From Lachnospiraceae bacterium (GTDB taxonomy: Bacteria; Bacillota; Clostridia; Lachnospirales; Lachnospiraceae): DNA of 60,234 bases. The stretch spans positions 1-60,234 of the forward strand of contig JAFSLV010000046.1 of the NCBI GenBank assembly GCA_017448245.1. The letters are read 5' to 3'. The notes under the pieces were generated by a model, which saw only the letters and a list, made by a program, of their open reading frames with translations, made no database searches and was not told the origin of the DNA. The translations under genes were made by a program, and so were the position numbers. Of this stretch, positions 1-60,234 are shown one piece after another (within the stretch, counting starts at the first letter, position 1; every line of letters starts with the position of its first letter).

Positions 1-120
1 ACGGCGGAACAGGAGGGGCGTGAATGGTATGCGGGCATGGATGCCCCATACCACCGACCCGACTGTCCTTCCGTTCCGCCACGGACGGCGGAACAGGAGG
101 GACGTGTGGTATAATAAATC
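1..120. repeat. Hairpin-rich upstream region with 17-nt direct repeats
   Basis: Positions 1-17 and 85-101 are identical (they begin ACGGCGGAAC). An inverted copy at 73-80 can pair with 87-94 around a 6-nt loop. A second long hairpin spans 25-53, with arms TGGTATG and CATACCA enclosing GGGCAT/ATGCCC. A TATAAT box at 110-115 follows the second direct repeat and may be the -10 of the yjjI promoter, although no good -35 is visible. The region continues off the window, so its upstream context is unknown. Confidence 0.55.
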
Positions 121-163
121 ATACCATATTTATCATCATCATTTCTATGACGGAGAAAAAAAT

Positions 164-1741
164 ATGCGTGCCATTTCAATGGAGCGGGTGGAAGAGACCA
201 GGGCAAAGATGCTCGATGTCGTAAAATCCAAAACCCTGACACATGAGCAGAAGGTTGCGAACATGGCAAACCTCGCCGATTCGCTGCTGGAGGTGCTGGA
301 GCTGCCGGAGGGGCTGACCGGTCTCCTGGAGCGTGACATCACCGACGGGCAGTGTATCTGTGACTTGAACGAGGGACACGCGCCCTTACGTCCCCGCTAT
401 ATCGTGCCGGACTATGCGAAGTTTATGAAGGAGGGGAGCGCCTTTCTGGAGCTGCCCCCGCCGTCCGATCTGTATGAAGCGCTCCATTCCCTGCTGATCT
501 TTTATAAGCATGTCCCCAGCGTGACAAATTTTCCGGTCTATGTCGGACAGCTGGATGTGCTGCTGGATCCTTTTGTACGGGATGTGGACGAGGCGACAGC
601 GCACAAGCTGATCAAGCTGTTCTTTACGCATATGGACCGCACGATCTTAGACAGCTTTTCCCATGCGAACATCGGCCCCGTGCCGACAAAGGCCGGTGAA
701 ATCATTCTGGATGTCGTGGGAGAGCTCGAAGACGCCGTGCCGAACCTGACGATGAAGACAGACCCCGTGCTTACCACGGATGACTTTATCCTGCGTGGCA
801 TAAAGGCGGCGCTCCGTACGGCAAAGCCCTCCTTTGCAAACCATCCGATGTTTGACGCGGAGTTTCCGTCCGGGATTTCCGCGGGAGGAGACTGCGGCAA
901 TTACGTGATCGCAAGCTGCTATAACGGCCTGCCCTACGGCGGCGGTTCCTATACGCTTTCGCGCCTGATCCTCGGCAACATCGCGGGGCGCGCTTCGGGC
1001 ATCGAGGACTTCTGTACGAAGGTATTACCGGAGGTCTGTGACATCATGGCGCGCTACATGGACGAACGCATCCGCTTTATCGTGGAGGATTCCGGCTTCT
1101 TTGAAAACAACTTCCTCGCGAAGGAAGGATTTATCCGGCGCGACCGCTTCAGCGCGATGTTCGGCCTCGTCGGCCTGGCGGAGGCCGTGAATCATCTGAT
1201 GGCGCTTTCGGGCAAAGAGGAAAAGCGCTTCGGCCATGACGAAGAGGCGAACGAGCTGGGTGTGCGCATCATGAATATTATTAACAATTTCAATGCCGCG
1301 CATGAAAACAAATACTGTGAGATTTCCGGCGGGCATTTTCTGCTGCATGCGCAGGTCGGCATCGCTTCGGACATCGATGTCTCTCCCGGCACGCGCATCC
1401 CGATTGGCGAAGAGCCTGCGGAGCTGCGGGATCATCTGAATGTCCTCTCCCGCTTCCACAAATACTTTGCCTCCGGCACCGGCGATATCTTCCCGATCGA
1501 TCTCACCGTCCACCGCAATCCGGACTATGTGCTGGACATCATCCGCGGCGCCTTCAAGGAGAATCTGCGCTACCTTTCCTTCTACAGCGCGGATTCCGAT
1601 GTCATCCGCATCACGGGCTACCTCGTGAAGCGCTCGGAGATCGACAAGCTCGAAGCGCAGCAGAACGTCAAGCATGATACCACCGCTCTCGGCATGGGTG
1701 CCAAGCACAACGGAAAGATTTTGGAGCGGAAGGTGCGATGA
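164..1741 (+). CDS. yjjI: YjjI-family glycyl radical enzyme
   Basis: This 525-residue protein matches the YjjI family of glycyl radical enzymes, whose E. coli member is of similar length and whose substrate is not established. The C-terminus carries a glycyl-radical-like motif IRITGY about 45 residues from the end. Cysteines in GGDCGNYVIASC near the middle are candidates for the thiyl-radical position. The start at 164 is chosen because GGAG at 152-155 lies 8 nt upstream; the same frame is open further upstream but without a ribosome site. The stop overlaps the start of the YjjW-type activase (ATGATG), which is the expected partner. The enzyme would be oxygen-sensitive and cytoplasmic. The family call is firm; the reaction is unknown. 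Confidence 0.9.
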   Translation: MRAISMERVEETRAKMLDVVKSKTLTHEQKVANMANLADSLLEVLELPEGLTGLLERDITDGQCICDLNEGHAPLRPRYIVPDYAKFMKEGSAFLELPPPSDLYEALHSLLIFYKHVPSVTNFPVYVGQLDVLLDPFVRDVDEATAHKLIKLFFTHMDRTILDSFSHANIGPVPTKAGEIILDVVGELEDAVPNLTMKTDPVLTTDDFILRGIKAALRTAKPSFANHPMFDAEFPSGISAGGDCGNYVIASCYNGLPYGGGSYTLSRLILGNIAGRASGIEDFCTKVLPEVCDIMARYMDERIRFIVEDSGFFENNFLAKEGFIRRDRFSAMFGLVGLAEAVNHLMALSGKEEKRFGHDEEANELGVRIMNIINNFNAAHENKYCEISGGHFLLHAQVGIASDIDVSPGTRIPIGEEPAELRDHLNVLSRFHKYFASGTGDIFPIDLTVHRNPDYVLDIIRGAFKENLRYLSFYSADSDVIRITGYLVKRSEIDKLEAQQNVKHDTTALGMGAKHNGKILERKVR

Positions 1742-2772
1742 TGGCGGAGGGAACTCCTGCGGTGGCGGATACTCCGATGACGGCGCAGGGCGTGTCCGCA
1801 GAAGCTGCACGGCGGGCGCCGGTCAATCGTATTCTCAAATTTTCCTCGGTCGACGGTCCCGGCAACCGAACCGTCGTCTTTTTGCAGGGCTGCAACATGA
1901 ACTGCCGCTACTGCCACAACCCTGAGACCCGGGCGCTCTGTGTGCATTGCGGGGACTGTGTCGGTGTGTGTCCGACGGGGGCGCTCTTCTTTTCTGATAC
2001 GCCTCCCGTTTTTATTTCTGCATCCGCTTCCTGTAAAAATGTTGCGGACGTGTCTGTTTTGGGAGCGTATTCCCATGAATCCGCCGCATCGGCGGACGCC
2101 TCTTCTCCGTCTGCGCGTACGAAGTATGTCGCCTACGATCACACCAAATGCATCTTCTGCGACGCCTGCATCAAGGCCTGCACGCATGACGCCTCGCCGC
2201 GCATCCGCAATCTCACGGCGGAGGAAACCTTCCGCGAGATTGAAAAACAGCTTCCCTATATCCGCGGTGTCACCGTCTCCGGCGGGGAGTGCACGCTCTA
2301 TCCGGACTATGTGACCGCGCTCTTTTCTCTCTGCAGGGATGCGGGCTTGACGACACTCCTTGACTCAAACGGCACACTGGACTTTGCGGCATATCCGGAG
2401 CTGCTTCACGTCACCGACGGCGTGATGCTGGATGTGAAGGCCTGGGATTCCTCCGTCCACAGAAGCATGACGGATACGGACAACACGGACGTGCTGCGCA
2501 CGCTTTCCTTTCTTGCGGAACGCGGCAAGCTGGAAGAAGTCCGCACGGTCGTCGTGCCGGGGCTTGTCGATGCCGAAAAAACCATCCGCGAAACGGCACA
2601 TGTCATCGCGCCGCATCTGTCAAAGCGTCCTGTCCGTTACAAGATCATCGCCTTCCGCCCCATGGGCGTGCGCGAGTCCTTCCGTGCGTATCAGACACCG
2701 GACGCCGCACTTTTATCATCCCTTGCGGACACCGCCCGCGCGGCGGGTATGACAGATGTTGTGGTGGTGTGA
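1738..2772 (+). CDS. yjjW: YjjW-family glycyl radical enzyme activase (radical SAM)
   Basis: This 344-residue radical SAM protein should install the glycyl radical on the YjjI enzyme encoded just upstream, with which it shares overlapping stop and start codons. The radical SAM motif CNMNCRYC binds the catalytic 4Fe-4S cluster. Two ferredoxin-like cysteine sets follow (CVHCGDCVGVC and CIFCDACIKAC). The SGGE motif for SAM binding is present (VSGGECTLYPD). A low-complexity stretch of roughly 50 residues, rich in Ala and Ser, separates the two ferredoxin sets and looks like an insertion. The start could be ATG 1738 or ATG 1741; the overlap makes translational coupling likely. Confidence 0.9.
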   Translation: MMAEGTPAVADTPMTAQGVSAEAARRAPVNRILKFSSVDGPGNRTVVFLQGCNMNCRYCHNPETRALCVHCGDCVGVCPTGALFFSDTPPVFISASASCKNVADVSVLGAYSHESAASADASSPSARTKYVAYDHTKCIFCDACIKACTHDASPRIRNLTAEETFREIEKQLPYIRGVTVSGGECTLYPDYVTALFSLCRDAGLTTLLDSNGTLDFAAYPELLHVTDGVMLDVKAWDSSVHRSMTDTDNTDVLRTLSFLAERGKLEEVRTVVVPGLVDAEKTIRETAHVIAPHLSKRPVRYKIIAFRPMGVRESFRAYQTPDAALLSSLADTARAAGMTDVVVV

Positions 2773-2795
2773 AAAGGCCGCTGACGAAACAAGCC

Positions 2796-3686
2796 TCAAA
2801 TCCGTGACAGAATCTGCTTCAGCTCTTCCGGGGAAAACACATACGATTTGTTACAGAAACGGCAGTTGATCTTTTCTTCTTTGCCGTCCTTTACGATCTC
2901 TTCCAGTGCGTCCTTACCGATCAACAGCAGCGCCTTTTCCACCCGTTCCCTGGAACAGTTGCAGTGAAAGGCAACCGGGAGTGTCTCTGTAATCTCCAAT
3001 GAAAAACCGTCCAGAAGACGCGCGAGCATATCCTCCGGGGAGAGCCCGTCCCGCAGAAGCTCAGTGACGGCCGGCGCCTGACGGATATTCTGTTCCAGCT
3101 GCGTGATCGTTTCTTCCGAAGCAAAGGGCATCAGCTGGATGAGGAAGCCGCCCGCCTGCAGAACGCTTTTGTCTCCTCCGACGAGTACCCCGAGGCCCAC
3201 CGAGGATGGAATCTGCTCGCTCACGGCAAAATAATAGGTCAGGTCTTCCGCGATTTCCCCGCTTTGCAGATTGATCGTTCCGACATACGGATCCTTTAAA
3301 CCGAGATCACGGATCACGGTGAGCGTACCTTTGCCGACCGCCGTACCCACATCCAGATGACCGTCCGCACGGTTCGGTACCAGCACCGCGCTCCGGTTCG
3401 GGTAGCCTTTGACATGGCCGTTCCGGTCCGCGGTCACGGTCAGCCCGCGCATCGGGCCGTCGCTGTCGATGCGGATGGTCAGAAGATCGTCATCCTCCTT
3501 CAGCATATCGCCCATCATCAGCGCGGCACACATCGTTCGCCCGAGTGCCGCCGTCACGACAGGCGTCGTGTCGTGTGCGCGTCTTGCCTCTTCCGCAACG
3601 CCTCTTGCGGAAACGGCAAAGGCGCGGAGCTCCGCCTCCTGTCCTTCTTTTCTGCGGGCCGTTGCCCGGATCATGTAATCATTCAT
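2796..3686 (-). CDS. hslO: Hsp33 family redox-regulated chaperone
   Basis: This 296-residue protein matches Hsp33, a cytoplasmic holdase activated by oxidative unfolding. The zinc-binding cysteines are visible near the C-terminus as CNC and, about 30 residues later, CRFC. The N-terminal domain has family features such as GRTMCAALMMGDMLK and a glycine-rich SSVGLGVLVGGD stretch. Length is typical. No Shine-Dalgarno precedes ATG 3686. Instead an extended -10 box (TGC-TATACT on the minus strand) ends 7 nt before the start codon, so the transcript is probably leaderless. The gene is divergent from the HAD gene at 3747. Confidence 0.93.
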   Translation of the reverse strand: MNDYMIRATARRKEGQEAELRAFAVSARGVAEEARRAHDTTPVVTAALGRTMCAALMMGDMLKEDDDLLTIRIDSDGPMRGLTVTADRNGHVKGYPNRSAVLVPNRADGHLDVGTAVGKGTLTVIRDLGLKDPYVGTINLQSGEIAEDLTYYFAVSEQIPSSVGLGVLVGGDKSVLQAGGFLIQLMPFASEETITQLEQNIRQAPAVTELLRDGLSPEDMLARLLDGFSLEITETLPVAFHCNCSRERVEKALLLIGKDALEEIVKDGKEEKINCRFCNKSYVFSPEELKQILSRI

Positions 3687-3690
3687 CTTC

Positions 3691-3702
3691 TATAGTATAG
3701 CA
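3691..3702 (-). promoter_or_regulatory. Extended -10 promoter, probable leaderless start of hslO
   Basis: On the minus strand TATACT occupies 3694-3699, preceded by the TG of an extended -10. Seven bases (3687-3693) separate it from ATG at 3684-3686. This is the normal distance from a -10 box to a transcription start, so the mRNA would begin at or next to the AUG. No purine-rich ribosome site is present. Confidence 0.55.
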
Positions 3703-3730
3703 TAACGCATCGTGGCTTTGACCTTAGATG

Positions 3731-3739
3731 TGTTATACT
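3731..3739 (+). promoter_or_regulatory. Extended -10 promoter, probable leaderless start of HAD gene
   Basis: TGT-TATACT runs from 3731 to 3739 and is followed by 7 nt and then ATG 3747. No Shine-Dalgarno lies between them. It mirrors the divergent hslO promoter: both gene starts sit against their own -10 box in an intergenic gap of only 60 nt. Confidence 0.55.
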
Positions 3740-3746
3740 ATATCCC

Positions 3747-4316
3747 ATGAAGAAAAAAGTGATTCTCGTCGATATGGACGACACGCTGGAAAATTTCACG
3801 GAGGCCTGGGTGGATTATGCCAACCGGCGCTTCGGTACAAGTGTCGCCCCGGAGGAAATCACCGACTGGGATCCGTCGGTGCATTTTGAGGGTGTCAGCC
3901 ATGATGAAATGTACGATCTGATTCTGGAGGATGATTTTTACTACACATTGAAGCCGCTGGAGGACGCCGCGCATTATCTGAAAAAAATAATGGACGCCGG
4001 ACATGAGGTGTTGATCGTCACCAGCACGCAGCACCAGGTGGTTCCGATCAAAATGGAACAGGTGCTGTTCCGCTTCTTTCCGTTCCTGACCTGGGATCAG
4101 GTCATCGTTACTTCCAGAAAACAGATGCTCCGCGGCGATATCCTGATCGATGACGCGCCGCACAATCACATCGGCGGCGACTATGAAAAGATTCTGATCA
4201 CCGCGCCGCACAACCGTCATTTTGATGCGGAGGCACACGGCATGATCCGGGTGGACAACTGGGAAGAAATCTACCGGGAGGTCATGCGCATTGCGGAGGA
4301 GATGTGTCCCCTTTGA
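3747..4316 (+). CDS. 5'(3')-deoxyribonucleotidase-like HAD phosphatase
   Basis: This 189-residue protein belongs to the HAD superfamily and resembles the NT5C deoxyribonucleotidase branch. The catalytic motif I is DMDDTLENF near residue 9, motif II is probably the TST within VLIVTSTQHQ, and the acidic motif is LIDDAPHN. It would dephosphorylate nucleotides or a similar small phosphate ester; substrate is not predictable. ATG 3747 is the only start that keeps motif I, and it has no ribosome site (see the promoter entry). The last codons (Pro-Leu-stop) lie inside the 34-nt repeat that begins at 4308, so the repeat has supplied the C-terminus. Confidence 0.8.
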   Translation: MKKKVILVDMDDTLENFTEAWVDYANRRFGTSVAPEEITDWDPSVHFEGVSHDEMYDLILEDDFYYTLKPLEDAAHYLKKIMDAGHEVLIVTSTQHQVVPIKMEQVLFRFFPFLTWDQVIVTSRKQMLRGDILIDDAPHNHIGGDYEKILITAPHNRHFDAEAHGMIRVDNWEEIYREVMRIAEEMCPL

Positions 4317-5809
4317 CCGGAAACACGCCAGTGAGAACCGTCCCCTTTGACCGGAAACACGCCAATGAGAACCGTCCCCTTTGGCTTTTTTTGGTGTTGT
4401 TTTTACTGTGCGGGTTGACGGTGCAGGCGGCGGAGGAGCCGGAGGACAGGCTAAGGCAGGCGCGGGAAATCGCGCTGCGGTTTCAACTGCCAAAAGGAGA
4501 CGCCGCCGATGCGCTGTATACGGATGATACAAGGGAGCGGATTTCGCTCATTTCGGGTGAGGAGATTGTGATCAGCGCGGAGGAAGAGATCGCGGGGCTG
4601 TACGTGATCTGGGGAAGTCCCGCGCCCGCGTGGACGCTTTCGACGGCCGGGGAAGAGACGGCGTGCGGCACGAACGGATTTATTCACGAATATGTCCCCC
4701 TTGCGACGCCGCAAAAGAGCTGTACCATGACCCTGCACGCGGAGGCCGATCTGTGTGCGATCAAAGCCTATGGCGAAGGAGAGCTGCCTGAGGAGGTGCA
4801 GGTCTGGGAGCCTCAGCTTGACCGCGCGGACATGCTGGTGCTTGCGACGCACGCGGATGACGATATCCTCTTTATGGGAGGCGTCCTTGCGACCTATGCG
4901 GGAGAAAGAAAACTCGATGTGCAGGTCGCCTTCATGGTCAGCCACTGGACGGAGTTTGACCGCGTCCGCGAGCATGAAAAGCTGGATGCCCTGTGGCATA
5001 TCGGGGTGCGGCATTATCCCGTGACCGGTCCGTTCCTGCCAAACCGGACGGACCTGTATGAGGATGTCAGGGCGTTTGCCGCGGAGACGGTCAGGCGGTT
5101 TGAGCCGCAGATCCTCGTCACGCATGATCTGAACGGCGAATACGGACATGTGCGGCACAGCGCACTTGCGCATGCCGCGGCGGAGGCCGCGGAGCACAGC
5201 ATGGACGCGACATATGAGCCGGAATCCGCCGCGCTTTACGGGACATGGGATGTGCCCAAAACCTATCTCCACCTGTATCCGGAGAACGTTGTTTTCATGG
5301 ATCTGCGCACGCCGCTTTCCGCATTCGACGGGAAGACGGCACTGGAGGTGGCAACGGAGGCATTTACCTTCCATGCTTCACAGCAGATCTATACGGATCT
5401 CTTTGTGACGGATGATCCGACCGTGCGCCTCGGAGACAAATACAACTGTGCACACTTCGGACTCTTTCGCTCGACCGTCGGCGCAGACACCGGCGCGGAC
5501 CTGACGGAGCACATCGTGCCGTATGCGGAGGCGGAGAGGATGGAGGAAGAGGCCGCACGGGCGGCGGAAGAAGAAGCCGCGCGTCTCGCGCAGGAAGAAG
5601 AGCGGGCAAGGCAGGAAGAGCGTGCACAGACCGGGCAGTGTCTTTTGGAGGAAGCAAGGATCCGCGAGGAAGAACTCCTTGCGCAGGAGGAACGCCCAAG
5701 GCAGGAGCAGGAGGCCGAAAGCCGCGCGGTGACAGTCCTCGTCGCAGTGATGACGGCAGGATGTATCGGACTGGTTTTTGCAGTATGGAAAAAGAGAAGG
5801 AGAGGATAA
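4304..5809 (+). CDS. Secreted, membrane-anchored PIG-L family deacetylase
   Basis: This 501-residue protein has a hydrophobic segment LWLFLVLFLLCGL with an AxA-type cleavage region (VQAAEE), then a PIG-L/LmbE deacetylase domain. The zinc motif is ATHADDDILFMGG near residue 183, and HDLNGEYGHVRHS supplies further ligands. A Glu/Ala/Arg-rich coiled coil of about 90 residues follows, then one C-terminal transmembrane helix and a KKRRRG tail. The enzyme would act outside the membrane on an N-acetylated sugar or glycolipid; substrate is unknown. GTG 4304 has GGAGGAG just upstream (4295-4301). GTG 4331 is the alternative. Either way the first residues are encoded by the 34-nt repeat. tdk follows within 4 nt. 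Confidence 0.8.
   Translation: MSPLTGNTPVRTVPFDRKHANENRPLWLFLVLFLLCGLTVQAAEEPEDRLRQAREIALRFQLPKGDAADALYTDDTRERISLISGEEIVISAEEEIAGLYVIWGSPAPAWTLSTAGEETACGTNGFIHEYVPLATPQKSCTMTLHAEADLCAIKAYGEGELPEEVQVWEPQLDRADMLVLATHADDDILFMGGVLATYAGERKLDVQVAFMVSHWTEFDRVREHEKLDALWHIGVRHYPVTGPFLPNRTDLYEDVRAFAAETVRRFEPQILVTHDLNGEYGHVRHSALAHAAAEAAEHSMDATYEPESAALYGTWDVPKTYLHLYPENVVFMDLRTPLSAFDGKTALEVATEAFTFHASQQIYTDLFVTDDPTVRLGDKYNCAHFGLFRSTVGADTGADLTEHIVPYAEAERMEEEAARAAEEEAARLAQEEERARQEERAQTGQCLLEEARIREEELLAQEERPRQEQEAESRAVTVLVAVMTAGCIGLVFAVWKKRRRG
4308..4385 (+). repeat. 34-nt tandem repeat family, locus A
   Basis: Two 34-nt units (4308-4341 and 4342-4375) and a partial third (4376-4385) are nearly identical. 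The core reads TTTGACCGGAAACACGCC followed by AATGAGAACCGTCCCC. Related arrays occur at 19678-19730 and 48586-48663. Here the array encodes the stop codon of the HAD gene (4314-4316) and the first codons of the PIG-L gene in another frame. There are no spacers, so this is not a CRISPR array. Confidence 0.9.
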
Positions 5810-5812
5810 AAC

Positions 5813-6415
5813 ATGGCAAAACTGTATTTCCGCTACGGCGCAATGGGGAGTTCCAAAACCGCAAATGCACTGATGGTTGCCTTCAATTACGAAGAAAAGG
5901 GCCTGAAGCCCCTGGTCTTAAAGCCAAGGCTCGATTCGAGGGACGGCGAAAGAATCATCCGATCCCGCATCGGCATCGAGCGCGAATGCGTTTTCTTTGA
6001 AGAGATATTTGTCGCGGATATCGAGGAGACCAAGCGGCGCATACAGGGCTATGATGTCGTGATCGTGGACGAGGTCCAGTTCTGCAACCCGGTGCTACTT
6101 AGGCAGATGCGCGCGGTGGTGCACGATCTGCAGATCCCCGTCATCTGCTACGGGCTGCGCACGGACTTTTTGCTCGAGCCCTTTCCCGGCTCCTACGAGA
6201 TGTGTGCGATTGCCGACGTCATCCAGGAGATCAAAACGGTCTGCTGGTGCGGCGACGGCGCGACCTGTAACGCCCGGATCGACGGGGAAGGAAATGTGCT
6301 GCGCAGCGGCGAACAGGTGGTACTGGGCGGCAACGAATCCTATATTTCCCTGTGTTACAGGCATTACATGGAGGGCGATACCGGTCCCAAAATGCGCGCG
6401 GCCAAAAGATCGTAG
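5813..6415 (+). CDS. tdk: Thymidine kinase (type II)
   Basis: This 200-residue protein phosphorylates thymidine to dTMP in pyrimidine salvage. The P-loop is GAMGSSKT at residues 9-16, the Walker B region is VVIVDEVQF, and the nucleoside-binding lid region contains YGLRTDF. Zinc ligands appear as CWCG and, near the C-terminus, LCYRHY. Length is normal for type II kinases. The start follows the PIG-L stop by 3 nt and is preceded by a purine-rich GGAGAGGA-like stretch. Pairing with the deoxynucleotidase-like HAD gene nearby suggests nucleotide salvage, though the PIG-L gene lies between them. Confidence 0.95.
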   Translation: MAKLYFRYGAMGSSKTANALMVAFNYEEKGLKPLVLKPRLDSRDGERIIRSRIGIERECVFFEEIFVADIEETKRRIQGYDVVIVDEVQFCNPVLLRQMRAVVHDLQIPVICYGLRTDFLLEPFPGSYEMCAIADVIQEIKTVCWCGDGATCNARIDGEGNVLRSGEQVVLGGNESYISLCYRHYMEGDTGPKMRAAKRS

Positions 6416-6446
6416 GGAAAAAGTGCATATAATTATGAAAAAACAG

Positions 6447-6476
6447 TTGAAACCTGCCATAAAAAGGGGGTAAAAT
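6447..6476 (+). promoter_or_regulatory. Sigma-A promoter of the liv operon
   Basis: TTGAAA (6447-6452) and TAAAAT (6471-6476) are separated by 18 nt. They lie about 40 nt upstream of the lipoprotein gene at 6518, which has its own GGAGG ribosome site at 6505-6509. Confidence 0.65.
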
Positions 6477-6517
6477 ATTTCATTATTGTTTTTTTTATTC
6501 ATATGGAGGATACGATT

Positions 6518-7738
6518 ATGAAAAAGACAAAGAGAATCATCCGTGCCGTGGCACTGGGCACCCTGATGGCCATGACGCTTGCGGCATGCGCAGGCTCTTC
6601 GCAGCCTGCCACAAACAGCGGCGGTGCGGCATCAAGCGCGCAGGAAGGCGGTGCGGCTCCGGCCGCGGGCGGCGAAGGCATCTTTAAGATCGGTGCGATC
6701 GGACCGCTGACTGGTGACGGCGCGGCCTACGGACAGGCGGTTGTCAACGGCTCGAAGCTCGCGGTTGACGAGATCAACGCGGCGGGCGGCATCAACGGTT
6801 TTCAGGTGGAGCACCGCGGCGAGGACGACGAGCTCAACAACGAAAAGTCCATGAATGCCTACAATACGTTAAAGGACTGGGGCATGCAGATGCTGGTGGG
6901 TCCGACGACCTCCGGCTGCACGATCGCGGTATCCGATCTCGCACACGAGGACAATCTGTTTTTGCTGACGCCCTCGGGCACGGCGCTCGACTGTGTCAAA
7001 TATGACAATGCGTTCCGCGTATGCTTTTCCGATCCCGCACAGGGGACGGAGGCCGCCCAGTACATGTCGGAAAAGGGCATCGGCACCAAATACGCGGTCA
7101 TCTATGATTCTTCGGATCCTTACAGCTCCGGTATCTACGAGAGCTTCAATGCGGAAGCACAGGCGCAGGGACTCGAGATCGTGAGTGCCGAAGCCTTTAC
7201 CTCGGATTCGAACAAGGACTTTTCCGTGCAGCTGCAGAAGGCAAAAGAGGGCGGTGCGGATCTCGTCTTTCTTCCGATCTACTACAACCAGGCTGCCCTG
7301 ATCCTGCAGCAGGCCGCCGATATGGATTATCATCCGACCTTCTTTGGATGCGACGGTATGGACGGAATTCTGACGGTGGAAAATTTTGACACGTCGCTGA
7401 CGGAAGGACTGATCCTGATGACGCCGTTCTCCGCGGATTCCGAGGATGAGATGACGGTCAGTTTTGTGCAGAAGTATCAGGAGCAGTTTGGCGAGGTGCC
7501 CAACCAGTTTGCGGCGGATGCCTATGACGGTGTCTATGCGCTCAAGGCGGCGATCGAGGCCAAGGGTCTCACCCCCGACATGAGCGCCTCCGACATCTGC
7601 ACGGCACTGATGGAGGCGTTTCCGGAGATCACGATCACGGGTCTGACGAGCTCGTCGCTCTCCTGGGATGCTTCGGGTGAGCCCAACAAGGAGCCGCGTA
7701 TCTTTGCCATCGAGGGTGGGAAATACGTCGTACAGTGA
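6518..7738 (+). CDS. Branched-chain amino acid ABC transporter substrate-binding lipoprotein
   Basis: This 406-residue protein has a lipoprotein signal peptide with lipobox LAAC, a Gly/Ser/Ala linker and a LivK/LivJ-type periplasmic binding fold (KIGAIGPLTGDGAAYGQ). It would be tethered outside the membrane and deliver leucine, isoleucine, valine or a related ligand to LivHMGF. ATG 6518 is chosen over an in-frame ATG at 6503 because GGAGG at 6505-6509 is correctly spaced for it. The stop overlaps the GTG start of livH. Ligand is not provable from sequence. Confidence 0.9.
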   Translation: MKKTKRIIRAVALGTLMAMTLAACAGSSQPATNSGGAASSAQEGGAAPAAGGEGIFKIGAIGPLTGDGAAYGQAVVNGSKLAVDEINAAGGINGFQVEHRGEDDELNNEKSMNAYNTLKDWGMQMLVGPTTSGCTIAVSDLAHEDNLFLLTPSGTALDCVKYDNAFRVCFSDPAQGTEAAQYMSEKGIGTKYAVIYDSSDPYSSGIYESFNAEAQAQGLEIVSAEAFTSDSNKDFSVQLQKAKEGGADLVFLPIYYNQAALILQQAADMDYHPTFFGCDGMDGILTVENFDTSLTEGLILMTPFSADSEDEMTVSFVQKYQEQFGEVPNQFAADAYDGVYALKAAIEAKGLTPDMSASDICTALMEAFPEITITGLTSSSLSWDASGEPNKEPRIFAIEGGKYVVQ

Positions 7739-8619
7739 GTTTTCTCAATTATCTGATTAACGGGCTGTCACTCGGCAGCGTATATGCGATTATTGCACTT
7801 GGCTATACCATGGTCTATGGTATAGCCAAGATGCTCAATTTTGCGCACGGCGACATCATCATGATCGGCTCCTACATCGTCTACACCTGTATGTCGATGG
7901 CGGGACTCCATCCGGCGGTGTCTGTTTTGTGTGCGGTTGCGGGATGCCTTCTGCTCGGTGTCGTCACGGAGCGCGTGGCATACAGGCCGCTGCGCGGCGC
8001 GTCTTCATCGCTTGCGGTGCTGATCACCGCGATCGGCGTCAGTTATCTGCTGCAAAACATCGCACTGCTTACCTTCGGTGCGGAGCCCAAGGCGTTTACC
8101 ACACTGATCGGATGGAAGGGGATCAGCCTCTTTGACGGCGCGCTCATGATCCGCGGAACGACGATCGTCACGATCGGTGCGAGTCTCCTGATTCTGGTCG
8201 GTCTGGAGCTCTTTATCAACTACACCAAAAACGGACAGGCGATGCTTGCGGTCGCACAGGATAAAGGAGCGGCGACCCTGATGGGCATCGATGTCAACAA
8301 AACGATTGCGCTCACCTTTGCGATCGGTTCATCGCTTGCCGCGGTCGCGGGCGTTCTGTTGTGCAGCGCATATCCGACGATCACGCCCTATATCGGCGCC
8401 ATGCCCGGCATCAAGGCCTTTGTCGCGGCGGTCTTTGGCGGGATCGGATCGATTCCCGGTGCGATGATCGGAGGACTCGTGCTCGGGATCGTGGAGATCT
8501 TAAGCCGCACCTACATCTCTTCGCAGCTGGCGGACGCGATCGTTTTCGGGATCCTGATTGTCGTGCTGTTGGTGAAACCGACGGGGCTGCTCGGCAAACG
8601 TGTTATGGAAAAAGTATAA
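7735..8619 (+). CDS. livH: Branched-chain amino acid ABC permease LivH
   Basis: This 294-residue polytopic membrane protein has the LivH family opening NGLSLGSVYAIIALGYTMVYG and the conserved FGGIGSIPGAMIGG cytoplasmic loop that contacts the ATPases. It would form a heterodimeric channel with LivM. It starts with GTG overlapping the stop of the binding protein (GTGA), which implies translational coupling. The livM start follows 3 nt after its stop. Confidence 0.93.
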   Translation: MSFLNYLINGLSLGSVYAIIALGYTMVYGIAKMLNFAHGDIIMIGSYIVYTCMSMAGLHPAVSVLCAVAGCLLLGVVTERVAYRPLRGASSSLAVLITAIGVSYLLQNIALLTFGAEPKAFTTLIGWKGISLFDGALMIRGTTIVTIGASLLILVGLELFINYTKNGQAMLAVAQDKGAATLMGIDVNKTIALTFAIGSSLAAVAGVLLCSAYPTITPYIGAMPGIKAFVAAVFGGIGSIPGAMIGGLVLGIVEILSRTYISSQLADAIVFGILIVVLLVKPTGLLGKRVMEKV

Positions 8620-8622
8620 GTC

Positions 8623-9675
8623 ATGAAGAAAAAGCTTCCGGAAAAATACGGTTTTCTTTTCGTCATCTTTTTGTTCTGGCTGGTGCTCACCCTGCTTTCG
8701 CGTGCGGGGATGCTGACGAGCCACTTTTCCTCGCTTCTTGTGCCGATGACGTATTATGCGATCGCCGCGGTCGCGCTCAATCTGTGCGTCGGCATACTCG
8801 GCGAGCTCTCGATCGGGCATGCGGGATTTATGTGTATCGGCGCGTTTTCGAGCGCGATTTTTTCGCTGCTGACCAGGCAGATACTGCCCGGCGGCGTGCG
8901 GTTTTTCCTCGCCTTCGTGGTCGGGATTCTGTTTGCCGCGCTGTTCGGTTTTCTGATCGGGATCCCGGTGCTCAGACTCAAAGGGGATTATCTGGCGATC
9001 GTCACGCTCGCCTTTGGTGAAATCATCAAGAATATCCTGCAGGCGGTGTACCTGGGCGTGGACGCGGACGGCGTGCACATCGCGCTCAACATGACCGACT
9101 TCCGTCTTTCGCCGGACGGGATCACACTGATCAAGGGGGCGCAGGGCGTTTCCGGTACGCCGCGCGATTCTTCCTTTACGGTTGCGGTGATCGTGCTTTT
9201 GCTTTCCCTCATCATCGTACAGAATCTGATCGATTCGAGAGACGGCCGTGCGATCATGTCGATCAGGGACAACCGGATCGCCGCCGAGGCGACGGGAATC
9301 CATGTCACGCATTACAAGATGCTCGCCTTTACGATCTCCGCAGCGATTGCCGGGGCAGCGGGCGTCCTCTTTTCCCACAACGTCACGACGATGACCAATA
9401 TCTCCAATTACTTCGGATATAACGCGTCGATCATGCTGCTCGTGTATGTGGTGCTCGGCGGCATCGGCAATATCAGGGGCAGCGTTGTCGCGGCGATGAT
9501 CCTGTATCTGCTTCCGGAGATGATGCGCGGACTCAACCGCTACCGGATGCTGATCTATGCGATCGTACTGATCCTGATGATGCTCTTTAACTGGGCGCCC
9601 GCACTCGTTGCCCTGAGGAAAAAGCTCTGGCAGCGTATCCGGGACAGGCGTCCCGCAGTCGGCAAGGAGGCGTAA
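8623..9675 (+). CDS. livM: Branched-chain amino acid ABC permease LivM
   Basis: This 350-residue membrane protein is the second liv permease. The family signatures LSIGHAGFMCIGAFSSA and LGGIGNIRGSVVAA are visible, with roughly nine or ten hydrophobic segments and a basic C-terminal tail. It lies between livH and livG with gaps of 3 and 1 nt and is certainly part of the same operon. Confidence 0.93.
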   Translation: MKKKLPEKYGFLFVIFLFWLVLTLLSRAGMLTSHFSSLLVPMTYYAIAAVALNLCVGILGELSIGHAGFMCIGAFSSAIFSLLTRQILPGGVRFFLAFVVGILFAALFGFLIGIPVLRLKGDYLAIVTLAFGEIIKNILQAVYLGVDADGVHIALNMTDFRLSPDGITLIKGAQGVSGTPRDSSFTVAVIVLLLSLIIVQNLIDSRDGRAIMSIRDNRIAAEATGIHVTHYKMLAFTISAAIAGAAGVLFSHNVTTMTNISNYFGYNASIMLLVYVVLGGIGNIRGSVVAAMILYLLPEMMRGLNRYRMLIYAIVLILMMLFNWAPALVALRKKLWQRIRDRRPAVGKEA

Positions 9676-9676
9676 G

Positions 9677-10435
9677 ATGGCATTGCTTTCGATCGACCAT
9701 CTGAGCATCTCCTTCGGCGGACTCAGTGCGGTCTATAATTTTGAGATGGAACTGGAAAAGGGCGAACTGCACGGACTGATCGGTCCAAACGGTGCGGGCA
9801 AGACCACGGTCTTTAATCTGCTGACCGGTGTGTACCGGCCGGACGAAGGCATCATACGTCTCGACGGCACGGATATCACGGGACACGCGCCGGCACAGAT
9901 CTCCGGTGAGGGTGTCGCGAGGACCTTTCAGAATATCCGTCTCTTCAAAGCGCTGTCCGTGATCGACAACGTCAAGGTCGGACTGCACGCACGATTCCCG
10001 TACGGAACACTGGCCGGCGTGCTGCGTCTGCCGTCGTATCGCAGGATGGAAAAAGAAATCGACGACAAGGCGATGGAGATCCTGGAGGTCTTTGATCTGG
10101 GCGACAAGAGAGACGTGTTGTCCTCCAACCTGCCCTACGGTGCGCAGCGAAAGCTCGAGATCGCGCGCGCGATGGCAACGGATCCCAAGCTCCTCCTGCT
10201 CGATGAGCCGGCAGCCGGCATGAATCCCGGAGAGACCGGCGAGCTGATGGACACGATCCGCTCGATCAGGGACCGTTTTGATCTGACGATTCTTCTGATC
10301 GAGCATGACATGAAGCTGGTGTCCGGGATCTGCGAGCGTCTGACGGTGCTCAACTTCGGGCAGATTCTGGCACACGGCGAGACCAGACAGGTACTGAATG
10401 ACCCGGAGGTCATCAAAGCTTATCTCGGAGACTGA
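9677..10435 (+). CDS. livG: Branched-chain amino acid ABC ATPase LivG
   Basis: This 252-residue ATPase has Walker A GPNGAGKTT, a LivG-typical signature region NLPYGAQRKLEIARA in place of LSGGQ, and Walker B LLLLDEPAAGMNP. The sequence GVARTFQNIRLF is typical of LivG. It would pair with LivF to drive the LivHM channel. The gene follows livM by one base. Confidence 0.95.
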   Translation: MALLSIDHLSISFGGLSAVYNFEMELEKGELHGLIGPNGAGKTTVFNLLTGVYRPDEGIIRLDGTDITGHAPAQISGEGVARTFQNIRLFKALSVIDNVKVGLHARFPYGTLAGVLRLPSYRRMEKEIDDKAMEILEVFDLGDKRDVLSSNLPYGAQRKLEIARAMATDPKLLLLDEPAAGMNPGETGELMDTIRSIRDRFDLTILLIEHDMKLVSGICERLTVLNFGQILAHGETRQVLNDPEVIKAYLGD

Positions 10436-10443
10436 AGCAAAAG

Positions 10444-11154
10444 ATGCGCATCCTGGAAATCAAAAACTTAAGCGTGCATTACGGTGTCATACAGGCGCTC
10501 AAGGAGATCTCCTTTCATGTGGAGGAGGGAGAGATCGTTGCGCTCATCGGTGCCAACGGCGCCGGCAAGACGACAACGCTGCAGACGATCTCCGGTCTCC
10601 TCCCCGCAACGGGCGGCGAGGTGATCTTTCACGATACGGATATCACAAGGATTCCCGGACACAGGCTCGCAGGCATGGGCATGGCGCATGTGCCGGAGGG
10701 ACGGCGCGTCTTTCCCGACATGACCGTGTTGCAGAACCTGAGGCTCGGTGCGTTCAGCAGAAAGGACAAGGCGGAGGCGGAGAGTTCTCTCAAAGAGGTG
10801 TATCGCAGGTTTCCGAGACTGGAGGAACGCGCGATGCAGATCGCGGGGACGCTGTCCGGCGGCGAGCAGCAGATGCTTGCCATGGGCAGAGCCCTGATGA
10901 GCAGACCGAGACTCATCCTGATGGATGAACCGTCGATGGGGCTGTCACCGATTTTTGTCAATGAGATCTTTGATATCATCGGCAGGCTTAATGAGGACGG
11001 CGTGACGGTGCTTTTGGTCGAGCAGAACGCAAAGAAGGCGCTTTCGATTGCCAACCGCGCCTATGTGCTCGAGACCGGTTCGATTGTGCTCGAAGGCGGC
11101 GCAAAAGAACTGATGGATAACGAGCAGATCAAAAAGGCGTATCTGGGAGAATAG
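10444..11154 (+). CDS. livF: Branched-chain amino acid ABC ATPase LivF
   Basis: This 236-residue ATPase has Walker A GANGAGKTT, the signature LSGGEQQMLAMGRA and Walker B LILMDEPSMGLSP, all typical of LivF. HVPEGRRVFPDMTV is a further LivF hallmark. It completes the liv transporter. The next gene begins 3 nt after its stop, so transcription probably continues into the cytidylate kinase-like gene. Confidence 0.95.
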   Translation: MRILEIKNLSVHYGVIQALKEISFHVEEGEIVALIGANGAGKTTTLQTISGLLPATGGEVIFHDTDITRIPGHRLAGMGMAHVPEGRRVFPDMTVLQNLRLGAFSRKDKAEAESSLKEVYRRFPRLEERAMQIAGTLSGGEQQMLAMGRALMSRPRLILMDEPSMGLSPIFVNEIFDIIGRLNEDGVTVLLVEQNAKKALSIANRAYVLETGSIVLEGGAKELMDNEQIKKAYLGE

Positions 11155-11157
11155 GGT

Positions 11158-11808
11158 ATGAAAAAAAACATCGTGATCACGGTCGAAAGACTCTACGGCA
11201 GCGGCGGGCGTACCGTCGGAGAGATGCTCGCTGAGGATCAGGGAATTCATTATTATGACAAGGAGCTGGTCAAACTCTGTGCCGAAGAGAGCGGTATCTC
11301 GGAGGATCTGTTTGTGGATGCGGACGAGAGCCTCAAAAAAGCCAAGCTCTTTCGTCTGGGCAAGGGAAAGTACAAGGGTGAGCTCTTAAAACCGGGACAC
11401 AGCGATTATGTATCGCCGGAGAATCTTTTCAATTATCAGGCGAAGGTCTTGAAGAATCTGGCGGAAACAAAGAGCTGCGTGGTGATCGGTCGCTGCGGCA
11501 ATTTTGTGTTGCGCGATTACGAAAACGTCGTCAGTGTTTTTGTGCATGCGCCGATGCCGTATCTCCTCGAACAGGCGGCGCTCAAGCAGTCGCGTCGCGG
11601 AATGGAGCTGCGCGAGTACGTCGAAAAAACCAATAAAAACCGTGCCGAGTATTATGAGTATTATACCGGCCACAAGTGGGAGCGCGCGCAGGACTATGAT
11701 CTGTGTCTGGACTCGTCAAGGCTCGGCTTTGACATGTGTGTGGAACAGATCAAGTCCTATCTGAAGATCCGCTTCGGGGACGACGTGCTGCCGCTTTCCG
11801 GCGAATGA
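11158..11808 (+). CDS. Cytidylate kinase-like family protein
   Basis: This 216-residue protein resembles the cytidylate kinase-like family (Pfam Cytidylate_kin2), a P-loop group of unsettled function in clostridia. The N-terminus ITVERLYGSGGRTVGEMLAE carries a degenerate P-loop (GSGGRT). The motif CVVIGRCGNFVL is typical of the family. It sits between two amino acid transporters with 3-nt and 1-nt gaps and is therefore cotranscribed with them, but nothing shows what it phosphorylates or whether it controls transport. Confidence 0.8.
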   Translation: MKKNIVITVERLYGSGGRTVGEMLAEDQGIHYYDKELVKLCAEESGISEDLFVDADESLKKAKLFRLGKGKYKGELLKPGHSDYVSPENLFNYQAKVLKNLAETKSCVVIGRCGNFVLRDYENVVSVFVHAPMPYLLEQAALKQSRRGMELREYVEKTNKNRAEYYEYYTGHKWERAQDYDLCLDSSRLGFDMCVEQIKSYLKIRFGDDVLPLSGE

Positions 11809-11809
11809 T

Positions 11810-12472
11810 ATGCTTGCGTTATTTCTGGAATCCTTTCCCAAAATACTGGTGCCCGGACTGCTGGTTACGATCCCGCTGACGGCGATTTCCTTTGCCCTTG
11901 CGATGGTGATCGCGATCTTTGTGGCGATGATCCGGTTTGCGCGCATTCCGGTGCTGTCACAGCTGATGCAGATCTATATCTGGATCTTTCGCGGAACGCC
12001 CCTTCTCGTACAGCTCTTTGTGGTCTTTTACGGACTGCCGCACGCGGGACTTTTGATCGATCCGTTTCCCGCTGCGGTGCTTGTTTTTTCGCTGAACGAG
12101 GGGGCATATTGTGCGGAGACCGTACGCGCCGCCATCGAGGCGGTACCGCAGGGACAGCTCGAGGCAGGGTACTGTGTCGGCATGACCTATCTGCAGACGA
12201 TGCGCAGGATCATCCTGCCGCAGGCGATGCGCACGGCATTTCCGCCTTTGTCCAATTCGCTGATCGCGATGGTCAAGGACACGTCGCTGGCCGCCAATAT
12301 CACGGTGACGGAGATGCTGATGGTGACACAGCGGATCGTGGCCCGGACCTACGAGCCGCTTCTGCTCTATGTCGAGGTCGGACTGATCTATCTGATCTTT
12401 TCAACGGTATTTACTTTTTTGCAGCGCGCGGGTGAAAAGAAACTCAACACCTATATGGAAAGGGAAGCGTAA
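11810..12472 (+). CDS. Polar amino acid ABC transporter permease
   Basis: This 220-residue permease belongs to the His/Gln/cystine type. It has several transmembrane segments, the start IWIFRGTPLLVQLFVVFYGLP, and the EAA loop EAVPQGQLEAGYCVGM that docks to the ATPase. It would work with the ATPase at 12476 and the binding protein at 13227. ATG 11810 follows the previous stop by a single base. Confidence 0.93.
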   Translation: MLALFLESFPKILVPGLLVTIPLTAISFALAMVIAIFVAMIRFARIPVLSQLMQIYIWIFRGTPLLVQLFVVFYGLPHAGLLIDPFPAAVLVFSLNEGAYCAETVRAAIEAVPQGQLEAGYCVGMTYLQTMRRIILPQAMRTAFPPLSNSLIAMVKDTSLAANITVTEMLMVTQRIVARTYEPLLLYVEVGLIYLIFSTVFTFLQRAGEKKLNTYMEREA

Positions 12473-12475
12473 AGG

Positions 12476-13222
12476 GTGCTTGCGGTCGAACATCTGAAAA
12501 AGAGCTTTGGCGACATGACGGTGCTTGAGGACATCGGTCTGACGGTGGAAAAAGGAGACGTGGCGGTGATCCTCGGGCCTTCCGGCGCGGGTAAGACGAC
12601 GCTTCTGAGATGCCTGAATTTTCTGGAGCATGCGGAGGAAGGGACGCTTGTTTTTCAGGGACAGTCCTTTGATCTGCGCACGGTGCGCAGTGATGCGATC
12701 CGTGCGTACCGGATGCGGACGGCCTTTGTGTTTCAGGGGTTCCATCTGTTTCTCAACAAGACGGCACTCGACAACGTGACGGAGGGACTCATCGTCGCGC
12801 GGGGTATGGAACAAAAGCCGGCGCGGGAAAAAGCGATGGAGATGCTTGAAAAGGTGGGCATGGCGGATCACGCGTCTTTTTTTCCCGGAAAGCTCTCCGG
12901 CGGGCAGCAGCAGAGAGTCGCAATCGCCAGGGCGCTGGCGACGGATCCGCAGATCATCTTTTTTGACGAGCCGACGAGTGCACTCGACCCGGAGCTGACG
13001 GGAGAGGTGCTCGCCGTGATGAAAAAACTCGCGGAGGAAGGCAGGACGATGCTGATCGTCACGCATGAGATGCAGTTTGCAAAGACCGTATCGAACCGGG
13101 TGTTTTTCATGGAGGACGGACGGATCGTCGAGAGCGGGAAGACCGGAGAGATCTTTACACATCCGCGGGAGGAAAGGACGCGGGCATTTTTGCAGATCGG
13201 AACAGATGAAAGGGGGGAATGA
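12476..13222 (+). CDS. Polar amino acid ABC transporter ATPase
   Basis: This 248-residue ATPase has Walker [10 protein letters not shown], signature [14 protein letters not shown] and Walker [14 protein letters not shown], the pattern of GlnQ/HisP-like ATPases. The start is GTG 12476, 3 nt after the permease stop, with an AAAGGGAAG-rich stretch upstream. It energises uptake of a polar amino acid. Confidence 0.93.
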
Positions 13223-13226
13223 GCAG

Positions 13227-14057
13227 ATGAAGATGACAGGGAAAATGAAAACGTATGCGGCAGCGGTATCGGCGCTGGTGATGCTTTTGTGCGGATGTGC
13301 CGGCGGGGCGCAGCCTCCGGCCGCCTCATCCGCAGCGTCCGGGGACCTCCTTGCGGAGATTCAGGCGCGGGGGAGTATCGTCGTCGCGATGGAGGGAACC
13401 TGGGCACCCTGGACGTATCATGATGAAAATGATACGCTCGTCGGTTTCGATGTCGAGGTGGCGCAGGGAATCGCACAAAGACTCGGTGTCGAGGCGGAGT
13501 TTGTCGAGGGCGAGTGGGACGGACTGCTCGCGGGACTCGAAGCGGGACGCTATGACATCATGGTCAACGGCGTGGACGTGACGCCGGAGCGGAGCGAAAA
13601 ATATGATTTTTCAACACCCTATGCCTATAACCGGACGGCGGTGATCGTGCGTGCGGAGGATGATCGCATACAGAGCATGGAGGATCTTGAGGGGATGGAG
13701 ACCGCCAATACGATTTCGAGTACCTATGCGGAGGTTGCGGAGCGGTACGGCGCGAATGTCACGGGGGTGGATGATCTGAACCAGACGATGGAGCTGTTGC
13801 TTTCCGGACGCATCGATGCGACGCTCAATGCGGAGGTGACATTCTATGATTATCTCGCCGCGCATCCGGAGGCCGCAATCAAAATTGCGGTGATCGACCC
13901 CGATACGACGTCGGTCGCGATCCCCGTGCGCAAGGAGGAAGCAACGGCGTCACTCCTTACGGCAATCAATGAGGCGCTGGCCGATATGGCCGCATCGGGA
14001 GAGCTGAAGGCGATCTCGGAAAAGTATTTCGGTACGGACATTACATCGGCGCAATGA
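13227..14057 (+). CDS. Polar amino acid-binding lipoprotein
   Basis: This 276-residue binding protein has a signal peptide ending in LLCGC, a short Ala/Ser linker and an SBP_bac_3 fold (IVVAMEGTWAPWTYHDEND, then LVGFDVEVAQGIA). It captures an amino acid for the transporter encoded at 11810-13222. ATG 13227 is chosen because GGGGGG at 13212-13217 is well spaced for it. It closes the run of genes begun at 6518, since a terminator follows at 14162. Confidence 0.92.
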   Translation: MKMTGKMKTYAAAVSALVMLLCGCAGGAQPPAASSAASGDLLAEIQARGSIVVAMEGTWAPWTYHDENDTLVGFDVEVAQGIAQRLGVEAEFVEGEWDGLLAGLEAGRYDIMVNGVDVTPERSEKYDFSTPYAYNRTAVIVRAEDDRIQSMEDLEGMETANTISSTYAEVAERYGANVTGVDDLNQTMELLLSGRIDATLNAEVTFYDYLAAHPEAAIKIAVIDPDTTSVAIPVRKEEATASLLTAINEALADMAASGELKAISEKYFGTDITSAQ

Positions 14058-14135
14058 ACGGCGATGCGCCGCCCGAGGCGATCGAGCCGTCAGGCGGGAG
14101 GTGACGAAAACGTGAAAACAAAATGTAAAATATAG

Positions 14136-14164
14136 TTGACAAAAAGTTTCGGGCATGTTATGCT
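14136..14164 (+). promoter_or_regulatory. Consensus sigma-A promoter
   Basis: TTGACA (14136-14141) and TATGCT (14159-14164) are separated by exactly 17 nt. The -10 box overlaps the left arm of the terminator at 14162-14194. Transcripts starting here, near 14171, would lack most of that arm. It probably drives the genes at 14346 and 14901 through a leader of about 175 nt. Confidence 0.75.
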
Positions 14165-14194
14165 CCCTTCAGACATTTCTGAGGGGAGCTTTTT
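14162..14194 (+). terminator. Intrinsic terminator of the amino acid ABC operon
   Basis: A 12-bp stem (14162-14173 with 14178-14189, one G-T pair) has a 4-nt loop and is followed by TTTTT. It lies about 100 nt after the binding protein gene and should stop transcription arriving from upstream. Confidence 0.85.
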
Positions 14195-14219
14195 ATTCAC
14201 GCGAAGCAATGAGCCGGGC

Positions 14220-14330
14220 GCGGATGCTTGCATACGCATCCGGCGAATGCCGCGGGGCAACTACCCCGTTGCTCTGCGACGGGGTAGTTGACTTGGGTAC
14301 AAGAGGACAGTTCTTTTGTCCCTGTCAGGT
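14220..14330 (+). repeat. Structured leader with hairpins and GTCC repeat-like element
   Basis: A 7-bp hairpin (14221-14227 with 14236-14242) is followed by a 12-bp perfect stem (14258-14269 with 14279-14290, arms CAACTACCCCGT and ACGGGGTAGTTG). An imperfect inverted element AGAGGACAGTTCTTTTGTCC then runs from about 14302 to 14321. Such GC-rich hairpins recur between genes in clostridial genomes as dispersed repeats (recollection). I do not recognise a known RNA family. The region could be a leader RNA for the gene at 14346. Confidence 0.5.
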
Positions 14331-14345
14331 CAGGAGGAAGAAGGG

Positions 14346-14897
14346 ATGAATGAAAATATCGCAATGATCATCATCATGGCAGGCGTTTTGATCGGCGCGG
14401 GACCGGTGATTGCGGCCGCATATCTTGCGGAAAAAGAAAGCGGGGAAGGCATCCTTGACGAACGGCAGCGGGTGCAGCGCGGCAAGGCGTGGCGGGATAC
14501 GTGCATTGCGATGATGATCTTTAGCGCGGTGCTGCTGTTAACGGAGACGACGGAAGTGTTTCTGACGATGTCTAAAGGTGTGGCGCCCTATCTGATTTTT
14601 GCTGCCGGTATCGGCACCTTTACGGCAGACTCCATGTTCCGCGGCGCCTACATGGGATATAAGGGGAAGGGCCAGCCGGTCTGGTCGGTACTGGCACATT
14701 TCGCGGTGTACGGTCTCGGTGCGTTCCTGCATTCGGCGGGAAAAGAGCTGCAGATCGCGGGACTCACCGTGCGGCACTTTGAAGTCCTCGGCATCTGTAT
14801 CTTTTTTGTGCCGACCATCATCGCGATGGTGGTGCGGACGCGCATGGATAAAAAAGAAGAAGCCGACGATGCCGACGAGACAGGGGACGAGGCGTAA
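14346..14897 (+). CDS. Polytopic membrane protein paired with an XRE regulator
   Basis: This 183-residue protein has four or five hydrophobic segments and an acidic C-terminal tail (DKKEEADDADETGDEA). I do not recognise a specific family with certainty; it is similar in layout to the DUF2178/DUF3796-type proteins that are commonly encoded next to small XRE regulators. ATG 14346 has AGGAGG at 14332-14337. The XRE gene starts 3 nt after its stop, so the two are one unit. Function unknown. Confidence 0.7.
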   Translation: MNENIAMIIIMAGVLIGAGPVIAAAYLAEKESGEGILDERQRVQRGKAWRDTCIAMMIFSAVLLLTETTEVFLTMSKGVAPYLIFAAGIGTFTADSMFRGAYMGYKGKGQPVWSVLAHFAVYGLGAFLHSAGKELQIAGLTVRHFEVLGICIFFVPTIIAMVVRTRMDKKEEADDADETGDEA

Positions 14898-14900
14898 CGC

Positions 14901-15104
14901 ATGGCGAAGAATCTGAAAATGAAGGCGGCGCGCGCCTTAAAGGATTATACGCAGCAGGACCTCGCGGAGATCTGTCAGGTGTCGAGACAGACGATCAACG
15001 CGATCGAAAAGGGCGAGTACAACCCGACGATCCATCTGTGTGTCGCGATCTGCAAGGCGCTGGACAAATCGCTCGATGAACTCTTTTGGGAGGAGGAAAC
15101 GTGA
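14901..15104 (+). CDS. Small XRE-family transcriptional regulator
   Basis: This 67-residue protein is a single Cro/CI helix-turn-helix domain (DLAEICQVSRQTINAIEKGE), ending in LDELFWEE as YozG-like regulators do. It is coupled to the membrane protein gene upstream. It might bind its own promoter or the palindromes at 15131-15184, but the lack of any toxin-binding extension and its pairing with the membrane protein argue against a HipB role. Confidence 0.9.
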   Translation: MAKNLKMKAARALKDYTQQDLAEICQVSRQTINAIEKGEYNPTIHLCVAICKALDKSLDELFWEEET

Positions 15105-15130
15105 CAAAGCGCCTCAGGGCGCATATAATC

Positions 15131-15184
15131 ACTTGACGTGCGCCAAGTAAATACATATAATTTACTTGACAAACGTCAAGTAAA
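15131..15184 (+). promoter_or_regulatory. Promoter with two palindromic operators upstream of the HipA-like gene
   Basis: TTGACG (15133-15138) and TATAAT (15156-15161) are 17 nt apart, a near-consensus promoter. An imperfect dyad at 15131-15148 (ACTTG...CAAGT) covers the -35. A perfect dyad with 10-bp arms at 15161-15184 (TTTACTTGAC...GTCAAGTAAA) covers the start site. The two centres are 33 bp apart, about three helical turns. The surrounding sequence is a direct duplication, CATAATA-like then ACTTGAC then AAGTAAA. This is the layout of an autoregulated toxin-antitoxin promoter. Confidence 0.8.
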
Positions 15185-15217
15185 AATAACGGACAAGGCA
15201 GGAGCGGAGATATCGTA

Positions 15218-16036
15218 ATGGGGACCGTCATCGAAAAACTGCAGGACATGCGGCATCTGGAGTGGTCAAAGACAAGGCATTCCTCGGGTAGTGCCGGATC
15301 TTTCCTGAAGGCGTACGAGGACACGGACGGAAAACGCATCTATTACAAGCTGTCGGAATTTGACAGTGTGCGTGGCATCACAGGTCATGAATGCGCAAAT
15401 GAGATCATCGCGGACCGGTTGCTCGACCTTCTGCAAATCGACCATGTGGAGTATACGCTCATCCATGCGCTGGTGCGTATCGGAGAAAAGGAATATGAGA
15501 CATGGATGTGTGCGTCGGACAGTTTTCGCGATGTGAATGAGCGCAAGATATCACTCGAAGACTATTACCAGGCGGAACGGAATCAGGGAGAAAGCCCGAT
15601 GGAGTTTTGCGCTCGCATGGGCTGGGAACGGTACATCTGTGAGATGCTGGTCGTTGATTATCTGATTCTCAATCGCGACCGGCACGGAGCCAACATGGAG
15701 ATTCTGATCGACCGCAGAAAGAAAACGGTACGGCCGGCACCACTCTTTGATCACGGACTGAGCTTTGTATGCAGATGCCAGACAGAGGAGATGTTAAAGG
15801 GTGTGGATGTGATGCAGGATAAAAAGGTACAATCCTTTGTCGGTACGTCGTCCGCAAGGGACAATCTGCAGATGGTACCCTTGCACATACTGAAAAAACT
15901 GCCGTCCGTGCAAAAGGAAGACCGCAAGAGGTTATTTGACGGCCTGGAAGGCGTACTTTCCAAAAAATACAGGGACACGATATGGAAAATGATCGAAAAG
16001 AGGTGGAACGTCATTGAAACTATACGCCGTTCGTGA
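15218..16036 (+). CDS. HipA-like serine/threonine kinase (short form)
   Basis: This 272-residue protein has the kinase core of the HipA family without the N-terminal subdomain of full-length HipA (usually about 440 residues). A Ser/Gly-rich loop (RHSSGSAGSF, residues 20-29) precedes a probable ATP-binding Lys44 (YYKLSEFD) and Glu58. The catalytic motif NRDRHGANM gives Asp154, His156 and Asn159, and FDHG gives the metal-binding Asp178. It is therefore likely an active kinase, similar in size to CtkA-type proteins. The last 23 nt overlap the next gene. A double-operator promoter lies upstream. AT content looks higher than in neighbouring genes, which suggests transfer. Toxin activity is an inference. 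Confidence 0.82.
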   Translation: MGTVIEKLQDMRHLEWSKTRHSSGSAGSFLKAYEDTDGKRIYYKLSEFDSVRGITGHECANEIIADRLLDLLQIDHVEYTLIHALVRIGEKEYETWMCASDSFRDVNERKISLEDYYQAERNQGESPMEFCARMGWERYICEMLVVDYLILNRDRHGANMEILIDRRKKTVRPAPLFDHGLSFVCRCQTEEMLKGVDVMQDKKVQSFVGTSSARDNLQMVPLHILKKLPSVQKEDRKRLFDGLEGVLSKKYRDTIWKMIEKRWNVIETIRRS

Positions 16037-16814
16037 TGAAAAGGAAGATAAAAAAAGAGATCTTTTCTGGCTCATGTACGATCCGAAGAGTGCACGTTTT
16101 TTTATCGAGCTTCCTGAGGATGAGGATCCCTGGATGCTTCCTCCGCCGCTGGATTCCTATGCGAAACGCGGGATATACAGTGTTTTTTCCGACAAGGCGG
16201 CGGGATGGATTGAACAAAGAATCATTCCGCGGGACAGACAAAACCTCGGGATGATTCTGAAAGAAAACGGATTGAAGTCGTATGATCCTTACCGGCTGCT
16301 GGTGCTTGCCGACGGAAGATGTGCGCAGGATGACTGCTTTATCGTGCCGGTCGGTCAGGAGACACTGCCTGCGGCGGTTTGGCGCAGGCTGCAGGAAAAA
16401 GTACTGGATGTCATTCCTCTTAAGGGAAGCAGGGTGATTGTGTGTTTTCGGAACGGCACGTGCCGCTTGATTGACCTTTCGGACATGATACAAAAGGATA
16501 AGAGATTTTTAAAGATTGCGTCTGACGAGGCGCTGTTTATGCGGGTGCATGTGAGCCCTTTGGGAAACGGCATCGAGTGGGATGATGTGCGCTATATTAC
16601 GGCGCAGGATCTGTACCGGGCAGGAGAAAAACTGCCGCTTACGTCGGAAGATTTTTTGCAATATACGAGGTACCGTGTGCTGGATACGGCGGGGATGGCA
16701 AAAAAAATGCATTGCAGCAGACAATATATCAAACAACTGACAGACGAAAGAAAACTGCACCCGTTACAGACGGGTCTGAATCATTTGTTATTTCCTGCAA
16801 GAGAAACAGAGTAA
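16014..16814 (+). CDS. DUF2442-HTH protein, putative antitoxin/regulator of the HipA-like kinase
   Basis: This 266-residue protein starts at TTG 16014 with GAGGTGG about 7 nt upstream, inside the kinase gene. The middle resembles DUF2442 (CRNGTCRLIDLSDM-like region, then IEWDDVRYITAQDLYRAG). The C-terminus carries a helix-turn-helix of excisionase/MerR type (TAGMAKKMHCSRQYIKQL). The N-terminal half (WLMYDPKSARFFIEL) is unrecognised. The 23-nt overlap implies coupled synthesis with the kinase. I infer that it binds the kinase and the palindromes at 15131-15184, but neither is shown by sequence. Confidence 0.7.
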   Translation: MKLYAVRDEKEDKKRDLFWLMYDPKSARFFIELPEDEDPWMLPPPLDSYAKRGIYSVFSDKAAGWIEQRIIPRDRQNLGMILKENGLKSYDPYRLLVLADGRCAQDDCFIVPVGQETLPAAVWRRLQEKVLDVIPLKGSRVIVCFRNGTCRLIDLSDMIQKDKRFLKIASDEALFMRVHVSPLGNGIEWDDVRYITAQDLYRAGEKLPLTSEDFLQYTRYRVLDTAGMAKKMHCSRQYIKQLTDERKLHPLQTGLNHLLFPARETE

Positions 16815-16828
16815 CAGGAGGAGTAAAG

Positions 16829-17626
16829 ATGCTCGAAGCAAGACATCTGACGAAGGTCTTCGTCAGGCAGGTGGCGGACAAAGATGCCGCCGGTAAGAAA
16901 AAAATCAAAAAACAAAAAACGGTGAAGGAGTCCTTTGCCGCGGTGGATGACGTCTCTCTTTTTTTGGAACAGGGGCAGATTCTCGGCGTGCTCGGTCCCA
17001 ACGGCGCCGGAAAGACCACGCTTTTGCGCATGATGGGCCTTTTGATGGAGCCTGCGCAGGGCGAGGTCTGCATGACCATGCCGGATGGCACAAGGATCAC
17101 GGACCCGGTAAAATGCAAGCGCCGCATCAGCTATCTTTCGGAAAATACCAAACTCTATCCGCGCTTTACGGTGCGGGAGGTCTTAAAGCTGGTCGGTGAG
17201 CTCTACGGACACGGCAGAAAAGAAATCGGGGAAAAAACAGAGGAGATCGTGCGCGTCCTGCGCATGGAGGAATTTATCGATAACCGCGTCGAGCGGCTTT
17301 CCACCGGACAAAAGCAGCGCACCTCGATCGCGAGATGTCTGATCGCGGATCCGGACATCTACATCCTGGACGAACCGACGCTCGGGCTCGACGTCATCAG
17401 CGCACAGGCCATCGTCGACTTTATGAAACAGGAAAAGGAAAGGGGAAAGGGCGTGCTGTATTCCACACACTACATGGAAGAAGCCGAGACGCTCTGCGAC
17501 CGCGTGGTCGTGATACAAAAAGGAAGGATCATCGCGGATGACACGCCCGCGTCTCTGGTCGAAAGGGCCGGAAAGACCAATCTGCGCGACGCCTTCTTTT
17601 CGATGATCGGGGAGGAAGCGGTATGA
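16829..17626 (+). CDS. ABC transporter ATPase (NatA-like)
   Basis: This 265-residue ATPase has Walker A GPNGAGKTT, a signature LSTGQKQRTSIARC and Walker B IYILDEPTLGLD. A Lys-rich insertion (KKKIKKQKTVK) sits between the first strand and the Walker A, as in the NatA-type ATPases paired with CPBP-fused permeases. ATG 16829 has AGGAGG at 16817-16822. It overlaps the permease gene by 4 nt. Confidence 0.92.
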   Translation: MLEARHLTKVFVRQVADKDAAGKKKIKKQKTVKESFAAVDDVSLFLEQGQILGVLGPNGAGKTTLLRMMGLLMEPAQGEVCMTMPDGTRITDPVKCKRRISYLSENTKLYPRFTVREVLKLVGELYGHGRKEIGEKTEEIVRVLRMEEFIDNRVERLSTGQKQRTSIARCLIADPDIYILDEPTLGLDVISAQAIVDFMKQEKERGKGVLYSTHYMEEAETLCDRVVVIQKGRIIADDTPASLVERAGKTNLRDAFFSMIGEEAV

Positions 17627-19635
17627 GTCCGAAAACAGTCAGAATCTTATACAAAAAAGAAATGCTCGATGTCTTCCGGGACAAAAAGACCGTGCTCGTC
17701 ATGCTGCTTCTGCCGATGATCCTCTATCCGGTGATGTATGTCGCGATCATGCTGATCTCAAGCTTTATCGCACGCACGGATGCCGTTGCGCAGTACTTCA
17801 TATCGTATGAAGGTGAGATGCCCGGGGCGATGATCGAAGGTCTCGAGGAGGCGTCGGAGAACCGCATCGTCTTTCTTCCCTTTGACGATCCGGAGAAAGC
17901 CCTGAAGGAGCAGCAGATCGACGCGTATGTGACCGTGGAGGAGGAGGGCGCACAGACGCGCCTCAACGTGCATTATCTTTCCGAGGACAGTGACTCCGAC
18001 CATGCGGCGGACGAGGTGCTTCAGGCGGCAAGTGACTACGGCAGGACGCTGTCCGAGGAGGAGATACGACAGGCAGGTCTCAATGTGGACGCGGTGCTTT
18101 ATCCCCTGCAGACGGAGGCAACGGACCTGTCGAGCACGGAGTCGATGGTGGGCTCCGTCATGGGGACGGCCATGCCGATCCTTCTCATGACCTTTGTCAT
18201 GCTGGCCGCTTTTTACCCCGCGATCGACACGACCTCGGGAGAAAGAGAGCGCGGCACGATGGAGTTTCTTTTGACAATGCCGGTGAGTAACTTAGAACTC
18301 GTCACCGCCAAGTATCTTGCGGTCGCGACGATCGCCGTCGCGTCGACCCTGCTCAATGTCATCGCGATCGCCATGCTTGTTGCCTACATCGGGAGCCTTG
18401 CGCTGATGGGGGCGGACACCGCGCCCGGGCTCAACCTTGCCGCGTATGTGCCGGTGGTCTTCGTCCTCATCATCTGCGTCTTTGCGTTTGCACTGCTGAT
18501 CAGCGCGATCAGCATGTGCATCGCCGCCTTTGCGAAAAGCTACAAGGAGGCCAACAACTACATCACGCCCTTTATGCTTGTCGTGATGTTTACGGGCTAT
18601 ATCGCTTACATCCCGGATATCACGCTGACGGGCACGATGTCGATTGTACCGATCGCAAATATCTGTCTTTTGATCAAGGATGTACTGGTATTTAAGTTTC
18701 ATCCCGTGCTGATCGCGCTTGTCTTTTTGAGCAATCTCCTGTATGCCGGCATTGCCGTTTATTTCCTGTCAAAGATCTACCGCTCGGAGCGGATCCTCTT
18801 TGGCGAGGGAGGAAGCGGCGTGCAGTTTTTTGAGAGCAGGAAAAATATCAAAAAAGGAACGATGCCGACACCGCCGGAAGCGTTTATCGTCTTTCTCTTT
18901 ATGATCATCCTGATGTTTTATCTGGGGACGGTGCTGTCGCTCAGATCGGCCTTTACGGGTACGATCATCATGCAGTTTGTCTACGTGGCGCTGACACTTT
19001 TTGCGCTGTGGTATATCCGCGCGGATATGCGGGCGGTATACGCGCTGCGCGCACCGCACAGGGGAAGGATGTTTGCGGGAGGCGTCCTGCTCGGCATCGG
19101 CGCGTTTGCCTTGGCGCAGTTCATGGGATACTGGCTGTCCAGACTTTTGCCCTCGAGCATGGAGGCGGTGGGCGACCAGTTTGACCAAATCCTTTCGGGC
19201 GTGCCTTTTATACAGGTCTTTCTCGCGGTTGCGGTCATCCCCGCAATCTGCGAGGAGCTGGTTTTCCGCGGCTACTTTTATACGGCCTTTGCGGGAAAGA
19301 TGAAGGCGCTGAGCGCGGTGCTGCTGACGACCTTTTTGTTTGCGCTCTTTCACTGGAGCATGATCCGCTTCCTTCCGGTCTTTTTCATAGGGCTCTTGTG
19401 CACGTGGGCAAGACATCAGTCGGGCAGCATCTTCCCCGCGATGCTGATCCACTTCATCAATAACGGCACGGTGCTCGTCTTAAGCGAGCTCGCGGGGGAC
19501 TCCGCGGAGGCTGAGATCGGCTTTGCCGTGCAGGCGGTGTACCTCGCCGTTGCACTCGTGACGATTTTTGCGGGAGGGCGGCTGATGGGCACAAGACAAG
19601 CATCCCCCGGTACCCAAAACGGCGAGAGGAACTGA
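17623..19635 (+). CDS. ABC-2 permease fused to a CPBP intramembrane protease domain
   Basis: This 670-residue protein joins a NatB-type ABC-2 permease (residues 1 to about 400, with a large extracytoplasmic loop between the first two helices) to a C-terminal CPBP/Abi membrane domain. The CPBP motifs are CEELVFRGYF, ALFHWS and HFINNG, which carry the Glu-Glu, His and His/Asn residues of the putative metalloprotease site. Such fusions are known in Firmicutes and may export a peptide and process it. It is translationally coupled to the ATPase gene. Substrate unknown. Confidence 0.9.
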   Translation: MSPKTVRILYKKEMLDVFRDKKTVLVMLLLPMILYPVMYVAIMLISSFIARTDAVAQYFISYEGEMPGAMIEGLEEASENRIVFLPFDDPEKALKEQQIDAYVTVEEEGAQTRLNVHYLSEDSDSDHAADEVLQAASDYGRTLSEEEIRQAGLNVDAVLYPLQTEATDLSSTESMVGSVMGTAMPILLMTFVMLAAFYPAIDTTSGERERGTMEFLLTMPVSNLELVTAKYLAVATIAVASTLLNVIAIAMLVAYIGSLALMGADTAPGLNLAAYVPVVFVLIICVFAFALLISAISMCIAAFAKSYKEANNYITPFMLVVMFTGYIAYIPDITLTGTMSIVPIANICLLIKDVLVFKFHPVLIALVFLSNLLYAGIAVYFLSKIYRSERILFGEGGSGVQFFESRKNIKKGTMPTPPEAFIVFLFMIILMFYLGTVLSLRSAFTGTIIMQFVYVALTLFALWYIRADMRAVYALRAPHRGRMFAGGVLLGIGAFALAQFMGYWLSRLLPSSMEAVGDQFDQILSGVPFIQVFLAVAVIPAICEELVFRGYFYTAFAGKMKALSAVLLTTFLFALFHWSMIRFLPVFFIGLLCTWARHQSGSIFPAMLIHFINNGTVLVLSELAGDSAEAEIGFAVQAVYLAVALVTIFAGGRLMGTRQASPGTQNGERN

Positions 19636-19677
19636 GTTTCACAACGTGAAAGCCGCCGCGCCCGGCGGCAGAGACAA

Positions 19678-19730
19678 GAGAACCGTCCCCACTGACCGAA
19701 AACAAGCCACTGAGAACCGTCCCCTTTGGC
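19678..19730 (+). repeat. 34-nt repeat family, locus B
   Basis: One diverged 34-nt unit (GAGAACCGTCCCCACTGACC...) is followed by a second partial unit ending CCCCTTTGGC, matching locus A and locus C. It stops immediately before the -35 region of the patatin gene promoter (19736). The remaining intergenic sequence after 19635 holds small inverted repeats (TTTCAC-AAC-GTGAAA and GCCGCC...GGCGGC). Confidence 0.85.
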
Positions 19731-19735
19731 ATGTT

Positions 19736-19764
19736 TTGACGTGATGACATGATGAGGGTAAAAT
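19736..19764 (+). promoter_or_regulatory. Sigma-A promoter giving a probable leaderless patatin mRNA
   Basis: TTGACG (19736-19741) and TAAAAT (19759-19764) are 17 nt apart. ATG 19771 follows the -10 box after only 6 nt and no ribosome site is present. This is the clearest leaderless arrangement in the window because both promoter boxes are good. Confidence 0.7.
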
Positions 19765-19770
19765 AGACAC

Positions 19771-20646
19771 ATGGCTTCGTTACAGGAAAAAAAGAGGATA
19801 AAGACCGCCGTCATTGATGTCGGCGGGGGCACACGCGGCATTTACGGTGCGGGATTTTTTGATTACTGCATGGACAACGACATCGTCTTTGACCACTGCA
19901 TCGGGGTTTCCGCGGGCAGCGCCAATCTCGTGTCCTACATGGCGGGGCAGCGCAGACGCAATTTTCAGTTTTATAATGAATATGCCTTCCGCAAGGAATA
20001 CATGAGTCTGCATAACTACCTCAAGACGCGCTCCTATATCGATCTCGATTATATCTATTCGACCCTGAGCGACGAGCACGGGGAAAATCCGGTCAATTAC
20101 GAGGCGTTTATGGCACATCCGGCCAATCTCGAGATCGTGGCGACCAATGCGCTGACGGGAAAGCCGGTGTACTTCCAGAAAAAGGACATCCGCAAAAACC
20201 ACTATGAGTTTCTGAAGGCATCCTGCTGCGTGCCGGTGGTCAACCGGCCCTATCCCGTCGGAAGGGGACTCTTTTTTGACGGCGGAGCGAGCGACCCGAT
20301 TCCATTGCGGCGTGCGTTTGAGTCGGGGTGCGACAGGGTGGTGCTCGTCCTCACGAGACCCAAAAACTATCACAGAAAGGGAGGAAAGGACCGTCCGTTT
20401 GCGGCAGCCCTTAAAAAGAAATATCCGCAGATGGCGCGTGCGATGGCGCGCCGTGCCGCGGTATACAATCATTATCTCGACATCGCGCTGCGTCTCGAAA
20501 AGAAGGGACGCGTGATCATCGTCGCACCGGATTCGATCGGCGGACTAAAGACGCTGTCACAGGATCATCAGGCGCTCGAAGCGCTGTATGAGAAGGGCTA
20601 TCGTGATGCGTCCGTCCTCGAGCGCATCATGGGGACCACACGGTAA
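19771..20646 (+). CDS. Patatin-like phospholipase
   Basis: This 291-residue protein has the patatin motifs: an oxyanion glycine loop GGGTRG, the nucleophile elbow GVSAGS (Ser near residue 48) and the catalytic DGG (FFDGGASDPIP). It resembles the RssA/YjjU-like bacterial group and would hydrolyse phospholipids or acylglycerols in the cytoplasm or at the membrane. The start has a -10 box 6 nt upstream rather than a Shine-Dalgarno. putP follows within 15 nt and may be cotranscribed. Confidence 0.9.
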   Translation: MASLQEKKRIKTAVIDVGGGTRGIYGAGFFDYCMDNDIVFDHCIGVSAGSANLVSYMAGQRRRNFQFYNEYAFRKEYMSLHNYLKTRSYIDLDYIYSTLSDEHGENPVNYEAFMAHPANLEIVATNALTGKPVYFQKKDIRKNHYEFLKASCCVPVVNRPYPVGRGLFFDGGASDPIPLRRAFESGCDRVVLVLTRPKNYHRKGGKDRPFAAALKKKYPQMARAMARRAAVYNHYLDIALRLEKKGRVIIVAPDSIGGLKTLSQDHQALEALYEKGYRDASVLERIMGTTR

Positions 20647-20660
20647 AGGGGAGGAAAAAT

Positions 20661-22184
20661 ATGTCAATAACAAGCGGATGGATGCTGTTTGCCTTTGTTT
20701 TATACTTTGCGGTTATGATCGCCATCGGTCTGTTCAACATGAAATCCAATACCAGCTCGGAGGATTATTTCCTCGGCGGCAGGAGTCTCGGGGCCTTTGT
20801 GGCGGCGCTCTCCGCCCAGGCGTCCGACATGAGCGGATGGCTCCTCATGGGACTGCCGGGTTCGATCTACGCGCTCGGCACGGGGCAGATCTGGATTGCG
20901 GTCGGTCTCTTTATCGGAACGGTATTGAACTGGCTCTTTATCGCAACGAAACTCCGGCGCTATACGATCCGCGCCAATAACGCGGTGACGCTGCCGCAGT
21001 ATTTTCAAAACCGTTTTCATGACGACAAGAGACTGTTGCTGTTGTTCAGTTCACTCGCCATCCTTATTTTCTTTCTGGTCTACACGGCGAGTGCCTTTGC
21101 GGCGGGAGGCAAGCTCTTTGCCACCGTGTTCGGCATGGATTATCATGTGGCGCTCTCCATCGGCGCGGTGATCATACTGACCTACACGCTGCTCGGAGGT
21201 TTTTCCGCGGTCTGCGACACGGATTTCGTGCAGGGCACGGTCATGCTGATCGGACTCATCATCGTGCCGCTGATGGCGATGCGCTTCATCGGCGGGAGCC
21301 TTGCGGATACCGCCAATGTCAGCGAGAACTTTTTGAATGTCTTCTACGACGGCGGAGCGCCGATCGGCACAGTCAGCATCATCTCCCAGCTCGCATGGGG
21401 CCTGGGATATTGCGGTATGCCGCACATCCTCGTGCGCTTCATGGCTGTCAAAAATGACAAAGAGCTGGACAAGGCCAAGGCAATCGGCATCATCTGGGTC
21501 GCGTTCTCGCTTTCCTTTGCCTGTCTGATCGGCGTCGTCGGGCGCGCATTTCTCGCAAACGACCTGACCGCAAGCGGGGACAGCGAAAAAGTATTTATGT
21601 ATATGATCATCGAGATCTTTACGTCGCGCTACGCCCTGCCCGTGATAGGCGGGATCTTTTTGTGCGGCATCCTCGCGGCGATCATGTCGACCGCGGATTC
21701 CCAGCTGCTCGTTACGGCCTCGAGTGTCACGGAGGATCTGTACCGCGGATTTATGGAAAAAGAGCTGGACGGGAAAAAGGCCGTATGGGTTTCGCGCATC
21801 GTCGTTCTGGGCGTGGCCGTCATCGCGTATCTCATCGCGCTGGATCCCGAATCGTCGATCATGAAGCTGGTCTCCGATGCATGGGCGGGACTCGGCAGCG
21901 CGTTCGGTCCTGCCGTTTTGCTGTCGCTCTACTGGAGAAGAGCCAATCGCGCAGGCTGTGCCGCGGGGATCGCGACCGGCGCTGTCGTCGTCATCCTCTG
22001 GGATTATATTCCCTGTGTCGCGGGCGTCACCCCCGCAACGGCGACCGGTCTCTATTCGCTGGTGCCGGGATTCTTTCTGGCCCTTGCGGCCAATATCCTC
22101 GCCTCGCTTGCGACAAAGGCGCCGGACGAAGAGATCCTCAGGGAGTTTGATGACGTGAAGTCTTCGACCGCAGACAGTGTTTGA
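20661..22184 (+). CDS. putP: Sodium/proline symporter
   Basis: This 507-residue protein is a sodium:solute symporter of the PutP type, with about 13 transmembrane helices. Typical stretches are SSEDYFLGGRSLG, QASDMSGWLLMGLPG and GILAAIMSTADSQLLV, the last containing residues of the sodium site. It takes up proline, or possibly a related compound, with sodium. ATG 20661 has GGGGAGGAAA upstream. The same frame stays open for 42 codons after the stop (see findings). Confidence 0.92.
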   Translation: MSITSGWMLFAFVLYFAVMIAIGLFNMKSNTSSEDYFLGGRSLGAFVAALSAQASDMSGWLLMGLPGSIYALGTGQIWIAVGLFIGTVLNWLFIATKLRRYTIRANNAVTLPQYFQNRFHDDKRLLLLFSSLAILIFFLVYTASAFAAGGKLFATVFGMDYHVALSIGAVIILTYTLLGGFSAVCDTDFVQGTVMLIGLIIVPLMAMRFIGGSLADTANVSENFLNVFYDGGAPIGTVSIISQLAWGLGYCGMPHILVRFMAVKNDKELDKAKAIGIIWVAFSLSFACLIGVVGRAFLANDLTASGDSEKVFMYMIIEIFTSRYALPVIGGIFLCGILAAIMSTADSQLLVTASSVTEDLYRGFMEKELDGKKAVWVSRIVVLGVAVIAYLIALDPESSIMKLVSDAWAGLGSAFGPAVLLSLYWRRANRAGCAAGIATGAVVVILWDYIPCVAGVTPATATGLYSLVPGFFLALAANILASLATKAPDEEILREFDDVKSSTADSV

Positions 22185-22309
22185 GTTTTTCCTTTCGTAG
22201 AGGAATCCGTATGGCGGATTACCGAAATCGCAAATTCAAATGAGGACATCAAAGACCGGATGGTGTATTCCGGCGGTTATGTCAAGCAGCTGATGAAGGG
22301 ACGCCGTGC

Positions 22310-22339
22310 TTGACACACCCCATAACAGATTGCTATAAT
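22310..22339 (+). promoter_or_regulatory. Sigma-A promoter of the riboswitch leader
   Basis: TTGACA (22310-22315) and TATAAT (22334-22339) are consensus hexamers with an 18-nt spacer. Transcription would begin around 22346, just before the aptamer. Confidence 0.8.
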
Positions 22340-22353
22340 ATCATTAAGTGAAG

Positions 22354-22458
22354 AAAGGGAGTAGCAGGTCACTTTTTGACAGTGGCGGCCGGCAACGTCA
22401 GCACGATGCGAAGGCATCCGGAGCCGGCCTGAGGTAAGGAAGCCGACAGCGAGACTTT
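22354..22458 (+). ncRNA. yybP-ykoY (manganese) riboswitch aptamer
   Basis: The leader shows the hallmarks of the yybP-ykoY class, which senses Mn2+: the 5' strand AAAGGGAGTAGC, the internal loop ACGTCAGCACG, and the 3' strand GCGAGACTTT, which pairs back to close P1. GC-rich helices lie between (GGCCGGC...GCCGGCC). The 3' strand is also the left arm of the terminator at 22451, so metal binding should prevent termination and turn expression on, as known for this class. Identification is from motif memory, not a covariance search. Confidence 0.85.
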
Positions 22459-22494
22459 AATCACGACAGTGTTTGTCGTGGTTAAAGTCTCTTT
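22451..22494 (+). terminator. Riboswitch-controlled terminator hairpin
   Basis: An 18-bp stem (22451-22468 with 22474-22491, one G-T pair) with a 5-nt loop is followed by TTT and an AT-rich run. Its first eight bases are shared with the aptamer P1 strand, giving mutually exclusive folds. Confidence 0.85.
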
Positions 22495-22536
22495 CATTAT
22501 CCGGAAACGTAAGGGCTGCACGCAAGGAGGAAACAC

Positions 22537-22887
22537 ATGTCGATGTCCGTGGGCGCAATCGGTGGTGTCAGCGCATACAATCCGTATGAGATGGTTGCCG
22601 ATCGTACGGCCGGCAACATGAGCGCGCAAGACGCCGCGGAAATGGCGGATGCCGTCGATTTTGACGGCGATTTTGACAATGTGCAAGACGTTGCGGGGAT
22701 CGCGCAGATCGAGCAGCAAAAAGAGACGGTCCCGCGTATCGAGCCTGCCGAAGAGAGCGCCTCTTCGAGTGCGGATCATATGCGCGGAGAGGTCTCACAC
22801 GTGATGGAAGACATGATGGATATCCAGGGTAGTCTCTGGGGATTTTCCGTGCGGCGTGTCATACCTTTGACGGGAGAGTTGCGATAA
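22537..22887 (+). CDS. Small acidic protein of unknown function downstream of the Mn riboswitch
   Basis: This 116-residue protein has no recognised domain, signal peptide or membrane segment and no cysteine. It is rich in Ala, Asp and Glu, with an acidic patch DAVDFDGDFDNVQD near residues 38-51 that might bind metal (inference). The N-terminus SVGAIGGVSAYNPYEMV is Gly/Ser-rich. AGGAGG lies 8 nt upstream of ATG 22537, so it is probably translated. It is the first gene after the riboswitch and ends 3 nt before the Na/Pi cotransporter gene. Confidence 0.6.
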   Translation: MSMSVGAIGGVSAYNPYEMVADRTAGNMSAQDAAEMADAVDFDGDFDNVQDVAGIAQIEQQKETVPRIEPAEESASSSADHMRGEVSHVMEDMMDIQGSLWGFSVRRVIPLTGELR

Positions 22888-22890
22888 GGG

Positions 22891-24561
22891 ATGCAGACAG
22901 GTGAAGTCTTTGCGGCGGTTTTGACGCTGCTCGCCGGTATCGGCGTTTTTCTGGTCGCATGTTCCATGATGAGCTCCAACCTGGAAGCTGCCGGCAGTGC
23001 CAGACTGAAGGCCCTGTTTGAAAAGACGGCGGGCAGCCGTCTGCTCGGCGTCGGCATCGGCGCCGCAGGAACCGCGGCAATCCAGAGCTCCGGTGCGATT
23101 ACCGTCATGGTCATCGGCTTTGTCAATGTCGGGATCTTAAGTCTCACGCAGGCCGCCTGTATCATCTTCGGTGCCAATATCGGTACGACGATCACGGGAC
23201 AGATCGTGGCATGGGGGATGTCAGGCTCCGGCTCCGTTTCTTCGACCGTGCTGTTTTCCGCACTGGCGGGCGTCGGTGCTTTTTGCACCGTCTTTGCCAA
23301 ACAGCAGAAGTTTAAAACACTCGGGGGGATTCTCGCCGGCTTCGGCATGCTCTTTATCGGCCTAAACATCATGAGCTCCTCCATGGAATCCTTTGCAAAA
23401 GAGGAGGCCGTGATCGGCTTTCTCTCCTCCGTCAACCATGCGGTTCTGCTCGTGATCTTAGGCGCGGTGATGACCGCGATCGTGCAGTCTTCGTCCGTCA
23501 TGACGTCCGTTGCGATCACGATGGTGGTCGCGGGACTCATCACGATCAACCAGGGCATCTTTCTCACGATGGGTTCCAACATCGGCTCCTGTGTGGTCGC
23601 GATGATTGCGGGACTCTCCGGCTCCACCAATGCCAAACGTACGGCGGCCATCCATCTGATCTTTAACACGGCGGGGGTTGCGGTATTCCTCGGCATCGCG
23701 GGAGCGGTGCATGCATTCAGCGGAGGCGGGCTGTCCCTGGGGTCTTTCTTTGAGCGCCTGTTTCCCGCGGCACCGCAGCTGCAGCTTGCGATGTTCCATA
23801 CGGTTTTTAACGTGCTGACGGTGATTCTGATGCTGCCGCTGACGGATGCGCTGGTGAAGCTCGTTGAGAAGATCCTTCCGGAAAAGGAAAAGGCATCTGC
23901 CGACGCGCCCAGGCTCTTCTACATCGACGAAAACATGCTGCGTACGCCGGTCGTTGCGATCGGCCAGCTCAAAAGAGAAATCGAGCACATGGCGGAGATC
24001 GCGATGCGGAATTTCTTTTGCTCGTTGCGGATTATCACGACGCTCGACTATACGGGACTGGAAGAGTTTCGCAAACAGGAGGAGGAACTCAATTTTTTAA
24101 ATACCGCGCTGGTCGGGTTCATCGTACGGCTCACGGGGCGCACGCTGAATGCCGACGACCGCAAATATCTCAACTCGACGCTGCGCTCCGTGGCCGATCT
24201 CGAGCGCATCGGCGACTATTCGGAAAACATCGTGGAGTATGCGGACAATCTCAAAAAGGGCGGGGATACGCTGCCCGAGGAAGCGATCGGCGAGGTGGGC
24301 TCCTTGAAATCCATGATCGAGGAGCTGTTTACATATACCATGCAGGCATATCGTGACGGCAGGAAGGAGGCCCTCAGGCAGGCGGAGGAGATCGAGGACC
24401 AGATCGACCTCTTCACGGAGCGGATGGCGGAGAACCATCTGCGCAGGCTCACGGACGGGAGCTGCACGCCCAATGCCGGTGCGCAGTATCTGGAACTGTC
24501 ATCGGATGCGGAGCGCGTGGCGGACCATCTGATCAATGTCGCCATGACGATGCGGGCGTGA
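22891..24561 (+). CDS. Na/Pi cotransporter family protein with PhoU-like domain
   Basis: This 556-residue protein has an NptA/PNaS-type membrane region (residues 1 to about 330) with the paired QSS motifs AAIQSSGAITVM and AIVQSSSVMTS, and a C-terminal PhoU-like helical domain (about 350-556, with RSVADLERIGDYSENIVE). The family moves phosphate with sodium, though many bacterial members are untested. Placement behind a Mn riboswitch is unusual and suggests a role in manganese or metal-phosphate balance (inference). It is probably cotranscribed with the small protein at 22537. Confidence 0.9.
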   Translation: MQTGEVFAAVLTLLAGIGVFLVACSMMSSNLEAAGSARLKALFEKTAGSRLLGVGIGAAGTAAIQSSGAITVMVIGFVNVGILSLTQAACIIFGANIGTTITGQIVAWGMSGSGSVSSTVLFSALAGVGAFCTVFAKQQKFKTLGGILAGFGMLFIGLNIMSSSMESFAKEEAVIGFLSSVNHAVLLVILGAVMTAIVQSSSVMTSVAITMVVAGLITINQGIFLTMGSNIGSCVVAMIAGLSGSTNAKRTAAIHLIFNTAGVAVFLGIAGAVHAFSGGGLSLGSFFERLFPAAPQLQLAMFHTVFNVLTVILMLPLTDALVKLVEKILPEKEKASADAPRLFYIDENMLRTPVVAIGQLKREIEHMAEIAMRNFFCSLRIITTLDYTGLEEFRKQEEELNFLNTALVGFIVRLTGRTLNADDRKYLNSTLRSVADLERIGDYSENIVEYADNLKKGGDTLPEEAIGEVGSLKSMIEELFTYTMQAYRDGRKEALRQAEEIEDQIDLFTERMAENHLRRLTDGSCTPNAGAQYLELSSDAERVADHLINVAMTMRA

Positions 24562-24590
24562 CGGCGTCCGACCTCGACGCCTGTCATTTG

Positions 24591-24599
24591 TGATATAAT
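24591..24599 (+). promoter_or_regulatory. Extended -10 promoter of the aldo/keto reductase gene
   Basis: TGA-TATAAT at 24591-24599 is an extended -10 about 40 nt before GTG 24641. No convincing -35 is seen. A ribosome site AGGAGGGG follows near 24629-24636. Confidence 0.55.
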
Positions 24600-24640
24600 G
24601 ATACAGGTTCTTTTTTTATACGCAAAAAGGAGGGGTATCT

Positions 24641-25783
24641 GTGAAAAATCTGGGATTCGGTATGATGCGGCTTCCGGTGAACGGCGGTGATCCGACGGAC
24701 TTTGACTATCCGCAGCTCAACGAGATGGTCGACACGTTTTTGAAGGCGGGCTATACGTACTTTGACACGAGCTACGTCTACCACAACGGCAAGAGCGAGG
24801 AGGCGACGAGAAAGGCGCTGGTGGAGAGACATCCGCGCGGGAGCTTTACGGTTGCTACGAAATTTCCGACCTTCAATCTCGTGCTGGAGGATCAGATCGA
24901 GGGTGTATTCAAAAGCCAGCTGGACAATCTCGGCGTCGATTACATCGACTACTATCTGATCCACAACATCCAGACCGTCTACTATGACGGCTATGACGGG
25001 ACGGGCGGTATCGTACAGGAGACGCATCTGTTTGATCATGCAAAAAAATGGAAAGAGGACGGGAAGATCCGGCATCTGGGCATCTCCTTTCACTCGTCCG
25101 CAAAGCTCCTCGACCGCGTGCTTACGGAGCATCCGGAGATCGAGTTTGTGCAGATTTCATTTAATCCGATCGATTATGACAGCGAACTCGTGCAGGCGGG
25201 GCCCTGCTATGACGTGATCCGCAAGCACGGCAGAAAGGTCGTCATCATGGAAGCCGTCAAGGGCGGAGGGCTTGCAAAGCTGCCCGCGGAAGCGGAAAAG
25301 GTGCTTAAAGACGTGCATCCCGACTGGAGCATGGCCTCGTGGGCGCTTCGTTTTTCTTTCGAGCGCGAGGATGTGATTGCCGTGCTCTCCGGGATGAGCA
25401 CGATCGCGCAGATGAAGGACAATATCCAAACCAGCGATGAGGCAAAGCCCCTGACCGGGGAGGAAAAGAAAGCGCTTGCGGAGGCGATGCGCCTCTACCG
25501 CGAGAGCGCGCCGATCAGGCAGTCCGTGATTGATACATACCGGGGACTCATGTATCACGGCGTGCCGGTGACGGCCATCCTGCAGGCCTACAGCATCTGT
25601 CAGATCCAGCCGGATCCCGGTTTTTCCGATGACAATAATTACGTGAAAAACGCGTTTGCGGAAGAGGCAAAGGCCGACTTTGTCAAAGGACTTCCCGCAC
25701 AGCGGGTCGTGACCGCAAACGGCGAAGACATCACGGAAACGGTAGAAAAGGCCGTGAAGTGGCTTGCGGAAAATACCTTCTGA
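24641..25783 (+). CDS. Aldo/keto reductase
   Basis: This 380-residue protein has the aldo/keto reductase barrel. The catalytic tyrosine region is YFDTSYVYHNG (Asp and Tyr), with a likely Lys in VATKFP and the His in YYLIHN. The C-terminal extension of about 100 residues is of the length seen in ferredoxin-type clostridial reductases, but the usual CxxC clusters are absent: only one Cys (SICQIQP) lies there. It would reduce a carbonyl with NAD(P)H; substrate unknown. The start is GTG with a strong AGGAGG. Confidence 0.87.
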   Translation: MKNLGFGMMRLPVNGGDPTDFDYPQLNEMVDTFLKAGYTYFDTSYVYHNGKSEEATRKALVERHPRGSFTVATKFPTFNLVLEDQIEGVFKSQLDNLGVDYIDYYLIHNIQTVYYDGYDGTGGIVQETHLFDHAKKWKEDGKIRHLGISFHSSAKLLDRVLTEHPEIEFVQISFNPIDYDSELVQAGPCYDVIRKHGRKVVIMEAVKGGGLAKLPAEAEKVLKDVHPDWSMASWALRFSFEREDVIAVLSGMSTIAQMKDNIQTSDEAKPLTGEEKKALAEAMRLYRESAPIRQSVIDTYRGLMYHGVPVTAILQAYSICQIQPDPGFSDDNNYVKNAFAEEAKADFVKGLPAQRVVTANGEDITETVEKAVKWLAENTF

Positions 25784-25784
25784 G

Positions 25785-26636
25785 ATGACGGCGCGGATTC
25801 TGGGCATCGCGTTGCTGGCGGCGGGTGCATGCATCGCCGCAACGATTCTTGTACAGGCGTACCGGGACAGGGAGGCGCTCCGCAAGGAGCCGGGGCGCTT
25901 TCCCTTTTTGTGTGTCACGGAGGTGGTGCTGTATTTCCTTGCGACGCTCGGGATCTCCGATTATCTGATGAACACGCTGTTGATCAAACGCTTTGATCTG
26001 ACGGACGATAAAAAACTGCCCGGGACGCTCGTCGTCACGGGACTCGTACCGAGTGCGGTGATTGCGTCGTTTCTTCTGCGGGCGGAGCAGACGGTGGAAC
26101 CGCGGACCCTGCTTCCCTGCCTTTTGTCGATGCTGCTCGGGAGCGTGAGCGGTGTCCGGCTCGTGCAGGGCATGGACGGAGCAAGGATCAAAAAGGTGAT
26201 GGGATTTGCGCTGATCGGCTCTTTTTTTGCGCTCATTGTCCGGATGGTCGTCTCGCACGGAGCACCGGGAGAGCTCATTGCGCTCTCTGCGCCAAAGCTC
26301 GCCTTTGCGGTGGTTTTTTCCTTTTTCTGGGGCGCCGTCAATATGATCGGCGTGCCGATGAAGCCCGCGGGGAGCGCGATGTTTCTGTTGCTCGGGATGA
26401 CGCCGCTTGCGACGCTGACGTTGATTCTGGTGATGGGCAGCATCGGCCCGATGGGCGGCGGGATTGCCTTTTTGCGTAACCGCCAGTATGCGGCAAAGAT
26501 AGCGTGCTCGGCCGTATGCGGCGGAGTCATCGGTGCCGTGCTCGGATCGGTATTCGCGATCAGCGTAAACGCGATGCTGCTCAACGTGCTGCTATTGTGC
26601 GTGATGGTGATCGCGATCTTCATGATGTTCCGGTAA
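25785..26636 (+). CDS. Polytopic membrane protein, TauE/SafE (TSUP)-like
   Basis: This 283-residue protein has about eight hydrophobic segments arranged in two similar halves, as in sulfite-exporter TauE/SafE family permeases, which move small organic or sulfur anions. Specific motifs are weak, so the family is a moderate call. ATG 25785 begins 1 nt after the aldo/keto reductase stop, with no clear ribosome site, suggesting coupling. TTG 25764 is an alternative start inside the upstream gene. Confidence 0.6.
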   Translation: MTARILGIALLAAGACIAATILVQAYRDREALRKEPGRFPFLCVTEVVLYFLATLGISDYLMNTLLIKRFDLTDDKKLPGTLVVTGLVPSAVIASFLLRAEQTVEPRTLLPCLLSMLLGSVSGVRLVQGMDGARIKKVMGFALIGSFFALIVRMVVSHGAPGELIALSAPKLAFAVVFSFFWGAVNMIGVPMKPAGSAMFLLLGMTPLATLTLILVMGSIGPMGGGIAFLRNRQYAAKIACSAVCGGVIGAVLGSVFAISVNAMLLNVLLLCVMVIAIFMMFR

Positions 26637-26668
26637 ACGGAGCCTGCGAAAGTTTTTTACATTTGCTG

Positions 26669-26697
26669 TTGACAATACCGCCGCGGTGTGGTATTTT
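26669..26697 (+). promoter_or_regulatory. Sigma-A promoter of the PadR operon
   Basis: TTGACA (26669-26674) and TATTTT (26692-26697) are 17 nt apart. A short inverted repeat AATACC...GGTATT overlaps the spacer and is followed by T residues, so the same stretch may also terminate upstream transcription. Confidence 0.7.
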
Positions 26698-26702
26698 TTA
26701 TT

Positions 26703-26758
26703 ACGACAATCGTACCACGATAATCGTAGCACGATAATCGTACCACGACAGGCGTATT
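26703..26758 (+). promoter_or_regulatory. Four 14-bp tandem repeats, probable PadR operator
   Basis: Four head-to-tail 14-bp units start at 26703, 26717, 26731 and 26745 (consensus ACGATAATCGTACC; the last is diverged). Each unit holds a small palindrome ACGAT-A-ATCGT. They begin 5 nt after the -10 box and end about 20 nt before the PadR gene, so a bound protein would block the start of transcription. Autoregulation by PadR is inferred. Confidence 0.7.
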
Positions 26759-26777
26759 TAAGAGAAAGGGCAAAACC

Positions 26778-27170
26778 ATGATCAGTTCGGACATCATCAG
26801 GGGATACAACGACACGATCATCCTGAATCTTTTGCTCGGGGAACCGTCCTACGGATACGAGATATCCAAAAGGATCCGGACGATTACCGGGGAAAAGTAC
26901 ATCATCAAGGAGACGACGCTGTACTCTGCCTTCACGCGCATGGAAAAAAACGGCTATATCACGTCCTTTTCCGGCGACGGGGAAGGAACCGGCGGAAAGA
27001 AGCGCACGTACTACCGCATCACGGAGGAGGGGCGTGCGTACTACCGTGAAAAATGCGAGGAGTGGCAGCTGACGCAGGATGTGATCCGCCACTTTATCCA
27101 AACGGACGGGAAGGATATAACACCGGTAAAGGCAGAGGCGGTGAAGGCACCGGAAGAGAACAGGGCTTAA
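26778..27170 (+). CDS. PadR family transcriptional regulator
   Basis: This 130-residue protein is a winged-helix PadR repressor (ILNLLLGEPSYGYEISKRI, then a TLYSAFTRMEKNGYI recognition segment and a wing GGKKRTYYRITEEG). Members bind operator dyads and often respond to small molecules or envelope stress. It heads an operon with the HAAS-DUF4097 and Nudix genes. The ribosome site AGAGAAAGGG lies upstream of ATG 26778. Confidence 0.93.
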   Translation: MISSDIIRGYNDTIILNLLLGEPSYGYEISKRIRTITGEKYIIKETTLYSAFTRMEKNGYITSFSGDGEGTGGKKRTYYRITEEGRAYYREKCEEWQLTQDVIRHFIQTDGKDITPVKAEAVKAPEENRA

Positions 27171-27184
27171 GAAAGGGGAACAGG

Positions 27185-28528
27185 ATGGAGACCATTAAAG
27201 TATATCTGGACAATATGTTTATGAATCTGCCCAGGGAGCCGAAGGTCCTGAAGGCCAGGGAAGAGCTCGAGGCGATGATGGAGGACAAATACAACGAGAT
27301 GATCGCGGAAGGCAAGGGCGAGCATGAGGCGCTCGGTGCCGTGATCTCCGAATTCGGAGACATGAAAGAGATCACCCAGGCACTCGGGGTCGAGCCGGTC
27401 AGAGAGCATGCCGATAACGGCGCGAGACAGTTTCAGGACGACATGAACCGCTTCGGCGAGCGCCTGTATGAGGACATGACGACCTTTGGCGCGGACCTCG
27501 GCACGGAGATGGCGGGCTTTGCCGAAGGGATCGGCACGGCGGTGCGCGATGTGCTCGGACGCGTCAGGGACGTGGCGGCGGAGCATATGGGAGAAGGCAG
27601 CCGTACTTCGCCGGATGCGACCGTGGTCGTCGACGTCGACGTCAACGACGGGACAGTGCGGCAGGAGGTGCCTTTGCGGGAGGAAGAGCCTGTCAGCCGT
27701 CAGTGGAAGGAAGTGCGGGATCTTGCGGCTTTTTCGGCACTCGACATTCATGCAAAGATCGCGGATGTCACGGTCGAAGAGGGAGAGGCGTTCCGGCTCT
27801 ATCTCACGGAAAATCTCGAACCGGAGCTGATACAGGATACGGACGGCACGCTGCATGTCAGAGAAAACACGGAACGTGCGTGGTTCAGCAGGGGCGGTGT
27901 CGGCAGTGTCTTCTTCGGCTTTGGCAAGGCGGGAAAGATCAGGATCACGCTGCCCGCTTCACAGCAACTGACACAATGCACGATGAATGTCAACCTCGGC
28001 AATGTGGCGATCGAAGGCGTTGCGGCGACAAAGTGGGATGTCAGGGCGAGTGCCGGCAACCTCCGGGCAGGCCGTCTGCATACGGATACATTTGAAGCAA
28101 GGTGCGGCGCCGGCAACATCAAGATGGACGATTGCTCAACCAAACAGCTGACCTGTACGAGTACGGCCGGCAATATCAGGCTCCGCGGAGTCCGTGCAAC
28201 GCAGACCAAGCTCGACAGCGGCGCCGGCAACATCCGCCTCGAGCATGGAGAGGCAGGACAGCTCGAGTCCTATACCTCGGCCGGGAATGTCCGCGTGGAC
28301 GATGTGCAGGCAGAGAACTACCGGTTGACAAGCTCCGTCGGAAATATTAAAGTGACATTGCCGGGAAACCGGGATGCCTATACCTATCATCTGACGAGCA
28401 CACACGGAGATGTACGGCTTGCGGGTGAAAAGCAGGGCAAGCGCTACCGTACGGAGGAGGAAGCGGGCAAGGCCCGTGTGGAAATCACCAGCAACATCGG
28501 AGATGTCAAAATCGAATGGAAAAGCTGA
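27185..28528 (+). CDS. HAAS-domain and DUF4097 (putative adhesin-like) protein
   Basis: This 447-residue protein starts with a HAAS-type domain of about 80 residues (YLDNMFMNLPREPKVLKARE), the usual partner of PadR regulators. A helical linker follows, then a DUF4097 beta-helix (about 180-447). Eight short repeats carry AGN or similar turns: SAGNL, GAGNI, TAGNI, GAGNI, SAGNV, SVGNI, THGDV and NIGDV. No signal peptide or membrane helix is visible. ATG 27185 is preceded by AAAGGGG. The gene overlaps the Nudix gene by 13 nt. Such pairs are thought to sense or modulate envelope state, but function is unproven. Confidence 0.85.
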   Translation: METIKVYLDNMFMNLPREPKVLKAREELEAMMEDKYNEMIAEGKGEHEALGAVISEFGDMKEITQALGVEPVREHADNGARQFQDDMNRFGERLYEDMTTFGADLGTEMAGFAEGIGTAVRDVLGRVRDVAAEHMGEGSRTSPDATVVVDVDVNDGTVRQEVPLREEEPVSRQWKEVRDLAAFSALDIHAKIADVTVEEGEAFRLYLTENLEPELIQDTDGTLHVRENTERAWFSRGGVGSVFFGFGKAGKIRITLPASQQLTQCTMNVNLGNVAIEGVAATKWDVRASAGNLRAGRLHTDTFEARCGAGNIKMDDCSTKQLTCTSTAGNIRLRGVRATQTKLDSGAGNIRLEHGEAGQLESYTSAGNVRVDDVQAENYRLTSSVGNIKVTLPGNRDAYTYHLTSTHGDVRLAGEKQGKRYRTEEEAGKARVEITSNIGDVKIEWKS

Positions 28529-29076
28529 ATGCCAGCACCCTGTGCTATATACGTAATAACGATAATTACTTAATGCTTCATAGAATATCAAAAGATCACG
28601 ATGTCAACCGCGACAAGTGGATCGGCATCGGCGGGCACTTCGAGGAGGGAGAATCTCCGGAGGAGTGCCTTTTGCGTGAGGTCCGGGAAGAAACCGGCTG
28701 GATACTGAAGAAATGGCGCTTTCACGGAATCGTAACATTTGTTTTGAAAAGCGCCGAAGAGCCGGACCGCCTGCTGCTCACGGAATATATGTATCTCTAT
28801 ACGGCAGATCTTTCGGATGTGCAGGGGGCGTCTTTCTCACGTAAGGGATCGGATGCGGAGCCGGAACCGCCGCTTCCGGACTGCGAGGAGGGGGTCCTCG
28901 AATGGGTGTCAATATCGGATGTTATGAATCTCAATCTCTGGAAGGGGGACAAGATCTTCTTCCGGCTGATTGCGGAGGATGCGCCGCATTTCTCCCTGAA
29001 GCTCACGTACCGCGAGGGCGGAGAGCTGCTGGAGGCGGTTCTGGACGGAAAGCCCGTGGAACATAATAAAATATAG
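28516..29076 (+). CDS. Nudix hydrolase
   Basis: This 186-residue protein has a complete Nudix box, GGHFEEGESPEECLLREV followed by REETGW, and resembles the MutT/8-oxo-dGTP diphosphatase group. It hydrolyses a nucleoside diphosphate linked to another group, in the cytoplasm. The start lies 13 nt inside the preceding gene, so it belongs to the PadR operon by position. Confidence 0.92.
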   Translation: MEKLNASTLCYIRNNDNYLMLHRISKDHDVNRDKWIGIGGHFEEGESPEECLLREVREETGWILKKWRFHGIVTFVLKSAEEPDRLLLTEYMYLYTADLSDVQGASFSRKGSDAEPEPPLPDCEEGVLEWVSISDVMNLNLWKGDKIFFRLIAEDAPHFSLKLTYREGGELLEAVLDGKPVEHNKI

Positions 29077-29099
29077 TAAATATTTTTCGGCGGAGGTGC

Positions 29100-29128
29100 T
29101 TGACAATATTATCATAAAATGATATTAT
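29100..29128 (+). promoter_or_regulatory. Sigma-A promoter of the repeat protein gene
   Basis: TTGACA (29100-29105) and TATTAT (29123-29128) are 17 nt apart. The spacer contains a palindrome TATCAT-AAA-ATGATA that could be an operator. Confidence 0.75.
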
Positions 29129-29194
29129 TTTTGCAAAGGAACCCTTAAATATGATTTTCGGCGTGAGCTTTTCCGCCGGCACGAGGGAAAAAAA

Positions 29195-29956
29195 ATGAAT
29201 ATGCAAGTAAACAGACTGACACCAGAAGACCTTGCGGCGCGATACGCGCAGCCGGTTTCGCAAAAGCTCCGGGAGGAGCAGCAGGCGGGACATACCGCGC
29301 GTGCGGATCAGGCGGAAAGGACGGAGCAGACGGCAAAGGCGGGTCAGTCTTTTTTGCGGGAGAATCCCGCGCCCGATCCGAGGGAAGGCGTGGTGATGAA
29401 CCTGAGCAATGCCGCCCGGGAAGAAGACGGCGTTGTGCGTAAGGTGGAGACACCCGCAGAGAAGAAGGAGCCCGTGGAACGGAAGGAACCCGTGGAGCAG
29501 AAGGAACCCGTGGAAGCAAAGGAGCCTGCGGCACAGCCGAAGACTTCGAGGGAGGCGATCGAGGAGGTTGCCGACAAGCGGGATGACAGGAAGGCGGAGG
29601 CTGCCGAAGAAGAAGCAAACCCGGCCGTGCAGCCCGCGACTTCCAGAGAGGCGATCGAGGAGGTCGCCGAAAAGCGCAAGGAGGCAAAGGTCGAGGCGGC
29701 GGACCTGAGCGCCAATCCGGCCAAGCAGCCCGCGACATCGCGCGAAGCGATCGAGGAGGTGGCCGCAAAGCGCGAGGAGAAAAAGGAGGAGGCACCTGAG
29801 CTTGCGCCCGCAAGGGGCGAAAAGCAGGCGGAGGTCAATCCTGCCCAGCAGGCGCTCGAGGAAGGACGCGCGGCCAATATGTCGATCGACAGGATGCGCG
29901 ACGAGATGATGCAGCGCCAGCAGCAGCAACTGATCCAGCCGGTGCAGGCAGCGTAA
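29195..29956 (+). CDS. Hypothetical protein with Lys/Glu/Pro-rich repeats
   Basis: This 253-residue protein is unrecognised. It is hydrophilic and lacks a signal peptide or membrane segment. Residues 90-110 hold four KEPVE-type repeats, and three copies of a TSREAIEEVA(D/E/A)KR motif are spaced by about 36-38 residues between 118 and 200. A Gln-rich tail ends the protein (MMQRQQQQLIQPVQ). The pattern suggests an extended or coiled-coil protein, perhaps linked to surface or motility functions, but nothing proves this. The start follows GAGGGAAAAAAA. It has its own promoter and terminator. Confidence 0.65.
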   Translation: MNMQVNRLTPEDLAARYAQPVSQKLREEQQAGHTARADQAERTEQTAKAGQSFLRENPAPDPREGVVMNLSNAAREEDGVVRKVETPAEKKEPVERKEPVEQKEPVEAKEPAAQPKTSREAIEEVADKRDDRKAEAAEEEANPAVQPATSREAIEEVAEKRKEAKVEAADLSANPAKQPATSREAIEEVAAKREEKKEEAPELAPARGEKQAEVNPAQQALEEGRAANMSIDRMRDEMMQRQQQQLIQPVQAA

Positions 29957-29979
29957 AGATTTTTTTTTATCAAAGATCA

Positions 29980-30017
29980 AAAAAAGGCGGACGGCTCACG
30001 GGCGGTCCGCTTTTTTT
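29980..30017. terminator. Bidirectional terminator between converging genes
   Basis: A 6-bp GC stem (29987-29992 with 30005-30010) is flanked by A residues on the left and TTTTTTT on the right, so it can work on both strands. The stop codon of the MATE gene (29996-29998) lies in the loop. Confidence 0.85.
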
Positions 30018-31354
30018 GTGCGTGTAAGAAGGGTATAGGCCGTAAAGAAGACGATGCCCTTGGCCACGGAGCTGAGTGTCAGCGCCCACCAGAAGGAGGG
30101 AATCCCGAAACCGCTTCCCGTAAGGAACAGTGCAAGCGGGATGCGGGTGCCGGTGAGCGTGATCGAGATGATGCTCGAGAGTCTTGTCTTTTCGAGTGCG
30201 GAGAGAGCGCCGACCGTGAGGATCTCGATACACATGAACGGCTCGCAGATGCTGATGATGGTAAGGTAGGAGACCATGATGGCGCACGCGCCGGACTCGT
30301 GGAAAAAGAGCCCCGCAATCTGTCCCGCACCGAAGAAGAAGAGCAGCGCGATGAGCAGCCCCCAGGCAAAGAGGAGTGCGGAGGAATAGTAATAGCCCCT
30401 GCGGTAGCGGTCCTTTTTGCCTGCGCCGAGGTTCTGCGCGGTAAAGGCATTGAGTGACGCGGCAAAGCCGTCCGAGACGTTCCAGGAAATCGCTTCGATC
30501 TGTCCGCCGATACGCTGTACCGCGACGGCGTCATCCCCGAAGGAAGCGATCATGCGGGCCAGGATCATGGAAAAGCCGCAGTAGAGCGTCGCCTGGACCG
30601 CATGCGGAAGGCTCAGACGTAAGATATTGCGCGTGTAAGGAGTCCCGGAGCGGGCGGCTTCGTTTGTCCCGTCCCTGAGGATTTGTCTCCGATGCAACAG
30701 CATGAGTACCAGTACCAGAAGCTGGGCGGTGACGGTGGCGACGGCGGCACCCACGGCTTCGAGCCTGGGAAAGGGACCGAAGCCCAGGATCAGGAGCGGG
30801 TCAAGAATCATATTGACGACGAGCCCCGCCACATTGCAGATAAAGGGCGTTTTGCTGTCGCCGCGTGCGGTGAAGAGACCCGTCATCACCTGCGTCAGAA
30901 AGGAAAAGACAATGCAGCCGCCCGTGATGCGCAGATACTCTTTTGCATACCGGAAGGTCAGCGCGTCATTGAGGCGGAAAAAGGAAAGGAGCTGCGCGGG
31001 CAAAAGCGCACAGAGCGCACCGTAGAGGAGACCGAGCAGCAGCGCAAGCCGGATCGACGCAAGGGAATAGCCGCGCGCAAGATGACGGTCGCCCGCACCG
31101 ATTGCCTGCGCGGTATAGACCTGTCCGCCGGTGCGCGCAAGCACGGTGAGCCCGCCGGAGAGCCACAGATACATGCCGCCGGTACCTACGCCCGCAACGG
31201 CGTCCGCCCCGAGTTGTCCGACCCAGAAGGCATCCGTGAGATTGTAGGCGGTCGACAAAAACGCGGTCGCCATGATCGGCGCCGCAAGCCGTGCGAGGGT
31301 CTTTAAGATCGGACCGTCGATGAGATTGAGTTGTCTTGAGGTATGTGTGGCCAT
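29996..31354 (-). CDS. MATE family efflux transporter
   Basis: This 452-residue protein has about 12 transmembrane helices and MATE family features (PIMATAFLSTAYNLTDAFWVGQLG; FTARGDSKTPF; AFTAQNLGAGKKDR). It would export drugs or metabolites with a sodium or proton gradient. It stands alone on the minus strand. ATG 31354 has no Shine-Dalgarno; an extended -10 (TGC-TACAAT on the minus strand, 31363-31371) ends 8 nt upstream, so the mRNA may be leaderless. Confidence 0.93.
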   Translation of the reverse strand: MATHTSRQLNLIDGPILKTLARLAAPIMATAFLSTAYNLTDAFWVGQLGADAVAGVGTGGMYLWLSGGLTVLARTGGQVYTAQAIGAGDRHLARGYSLASIRLALLLGLLYGALCALLPAQLLSFFRLNDALTFRYAKEYLRITGGCIVFSFLTQVMTGLFTARGDSKTPFICNVAGLVVNMILDPLLILGFGPFPRLEAVGAAVATVTAQLLVLVLMLLHRRQILRDGTNEAARSGTPYTRNILRLSLPHAVQATLYCGFSMILARMIASFGDDAVAVQRIGGQIEAISWNVSDGFAASLNAFTAQNLGAGKKDRYRRGYYYSSALLFAWGLLIALLFFFGAGQIAGLFFHESGACAIMVSYLTIISICEPFMCIEILTVGALSALEKTRLSSIISITLTGTRIPLALFLTGSGFGIPSFWWALTLSSVAKGIVFFTAYTLLTRTKKADRP

Positions 31355-31362
31355 GGATTTCT

Positions 31363-31371
31363 ATTGTAGCA
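31363..31371 (-). promoter_or_regulatory. Extended -10 promoter, probable leaderless start of the MATE gene
   Basis: On the minus strand TGC-TACAAT occupies 31371-31363 and is followed by 8 nt and ATG. No ribosome site intervenes. Confidence 0.5.
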
Positions 31372-31412
31372 TAAAAGCGCATAAAAAGAACCGTTCCCAT
31401 ACGACGTTTTTG

Positions 31413-31421
31413 TGCTATAAT
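31413..31421 (+). promoter_or_regulatory. Extended -10 promoter of the malic enzyme gene
   Basis: TGC-TATAAT at 31413-31421 precedes the malic enzyme start by 53 nt. The -35 region is poor. The leader contains GACGTCGACGCGTC, a self-complementary stretch, and a GGAAAGGA ribosome site. Confidence 0.6.
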
Positions 31422-31474
31422 AGTGGCTACTCTAATCAAATACATGAGACGTCGACGCGTCGGAAAGGACAGAT

Positions 31475-32647
31475 ATGGACTACGGAAAGGTTTCTCTGGA
31501 AAAGCACGCGGAGTGGAGAGGCAAGATCGAGATCAACGTACGTGCCGCGGTGGACAGCGCGGAGGCATTGTCCCTCGCGTATACGCCGGGGGTCGCGACA
31601 CCCTGTCTCGAGATCCAGAAGGATGTCAACAAGAGCTATGAACTGACGAGACGATGGAACACGGTTGCGGTCGTGACGGACGGCACGGCGGTCCTGGGGC
31701 TCGGGGACATCGGTCCGGAGGCCGGGATGCCGGTCATGGAAGGCAAGTGCGCGCTGTTCAAGGCCTTTGGCGACGTGGACGCGATTCCTCTTTGCGTGCG
31801 CTCGAAGGACGTCGATACGATCGTCGAAACCGTGCGTCTTCTGGCAGGTTCCTTTGGCGGCGTCAATCTCGAGGACATCTCCGCCCCCCGTTGCTTTGAA
31901 ATCGAAAAGAAGCTGAAGGAGAGCTGTGACATTCCGATCTTCCATGACGACCAGCACGGCACGGCCGTCATCACGCTTGCCGGCGTCATCAACGCACTCA
32001 AGGTCGTCGGAAAAAAACTGGAGGACGTCAAGATCGTCACGAGCGGTGCGGGTGCCGCGGGCGTTGCCATCATCAAGCTGCTCATGGCGATGGGACTCAA
32101 AAATGTCATCATGACCGACCGTCAGGGCGCGATCTACAAAGGAAGGGACGGTCTCAATCCGATCAAGGAGGAGATGGCGGCGATCACCAATTTTAACGGC
32201 GAAAAGGGAACGCTTGCCGATGTCATAAAGGGCGCGGACCTCTTCATCGGCGTATCGGGACCGGGGACCCTTACGCAGGACATGGTACGCTCGATGGCAA
32301 AGGATCCCGTGATCTTTGCCTGTGCCAATCCGACGCCCGAGATCTTCCCGGACGAGGCAAAGGCCGCCGGCGCAGCCGTGATCTCGACCGGCCGCAGCGA
32401 TTTTCCCAACCAGGTCAATAACGTCCTGTGCTTCCCGGGGATCTTCCGCGGTGCGCTCGACGTGCGCGCATCCGACATCAATGACGAGATGAAGATCGCA
32501 TCGGCGAGGGCGCTGGCGGATCTCGTGAGCGAGAGCGAACTGAACGCGGAGTATATCCTTCCCAAGCCGTTTGACCCCCGCGTCAAGGACGCGGTAGCCA
32601 AAGCGGCCGCACAGGCGGCGAGGGATTCCGGGGTTGCGCGTTTATAA
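31475..32647 (+). CDS. Malic enzyme (oxaloacetate-decarboxylating malate dehydrogenase)
   Basis: This 390-residue enzyme converts L-malate to pyruvate, CO2 and reduced NAD(P). It is the short bacterial form. The catalytic Tyr lies in LSLAYTPGVA, the Lys in EGKCALFKAFG, the metal ligands in IPIFHDDQHGT and the nucleotide fold in VTSGAGAAGVAI. It has its own promoter and terminator and lies directly upstream of the inositol operon. I propose that it finishes the operon's pathway by taking L-malate to pyruvate. Cofactor preference (NAD or NADP) is not decided here. Confidence 0.95.
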   Translation: MDYGKVSLEKHAEWRGKIEINVRAAVDSAEALSLAYTPGVATPCLEIQKDVNKSYELTRRWNTVAVVTDGTAVLGLGDIGPEAGMPVMEGKCALFKAFGDVDAIPLCVRSKDVDTIVETVRLLAGSFGGVNLEDISAPRCFEIEKKLKESCDIPIFHDDQHGTAVITLAGVINALKVVGKKLEDVKIVTSGAGAAGVAIIKLLMAMGLKNVIMTDRQGAIYKGRDGLNPIKEEMAAITNFNGEKGTLADVIKGADLFIGVSGPGTLTQDMVRSMAKDPVIFACANPTPEIFPDEAKAAGAAVISTGRSDFPNQVNNVLCFPGIFRGALDVRASDINDEMKIASARALADLVSESELNAEYILPKPFDPRVKDAVAKAAAQAARDSGVARL

Positions 32648-32706
32648 AAGGTACTATAACAGCCGCTTATACCCCTAATAGAAATTTTGCACAATTTGTC
32701 AAGTCT

Positions 32707-32756
32707 AACGCCGGTTTTTCTTGTCCAAAACAGACAAAAAAATCGGCGTTTTTTTC
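32707..32756 (+). terminator. Terminator of the malic enzyme gene
   Basis: A long stem with arms beginning AACGCCG (32707-32713) and ending CGGCGTT (32744-32750), extended inward by T-rich/A-rich pairing, is followed by TTTTTT. Confidence 0.85.
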
Positions 32757-32809
32757 TTGTTTATAAACTGCGTTTATGATATAATTTCCAAATGCGGGTC
32801 AAAACCCGC
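32757..32809 (+). promoter_or_regulatory. Promoter and leader hairpin of the inositol operon
   Basis: TTGTTT (32757-32762) and TATAAT (32780-32785, with TG one base upstream) are 17 nt apart. A small perfect hairpin, GCGGGT-CAAA-ACCCGC (32794-32809), lies near the expected transcription start and could be an operator or a 5' stabiliser. Confidence 0.7.
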
Positions 32810-32860
32810 GGGGAGTTATTCACTTATTTTTCATAATTTTTCAACGAAGGAGGAAGTATT

Positions 32861-33934
32861 ATGAAAAGAAAGGTTTTATCTGTCATCATGTCTGCCATGA
32901 TGGTTGCACTGCTTGCGGGCTGCTCCGGCGGCGGCAATGCGGGCGGCGCAGCGAGTTCGGCAGCACCGGCCGCCTCTTCCGAGGCAGCAGGCGCGGCTTC
33001 GAGCGAAGATGCCGGCGGTGCCGGTGATGCGGGCGATGCGTCCTACTCGGTCGACGTCATCTTAAAGACGCTGGCGAGCGAGTACTGGAGCTATGTGAAG
33101 GCGGGCTGCGATGCCTATGCGGAAGAGCATCCCAATATCACGGTCGACGTCAAGGGCCCGGCTTCCGAGCAGTCCTATGACGAACAGCAGAACATGATCG
33201 AGACGGACCTGGCGTCCGGCGCGTACGATGCATTTGTCATTGCGCCGCTCCAGGGCGAGCAGGTAGCGACCCTGATCGCCGGACAGACGGCACCGATCCT
33301 TGCGGTCGACACCAACATCGTGGCACCGGAAGTCCTTTCCTTTGTCGGCACGGCCAATGAAGACGCGGCAAAAGAAGGCGGCCTTGCGGCTGTTGCTGCC
33401 GCAAAGGAAGCGGGCTGGGAAGAAGTGACGGCCATCTGCATCGCGGGTACCCAGGGTGATTCCACGGCGCAGGCACGCTTAGACGGCTATCAGAAGGGCG
33501 TCGAGGAAGCCGGCGGCACGTTCCTTGCAAATGAGACCCAGTGGGGCGAATCCAATCCGGAGAAGGCGGTTGCCGCAATGGAAGCCATCATGCAGAACCA
33601 TCCGGAAGGCGTTGCGATCATCGTATGCCACAACGACGACAGTGCGATCGCGGCGGCAAAGGCAGTGAGGGATTCCGGCAACGAAGCGTTTGCCAACACC
33701 ATCTTCTGCGGCTTTGACGGCACCAAGACCGCCTGCAGGGCGATCATCGCCGGCGACGAGACGATGTCTGTCGCGCAGGAAGCCTTTGACATGGGCTACA
33801 AGGCAGTGGAAGCGGCGGTTGCCGCACTGAACGGCGAGACGCTGGATCCCTTCATCGATTCCGGATGCTCGGTGGTGGACAGCTCCAATGCGCAGTCCAG
33901 ACTGGATCAGCTCAACGTCTACTATCCTGAATAA
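32861..33934 (+). CDS. Sugar/inositol ABC transporter substrate-binding lipoprotein
   Basis: This 357-residue lipoprotein has a lipobox LLAGC, a long Ala/Ser/Gly linker and a RbsB-type periplasmic binding fold (SVDVILKTLASEYWSYVKAG; CFGFDG-type hinge seen as FCGFDGTKTAC). With the genes at 34024 and 35523 it forms an importer like the ribose or myo-inositol (IbpA-IatA-IatP) systems. The iol genes downstream point to myo-inositol or an isomer. AGGAGG precedes ATG 32861. A hairpin at 33961-33992 separates it from the ATPase gene. Confidence 0.9.
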   Translation: MKRKVLSVIMSAMMVALLAGCSGGGNAGGAASSAAPAASSEAAGAASSEDAGGAGDAGDASYSVDVILKTLASEYWSYVKAGCDAYAEEHPNITVDVKGPASEQSYDEQQNMIETDLASGAYDAFVIAPLQGEQVATLIAGQTAPILAVDTNIVAPEVLSFVGTANEDAAKEGGLAAVAAAKEAGWEEVTAICIAGTQGDSTAQARLDGYQKGVEEAGGTFLANETQWGESNPEKAVAAMEAIMQNHPEGVAIIVCHNDDSAIAAAKAVRDSGNEAFANTIFCGFDGTKTACRAIIAGDETMSVAQEAFDMGYKAVEAAVAALNGETLDPFIDSGCSVVDSSNAQSRLDQLNVYYPE

Positions 33935-33960
33935 CCATCAGCTATACCGTCAGCTAAAGG

Positions 33961-33992
33961 GAGGCTTCTTATGCTTTGGCTTAAGAAGCCTC
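33961..33992 (+). repeat. Intercistronic hairpin after the binding-protein gene
   Basis: An 11-bp perfect stem (33961-33971 with 33982-33992) has a 10-nt loop and lacks a following T run. Such hairpins often protect the upstream mRNA and raise binding-protein levels relative to the ATPase and permease. Confidence 0.7.
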
Positions 33993-34023
33993 TCCTTCTA
34001 AATAAAGAGCAGGAGTGAATGCG

Positions 34024-35526
34024 ATGAGCGAATATGTGGTTGAATTAAAGGATATCACCAAGACGTTTCCCGGCGTAAGAGCGCTGAGCCATATGCAGTT
34101 AAACGTCAAGCCCGGCGAGATCCACGGACTGATCGGCGAAAACGGCGCCGGCAAGTCCACGCTGATCAAGGTACTGACCGGCGTGCACGAGGCGGACGAG
34201 GGAGAGGTCTTAGTCAACGGGGAAGTACAGCATTTCAAGGACCCGCAGGAGGCCATCCGGGCGGGTATCGCATGTGTCTATCAGGAGCTCAATATGGAGG
34301 CGCTCCTGAGCATCACGGACAATATCTTTATCAACAAGTGGATTAAGGGAAGCGGCGCGCTTCTTGATTACAGGCAGATGCACCGCATCGCCAAGGAGAC
34401 CATGCTGTCTCTCGGGCAGGATATCGACGTGACAAAGCCCGCGGGGTCTTTCGGTATGGGTATCCAGCAGATGGTAGAGATCGCGAAGGCGGTGATTGCC
34501 AATGCCAAAATGATCATTATGGACGAGCCGACGTCCTCTCTTTCCGACAATGAGATCGAGCAGCTCTTCAAGACCTGCCGGAAGCTGAAGGAAGAAGGTG
34601 TCGGCATTCTGTTTGTCTCGCACAAGCTGGAGGAACTGTTTGAGCTGTGCGACCGCGTCACGGTGGTGCGTGACGGGGAATACATCGCCACCAAGCCGAT
34701 CGGAGAGTGGAATAACGATGATCTGATCAGCGCCATGATCGGACGGACGCTCGAGAACCAGTTCCCGAAAAAATACGGCACGCGGAGCGAGGAGCCGTTC
34801 TTAAAGATCGAGAATCTCAACGAGCTGGGCGTGTTACGGGATATTTCCTTTGAGGCCTACGGAGGGGAGATCCTCGGGTTTTCCGGACTGGTTGGTGCCG
34901 GCCGCACGGAGACGATGCGCGCGATCTTCGGTGCGGACAAGATCGACAGCGGCAAAATCTACATCAAGGGGAAAGAGGCGCATATCAAATCCCCGCGCGA
35001 CGCCATCAATGCGGGCATCGCCTTTTTGACGGAGGACCGCAAGGGACAGGGACTCGTGCTCCCGGAATCCATCGGTCTCAATATGATCCTTGCCAATTTC
35101 AAACGCTTTACCAGCGGCTTTTTGCTGGACCAGAAGAAGATCAACGAGGCGGGACAAAAGAACATCGACGACCTCAAGATCAAGGCGACCGGCCTTGACG
35201 AAGCCGTGCAGCAGCTCTCCGGCGGAAACCAGCAGAAGGTCGTCATCGGCAAATGGGTCAACACGGACGCGGAGATCTATATTTTTGACGAATCGACGAG
35301 AGGCATCGACGTCGGCGCCAAGGTGGAGGTGTATGAGGTCATGAACCGCCTGGTGCAGGAAGGAAAATGCGTCATTATGGTCTCGTCGGAGCTGCCGGAG
35401 ATCCTCGGTATGTCGGACCGCATCATCGTGATGCGCGACGGTCATATCACCGGCGAGATGAAACGGGGAGAAGATACCTTTAACGAAGAATCAATTATGA
35501 AAGCAGCCTGGGAGGTACAATCATGA
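34024..35526 (+). CDS. Sugar/inositol ABC transporter ATPase (two-domain)
   Basis: This 500-residue RbsA/MglA-type protein has two ABC domains. The first has Walker A GENGAGKST and Walker B MIIMDEPTSSLS. The second has a degenerate Walker A (GLVGAGRTE) and signature LSGGNQQKV with IFDESTRGIDVG. This asymmetry is normal for the family. ATG 34024 is preferred to GTG 34015 because AGGAG (34011-34015) overlaps the latter. It overlaps the permease start by 4 nt. Confidence 0.94.
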   Translation: MSEYVVELKDITKTFPGVRALSHMQLNVKPGEIHGLIGENGAGKSTLIKVLTGVHEADEGEVLVNGEVQHFKDPQEAIRAGIACVYQELNMEALLSITDNIFINKWIKGSGALLDYRQMHRIAKETMLSLGQDIDVTKPAGSFGMGIQQMVEIAKAVIANAKMIIMDEPTSSLSDNEIEQLFKTCRKLKEEGVGILFVSHKLEELFELCDRVTVVRDGEYIATKPIGEWNNDDLISAMIGRTLENQFPKKYGTRSEEPFLKIENLNELGVLRDISFEAYGGEILGFSGLVGAGRTETMRAIFGADKIDSGKIYIKGKEAHIKSPRDAINAGIAFLTEDRKGQGLVLPESIGLNMILANFKRFTSGFLLDQKKINEAGQKNIDDLKIKATGLDEAVQQLSGGNQQKVVIGKWVNTDAEIYIFDESTRGIDVGAKVEVYEVMNRLVQEGKCVIMVSSELPEILGMSDRIIVMRDGHITGEMKRGEDTFNEESIMKAAWEVQS

Positions 35527-36515
35527 AAAAACGCAGTTCCGGATTAATGGATTACGCGGGCACGTTCGGCGCACTGCTGATTCTCTGTATCATCATGACG
35601 ATCGCAAGCGACAAGTTCCTGAGAGTCAACAATCTGATGAACATTCTGAAGCAGACGTCCTTTAACGCGCTCGTGGCAACGGGTATGTTGCTGGCTCTGA
35701 TTACGGCCGGTATCGACCTTTCGGTCGGTGCGGTGGCCACCTTTGCGGGCTGCGTTGCGGGATTTCTCCTGAGCAGAGGCGTCAACAACGCGCTCATACT
35801 GATTCTGGTGATGCTCCTGACGGGCACGGCGATCGGCACGATCAACGGTCTTTTGCTTACGAGGCTGCATCTGCCGCACCCCTTCGTATCGACGCTGGGT
35901 ATGAAAAACGTGCTATGGGGCGCTTCGCTCATCGTCACCAACTCGCAGATGATCGCGTTTTCCAACAGGGGCGTGGACGGCGTTCTGACACTGGGGTCCG
36001 CAACCATTGCAGGCTTCCCCGTGAGCTTTGTCGTCGTCATCATCATCTACATCATCATGCATATTCTTCTGACGAGAACCTCGCTCGGGCGCTCCATCTA
36101 CTGTGTGGGCGGCAATCCCGAAGCCACAAGACTCTCCGGTATCAACTCGGCCAATGTGCTGACCTTCTGCTTTGCGGTCTCCGGTTTTATGGCGGCGCTG
36201 GCGGGACTGGTCACCATCGGCAGGAGCGGTATCTGTAACGGCGCCAATGCCATCCAGCCCTACGACACGGACGCGATCGCTGCCTGTATCATCGGCGGCG
36301 CCTCGTTCCGCGGCGGCAAGGGTACCATGATCGGCACGATGCTCGGCGCACTGATCATCTCCGTTCTGCGTAACGGATTTACGCTTTTGTCCGTGGACAG
36401 TTCCTGGCAGAACCTGGTGCTCGGTCTTGTCATTATCGGCGCGGTGCTCTTAGATGTCATCCGCGGCCGGATGGCGGCCAATGCGCTCAGAAAAGCCGCG
36501 GCAGCCATCAAGTAA
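35523..36515 (+). CDS. Sugar/inositol ABC transporter permease
   Basis: This 330-residue RbsC-type permease has about ten hydrophobic segments and the typical sequences [25 protein letters not shown] and [15 protein letters not shown]. It forms the membrane channel with the ATPase at 34024. It lies directly ahead of iolD with a short gap. Confidence 0.94.
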
Positions 36516-36555
36516 TGTCGTTTCTTGTCTGCATACAAAAGAAAGGTGGGCAATG

Positions 36556-38484
36556 ATGAAATATGAAAAGATGACCGTGGGTCAGGCAATCGTTCGCTTT
36601 CTGGACAACCAGTACGTGGAATTCGACGGGAAGCAGACAAAGTTTGTGGACGGGATTTTTACCATCTTCGGTCACGGCATTGTCGTGGGCCTGGGCCAGG
36701 CACTCGATGAGAATCCGCGCGGCTTAAGAGTCTATCAGGGACGCAATGAGCAGGGCATGGCGCATGTGGCGGCAGGTTTTGCCAAGCAGAATAACCGCAG
36801 GAAGATCATCGCCTGTGCGTCCTCCATCGGACCCGGCGCCGCCAACATGATCACGGCGGCAGCAGACGCGACCGTCAATAACGTGCCGCTCCTTCTGTTC
36901 CCGGGGGACACCTATGCGACGAGACAGCCGGACCCCGTCTTACAGCAGGTAGAGCAGCCGGATTCGCTCGCCGTGACCACCAATGACGCGTACAAGCCCG
37001 TATGCAAATACTGGGACCGCATCATCCGCCCGGAACAGCTCATGAGCGCCATGATCAACGCGATGCGCGTGCTGACGGATCCCGCGGATACCGGCGCCGT
37101 ATGTATCGCGCTCTCGCAGGATGTCGAGGGAGAAGCCTATGACTATCCGGAGGAATTTTTCAAAAAGCGCGTCCATCGCATCACGCGCCCGCGTCCGGTC
37201 AAAGAGGATCTGGAGACACTGGTCTCCCTCTTCAGGAGTGCGAAAAAACCGCTCGTCATCTGCGGCGGAGGCGTGAGATATTCCGAGGCGGGAGAGGCGC
37301 TTGCGGCCTTCTGCAAAACGTTCCATATCCCGTTTGCGGAGACCCAGTCGGGAAAAAGCGCCTGCAAATCCTCCGATCCGATGAACCTCGGCGGTGTCGG
37401 CGTGACCGGCAACTTAAGCGCCAATATGATCGCGGAAAAGGCGGATCTGGTGCTGGCCGTCGGCTCGCGTCTGTCCGACTTTACGACCGGCTCAAAGAGC
37501 CAGTATAAGAATCCGAAGGTCAGATATGCGGCGATCAATCTCAGCAAATTCCATGCGTACAAGCTCGATGCCTATCCGGTAGTCGCGGACGCGAAGGCCG
37601 CGATCGAGGACCTGGCTGCGGCACTCAAAAAAGCAAAGTACCAAAGCGGATACAAGGGAGAGATCAGGGCGGCAAAGGATGCCTGGGACAGGGAGATGAA
37701 GCGCCTCGGCGACTACCGCTACAAAAAGAATTTCAAGACGCTTGTTGCCGCGCAGCATGAGGGCAGCATCGATGAGTTCGTTGCGCTTACGGGCGGCACG
37801 GTTACACAGACATCGGCCCTTTGCCTCATCCGCAAAGAGATCGCAAAGGACGCGATCGTGGTCGGCGCCTCCGGGTCTCTGCCGGGAGATCTCCAGCGCA
37901 TGTGGACGACGGACGCAAAGGACGCCTATCACATGGAATACGGCTATTCCTGCATGGGATATGAGATTGCGGCCGCACTCGGCGCAAAGATGGCGGAGCC
38001 AAAGCGCGAGGTCTATGCGATGGTCGGCGACGGGTCGTTCCTGATGCTGCATTCGGAGCTGATCACCTCGCTGCAGGAGGGGATGAAGATCAACGTCTTA
38101 CTCTTTGACAACTGCGGCTTTGGCTGCATCAACAACCTGCAGATGTCGAACGGCATCGGCAATCTCGCGACGGAGTTCCGCTATCGCGACAAAAAGGGAA
38201 AACTCGAGGGCGCGATGATTCCGGTCGATTATGCGCAGGTCGCCGCGGGCTACGGCTGCAGGACGTATACGGTAAAGACGCTGGAGGAACTGAAAAAGGC
38301 GCTTGCCGATGCCAAAAAGCAGAAGGTGTCGACGCTGATCGATATCAAGGCGCTGCCCAAGACCATGACCGACGGCTATCGTTCGTGGTGGAACGTGGGT
38401 CTTGCGGAGGTGACATCGAAAAAAGCACAGAAGGAAGCGTATGCGCGTCTCAAAAAAGCAAGAGATGCCGCTAGAAGATACTAA
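36556..38484 (+). CDS. iolD: 3D-(3,5/4)-trihydroxycyclohexane-1,2-dione acylhydrolase
   Basis: This 642-residue TPP enzyme opens the ring of the diketo-inositol intermediate to give 5-deoxy-D-glucuronate. The TPP-binding motif begins [15 protein letters not shown] and ends with [11 protein letters not shown]; the N-terminal Pyr domain contains [20 protein letters not shown] with the activating Glu. Length matches IolD. ATG 36556 is chosen because AAGGTGGG is well spaced; ATG 36553 is a close alternative. It is followed by iolE, iolG and iolB in the same direction. Confidence 0.95.
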
Positions 38485-38511
38485 AACCACTCATACAAAG
38501 GAGCAAAGCTT

Positions 38512-39411
38512 ATGCTGGACAAATCAAAAGTCAAACTCGGCATCGCGCCGATCGCGTGGACCAATGACGATCTGCCGGACCTCGGCGGGGAAAACACCTT
38601 TGAGCAGTGCGTCTCGGAGATGGCACTCGCGGGCTTTACGGGGAGCGAGGTCGGCAACAAGTATCCGAAGGATCCGGAGGTCTTAAAGAAGGCACTCGCA
38701 CTCAGGGGCATCGAGATCTGCAATGCGTGGTTCAGCGCGTTTCTCATCAGCAAACCCTTTGAAGAAACGGAAAAGCCCTTCCGCGAGCATGTCGCCTTTT
38801 TGAAAGCGATGGGCGCAAAGGTCGTGGGGATCTCGGAGCAGAGCTATTCCACGCAGGGCGACCAGAAGCAGCCGGTCTTTGAAGACAAGTACGTGATGAA
38901 CGACGAAGAATGGAAGAGGCTGTGCGACGGCTTAAACCGCCTCGGCAGGATCTCCAAAGAAGAGTACGGCATCGCGTTGACGCTGCATCATCACATGGGC
39001 ACCGTCGTCCAGACGGCGGAGGAGACCGACCGCATGATGGAAGGCACCGATCCGGAGTATTTCAGTCTGCTCTTTGATTCCGGTCACTTTGCCTATTGCG
39101 GGGAGGACCCGGTCAGGGAGCTCACCAAGCATATCGCGCGCGTCAAACACGTCCATCTCAAGGACATCCGTCCGGATGTCGTCAAGAGGGTAAAGGAAGA
39201 GCGGATGAGCTTCCTCGACGGTGTGCGCGCGGGCGCCTTTACGATCCCGGGCGACGGCTGCGTGCAGTTTGATCCCATCTTCAAGCTGCTCGAGGATAAC
39301 GGCTACGAGGGCTACATGGTCGTTGAGGCCGAGCAGGATCCCGCCAAGGCCAATCCGCTTGAGTATGCCATCCGTGCGAGAAAATTTATCGCCGAAAAAA
39401 CAGGACTGTAA
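38512..39411 (+). CDS. iolE: Inosose dehydratase
   Basis: This 299-residue TIM-barrel protein removes water from 2-keto-myo-inositol to give the 1,2-dione used by IolD. The IolE opening [20 protein letters not shown] and the metal-binding segments [23 protein letters not shown] and VHLKDIR are visible, with a final [11 protein letters not shown]. Length matches the family. The ribosome site AAAGGAG precedes ATG 38512. Confidence 0.95.
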
Positions 39412-39447
39412 CTGCTGATCATATTATTAAAAAGGAGACGATCCCAT

Positions 39448-40458
39448 ATGATTACTGTCGGAATCATCGGTGCGGGACGCATCGGAAAAGTACACGCGGG
39501 TACGATCGCATATCATGTGCCGGGGGCAAAGATCAAGACCATTGCGGACCCCTTTATGAATGCGGAAACGGAAAACTGGGCAAAGTCGCTCGGGATTGAG
39601 CACACCACAAAGGATTACAAGGAAATCATCGCGGACAAGGAAATCGACGCGGTGCTGATCTGTTCTTCGACGGATACACATTCCCCGATTTCGATCGAGG
39701 CAATCGAAGCGGGCAAGCATGTCTTTTGCGAAAAGCCGATCGACCATGATGTCGCCAAGATCAAGGACGTCATGGAAGCGCTCAAGAAGCATCCGGTCAA
39801 ATATCAGGTCGGCTTTAACCGCCGTTTTGACCACAACTACGAGGCTGTCGAGCAGGCGGTGCGCGCGGGCAAGATCGGGGATCCGCATCTGATCCTGATC
39901 ACGAGCCGCGATCCGGAGCCGCCGGGCATCGATTATGTCAAGGTATCGGGCGGTCTCTTCCTCGACATGATGATCCATGATTTTGACATGGTGCGTTTTC
40001 TTGCCGGATGCGACGCGACGGAGGTCTATGCGGAGGGCGCGGTGCTCGTTGACAAGGCGATCGGCGAGGCCGGCGACATCGATACGGCGGTGGTCACGCT
40101 CCGGATGGAGAACGGTGCGATCGCGGTGATCGACAACTCGAGAAAGGCGGTCTACGGTTATGACCAGCGCGCCGAGGTCTTTGGATCAAAGGGCATGGTG
40201 CAGAGTGTCAATGATTCCAAATCGACCGCGATCCTCTCCAACGAGGACGGCGTCACGAGCGAGGTGCCGCTGCACTTTTTCTTAGAGCGCTATACGGAAG
40301 CCTATGCCAAGGAAGTGATACAGTTTTGCGAAGCGATCGAGAAGAATACGGACACGCCGCTCGGCGTCGAGGACGGTTTAAAGCCCGTGCTGATGGGCCT
40401 TGCCGCCAAAAAGTCCCTGGAGGAGCACCGTCCGGTCAAGATCTCCGAGATCGGCTGA
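39448..40458 (+). CDS. iolG: Inositol 2-dehydrogenase
   Basis: This 336-residue Gfo/Idh/MocA protein oxidises myo-inositol to 2-keto-myo-inositol with NAD. The Rossmann motif is GAGRIG, and the family catalytic triad is present as Lys96 (CEKPID), Asp173 and His177 (LDMMIHDFDM), matching the positions known in the Bacillus subtilis enzyme. It may accept other inositol isomers. AAAAAGGAG precedes ATG 39448. Confidence 0.93.
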   Translation: MITVGIIGAGRIGKVHAGTIAYHVPGAKIKTIADPFMNAETENWAKSLGIEHTTKDYKEIIADKEIDAVLICSSTDTHSPISIEAIEAGKHVFCEKPIDHDVAKIKDVMEALKKHPVKYQVGFNRRFDHNYEAVEQAVRAGKIGDPHLILITSRDPEPPGIDYVKVSGGLFLDMMIHDFDMVRFLAGCDATEVYAEGAVLVDKAIGEAGDIDTAVVTLRMENGAIAVIDNSRKAVYGYDQRAEVFGSKGMVQSVNDSKSTAILSNEDGVTSEVPLHFFLERYTEAYAKEVIQFCEAIEKNTDTPLGVEDGLKPVLMGLAAKKSLEEHRPVKISEIG

Positions 40459-40476
40459 GAAAAGAGGGGAAACCAT

Positions 40477-41310
40477 ATGAGCATGTTTTTATATCCGTCG
40501 TTTGACGACGGGGTCAAGGTACTCTCCCGTGCGGGAGATGCGGACAATGACATGATGATGGACATCGATGTCTACCGCATGAAGGCCAGTGATACGCGCA
40601 CCTTTTCGGACGCGGCACAGGAGACGGCAGTGATGCTCGTCCTCGGAGATATCACCTACGAGTGGGAGGGCAGGAGCGAAACGGCGCACAGGGACAGCTT
40701 TATCAGTGAGTCGCCCTGGTGTCTGCATGTATGCCGCGGCACCAGGATCAAGGTGACGGCCAATGCGGAGAGCGAGGTGCTCGTGCAGCGTACCGAAAAT
40801 GACGTGACCTTCGATGCCGTTTTTTACCGGCCGGAGGATGTCAATGAAAAGGTGCTGGGCATCGGCGTCTGGGAGGACAGGATGCAGCGGACGGTGCGTA
40901 CGATTTTTGACTATACCAACGCCCCGTATTCGCACATGGTGAACGGCGAGGTCATCAACCATCAGGGTTCCTGGTCCTCATATACGCCGCACTGGCATCC
41001 GCAGCCCGAGGTTTATTATTACCGGTTCGAGAGGCCCGAGGGCTTTGGCGCCTGCTTCCAGACAAAGGGAGAAAAGAGCAACGTGCCGGGCGACGAGGAG
41101 GGAGAAGAGATCTTTCTCATCAGGGACGGTTCCGTGGCACATATCAAGCCGGGACGGTTGCATTCGCAGTCGGCGGCGCCGGCCTTTGACATGTATTATT
41201 GCTGGATGATCCGGCATTTGCCGGACAACCCGTGGACGGACCGCGTGGTGGATCCCAGATATGAATGGATCGATCAGAATATGTACGCGGGCATGAACGG
41301 AGCGGAATAA
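40477..41310 (+). CDS. iolB: 5-deoxy-glucuronate isomerase
   Basis: This 277-residue cupin isomerises 5-deoxy-D-glucuronate to 2-deoxy-5-keto-D-gluconate. Family sequences visible are GSWSSYTPHWHPQPEVYYYRF (shown here in part) and HSQSAAPAFDMYYCWMIRHL near the end, carrying metal-binding His and Glu residues. Length is normal. It is the last recognisable canonical iol gene. No iolC kinase, iolJ aldolase or iolA dehydrogenase occurs in the window. Confidence 0.93.
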   Translation: MSMFLYPSFDDGVKVLSRAGDADNDMMMDIDVYRMKASDTRTFSDAAQETAVMLVLGDITYEWEGRSETAHRDSFISESPWCLHVCRGTRIKVTANAESEVLVQRTENDVTFDAVFYRPEDVNEKVLGIGVWEDRMQRTVRTIFDYTNAPYSHMVNGEVINHQGSWSSYTPHWHPQPEVYYYRFERPEGFGACFQTKGEKSNVPGDEEGEEIFLIRDGSVAHIKPGRLHSQSAAPAFDMYYCWMIRHLPDNPWTDRVVDPRYEWIDQNMYAGMNGAE

Positions 41311-41336
41311 AAAAACCGGGACAGAAAGGAGCAGAT

Positions 41337-42377
41337 ATGAGCAAAATCAAGGTAGGTGTAGCAGGATACGGTACGATCGGACAGCGTCTCGCGGACGGTG
41401 TCGCGCTGCAGGAGGATATGGAGCTGGTCGGCGTTGCCGATATGGCACCGACGCTTGCGGTCAGGGCGCTGTACGAAAAGGGAATGCCGTATGATCTGTA
41501 TCTGGTGGACGGTGCGGACAAGGGTGCGTTTGACGCACTCGGGATTCCGACCAGGGGCAGCATGAATGACCTGATCGGCAAGGTCGACATCATGCTCGAT
41601 TCCGCACCCGGCGGCATCGGCGCCAAGAATAAAGAACTCTATCAGAAGGCCGGCGTCAAGGCCATCTTCCAGGGCGGAGAGAAAAATGACGTCGCGGATG
41701 TCTTTTTCCACGGCTATGCCAATTATGAAAAGGGTGTCGGCAAGGATTATCTCAAGCTCACGAGCTGCAACACGACGGGTCTCATCCGTTCGGTGGACTG
41801 TCTCGACCGTGCCTTTGGCATCGAGAAGGTCGCGATCACGATCATCCGCAGGGTGGCGGATCCGGGCGATTATCACAGGGGACTCACCAATGCGCTGCAG
41901 GTCGACAAGGCACCTTCACACCAGGCGGTCGATCTGATGACGATCATGCCGCACGTCAACGCGACCGGCATCCTCGTGCATACGCCGGTGACGCACGGAC
42001 ATATCATCACGGTGCTCGCGACGGGAAAACAAAAGATCACCAAAGAGATGGCGCTCGAAACCTTTCAGAAGCATCCGCGCATCCGCGTCGTGCGGCTTGC
42101 GGACGGATTCCAGGGCAACGCGTCGCTCTTCAAATACGCGAGGGACCTCGGCCATACCAGAGGCGACATGTACGAGATCGGTCTGTGGGAAGAATCCATC
42201 GTCGAGAGCGGCAATGATATCATGTACGCGATCAACATCCCGCAGGAATCGGTGACGATCCCCGAGACGATCGACGGCATCCGTGCCGCGATGAAGATGC
42301 AGGAAAAAGGCGAGGAAGGCACCGCAAAGACCAACGAATATCTGGGCATCGGCAAGTTCAAGGCGATGGGACTCTGA
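41337..42377 (+). CDS. Archaeal-type (type II) GAPDH homologue; proposed D-malate semialdehyde dehydrogenase
   Basis: This 346-residue protein belongs to the archaeal type II glyceraldehyde-3-phosphate dehydrogenase family, rare in Firmicutes. The NAD fold is VAGYGTIGQRLAD, the catalytic Cys144 lies in SCNTTGLIR and an HGH pair (His220/His222) matches the catalytic histidine region. Compared with archaeal enzymes as I recall them, the PSHHGPD segment is PSHQAVD and GPINxIVP is GLTNALQV, which hints at altered substrate. I propose that it oxidises D-malate semialdehyde to an acyl phosphate. Ordinary GAPDH activity is the alternative. AAAGGAG precedes ATG 41337. Confidence 0.85.
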   Translation: MSKIKVGVAGYGTIGQRLADGVALQEDMELVGVADMAPTLAVRALYEKGMPYDLYLVDGADKGAFDALGIPTRGSMNDLIGKVDIMLDSAPGGIGAKNKELYQKAGVKAIFQGGEKNDVADVFFHGYANYEKGVGKDYLKLTSCNTTGLIRSVDCLDRAFGIEKVAITIIRRVADPGDYHRGLTNALQVDKAPSHQAVDLMTIMPHVNATGILVHTPVTHGHIITVLATGKQKITKEMALETFQKHPRIRVVRLADGFQGNASLFKYARDLGHTRGDMYEIGLWEESIVESGNDIMYAINIPQESVTIPETIDGIRAAMKMQEKGEEGTAKTNEYLGIGKFKAMGL

Positions 42378-42389
42378 GAGAGGAAGGAC

Positions 42390-43634
42390 ATGAAATTCGG
42401 TATCAAAACAATCGATGAATTCGAGCTCGACGGCAGGACCGTCCTGATCCGCGTGGACATGAACCAGCCCGTGGACATGGCGACGGGAAAGCTCAAGTCC
42501 ACGGCCAGGATCAAGGCCTGTGCGCCGACGGTCAGAGAGCTTGCCGAGAAAGGCGCCAAGGTCGTCGTGCTTGCACATCAGGGCTCGGACATCGAATACA
42601 AAAACTTTTACACGACCGCACCGCACCGCGAGGTACTCGAGGGCTTTGTCGGACGTCCCGTGCAGTTTATCGAGGACGTCTGCGGCCCGGCCGCGATCGA
42701 AAAGATCCGGTCCCTGTCTGCGGGAGATATCCTTTTGCTCGACAACGTGCGCTTTATGTCGGAGGAGCAGACGCTCTTTGAACAGAAGCTGCAGCTGTCA
42801 CATGAGGAGCAGGCAAAGACGCTTGTCGTACGGAAACTCGCACCGCTTGCGGATCTGTATGTCTGCGACGCGTTTGCCGCTGCGCACCGCGACCAGCCTA
42901 CGCTCTGCGGATTTGAGCAGGTACTTCCGAGCGCGATGGGAAGACTCTTTGAAAAAGAATACGTCGTCATCTCGGAGCTGATGGAATCTCCCGCACGTCC
43001 CTGCACCTTTGTGCTGGGCGGTGCCAAGATCTCCGACGCTTTTTTGATGATGGAAACGGTACTCGGCAAAGGTACGGCGGACCGCATTCTCACCGGCGGT
43101 CTCGTGGCGAATATCCTGCTCATCGCCGCGGGAAAAGAGATCGGCCAGGGCTCTTATGATTTTATCGTGAAATCGAATTACGGGGAGTATATCGAAAAGG
43201 CAAAGAAGATCTATGCGGAATACCAAGACCGCTTTGTGCTGCCTGTCGATATCGCCTATACCGAAGACGGTAAAAGAAAGGAAGCGGACATCGGCGCGGT
43301 ACCCGCGGCGGTAGCCGCGACGGACATCGGCAAAAAGAGCGCGGCGCAGTATCAGGAAATCATCCGCTCCTCCGCCACGGTCTTTGTGAACGGACCGATG
43401 GGCATCTTTGAGGAGGAGGAGACGGAGTTTGGAACGAAAGCGGTGTGGGAGGCGCTCGGTGACACACCGGCCTATACGGTGGTCGGCGGCGGTGATTCGA
43501 TCACGGCCACGACCAAATACGGGAAGACCGACGACATCTCTTACATCTGTACCGGCGGCGGCGCGCTCATCCGGTTCCTGACGGGCGAGGAGCTGCCGGT
43601 CGTAAAGGCCTTACGGCACGGGGCGACCATATGA
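42390..43634 (+). CDS. Archaeal-type phosphoglycerate kinase homologue; proposed malyl-phosphate kinase
   Basis: This 414-residue protein is clearly a phosphoglycerate kinase of the archaeal branch (VLIRVDMNQP; FVLGGAKISDA; VFVNGPMGIFEEEE; VVGGGDS). Most substrate residues are kept: Arg21, Asp23, Asn25, Arg40, His63, Arg121 and Arg167. The position equal to Arg65 of classical PGK, which binds the 3-phosphate, is Ser66 here (AHQGSD instead of HxGRP), and the usual NDAF is CDAF. I propose that it takes an acyl phosphate of D-malate to D-malate and ATP. Ordinary PGK activity is the alternative. It overlaps larA by 4 nt. Confidence 0.87.
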   Translation: MKFGIKTIDEFELDGRTVLIRVDMNQPVDMATGKLKSTARIKACAPTVRELAEKGAKVVVLAHQGSDIEYKNFYTTAPHREVLEGFVGRPVQFIEDVCGPAAIEKIRSLSAGDILLLDNVRFMSEEQTLFEQKLQLSHEEQAKTLVVRKLAPLADLYVCDAFAAAHRDQPTLCGFEQVLPSAMGRLFEKEYVVISELMESPARPCTFVLGGAKISDAFLMMETVLGKGTADRILTGGLVANILLIAAGKEIGQGSYDFIVKSNYGEYIEKAKKIYAEYQDRFVLPVDIAYTEDGKRKEADIGAVPAAVAATDIGKKSAAQYQEIIRSSATVFVNGPMGIFEEEETEFGTKAVWEALGDTPAYTVVGGGDSITATTKYGKTDDISYICTGGGALIRFLTGEELPVVKALRHGATI

Positions 43635-44881
43635 CCATTGATATCGGCATCGGACAGGGCACACAACCGCTGCAGATCGCAGACGACAATCTGCTGCAGG
43701 TGTTGCGCGCCAATGAAGTCAGCCATGAACCGGACGCGGAAAAGGAGGTACGGCGTTCCCTTGAGGAACCGATCGGAAGTCCCCGCCTGCGTGAGATCGT
43801 GCATCCGGGAGAAAAGATCGCCATCATCACAAGCGACGTTTCCCGGCCGATGCCGACCCGCGACGTGATGGGACCGCTCCTCGACGAACTCTATGCGGCG
43901 GGCTGCAAAAAAGAAGACATCACGCTGGTTTTTGCGCTGGGTTCGCACCGCGCACAGACGGAGGAAGAAAAAAAGAAGCTTGCGGGTGAGCGCGCCTATG
44001 CGGAGATCACCTGCATCGATTCGGATCCCGACGACGTCGTGCATCTCGGAGACACGGCACACGGGACGCCGATCGATATCTTCCGGCCGGTCGCGCAGGC
44101 GGATCGCAGGATCTGCCTGGGCAACATCGAGTATCATTATTTTGCGGGATACTCGGGCGGCATCAAGGCGGTTTTTCCCGGATGTTCGACAAGGCATGCG
44201 ATCCAGGCAAATCATTCGATGATGGTGGAGGATGCGGCCTGCGCCGGCAATCTCGTCCGCAATCCTGTGCGTGATGATCTCGAGGAAGTACAAAAGCATC
44301 TCAAGGTCGATTTCATCATCAATGTCGTGCTGGACGAACACAAGCATATCGTCAGATCGTTTGCGGGCGATATCGGACAGGCGCACAGGGAGGGTTGTAA
44401 GTTTCTCGATACGATGTATCTGGTGGAGATCCCGGAGCGCGCGGATATCGTTGTCGTTTCGCAGGGCGGCGCCCCCAAGGACCTCAATCTCTATCAGACA
44501 CAGAAGGCTCTCGACAACGCCAAGCATGCCATCGCGGACGGCGGCGTGATCGTGCTCGTCGGCAGCTGCAGAGAGGGTCTCGGAGAAAAGACCTTTGAAG
44601 AGTGGCTGACGCAGGCCAGTACACCGGACGAGCTGATCGGGCGCGTGATGACGGATTTTAAACTCGGCGGACACAAGGCGGCCGCCATCGCAATGGTGCT
44701 GAAGAAGGCGGAGATCTTTCTTGTGAGCGACATGGAGGATGATTTTGTGCGTTCGCTCTTTATGACACCGTATGCGACGGTGCAACAAGCCTATGATGCC
44801 GCGCTTGCCAAAAAGGGAAAGGACGCGAAGGTGATCGTGATGCCGTACGGCGGGTCGACCCTGCCGCGTTGCAAGGATTGA
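43631..44881 (+). CDS. larA: LarA-family nickel-pincer racemase; proposed D-malate racemase
   Basis: This 416-residue protein matches LarA, whose nickel-pincer cofactor swaps the configuration of 2-hydroxy acids. Family residues are present: His106 (GSHRAQ), His169 and Lys179 (YHYFAGYSGGIKAVFPG) and His195 (QANHSMM), matching H108, H174, K184 and H200 of the Lactiplantibacillus plantarum enzyme. LarA homologues acting on malate are known. In this operon it would turn D-malate into L-malate. It needs LarB, LarC and LarE from elsewhere in the genome. The ATGA overlap with the PGK gene shows coupling. Confidence 0.9.
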   Translation: MTIDIGIGQGTQPLQIADDNLLQVLRANEVSHEPDAEKEVRRSLEEPIGSPRLREIVHPGEKIAIITSDVSRPMPTRDVMGPLLDELYAAGCKKEDITLVFALGSHRAQTEEEKKKLAGERAYAEITCIDSDPDDVVHLGDTAHGTPIDIFRPVAQADRRICLGNIEYHYFAGYSGGIKAVFPGCSTRHAIQANHSMMVEDAACAGNLVRNPVRDDLEEVQKHLKVDFIINVVLDEHKHIVRSFAGDIGQAHREGCKFLDTMYLVEIPERADIVVVSQGGAPKDLNLYQTQKALDNAKHAIADGGVIVLVGSCREGLGEKTFEEWLTQASTPDELIGRVMTDFKLGGHKAAAIAMVLKKAEIFLVSDMEDDFVRSLFMTPYATVQQAYDAALAKKGKDAKVIVMPYGGSTLPRCKD

Positions 44882-44898
44882 TTTTCCGGAGGTAGAAT

Positions 44899-45735
44899 AT
44901 GCTGGACAGTGAAAAGATCAAAGAACTGCGCAAAAGAGCGCTCGAGATCCGCATCGGTGCGGTGGAGGAGTTTCGTGCGCTCGGTTTCGGACACATCGGA
45001 GGATCGCTGTCGATCGCGGATCTTCTGGCGGTGCTCTACTGGGAAGTGATGAAGGTGGATCCGAAAAATCCGCAGATGGAGGACCGGGACAAGCTCGTCT
45101 GTTCCAAAGGGCATGCGGGACCCGCCATCTATGCGGCGCTGGCGCTCAAGGGCTTTTTTCCGTACGAGGACATCAAAACACTCAATGTGCCGGGGACCAG
45201 TTTTCCGAGTCACTGCGACCGCAACAAGACGAAAGGCGTCGACATGACGACGGGATCGCTCGGGCAGGGCAGTTCTGCCGCGGTCGGCATTGCGCTCGGA
45301 GACAAGCTCAAAGGTCTTTCTTCCCGGACGTTTCTGATCGTGGGTGACGGCGAATCCGATGAGGGACAGGTCTGGGAGGCGGCGATGTTTGCGGCGGCCA
45401 AACAGGTCACCAATCTCGTCTGGATCGTGGATGACAATAAAAAGCAGCTCGACGGTTTTACCAAAGATATCCTCAATCCGTTTGATTTCCGCCTGAAGCT
45501 CGAAGCCTTCGGTTTTGACGCGGTACGCGTGGATCCGGGAGACATCGGCGCGCTGCATGAGGCATTGACCAAAAAAGCAACCGACCGGCCTGTCGCCATC
45601 GTGCTGGATAATGTCAAGGGCCGCGGCATCAAAGAGGTCGAGGAGACGTTTTCCAATCACTCGATGAACGTGCCGACGGAGAAATACGACGAGTGGCTCA
45701 AAGGTCTCAGGGACGAGCTCGCGGCGCTCGGTTGA
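44899..45735 (+). CDS. Transketolase, N-terminal subunit
   Basis: This 278-residue protein carries the TPP-binding half of a split transketolase. Visible are the GHIGGSLS start, CSKGHAGPAIYAALA, the GSLGQGSS loop and the TPP motif from GDGESDEGQVWEA to IVDDN. It would pair with the subunit at 45752. I propose that its ketose donor here is 2-deoxy-5-keto-D-gluconate and its acceptor an aldose phosphate such as glyceraldehyde-3-phosphate. A general pentose phosphate role is the alternative. TCCGGAGG precedes ATG 44899. Confidence 0.93.
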   Translation: MLDSEKIKELRKRALEIRIGAVEEFRALGFGHIGGSLSIADLLAVLYWEVMKVDPKNPQMEDRDKLVCSKGHAGPAIYAALALKGFFPYEDIKTLNVPGTSFPSHCDRNKTKGVDMTTGSLGQGSSAAVGIALGDKLKGLSSRTFLIVGDGESDEGQVWEAAMFAAAKQVTNLVWIVDDNKKQLDGFTKDILNPFDFRLKLEAFGFDAVRVDPGDIGALHEALTKKATDRPVAIVLDNVKGRGIKEVEETFSNHSMNVPTEKYDEWLKGLRDELAALG

Positions 45736-45751
45736 GGAAGGGGGCATCAGG

Positions 45752-46714
45752 ATGAAGATTGTATATAACGGAGAAAAAGACGTTGCGTTTAAAGACGTGC
45801 TGGGTGCCACGATTCCTCAGATTGCCGAAAGCGACGACAGGGTGGTATATCTGGATGCCGATCTGATGAGCTGTATCGGTACGACCGCCTGGGCAAAGGA
45901 GCATCCGGACCGGGCATTCAATGTCGGCATCGCGGAGGCCAATATGATGGGCATCGCCGCGGGGCTGTCCGTGGTCGGTTTCAAGCCGATCGTGCATACC
46001 TTCGGGCCGTTTGCGTCGAGACGTTCCTTTGACCAGATCTTTTTGTCGATCGGCTATGCGGGGAATGCCGTGACGATCATCGGCACGGATCCCGGCGTAT
46101 GCGCGGCCTATAACGGAGGCACGCACATGCCGTTTGAGGATATGGCGCTGTATCGTGCAATTCCGGGTGCGTATGTCTTTGACATGACGGATACGGCGAT
46201 GCTCAAGAGTATCCTTCCGCAGTGCAAGGACTTACCCGGCGTCAAGTATATCCGTGTCGGCCGGAAGAGCAATGACAGAATGTATGAGGAAGGACAGACC
46301 TTTACGCCCGGCAAGGGAATCGTGACATGTGAAGAGGGAACGGATGCGGTGATCATCGCCTGCGGTATCATGGTGGGCATGGCGATGAAGGCGGCACAGA
46401 CGCTCGTAGAAGAGGGCATCCGGGTCACGGTGGTCGACATGTTTACGGTCAAGCCGCTTGATGACGCACTGGTGCTGGAGACGGCCGCAAAGTGCGGCGC
46501 CGTCGTGACCGCGGAAAATCACAACCGCATCGGCGGTCTCTACAGTGCGGTGACCGATCTGCTTTCTTTGAAGCATCCGGTGCCGGTCGAATACGTCGCC
46601 GTCGAGGACGAGTACGGCGAGGTCGGACCGCAGGATTATCTGGAAGAGCGCTTTCGTCTGACACCTGCGCATATTGCGGAAAAGGTAAAGAAAGCGATTG
46701 CGAGGAAACAATAA
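45752..46714 (+). CDS. Transketolase, C-terminal subunit
   Basis: This 320-residue protein holds the Pyr and C-terminal domains of the split transketolase. The activating Glu is in VGIAEANMMGIAAGLS; FGPFASRRSFDQI and GGTHMPFEDMALYRAIPG are typical. It is coupled to the N-terminal subunit gene by a 16-nt gap with GAGGAAGGGGG as the ribosome site. It ends the pathway genes; the next gene lacks a clear ribosome site. Confidence 0.93.
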   Translation: MKIVYNGEKDVAFKDVLGATIPQIAESDDRVVYLDADLMSCIGTTAWAKEHPDRAFNVGIAEANMMGIAAGLSVVGFKPIVHTFGPFASRRSFDQIFLSIGYAGNAVTIIGTDPGVCAAYNGGTHMPFEDMALYRAIPGAYVFDMTDTAMLKSILPQCKDLPGVKYIRVGRKSNDRMYEEGQTFTPGKGIVTCEEGTDAVIIACGIMVGMAMKAAQTLVEEGIRVTVVDMFTVKPLDDALVLETAAKCGAVVTAENHNRIGGLYSAVTDLLSLKHPVPVEYVAVEDEYGEVGPQDYLEERFRLTPAHIAEKVKKAIARKQ

Positions 46715-46726
46715 ACCGCTAATCCG

Positions 46727-47476
46727 ATGAAGGTGATGTTACAGACAATCTGTATCGCGCTCGGTGTACTGTGCGCGTTCTACGGAACGGCGGTGCGCGG
46801 TGTGGGCAGCGGCAACCGCTTTTTCCTTGTATGGTGGATGGGCACGGGATTCTTTGTGGCCCTTGCGGCGGCGATCCGTTTTGACTTTTTTTCCAAAATC
46901 CCGCGTGCGCTGTCGGTGGCGGCCCTGTGCGTCATCCTGTGCGGACTTTTGTATGTATGTGTATGCAGTGCGCTGGTGATCTCGCATTTTGACGATACGA
47001 CCGATGAGGATCTCGACGTCGTGATCGTGCTTGGCGCACAGGTGCATCCGACGGGGCCGAGTATCATTTTGCGGCACAGGCTCGATACGGCATACGAGTA
47101 TTTGTGTGCGCATCCCGGGACACGCTGCATCGTCTCCGGCGGACAGGGAGAAAACGAGCACGCACCGGAAGCGTACGTGATGCGGGAGTATCTCGTGGCG
47201 CTGGGGATCGACGCTTCACGGATCATAACGGAAGAACGATCGGAAAATACAATCGGCAACATCCGCAACTGCATGGAACTCCTGGATCCCGCAGAGGAGA
47301 GTGTCGGGATCATCACCAATGATTTTCATCTGTTCCGCGGCGTTGCGATTGCCAAAAAACAGGGGATACAAAACGCGAGGGGCATTGCCGCACCCTCGCG
47401 TGTCTTTTTTTATCCGCATAACATTTTAAGAGAATGTGTCGGAATCCTCAAGGATAAGCTCCTCGGCAATCTGTAA
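46727..47476 (+). CDS. YdcF/ElyC-like DUF218 membrane protein
   Basis: This 249-residue protein has three N-terminal transmembrane segments and a DUF218 domain (VVIVLGAQVHPTGPSIILRHR; CIVSGGQGENE; SENTIGNIRNC; ITNDFHLFR). Relatives such as ElyC and SanA affect envelope or peptidoglycan metabolism, but the reaction is unknown. It follows the transketolase gene by 12 nt without a clear ribosome site. It converges with the DUF362 gene, with only 5 nt between the two stops and no visible terminator there. Confidence 0.85.
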   Translation: MKVMLQTICIALGVLCAFYGTAVRGVGSGNRFFLVWWMGTGFFVALAAAIRFDFFSKIPRALSVAALCVILCGLLYVCVCSALVISHFDDTTDEDLDVVIVLGAQVHPTGPSIILRHRLDTAYEYLCAHPGTRCIVSGGQGENEHAPEAYVMREYLVALGIDASRIITEERSENTIGNIRNCMELLDPAEESVGIITNDFHLFRGVAIAKKQGIQNARGIAAPSRVFFYPHNILRECVGILKDKLLGNL

Positions 47477-47481
47477 GGCGC

Positions 47482-48483
47482 TCAGACCTCCGAAAAAGGA
47501 ACGACTCCCTTGACCGCGTCTTCCGCGGTGATGCGCACGTCGCCGTTATCGATGTCGATCAGCTCATAGCGGTCGTTGCCCATGCCGAGTTCCTTCATGT
47601 AGGAGAGCTGGCGCAGGCCGTGTCTGGACGTGATGCGCTCGACCATCGCGTCGCGGTCGCCCGGCAGGAGCGAAAAGATCATGTCGACTCCCGCGTTGTC
47701 GACGGCGAGGATATCGAGGGAGGCGGCGATCCCGATATTGGGGGTGACGACCGGCTCCGCCGCGACGCCTTCGCAGTCACAGGAAACGGAGATATTGCGC
47801 ATCACATTGATGTAGGCGATTTTGCCCGCAAAATGATCGATCGTGGCCTTGGTCGATTCCGCCATGCGCTCCATCAGCTCCTCCTCGGCGATGCCCCACT
47901 GGTCGCCGCCGGGGCGCGTGTGGATCATGGCCTTGCCGATGCGTCCGTCCGCGCAACCGATGCCGATGTTTTTGTTGGAGCCGCCAAAGCCGCCCATCAT
48001 ATGTCCCTTGAAGTGAGTCAGTGCAAGGAAGGAATCATAATTGGTGAGATGGCTTCCCATGCTCATTTCGGTAAACCACTTGCCGCCTTTGACCGGCAGC
48101 ATCACGGTGCCCTCCTCGTCCATGATGTCGACCGTGGTAAAGGCGGTCCAGCCGTTGGTCTCCAGGGTCTTTCTGTGTTCCTCCGTCGTATAGCGCCCGC
48201 CCTCGTAATAGGCGTTGGTCTCGACGATCGTCGCGTTCTTCAGGCGCTCATCGAGCAGTTCTTTGACCCAGGGACGGGGGATGATGTTGGGACCGTTCGG
48301 CTCTCCCGTGTGGAGCTTGACCGCCACCTTTCCGGTGAGAACGGAAGCGATTTTATCATAGATCTTTAAGAGCCCTTCCGCAGAGAGATCTCTTGTGAAA
48401 TAGACAACAGACTCGGCGCCTGACCGGTTTTCGTAAGGTACGTACCGGTCGCCGCCCGTTCCGGGAACCATTTTTTGCGCCAT
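47482..48483 (-). CDS. DUF362 domain-containing protein
   Basis: This 333-residue protein matches DUF362 (VVYFTRDLSAEGL; VKLHTGEPNGPNI; LTHFKGHMMGGFGGSNKNIGIG; KIAYINVMRNIS). Many relatives carry a ferredoxin domain; none is seen here, only a CDC pair near residue 240. Function is not established. ATG 48483 is chosen because GGAGGG lies 7-8 nt upstream on the minus strand, ahead of an in-frame upstream ATG at 48519. Confidence 0.85.
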   Translation of the reverse strand: MAQKMVPGTGGDRYVPYENRSGAESVVYFTRDLSAEGLLKIYDKIASVLTGKVAVKLHTGEPNGPNIIPRPWVKELLDERLKNATIVETNAYYEGGRYTTEEHRKTLETNGWTAFTTVDIMDEEGTVMLPVKGGKWFTEMSMGSHLTNYDSFLALTHFKGHMMGGFGGSNKNIGIGCADGRIGKAMIHTRPGGDQWGIAEEELMERMAESTKATIDHFAGKIAYINVMRNISVSCDCEGVAAEPVVTPNIGIAASLDILAVDNAGVDMIFSLLPGDRDAMVERITSRHGLRQLSYMKELGMGNDRYELIDIDNGDVRITAEDAVKGVVPFSEV

Positions 48484-48585
48484 TACATGCCCTCCTTCCG
48501 CTTGTTTGCTTTCATACAATACAGGAATTATTATAAATGCGGGGAGGCACGGTTGTCAAAATGCGGCCGGCGGGAAGAGATCTGC

Positions 48586-48663
48586 CCCCTTTGACCGGAA
48601 TGGGGCCAATGAGAACCGTCCCCTTTGACCGGAAACAAGCCAATGAGAACCGTCCCCTTTGGC
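48586..48663 (+). repeat. 34-nt repeat family, locus C
   Basis: Two 34-nt units (48586-48619, with a variant TGGGG centre, and 48620-48653) and a partial third (48654-48663) match locus A nearly base for base. As at locus B, the array ends CCCCTTTGGCATG and abuts the promoter of the next plus-strand gene (trpS). The rest of the 48484-48585 gap holds nothing I recognise. Confidence 0.9.
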
Positions 48664-48672
48664 ATGATTTTG

Positions 48673-48681
48673 TGGTACAAT
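48673..48681 (+). promoter_or_regulatory. Extended -10 promoter, probable leaderless start of trpS
   Basis: TGG-TACAAT at 48673-48681 is followed by 7 nt and ATG 48689. A G run (48683-48687) is only one base from the start codon, too close to serve as a ribosome site. No T-box leader is present. Confidence 0.55.
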
Positions 48682-48688
48682 AGGGGGT

Positions 48689-49693
48689 ATGAAAAAGAGA
48701 ATCTTAAGCGGTATCCAACCATCGGGGGAAGGGATCTTTACCCTCGGCAACTACATCGGCGCCATCCGTAACTGGGACATCATGCAGGAGGAGTATGAGT
48801 GTGCGTACTTCATCGCGGATCTGCACTCGCTGACGGTCAGGCAGGATCCGGCGACTCTGAAGAAGCAGTCGTTGTCCGCCTTTGCGCTGCTCCTTGCCTG
48901 CGGGATCGATCCGGAAAAGAGTCTGCTCTTTATCCAGTCGCATGTGGAGAGCCATGCGGAGCTTGCGTGGATCCTCAACTGCTATTCGCAGATAGGAGAG
49001 CTCTCCCGGATGACGCAGTTCAAGGACAAGTCGTCGCAGCACGCGGACAATATCAACGCGGGTCTTTTTACCTATCCCGCGCTGATGGCGGCGGACATTC
49101 TGCTCTACCAGGCGGATCTCGTGCCCGTCGGGGCCGACCAGAAGCAGCATCTGGAATTTACCAGGGACGTTGCGACACGTTTTAACAATCTCTACGGCGA
49201 GACCTTCAAAATCCCGGATGCCTACATCCCGAAGGCCGGCGCCAAGGTCATGAGTCTGCAGGAACCGGCAAAAAAGATGAGCAAGTCCGACGAGAACAAA
49301 AACGCGACGGTGCTTTTGCTCGACGATCCGGCGGTCATCATGAACAAGTTTAAGCGCGCGGTCACCGACTCGGAAAAGGAGATCGTCTTCCGCAAAGGGA
49401 AGGACGGCATCAACAACCTGATGACGATCTACGGTGTGCTTGCGGACAAGACAAACGAAGAGATCGAAAAGGAATTTGCGGGAAAGGGCTACGGCGATTT
49501 CAAGACGGCGGTCGGAGAGACGGTTGCCGATGCGCTTGCGCCCGTGCGTGCGGAGTATGCAAGACTGATTGCCGACAAGGCCTATCTTGAGAAACAGATT
49601 CTTGAAGGCGCACAAAAGGCCCGGGCGATTTCGTGGAAGACGTTGCGTAAGGCAAGGAAGCGCGTGGGGCTCCTGGAGCTGCCCCGTTCCTGA
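48689..49693 (+). CDS. trpS: Tryptophan--tRNA ligase
   Basis: This 334-residue class I synthetase charges tRNA-Trp. The HIGH-like motif reads TLGNYIGA after SGIQPSGEG, the KMSKS motif is intact (KKMSKSDENK) and the Trp-binding QADLVPVGADQKQH segment is present. Length is normal. Despite its being a core gene there is no Shine-Dalgarno; the -10 box lies 7 nt upstream. No T-box control is seen. Confidence 0.96.
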   Translation: MKKRILSGIQPSGEGIFTLGNYIGAIRNWDIMQEEYECAYFIADLHSLTVRQDPATLKKQSLSAFALLLACGIDPEKSLLFIQSHVESHAELAWILNCYSQIGELSRMTQFKDKSSQHADNINAGLFTYPALMAADILLYQADLVPVGADQKQHLEFTRDVATRFNNLYGETFKIPDAYIPKAGAKVMSLQEPAKKMSKSDENKNATVLLLDDPAVIMNKFKRAVTDSEKEIVFRKGKDGINNLMTIYGVLADKTNEEIEKEFAGKGYGDFKTAVGETVADALAPVRAEYARLIADKAYLEKQILEGAQKARAISWKTLRKARKRVGLLELPRS

Positions 49694-49719
49694 ACTCTTA
49701 CCGGAAGAAAGGAGCCGAT

Positions 49720-51525
49720 ATGGCGGAAGAATTGAAAGAACGAAAGGAGATGGACCCTGCTTTTTTCTGGGATCTGTCTTCTCTTTTTGCGGACGACGCG
49801 GCATGGGAGAAGGCCTTTGCCACACTGGAGGAAGACATCGCCTCCTTAAAGTCGTATGAGGGGACGCTCACGGACGCGGCAACGATCCGTAAGTATCTCG
49901 ATCATGTGACGGAGGTCCGCAGCAGGGTATCCGATCTGTATGTCTACGCGTTTCAGCGCAAGGATGAAGATCTCAGGGAGGATCAGGCACAGTCGATGTA
50001 CGCAAGGATCTCGACCGGATATGCCGCACTGTTTGCGGCGGACGCTTTTGCGGAGCCGGAGATCCTCGCGCTTCCCGAAGAAACGCTCCGTTCCATTGTC
50101 GGGGACGAGCTGATACAACCGTATGCGTTTTACATGGAAAATCTTGTGCGCGGCAAGGCTCATACGTTGTCAGGCCGGGAGGAGACGCTGCTCGCAAGCC
50201 TGACGGAGTCGAGAGACGCACCGGGTGAAATCGCGCGGATGCTTGAGGACGCGGATCTTTTGTTTGCGGATGCCGCAGACGAAAACGGCGCCATGCAACA
50301 GGTCAGCGGCGCTTCCTTTGTCAAGCAGCAGACCTCCCACGACCGCACCCTGCGCAAAAATGTCTATGAGAGTTATTACAAGACCTTCCGTGAGCACATC
50401 AATACCTTTGCGACGGCCTATTCGTATCATGTCAAAAATGCCTGCAGCATGGCGAAGATCAGAAAATACGCCAGCAGCCTGGAAGACGGGATGTTTGCCG
50501 ACAACGTTCCGGTGACGGTCTATCGCAATCTGATCGAAACGGTGCGCCGCCATACGCCGGACCTGCAGCGTTACGTGCGGCTGCGCAAAAAGCTGCTGGG
50601 CGTGGACGAGCTGCATTTTTATGACATCTATGCACCGCTCGTTGCGTCGTTTGACAAAGAATACACCTATGAGCAGGCACAGAAAACCGTGCTCGACGCG
50701 GTATCCGTTCTGGGCGACGAGTACCGCGGCACGGTGGAGGGGGCGTTCAGGGACGGATGGATCGACGTCTATCCCAATAAGGGAAAGCGGAGCGGCGCGT
50801 ATTCTTCGGGCAGCTACCGTTCCTATCCGTATATCCTGCTGAATTTCCGCGGCAATTACAGCTCAGTGACGACGATTGCGCATGAGATGGGTCATTCCAT
50901 GCATTCGTACCTGGCCCGCCGCACCCAGCCGGCGCACTATGCGGGTTATTCGATTTTTGTCGCGGAGGTCGCTTCGACCGTCAACGAAAATCTTCTGGTC
51001 GAACAGTTGTTAAAGCAGACATCGGACGAAAAGGAGCGGATGTTTTTGCTCAACCAGTATCTGGAGGGCTTTAAGGGGACGCTCTTCAGGCAGACCCTCT
51101 TTGCCGAATTCGAGATGCGCGCGCATGCCATGCACGAGGCCGGCGAGGCGCTGAGTGTCTCCGCACTGGACGGTCTCTATAAGGAGCTGCTCATCGATTA
51201 TTACGGAGAGGATATCGTGATCGATGACGAGATCATCCACGAGTGGGCGAGGATCCCGCATTTCTACCGGAAGTTCTACGTGTACAAGTATGCCACCGGC
51301 TATTCCGCCGCGGTCGCGCTCTCCGAGGCGATCCTTGCGGAAGGGGACAGCGCCGTAAAGCCGTATCTGGAGTTTCTGTCGCTCGGCGGCAGTGTCTATC
51401 CGATCGATGCCTTAAAGCATGCGGGTGTCGATCTGACCACCCCCGACCCGGTGGAACGCGCACTGGACAAATTTGCGAGAGTGCTCGACGACGCGGAACG
51501 GGTGTCGGGAAGCGGCGCGGGATGA
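49720..51525 (+). CDS. pepF: Oligoendopeptidase F (M3 family)
   Basis: This 601-residue metallopeptidase cleaves short cytoplasmic peptides. The zinc motif HEMGHSMHSY is present, with the downstream Glu in FVAEVASTVNE. NFRGNYSSVTTIA and the C-terminal FYKATGYS-like segment (YKYATGYSAAVALSE) are typical. Length is normal for PepF. The start follows AAGAAAGGAG, 27 nt after the trpS stop, and cotranscription with trpS is plausible. Confidence 0.95.
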   Translation: MAEELKERKEMDPAFFWDLSSLFADDAAWEKAFATLEEDIASLKSYEGTLTDAATIRKYLDHVTEVRSRVSDLYVYAFQRKDEDLREDQAQSMYARISTGYAALFAADAFAEPEILALPEETLRSIVGDELIQPYAFYMENLVRGKAHTLSGREETLLASLTESRDAPGEIARMLEDADLLFADAADENGAMQQVSGASFVKQQTSHDRTLRKNVYESYYKTFREHINTFATAYSYHVKNACSMAKIRKYASSLEDGMFADNVPVTVYRNLIETVRRHTPDLQRYVRLRKKLLGVDELHFYDIYAPLVASFDKEYTYEQAQKTVLDAVSVLGDEYRGTVEGAFRDGWIDVYPNKGKRSGAYSSGSYRSYPYILLNFRGNYSSVTTIAHEMGHSMHSYLARRTQPAHYAGYSIFVAEVASTVNENLLVEQLLKQTSDEKERMFLLNQYLEGFKGTLFRQTLFAEFEMRAHAMHEAGEALSVSALDGLYKELLIDYYGEDIVIDDEIIHEWARIPHFYRKFYVYKYATGYSAAVALSEAILAEGDSAVKPYLEFLSLGGSVYPIDALKHAGVDLTTPDPVERALDKFARVLDDAERVSGSGAG

Positions 51526-51546
51526 CACACCGGTTGCGGACACATT

Positions 51547-51575
51547 TTGTCTAACAGGTCAATCTGTGTTAAAAT
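51547..51575 (+). promoter_or_regulatory. Promoter of the enolase gene
   Basis: TTGTCT (51547-51552) and TAAAAT (51570-51575) are 17 nt apart. A leader of about 45 nt follows, with GAGGTG as the ribosome site before ATG 51629. Confidence 0.65.
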
Positions 51576-51613
51576 AGGTATGTTTCATGCGAACCATCAA
51601 CCATTCTTTATAG

Positions 51614-52933
<1,320 letters not shown>

Positions 52934-52939
52934 TGACCC

Positions 52940-53719
52940 ATGCATGATGTAATCGGCGGCATCCTCATACCGTTTCTGGGCACCTCCGTCGGTGCGGCCT
53001 GCGTCTTTTTCATGAAGCGCGAGCTCAACGACAGGGTGCAGAGAGGTTTACAGGGATTTGCGGCCGGTGTCATGACAGCGGCCAGTGTATGGAGTCTGCT
53101 CATTCCGGCGATCGAACAGAGCGCCGGAATGGGCAGTTTGTCTTTTATCCCGGCAGTCATCGGATTCTGGGCGGGGATTGTGTTTCTCCTCATCCTCGAT
53201 CATGTGATCCCGCATCTGCATACGTTTGCGGAAAAGGCCGAGGGTCCTGCATCGACCCTGGAGCGCACGACCATGCTCATCCTCGCCGTCACGCTGCATA
53301 ATATCCCGGAGGGCATGGCGGTCGGCGTCGTTTTTGCGGGCTATCTGTCGGGAAACGAGGGGATCACGATCGGCGGTGCGATGGCCCTGGCGATCGGCAT
53401 AGCGATCCAGAATTTTCCGGAGGGCGCGATCATCTCCATGCCGATGCACGCAAACGGTGATTCCAAGATCAAATCTTTTGTCGGCGGCGTGTTGTCGGGC
53501 GTGGTGGAACCGATCGGTGCACTGCTGACGATCTTCTTTGCGGGACTCGTTGTCCCGGCGTTGCCGTATCTGCTGAGTTTTGCGGCAGGTGCGATGATCT
53601 ATGTCGTGGTGGAGGAGCTGATCCCGGAGACGAGCGTCGGTGAACATTCCGATCTCGGCACGCTGACCTTTGCCGTCGGATTCTCGATCATGATGATGCT
53701 GGATGTCGCACTGGGATAA
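52940..53719 (+). CDS. ZIP family metal transporter
   Basis: This 259-residue membrane protein has about eight helices and the two ZIP metal-binding helices HNIPEGMAVG and QNFPEGAIIS. A His-containing stretch (HVIPHLHTFAEK) lies in the cytoplasmic loop. It would import zinc, manganese or iron. It follows enolase closely with no clear ribosome site; coupling is likely. Enolase needs magnesium, but no functional link is implied. Confidence 0.92.
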   Translation: MHDVIGGILIPFLGTSVGAACVFFMKRELNDRVQRGLQGFAAGVMTAASVWSLLIPAIEQSAGMGSLSFIPAVIGFWAGIVFLLILDHVIPHLHTFAEKAEGPASTLERTTMLILAVTLHNIPEGMAVGVVFAGYLSGNEGITIGGAMALAIGIAIQNFPEGAIISMPMHANGDSKIKSFVGGVLSGVVEPIGALLTIFFAGLVVPALPYLLSFAAGAMIYVVVEELIPETSVGEHSDLGTLTFAVGFSIMMMLDVALG

Positions 53720-53730
53720 GGGATCTTTTT

Positions 53731-55389
53731 TCAGAGAACTTCCAAAATCTCGTCCACACTCTTTAAACCGAACATCGGCTCACGTCCCTCGATGATATAG
53801 CAGGGAACGCTCATCACGTTGTACCGTTCGCGGATCGACTGGAAGTGGTTGAGATCGTATACATCACAGGATACATGAGGTGTGAGCGTCGCAATGCGCA
53901 TCATGGCGGTCACGAGATCCGGACACATCGTGCAGGTGAGCGTGACGAATACGTCGATGTGTATGTCGTGATCGATCGAACGGATCTTTTCCATGGCGGT
54001 ATCGGAGACAGCCTGCCCGCTGCAGGAGGCGTTGTAGAGTCCGAGTATAAAGGAGTTGAATTCGTTGCCGCCCGGCATGCCGTGGAAGGCAAAGCCGCAG
54101 GGTGTTTCGTCCGTATATTCGACGCGCACGCAGGGACGGAATTCAGGCTCATCGTCCGTGACATCTTCGAGCCGCACGGAGAGCTTGTCCTCGAGACCGG
54201 CGAGCGAATTCATGTAGGAGATGAGTTCACCGGAGACGGGACGCGCATCGGGGAACAGATGCAGAACCAGATCTTTTTCGAATCTTGCAAAGACCGTATA
54301 GAGCTGCGAGAGCATCTCAGGCGCAAAGAGAGATTTCTTTTCAAGCGATTCTCCGCCGGGAGCGCCGTCGACGGTTTTGTGGAGCGTTGCACGACGGACG
54401 GGCTGCACCGGACAGATGCCGACCTTGGTCTGCATGCGGTAGACAAATTTGATCAGATCGAGCGCCGCGGTCGCTCCGCCCGAGGCTGCAGTCAGCACCT
54501 GACGGAAGGTGTAGGAACAGACATCTCCTGCGGCGTAGAGACCGGGCAGGTTGGTGCGCTGTCTGCGGTCGACGGGAACATAATAGAGTGCATCGAGATC
54601 GACGAGTCCGCGGACCAGTCCGGTCTCGGGCAGATGTCCGGTCAGGATAAAGACGCCGAAGGTATCGCCGCTCTCGGGCCGGAACGTAGTCACCTCACCG
54701 GAGGCACGGTCCTTCCAGACGAGCGAGCGGATGAGACTGTCTCCCGTGACCTCAAGGATCTCGATATTTTTGATGACGGTGATGTGGGGATGCTCCAAGG
54801 CTCTTGTCCAGAAAGCCGCATCGCAGGTAAAGTCCTCGGACGGAACGAGCGCCGTCACATGCGAGGCATATTTGGTCAAAAAGACGCTGTCCTCCGCCGC
54901 GGTCGTGCCTGCGCCGATGACAAAGATCTCTTTTCCGGTGAAAAACTCGCCGTCGACCGGCGCCGTGTAGGCGATGCCCCTGCCGCGGTATGCCGCCTCG
55001 CCCTTAAAACCGACGTCCTTTGGCGGCGCACCGGTCGCGAGCAGCACGCCGTAGCAGTGATAGGTGGCATCTTTGGTGACGACGGTCTTGATATCGTCCT
55101 CCATATCCGTAAGCGCCGTGACCTCCGTATTGATAAACTCCGCACCGAAATGCTCCGCGTGCGAGCGCATCTGTTTGATGAGGTCACTGCCTCCGATGGA
55201 AGGTGTACCGGGATAGTTGACGATTTCGGAAACAACGGAAACAAGTCCGCCCTGTTTTTGCCGTTCGATGACGGCGACACGATAACAGGCACGCCCGAGC
55301 GAAAGCGCAGCCGTCAGACCGGCCGGGCCCGCGCCGATGATGATCACATCATAAAAAGTGCTTAAGTCCAGGTCGTTATAATAGGCCAT
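53731..55389 (-). CDS. Thioredoxin reductase-like flavoprotein lacking the reductase CxxC, with C-terminal AhpF-type thioredoxin folds
   Basis: This 552-residue protein has an FAD fold (DVIIIGAGPAGLTAAL), an NAD fold (FVIGAGTTAAEDS) and a C-terminal pair of thioredoxin folds with CTMC. At the position of the reductase CATC it reads TAPV (residues 142-145), so the normal disulfide relay from FAD is missing. It is a close paralogue of the gene at 55465. The start is taken at ATG 55389; ATG 55425 is in frame but lies in the predicted -10 box. No ribosome site is seen at 55389. The C-terminal thiols might be reduced by the paralogue, or the protein has another role. Confidence 0.85.
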   Translation of the reverse strand: MAYYNDLDLSTFYDVIIIGAGPAGLTAALSLGRACYRVAVIERQKQGGLVSVVSEIVNYPGTPSIGGSDLIKQMRSHAEHFGAEFINTEVTALTDMEDDIKTVVTKDATYHCYGVLLATGAPPKDVGFKGEAAYRGRGIAYTAPVDGEFFTGKEIFVIGAGTTAAEDSVFLTKYASHVTALVPSEDFTCDAAFWTRALEHPHITVIKNIEILEVTGDSLIRSLVWKDRASGEVTTFRPESGDTFGVFILTGHLPETGLVRGLVDLDALYYVPVDRRQRTNLPGLYAAGDVCSYTFRQVLTAASGGATAALDLIKFVYRMQTKVGICPVQPVRRATLHKTVDGAPGGESLEKKSLFAPEMLSQLYTVFARFEKDLVLHLFPDARPVSGELISYMNSLAGLEDKLSVRLEDVTDDEPEFRPCVRVEYTDETPCGFAFHGMPGGNEFNSFILGLYNASCSGQAVSDTAMEKIRSIDHDIHIDVFVTLTCTMCPDLVTAMMRIATLTPHVSCDVYDLNHFQSIRERYNVMSVPCYIIEGREPMFGLKSVDEILEVL

Positions 55390-55422
55390 AAAAACAGTCT
55401 CACAAGAAAACTCCCGTGAGAC
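55390..55422 (-). terminator. Terminator hairpin between the two flavoprotein genes
   Basis: On the minus strand GTCTCAC (55422-55416) pairs with GTGAGAC (55403-55397) and is followed by TGTTTTT. It would stop transcription coming from the ahpC operon. Its left arm overlaps the predicted start of the local promoter. Confidence 0.75.
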
Positions 55423-55424
55423 CA

Positions 55425-55453
55425 TTTTTACATATAGCAGATGTTATTGTCAA
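55425..55453 (-). promoter_or_regulatory. Promoter of the CxxC-less flavoprotein gene
   Basis: On the minus strand TTGACA (55453-55448) and TAAAAA (55430-55425) are 17 nt apart. Transcription would start near 55418, inside the left arm of the terminator hairpin, so local transcripts should escape it. Confidence 0.6.
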
Positions 55454-55464
55454 ACATCAGGAAA

Positions 55465-57105
55465 TCAGATCAGTGTCAGCAGCTCGTCCACATCCTTTTT
55501 CCCAAACATGGGTGCGCCGTCATTGATGACGAAACACGGTACGCTCATCACGTTGTAGCGCTCCCTCAGCGCGGGGAAGTGATTGAGATCGTAGACGTCG
55601 GTCGTGACATGCTCGGAGAGCGTGGCGATCCGCTGGGCACTTGTGACCAGTTCCGGACACATCGTGCAGGTGAGAGAGACGCAGATCGTCAGATGCGTGT
55701 CCTTGTCGATCGCCGCAATTTTTGCGCGTGCTTCGTCCGTGATACGCTGTCCTGCACTGCCGGAATTGTACAGTCCCAGCACAAAGGAGGTAAATTCGTG
55801 TCCGCCGGGAACCCCGTGGAAGGTGACGCCGGTCGGTGCGCCGTCTTTCTTTTCGACGCGCACAAAGGGACGTTCGGGATCATCCGCCGGGGCTTCTTTG
55901 GTGACGGAGAGCTTGTCCGTCAGCTCCGCGAGCGAATCCATATATCCCGCAAGTTCTTCGGAGACCGCACGGGTGTCCGGGAAGACATGCAGCACCAACG
56001 GTTCCTCGAGCTTGTCAAAGACGGTGTGGAGCTGTGCGAGCATGTCGCCGGAAAAGAGCTCATTTTTGTCGGCCGTTTTCTCCGCGGGTGCGGCGTCGAC
56101 CGGTGCGTGCATTTCCGAGCGTTTGACGGGCTGCTCCGGAACGATGCCCGTTTTCTTATGCATCTGCGAAACGTATTTTTCGAGTTCGGTTGCCGCCAGC
56201 GCCCCGTCTCCCGTTGCGGTTACGACCTGACGCAGCGGCTTGATGCAGACATCGCCCGCGGCATAGAGTCCGTCGAGGGAGGTCTTTTGCGAACGGTCGG
56301 TGACGATGTAGCCCTGTTCGTTGATCTCCGCGATTCCTTTGACGAGCTCCGTCGAAGGCGCATAGCCCGCAAAGACGAAGACACCGAAGGTGTCGCCGCC
56401 CTCCGGAGAAAAGGTGGTGACTTCCCCGGTCTCGTTATTTTTGTAGACGATTTTGCGCAGAATCGAATCGCCGGATACTTCGACCACCTCGGTGTTGTAG
56501 TGGATCGAGATATGCTCGTTGGCTTTGGTCTCGTCCGCGACCGCCTTGGCACAGGTAAAATCCGGTTCCCTGATCAGCATCGTGACGTGCGAAGCGTACT
56601 TGGTGAGGAAGACGCTTTCTTCCGCGGCGGCAAAGCCGCCGCCCACGACGAAGACCTCTTTGCCGGTGAAAAACTCACCGTCACAGGTCGCGCAGTATGC
56701 CACGCCGTGTCCTTTGTATTCGGCCTCGCCCTTGAAACCGATCATGCGCGGATGCGCACCGGTTGCCAGTACAAGCCCAAAGCAGTGGAAATCTCCTTTA
56801 TTGGTATGTACCGTGCGGACATCGTCAGCGGTATCGAGCGAAGTCACCTCCGCCATCAGAAACTCCGCGCCGAAATGCTCCGCCTGTTTGCGCATCTGCT
56901 CCGTGAGCTGCGTGCCGGAGACCGGCGCACTGCCCGGATAGTTGACGACCTCCGAGGTGATCGTGATCTGTCCGCCCCATTTTTCTTTTTCGACGATGAG
57001 GACGCGGTAACAGGCACGCGCGAGGTAGAGACCGGCGGTGAGGCCCGCAGGCCCACCGCCGATGACGATCACGTCATAGAAATCTTTCATGTTGTATTCA
57101 GACAT
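55465..57105 (-). CDS. AhpF-like NADH:peroxiredoxin reductase (domain-permuted)
   Basis: This 546-residue flavoprotein has an N-terminal thioredoxin reductase part (IGGGPAGLTAGLYLA; redox centre CATC at Cys138 and Cys141; VVGGGFAAAEES) and a C-terminal pair of thioredoxin folds with CTMC. E. coli AhpF has the thioredoxin folds first, so the order here is reversed. It should pass electrons from NAD(P)H to the AhpC encoded just upstream. ATG 57105 overlaps the ahpC stop (TAATG), with TAGGAG as ribosome site. Confidence 0.93.
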   Translation of the reverse strand: MSEYNMKDFYDVIVIGGGPAGLTAGLYLARACYRVLIVEKEKWGGQITITSEVVNYPGSAPVSGTQLTEQMRKQAEHFGAEFLMAEVTSLDTADDVRTVHTNKGDFHCFGLVLATGAHPRMIGFKGEAEYKGHGVAYCATCDGEFFTGKEVFVVGGGFAAAEESVFLTKYASHVTMLIREPDFTCAKAVADETKANEHISIHYNTEVVEVSGDSILRKIVYKNNETGEVTTFSPEGGDTFGVFVFAGYAPSTELVKGIAEINEQGYIVTDRSQKTSLDGLYAAGDVCIKPLRQVVTATGDGALAATELEKYVSQMHKKTGIVPEQPVKRSEMHAPVDAAPAEKTADKNELFSGDMLAQLHTVFDKLEEPLVLHVFPDTRAVSEELAGYMDSLAELTDKLSVTKEAPADDPERPFVRVEKKDGAPTGVTFHGVPGGHEFTSFVLGLYNSGSAGQRITDEARAKIAAIDKDTHLTICVSLTCTMCPELVTSAQRIATLSEHVTTDVYDLNHFPALRERYNVMSVPCFVINDGAPMFGKKDVDELLTLI

Positions 57106-57668
57106 TACAGTGCTCCTACCAGATCCAACGAAGGCTTCAGGGTCTCTGCGCCGGGCTGCCACTTGGCGGGGCAGACCTGGTCGCCGTGCTCATGCACAAA
57201 CTGGAAGGCCTTGACCTTGCGCAGCAGTTCTTCGGCGTTGCGGCCGACGTTGCCGTCATTGACTTCGTAGCCGACGATCCTGCAGTCGGGATTGATGATA
57301 AAGGTGCCGCGCTCCGCAAGCCCCGAGCTCTCGATCAGCACCTCAAAGTCACGCGCGATCGCCTGTGTCGGATCCGCGATCATCGGATAGGTGAGCTTGC
57401 CGATCTTTTCGGAGTGATCGTGCCAGGCCTTGTGCACGAAATGCGTGTCGCAGGATACGGAGTAGATCTCGCATCCGAGCTTTTTGAATTCCTCGTAGTT
57501 ATTCTGCAGATCCTCGAGCTCCGTCGGACATACAAAGGTGAAGTCCGCGGGATAGAAGAAGAACACACTCCATTTGCCCTTCAGATCCTTTTTGCTGACT
57601 TCCTTGAAATCGTTGCCGACATACATCTGAGCCGTAAAATCACTGACTTCTTTTCCGATTAAAGACAT
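57105..57668 (-). CDS. ahpC: Alkyl hydroperoxide reductase subunit C (2-Cys peroxiredoxin)
   Basis: This 187-residue peroxiredoxin reduces hydrogen peroxide and organic peroxides. The peroxidatic Cys lies in FTFVCPTEL and the resolving Cys in DQVCPAKW near the C-terminus. Length is typical of AhpC. ATG 57668 has AAAGGGG upstream. The promoter (TTGACA at 57749-57744, CACAAT at 57726-57721, minus strand) lies next to a PerR-like palindrome. Confidence 0.97.
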
Positions 57669-57720
57669 GTGTAATCCCCTTTCTGTAATAAAACTGCGGT
57701 TACTCTTTACAACAAAACCC

Positions 57721-57771
57721 ATTGTGGCACAGGGCGGAGAGGATGTCAATATAAAAACAGTAATCATTACT
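57721..57771 (-). promoter_or_regulatory. ahpC promoter with PerR-like palindrome
   Basis: On the minus strand TTGACA (57749-57744) and CACAAT (57726-57721) are 17 nt apart. A perfect 13-bp palindrome AGTAATCATTACT (57759-57771) lies 9 nt upstream of the -35. Its TAATNATTA core matches the centre of the PerR box. Peroxide control of ahpC by PerR is known in Firmicutes; here it is an inference from the site. Confidence 0.65.
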
Positions 57772-57816
57772 AAAAAAATTATAAAATGGCGTTTTTATGC
57801 TTATATTTGTGGGATA

Positions 57817-57825
57817 TGCTATAAT
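57817..57825 (+). promoter_or_regulatory. Extended -10 promoter of the gene at 57877
   Basis: TGC-TATAAT at 57817-57825 is followed by a small hairpin CGTCC-GAGA-GGACG (57832-57845) and a T-rich run, then GGAG and ATG 57877. The hairpin could act as a weak attenuator. Confidence 0.6.
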
Positions 57826-57876
57826 AAAAAACGTCCGAGAGGACGGTCTTATTTTTGGCTGACGGAGATTACGCGT

Positions 57877-58431
57877 ATGCTTAGAAGATACAGGTACCTG
57901 ATACTTCCGGTCCTTGTTTTGGTGCTTCTGATCGCGGCGGGCGTCCTTTCATTTTTCTGGTGGCGCGGTGCTTTTTTGCCACGGTGGATCACGTGGAACG
58001 AGCGGGTGGAAGCCAGTGATGACAGGACGGACGGTGTCGTTGAATCGGTGGTATTAAAAGAACACAAGCTGATCGTGTACTCGAGCGGCAGCGAGGTCTA
58101 CCGCGCACCGTCTTCGTATCATGTGCAGGAAGCGATCTGGACGGACATCAACGGTGACGGCATCAAGGAGGTGGTGATGCTGTACTGGCGAAGGGGCGCG
58201 GACGGTGCGGAGAGCGAAGGACTTGCGCAGGAAAAGGGTTTTGGCTTTACGCAGCACATCGCGGTCTTTGACGGAGCGGAGCGCGGGATGAACGAACTGT
58301 GGGATTCCGCGGCGCTGACGGAGCACGCGGAAGCGATGCGATTTGACGCGGGACGTCTGATCATCAACGCTTCCGAGGGCAGACAGACCTTGTGGATGTG
58401 GGACGGGGAACAGCTTGTCCCTGCGAGATAA
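57877..58431 (+). CDS. Membrane-anchored protein of unknown function
   Basis: This 184-residue protein has one N-terminal transmembrane helix (YLILPVLVLVLLIAAGVLSFF) and an extracytoplasmic domain. The segment IWTDINGDGIKEVVMLY resembles a calcium-binding FG-GAP or VCBS-type loop, which suggests a beta-propeller-like or repeat fragment (weak inference). No catalytic motif is seen. ATG 57877 has GGAG about 9 nt upstream. Function unknown. Confidence 0.7.
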   Translation: MLRRYRYLILPVLVLVLLIAAGVLSFFWWRGAFLPRWITWNERVEASDDRTDGVVESVVLKEHKLIVYSSGSEVYRAPSSYHVQEAIWTDINGDGIKEVVMLYWRRGADGAESEGLAQEKGFGFTQHIAVFDGAERGMNELWDSAALTEHAEAMRFDAGRLIINASEGRQTLWMWDGEQLVPAR

Positions 58432-58481
58432 AGGATCTTTTTTCTTTATTCCATAACAATCGTACGAAAGGGGAAGTCATC

Positions 58482-60089
58482 ATGTTAAAAGAAGGAACCG
58501 TATGGGCAGGTACAGCCGGGGATGGAAAACAGTGTGTGATTTTGCCGAAGATGGCCAACCGCCACGGACTGATCGCGGGTGCGACGGGTACCGGTAAGAC
58601 CGTCACCTTAAAGGTCATGGCGGAGTCTTTTTCAGAGATGGGCGTGCCGGTGTTTCTCGCGGACGTCAAGGGAGATCTTGCGAGCGTCGCGGAAGCGGGC
58701 GGGATGAATGACAAGATCAGGGAGAGACTCTCGGTCTGCGGCGCGGACGCGGACAGCTTTGCAATGAAAGGCTTTCCCGTGACCTTGTGGGATATCTACG
58801 GCGAAAAGGGGATCCCGCTCCGCACCACGATCTCCGAGATGGGGCCGCTTCTTCTTGCCAGGATCCTGCAGCTCAATGATCTGCAGTCGGACATCCTGAC
58901 GATCATCTTTAAGATCGCAGACGAAAACGGATGGCTTCTCATCGATACCAAAGACTTAAAAGCCTGCGTCAATTATGTGTCGGAAAACACCAAGGAGTTT
59001 GCCGAAAGCTACGGCAAGATGTCTCCCGCGTCGCTGTCCGTCATCACTCGCGCGATTGTCGCGCTTGAGAGCGCGGGCGGCGATATCTTTTTCGGGGAGC
59101 CGGCGCTCAATGTAAGCGACTGGTTTTCTCCCGCTTCCGACGGACGCGGCATGATCCATGTGCTGGAGTCCGAGAGTCTCATACATAACGGCAGACTGTA
59201 TTCGACATTTTTATTGTGGCTTCTTTCAGAGCTCTTCGAGACACTGCCGGAGGTAGGAGACCTCGACAAACCGAAGATGGTCTTTTTCTTTGACGAAGCG
59301 CATCTCCTCTTTGCGGACGCGCCAAAGGTGCTCCTTGACAAAATCGAGCAGGTCGTCAAGCTCATCCGTTCCAAGGGCGTGGGTGTCTATTTCTGCACGC
59401 AGAATCCGCGCGACATTCCGGACGGCGTGCTCGCGCAGCTCGGCAATAAGGTGCAGCATGCGCTAAGAGCCTATACGCCGGCCGACCAGAAGGCGGTGAA
59501 GGCGGCGGCGGAGTCCTTCCGCGAAAACCCCGCCTTTAAGACCTATGATGCGATTTTGGAGCTCGGCACCGGTGAGGCAGTCGTCTCCTTCCTCGGCGAG
59601 GACGGCATCCCGATGATGGCGGAGAAGGCGACAATCCTGCCGCCGCAGTCGTCGCTGAGTGCGCTCGACCAGGAAAAGCGGCCCGGTATGATCAAGGCGT
59701 CGGGGCTCTATATCAAGTACGCGGAAGCCTTCGATCCCGACAGTGCGTATGAGTTTTTACAGAGAAAGAAGATAGAGGACGCGGAGGCGCTTGAGGCCGC
59801 CAAACAGGAGGCGGAGGAAGCCAAACAAAAGGCAAAGGAAGAAGCCGCCGCCGCAAAGGCCGCGGAAAAGGAAGCCGCCGCCGCGGAAAAAGCGAAAGAG
59901 CGCGAGGCGGCAAAGGAAGAGGCCGCAAAGAAACGCGCCGCAAAGAGCGTCGGCAACGCAGTCGCGGGAACCGTGGGCCGCGAAGTCGGAAAGAGCGCGG
60001 GCTCGATGTTTGGCAAATTCGGAAAGACTCTCGGCGGGAACCTTGGCGCAAGCCTCGGCAGGGGGATCCTGGGGACGTTCTTTAAGTAA
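58482..60089 (+). CDS. HerA-like helicase/ATPase (DUF853 family)
   Basis: This 535-residue protein has the HerA-like ATPase core: Walker A GATGTGKT, ADVKGD, Walker B MVFFFDEAHLLF and the arginine-finger region. It matches the stand-alone DUF853 proteins. After residue 440 comes an Ala/Glu/Lys-rich coiled coil, then a Gly-rich tail (GSMFGKFGKTLGGNLGASLG) typical of this family. A hexameric DNA translocase role is inferred from HerA and FtsK relatives; no NurA nuclease is nearby. ATG 58482 has AAAGGGG upstream. Confidence 0.9.
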   Translation: MLKEGTVWAGTAGDGKQCVILPKMANRHGLIAGATGTGKTVTLKVMAESFSEMGVPVFLADVKGDLASVAEAGGMNDKIRERLSVCGADADSFAMKGFPVTLWDIYGEKGIPLRTTISEMGPLLLARILQLNDLQSDILTIIFKIADENGWLLIDTKDLKACVNYVSENTKEFAESYGKMSPASLSVITRAIVALESAGGDIFFGEPALNVSDWFSPASDGRGMIHVLESESLIHNGRLYSTFLLWLLSELFETLPEVGDLDKPKMVFFFDEAHLLFADAPKVLLDKIEQVVKLIRSKGVGVYFCTQNPRDIPDGVLAQLGNKVQHALRAYTPADQKAVKAAAESFRENPAFKTYDAILELGTGEAVVSFLGEDGIPMMAEKATILPPQSSLSALDQEKRPGMIKASGLYIKYAEAFDPDSAYEFLQRKKIEDAEALEAAKQEAEEAKQKAKEEAAAAKAAEKEAAAAEKAKEREAAKEEAAKKRAAKSVGNAVAGTVGREVGKSAGSMFGKFGKTLGGNLGASLGRGILGTFFK

Positions 60090-60234
60090 GTCGGAAGAAG
60101 TACATGCGAGCTGAAAGCCATTACCGAAGCGGGCTGCAGCGCACGACAGGGATGTCAGGTACAACAATAGTACAACAAAAATACGAAGATTCCTGCACCA
60201 TAATGCAGGATAATGCAATTAAAATCGTATAACC
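60090..60234. other. Terminal non-coding stretch
   Basis: No gene is seen. GTACAACAA occurs twice 11 nt apart (from 60159 and 60170), and TAATGCA occurs twice near 60200-60215. These may be the upstream region of a gene beyond the window. Confidence 0.4.

Follow-up and report, generated by a model that had tools for sequence, protein, structure and literature searches.

The question raised by this locus

The plant sugar alcohol inositol is freed from phytate, and microbes of guts and rumens commonly have it available as a source of carbon. An operon of a Lachnospiraceae bacterium encodes the early enzymes of the classical myo-inositol pathway (IolG-E-D-B-C-J-A in Bacillus subtilis) next to a set of proteins that this pathway does not contain, which raises the question of how inositol could be degraded here when neither the kinase IolC nor the semialdehyde dehydrogenase IolA is matched at cut-off. 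We consider it likely that the operon serves inositol catabolism and that a route through a transketolase to D-malate replaces the second half of the classical pathway, as proposed in the original prediction for this DNA, an interpretation that the present analysis supports. The substrates and reactions assigned to this route are predictions based on gene content, protein families, the absence of IolC and IolA, conservation, the exclusion of IolC in a genome sample, and a residue change in the PGK-like protein.

Organization of the operon

The operon (31475..46714) lies in a window of 60,234 nucleotides, the whole stretch of DNA analysed (GCA_017448245.1, contig JAFSLV010000046.1, positions 1 to 60,234), from a genome that is 99.5% complete. 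All genes named in the original prediction were found by profile and ORF evidence, and all lie on the forward strand. The malic enzyme gene (31475..32647; above the Pfam cut-offs with PF00390, 106 bits, and PF03949, 105 bits), a possible part of the same transcript, is followed after 213 bases by the genes of an ABC importer, consisting of a sugar-binding protein (32861..33934; PF13407, 127 bits), for which inositol is the probable ligand judging from context, and an ATPase (34015..35526) and a permease (35523..36515) that were identified from the ORFs and by reading the sequence by eye. The ring-opening hydrolase IolD (36553..38484; TIGR04377, 940 bits versus a cut-off of 715), the inosose dehydratase IolE (38512..39411; TIGR04379, 411 versus 290), and the inositol 2-dehydrogenase IolG (39448..40458; TIGR04380, 479 versus 355) come next, and then an IolB-like isomerase (40477..41310), a type-II GAPDH-like protein (GapII, 41337..42377), a PGK-like protein (PGK2, 42390..43634; PF00162, 377 bits, above the Pfam cut-off), a LarA homologue (43631..44881), and the N-terminal (44899..45735) and C-terminal (45752..46714) subunits of a split transketolase. 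Between IolD and the C-terminal transketolase gene, neighboring genes are 12–36 bases apart, except for PGK2 and LarA, which overlap by 4 bases. A promoter scan gave 9 sites (7.7 ± 2.2 in shuffled sequences), and a terminator scan gave 21 (14.6 ± 3.5).

A candidate route from inositol to malate

Import and the steps of IolG, IolE, IolD, and an IolB-family isomerase are common to the operon and the classical pathway, and 2-deoxy-5-keto-D-gluconate would thus be expected as an intermediate in both. In the operon route, this compound would stay unphosphorylated, and its C6–C5 ketol unit would be passed on by the split transketolase to an aldose phosphate. With glyceraldehyde-3-phosphate, the probable acceptor, the products would be xylulose-5-phosphate and D-malate semialdehyde (3-hydroxy-4-oxobutanoate). 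GapII would use NAD and phosphate to oxidize the latter to an acyl phosphate, from which PGK2 would form D-malate and ATP; LarA would then racemize D-malate to L-malate, and the malic enzyme would complete the sequence by producing pyruvate and CO2. Where the classical route spends one ATP, this one would gain one, and malonate semialdehyde would not be formed.

IolC and IolA are missing at cut-off, and IolC and GapII exclude each other in a phylum sample

The absence of the kinase and the semialdehyde dehydrogenase, originally noted for the window, extends to the whole genome: the best match to the IolC model is 96 bits (cut-off 300), with other PfkB-family kinases present, and IolA gave no match at E ≤ 1e-100. 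In a sample of 398 genomes of the phylum, 18 carry IolD, the source genome among them; the 15 of these that have IolC lack GapII, whereas the three without IolC have it. The probability of such mutual exclusion arising by chance is 1 in 816, or 1 in 136 when the source genome is left out. The gene set was also expected to occur in other genomes without IolC, and in both of the other IolC-less genomes of the sample GapII, PGK2, transketolase, IolB, IolD, and LarA occur together. Completeness is just 75% for one of these genomes (G564), and a kinase of the other (G382) scores 233 bits on the IolC model, below the cut-off of 300. A relative from the same genus has IolC and lacks GapII. Among 38 GapII-bearing genomes reached via related loci, IolC exceeds the cut-off in three and IolA in two; these 38 genomes, and the 30 considered below, were hand-picked from the best 80 of 427 loci, with the genome of L070 left out, and come without completeness figures. 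Together, we regard this as strong gene evidence that an inositol route skipping the kinase may operate in gut and rumen anaerobes.

A 2022 genome survey (PMC9430895) counts as an inositol degrader any genome with three of iolB, iolC, iolD, and iolE clustered; where the fourth is missing, it suggests that the sequence may be incomplete, wrongly assembled, or frameshifted. A 2026 study (PMC12838507) describes growth on inositol without known clusters in other genera and proposes some alternative pathway.

GapII and PGK2 resemble archaeal enzymes but differ at certain residues

Residues were counted in proteins longer than 85% of the corresponding window protein, with the window included and loci L152 and L153 left out, which gave sets of 81 GapII, 74 PGK2, 44 LarA, and 40 transketolase C-subunit sequences.

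The description of both proteins as archaeal-type holds by nearest solved structure, which is P. horikoshii GAPDH (2czc, 271 bits) for GapII and P. horikoshii PGK (2cun, 315 bits; next best chain, 222) for PGK2. GapII exceeds the curated cut-offs of NF003251 (416 versus 185) and TIGR01546 (319 versus 233) and shares the catalytic Cys and His of the archaeal type-II enzymes, the motif SCNTTG being invariant and VTHGH retained in an alignment with 1cf2. GapII differs from these enzymes in having Asp35 (80 of 81 sequences) where four aligned archaeal GAPDH structures have Lys, and in the motif SHQAVD, which reads SHHGPD in three of these structures and SHHAKD in the fourth.

PGK2 departs from its archaeal relatives at the position of Arg65, which we take to be the basic residue that binds the 3-phosphate. 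This position is Ser in 58 and Asp in 16 of the 74 sequences, as opposed to Arg in 19 and Lys in 12 of 31 housekeeping PGKs and Lys in 2cun. D23, N25, and R38, which presumably (in numbering and role) hold the substrate at its carboxylate and hydroxyl end, are kept in all 74. Loss of the phosphate ligand is what would be expected if a carboxylate replaces the phosphate, and it thus favors the idea that D-malate semialdehyde mimics glyceraldehyde-3-phosphate in this way. Lys219 is Ala in all 74, a change that is uninformative on the substrate, since 2cun also has a non-Lys residue (Ser) there. PGK2 comprises two subfamilies with a mean identity of 43%; loci with the more distant PGK were considered as possibly carrying a housekeeping enzyme, which was ruled out because this second subfamily also lacks Arg65.

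As predicted, the two proteins are paralogues, the housekeeping GAPDH and PGK being encoded elsewhere in the genome. Among the 38 GapII genomes (from the best 80 of 427 loci), GAPDH-I is matched in 37, in 34 of them over the cut-off, which rules out GapII as the glycolytic enzyme of these species, and 37 have at least two PGK matches.

LarA, IolB, and the split transketolase

The operon LarA scores above the cut-off of NF052593, "nickel-dependent malate racemase, LarAH6" (578 versus 500), and its nearest solved chain is the malate racemase Mar2 (6d6z, 402 bits), which places it in the family that the predicted D- to L-malate step calls for. The cut-off is passed by five of seven LarAs tested (the window, L152, L153, L089, and L056); for the two from spirochaetes (L046 and L085), the same model is the best one, with scores under the cut-off (405 and 414). 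The operon LarAs keep the GHK motif, and Tyr172, Gln293, and Lys351 of Mar2 are kept in 44 of 44; they differ from Mar2 by a Phe for Lys173, again in 44 of 44. The word "inositol" was not found in the parts covered of two LarA papers (PMC7583248, PMC11770544).

The putative producer of 2-deoxy-5-keto-D-gluconate, the IolB-like protein, passes Pfam KduI/IolB (PF04962, 168 bits) and scores 87 on TIGR04378, under the cut-off of 205; a search against solved structures gave no match at E 0.001. The low score was considered as a sign of a different enzyme, an idea that was dropped because IolB of the same-genus relative with a classical IolC cluster scores 85, so that low scores in this lineage also accompany the classical route.

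When 2-deoxy-5-keto-D-gluconate is numbered as a ketose starting at the CH2OH end, its C3/C4 configuration is D-threo, like that of xylulose and fructose, and transfer of its C2 unit leaves the D aldehyde; the stereochemistry on which the prediction was built therefore agrees with established chemistry. Both transketolase subunits have NF004559, a full-length transketolase model, as their best NCBIfam model (N-terminal subunit, PF00456, 131 bits versus a cut-off of 22), and the nearest solved chain of the C-terminal subunit, 6yaj (234 bits), is itself from a split transketolase. The pocket residue His466 is replaced by Asp in all 40 C-subunits (window motif, KCFDR). This replacement was considered as a diagnostic mark and dropped: the only other transketolase of the genome also has the Asp, which is thus no marker of deoxyketogluconate use.

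Two described systems come close. In sulfoquinovose degradation (PMC11659671), a split transketolase (sulfo-TK, SqwGH) acts on an unphosphorylated ketose with glyceraldehyde-3-phosphate as acceptor. As here, it is encoded in the operon. Its pocket motif has Asp for His (RAFDR instead of RSFHR); in the present case the Asp occurs in all 40 C-subunits and in the other transketolase of the genome as well. The substrate proposed here carries a carboxylate, not a sulfonate, and the C4 aldehyde would be oxidized to malate with a gain of ATP, whereas the C4 product of sulfo-TK is isomerized and cleaved again. In the other system (PMC12016104), a mutant of Escherichia coli transketolase converts 5-keto-D-gluconate to tartaric semialdehyde, cutting the same bond in a substrate one hydroxyl apart; this is an engineered enzyme for tartaric acid production, without a GAPDH/PGK energy step, and not a natural catabolic operon. 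A published transketolase/malate route for inositol was not found in the open-access PMC literature searched, where the two papers that came up, PMC5808187 and PMC7736159, were judged unrelated by their titles and the opening of their abstracts; papers outside it may exist.

Recurrence of the gene set

Whole or in part, the gene set recurs in Lachnospiraceae, other Clostridia, spirochaetes, Synergistaceae, and Chloroflexi. Of 427 related loci, the best 80 were analyzed, many of which stop at contig ends; their genes were called with a custom gene caller and labeled by BLAST matches to window proteins at >35% identity. In the 36 of these 80 loci that span at least 20.2 kb, GapII has PGK2 nearby in 35, LarA in 26, a transketolase in 21, and IolD or IolE in 21, and all five components (GapII, PGK2, transketolase, LarA, and Iol) are present in 18, in several gene orders. 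Across the best 80 of 427, a transketolase is near GapII in 41 (leaving out an E1-beta-like protein of L037, so identified by clustering, which does not affect the figures for the 36 loci) and a malic enzyme relative in 34, and six have LarA and IolD or IolE without a transketolase at the locus. At locus L053, GapII accompanies iol genes, and PGK2, LarA, and transketolase are all missing from the locus. GapII is rare in the order: among 295 genomes, only the source genome has a full-length match, and ten others show weak matches covering at most the first 79 residues.

Of 30 genomes tested (from the best 80 of 427 loci), nine have GapII–PGK2 without IolD, and in eight of these nine an enzyme of malate metabolism adjoins the pair. 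This enzyme is LarA except in L098, where a protein of the tartrate dehydrogenase family (TIGR02089) directly follows PGK2. GapII–PGK2 thus seems to be a module of malate metabolism on which inositol catabolism draws, rather than an inositol-only device. More tentatively, at odds somewhat short of even, GapII–PGK2 with a malate racemase or D-malate dehydrogenase could form a general and portable module that oxidizes D-malate semialdehyde with a yield of ATP, fed by different ThDP enzymes that cut alpha-ketols: the split transketolase acting on inositol-derived deoxyketogluconate or, in IolD-less genomes (L037, L056, and L089), a complex of the pyruvate/acetoin-dehydrogenase type, which would turn a further sugar acid into glycolyl-CoA and the same aldehyde. 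That the complex performs the same inositol chemistry was dropped as an explanation because L030, L037, L056, and L089 are in IolD-less genomes, and L043 was removed from this group because its genome has IolD and its complex is encoded at a distance from GapII and on the other strand.

Alternative explanations

GapII and PGK2 could be an additional glycolytic pair, with glyceraldehyde-3-phosphate and 1,3-bisphosphoglycerate as their substrates, in which case another dehydrogenase would oxidize malate semialdehyde; the transketolase may then still cleave deoxyketogluconate. The names of the models that GapII passes and its conserved Cys and His would fit this, as would a phosphoglycerate mutase gene that is found beside them in one version of the operon, at 16 loci among the best 80 of 427. 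We nevertheless regard it as unlikely, given the resident GAPDH-I and further PGK of nearly all GapII genomes, the loss of the basic phosphate ligand in every PGK2, and the malate enzymes beside the pair in eight of nine IolD-less genomes; moreover, no other aldehyde dehydrogenase was seen among the operon ORFs.

An unrecognized kinase and aldolase encoded elsewhere might instead sustain the classical route, with transketolase, GapII, PGK2, and LarA forming a separate malate or sugar-acid pathway that shares the operon. The other PfkB-family kinases and the occurrence of GapII–PGK2 without IolD leave some room for this, but we judge it improbable because the exclusion of IolC and GapII holds for every one of the 18 sampled genomes with IolD, because a same-genus relative with IolC lacks GapII, and because this gene set is embedded among iol genes in more than one gene order and phylum. 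It is also conceivable, at a very low probability, that the transketolase cleaves deoxyketogluconate and the C4 aldehyde is reduced or isomerized, as the sulfo-TK product is isomerized before a further cleavage (PMC11659671), with LarA acting on another 2-hydroxy acid, to which the Lys173-to-Phe change could point. This sits poorly with the malate racemase score of LarA and its conserved GHK motif and Gln, with the malic enzyme relatives near GapII, and with the tartrate dehydrogenase-family protein directly after PGK2 in L098.

Implications

The preferred reading, cleavage by transketolase followed by oxidation to D-malate, offers a concrete and testable inositol route for anaerobes of several phyla, in which a group of malate racemases may find its function. 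If true, an ATP-spending inositol pathway becomes an ATP-gaining one, and many proteins of gut anaerobes that are annotated as GAPDH and PGK would be predicted not to be glycolytic.

Gene content of the operon

The window is contig C42 of its own genome assembly (2.54 Mb in 48 contigs, 99.5% complete). The single operon claimed in the original prediction is present, with all the named genes on one strand (31475–46714, forward). They encode malic enzyme, a sugar ABC importer, IolD, IolE, IolG, an IolB-like isomerase, a type-II GAPDH-like protein (GapII), a PGK-like protein (PGK2), a predicted nickel-dependent malate racemase (LarA), and a split transketolase. Five of the window proteins (IolD, IolE, IolG, GapII, and LarA) pass NCBIfam cut-offs; the binding protein of the importer was labeled via Pfam, and its ATPase and permease by eye. 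The window IolB-like isomerase scores under the NCBIfam cut-off, as does the IolB of a genome from the same genus that has a classical IolC–IolD–IolB–IolE–IolG cluster (L154).

Elsewhere in the window, genes labeled by eye include a consecutive pair that resemble, in this order, a glycyl-radical enzyme and a radical-SAM activase (20–2772, forward), and two adjoining AhpF/thioredoxin-reductase-like flavoproteins of about 565 residues plus a peroxiredoxin (53731–57767, reverse). A 253-residue protein (29195–29956, forward) contains three repeat copies around TSREAIEEV.

Mutual exclusion of GapII and IolC

The claimed absence of IolC and IolA, the kinase and the semialdehyde dehydrogenase of the classical route, extends to the whole genome: the IolC model, with a cut-off of 300 bits, gave a top match of 96 bits, and a search for IolA/MMSDH at E 1e-100 gave none. 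Housekeeping GAPDH-I and PGK adjoin each other on contig C19, which makes the operon GapII and PGK2 extra copies.

IolD passes its cut-off in 18 of the 398 genomes of a phylum sample, the own genome included. Fifteen of the other 17 pass the IolC cut-off, and GapII was found in none of these 15 at E 1e-20. The remaining two, G382 (99% complete; best IolC match 233 bits, under the cut-off) and G564 (75% complete; no IolC match), both carry GapII, 75 to 77% identical. Among IolD genomes, GapII thus occurs in 3/3 without IolC (own genome included) versus 0/15 with IolC, a split with a chance, calculated by hand, of 1 in 816, or 1 in 136 when the own genome is left out. The neighborhoods in G382 and G564 comprise GapII, PGK2, both transketolase genes, IolB, IolD, and LarA, with malic enzyme in one of them and close IolE/IolG in the other.

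In 38 genomes chosen for GapII, IolC passed the cut-off in three and IolA in two; IolD was present in 35 by locus label or model, leaving 32 genomes with IolD and GapII that lack IolC at the cut-off. Lachnospiraceae bacterium FE2018 (L047, G310), a cultured strain, is one carrier lacking IolC at this threshold. A 2022 survey names sequence or assembly faults as possible causes of an absent core iol gene (PMC9430895). Assembly incompleteness could account for a few of these genomes, but hardly for 32 of 35. The same set without IolC does recur in other genomes.

Proposed mechanism

Read from C6, 2-deoxy-5-keto-D-gluconate has the D-threo configuration at the two carbons beside the ketone, as do xylulose and fructose. 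Cleavage between C5 and C4 would yield OHC-CHOH-CH2-COO- in D configuration, an aldehyde that differs from glyceraldehyde-3-phosphate in carrying CH2-COO- where the latter has CH2-OPO3. If it were oxidized with phosphorylation and the phosphate passed to ADP, D-malate would result, and this would require a racemase (or D-malate dehydrogenase) ahead of malic enzyme. Every mechanistic need is covered by some gene of the set. The sequence shows that these genes are present and which families they belong to, and from this we infer all the reactions.

Conservation of the gene set

GapII is rare in its own order, with a full match in one of 295 genomes (the own genome) and ten weak partial matches. 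A scan with one genome per species gave 427 GapII relatives. The loci of the best 80 of these (L020–L099, 79–95% identical) come from records titled Lachnospiraceae, Christensenellaceae, other Clostridia, Treponema, other spirochaetes, Synergistaceae, Anaerolineaceae, and Chloroflexi, and the operon genes recur around GapII in them, complete or partial and in varying order. These 80 loci, many of which end at contig ends, contain PGK2 in 74, LarA in 45, transketolase in 41 (42 as labeled minus one E1-beta-like protein), IolD or IolE in 38, and malic enzyme in 34; GapII, PGK2, transketolase, LarA, and Iol occur together in 22. In the subset of 36 loci for which 20.2 kb or more of sequence was available, the corresponding numbers are 35, 26, 21, 21, and 17, with 18 joint occurrences. 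The spirochaete relatives are distant (LarA 33–34% and malic enzyme 42–45% identical), and both spirochaete LarAs scanned fell under the malate racemase cut-off.

In L035, from a record titled Christensenella, and in Clostridia loci like it, a phosphoglycerate mutase lies directly upstream of IolG–GapII. That of L045 (7376–8941; cluster c12, present in 16 loci) scores 464 bits against the TIGR01307 cut-off of 331. Its residues 13 to 304 match model positions 214 to 504 and the remainder, by eye, resembles the model start; the protein is probably circularly permuted. Upstream of IolG in L042, L045, L048, and similar loci, the operon is preceded by several consecutive HAD-family hydrolases, a PHP-domain protein, a PfkB kinase, and, by eye, a LacI-type regulator, an arrangement that suggests feeding from inositol phosphates. 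One cluster of TIM-barrel isomerase-like proteins is represented near GapII/transketolase loci in all four of L026 (17921–19932), L032, L049, and L025, beside a zinc alcohol dehydrogenase in L026 and L032, possibly marking another feeding pathway.

GapII and PGK2 in genomes without IolD

Where the GapII locus itself lacked IolD, 30 genomes were searched as a whole; IolD passed the cut-off elsewhere in 20, one had a fragment, and nine had none. In eight of these nine, a malate enzyme lies beside GapII–PGK2: LarA in seven (L026, L032, L033, L037, L056, L072, and L089) and, in L098, directly after PGK2, a protein over the TIGR02089 tartrate dehydrogenase cut-off (504 versus 470), a family that includes D-malate dehydrogenases. 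No malate enzyme lies beside GapII–PGK2 in the ninth, L030. Pyruvate/acetoin-dehydrogenase-type E1–E2(–E3) genes occupy the place of the transketolase in L030, L037, L056, and L089; the E1-alpha proteins of L030, L056, and L089 are under the cut-offs of named models, whereas for E1-beta those of L056 and L089 score above the cut-off of NF006667, a model for a PDH E1-beta subfamily. GapII–PGK2 thus seems to be linked more tightly to malate than to inositol. This lends support to D-malate as the putative product and suggests other feeding substrates.

In L098 (7502–13479), genes for a PdxA family protein, a short-chain dehydrogenase, and an Asp/Glu racemase family protein precede GapII, PGK2, and the tartrate dehydrogenase-family protein; this looks like an operon for acid sugars that employs the GapII–PGK2 module.

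Substrate-site residues

In yeast-type numbering, the 3-phosphate ligands of PGK include His62, Arg65, Arg122, and Arg170, and the hydroxyl/carboxylate end is bound by Asp23, Asn25, and Arg38. Aligning 74 PGK2 proteins (window plus 73) with 31 housekeeping PGKs showed that all of these are kept across PGK2 except Arg65, which is replaced by Ser (58) or Asp (16), versus Arg (19) or Lys (12) in the housekeeping proteins and Lys in archaeal PGK 2cun. The Ser and Asp types share a mean identity of 43%, and the Asp type also occurs alongside transketolase and iol genes (L050, L059, L097, and L099). Lys219 is Ala in 74/74 PGK2 proteins, a change given no weight because 2cun also lacks this Lys. The loss of one basic residue would fit a carboxylate replacing the phosphate.

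GapII retains the catalytic Cys and His. Within its SHQAVD motif, the His, Gln, Ala, and Asp do not vary across 81 proteins; the motif reads SHHGPD in three and SHHAKD in one of four archaeal structures. Asp35, present in 80/81, replaces a Lys found in 4/4 archaeal structures and suggests a preference for NAD over NADP.

For the solved malate racemase Mar2 (6d6z), the published account points to Tyr172, Lys173, Gln293, and Lys351 (PMC7583248). The operon LarAs keep the counterparts of Tyr172, Gln293, and Lys351, with Phe for Lys173 (44/44). In the C-subunit of the transketolase, His466 is replaced by Asp in 40/40, a change also reported for the transketolase of the sulfoquinovose pathway (sulfo-TK; PMC11659671). 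This Asp was dropped as a substrate marker and given no weight, since the sole other transketolase of the own genome carries it too; that split enzyme (L156, G000:C35) adjoins, by eye, an RpiB-like gene.

Relation to known pathways

The operon route shares its front half with the classical inositol pathway. Its predicted cleavage resembles those described for sulfo-TK (PMC11659671) and for a mutant transketolase acting on 5-ketogluconate (PMC12016104). Searches of the open-access literature for transketolase, malate racemase, or malate semialdehyde in connection with inositol or deoxyketogluconate returned no description of the route. What would be new is the inositol route as such, built from enzyme families that are already known.
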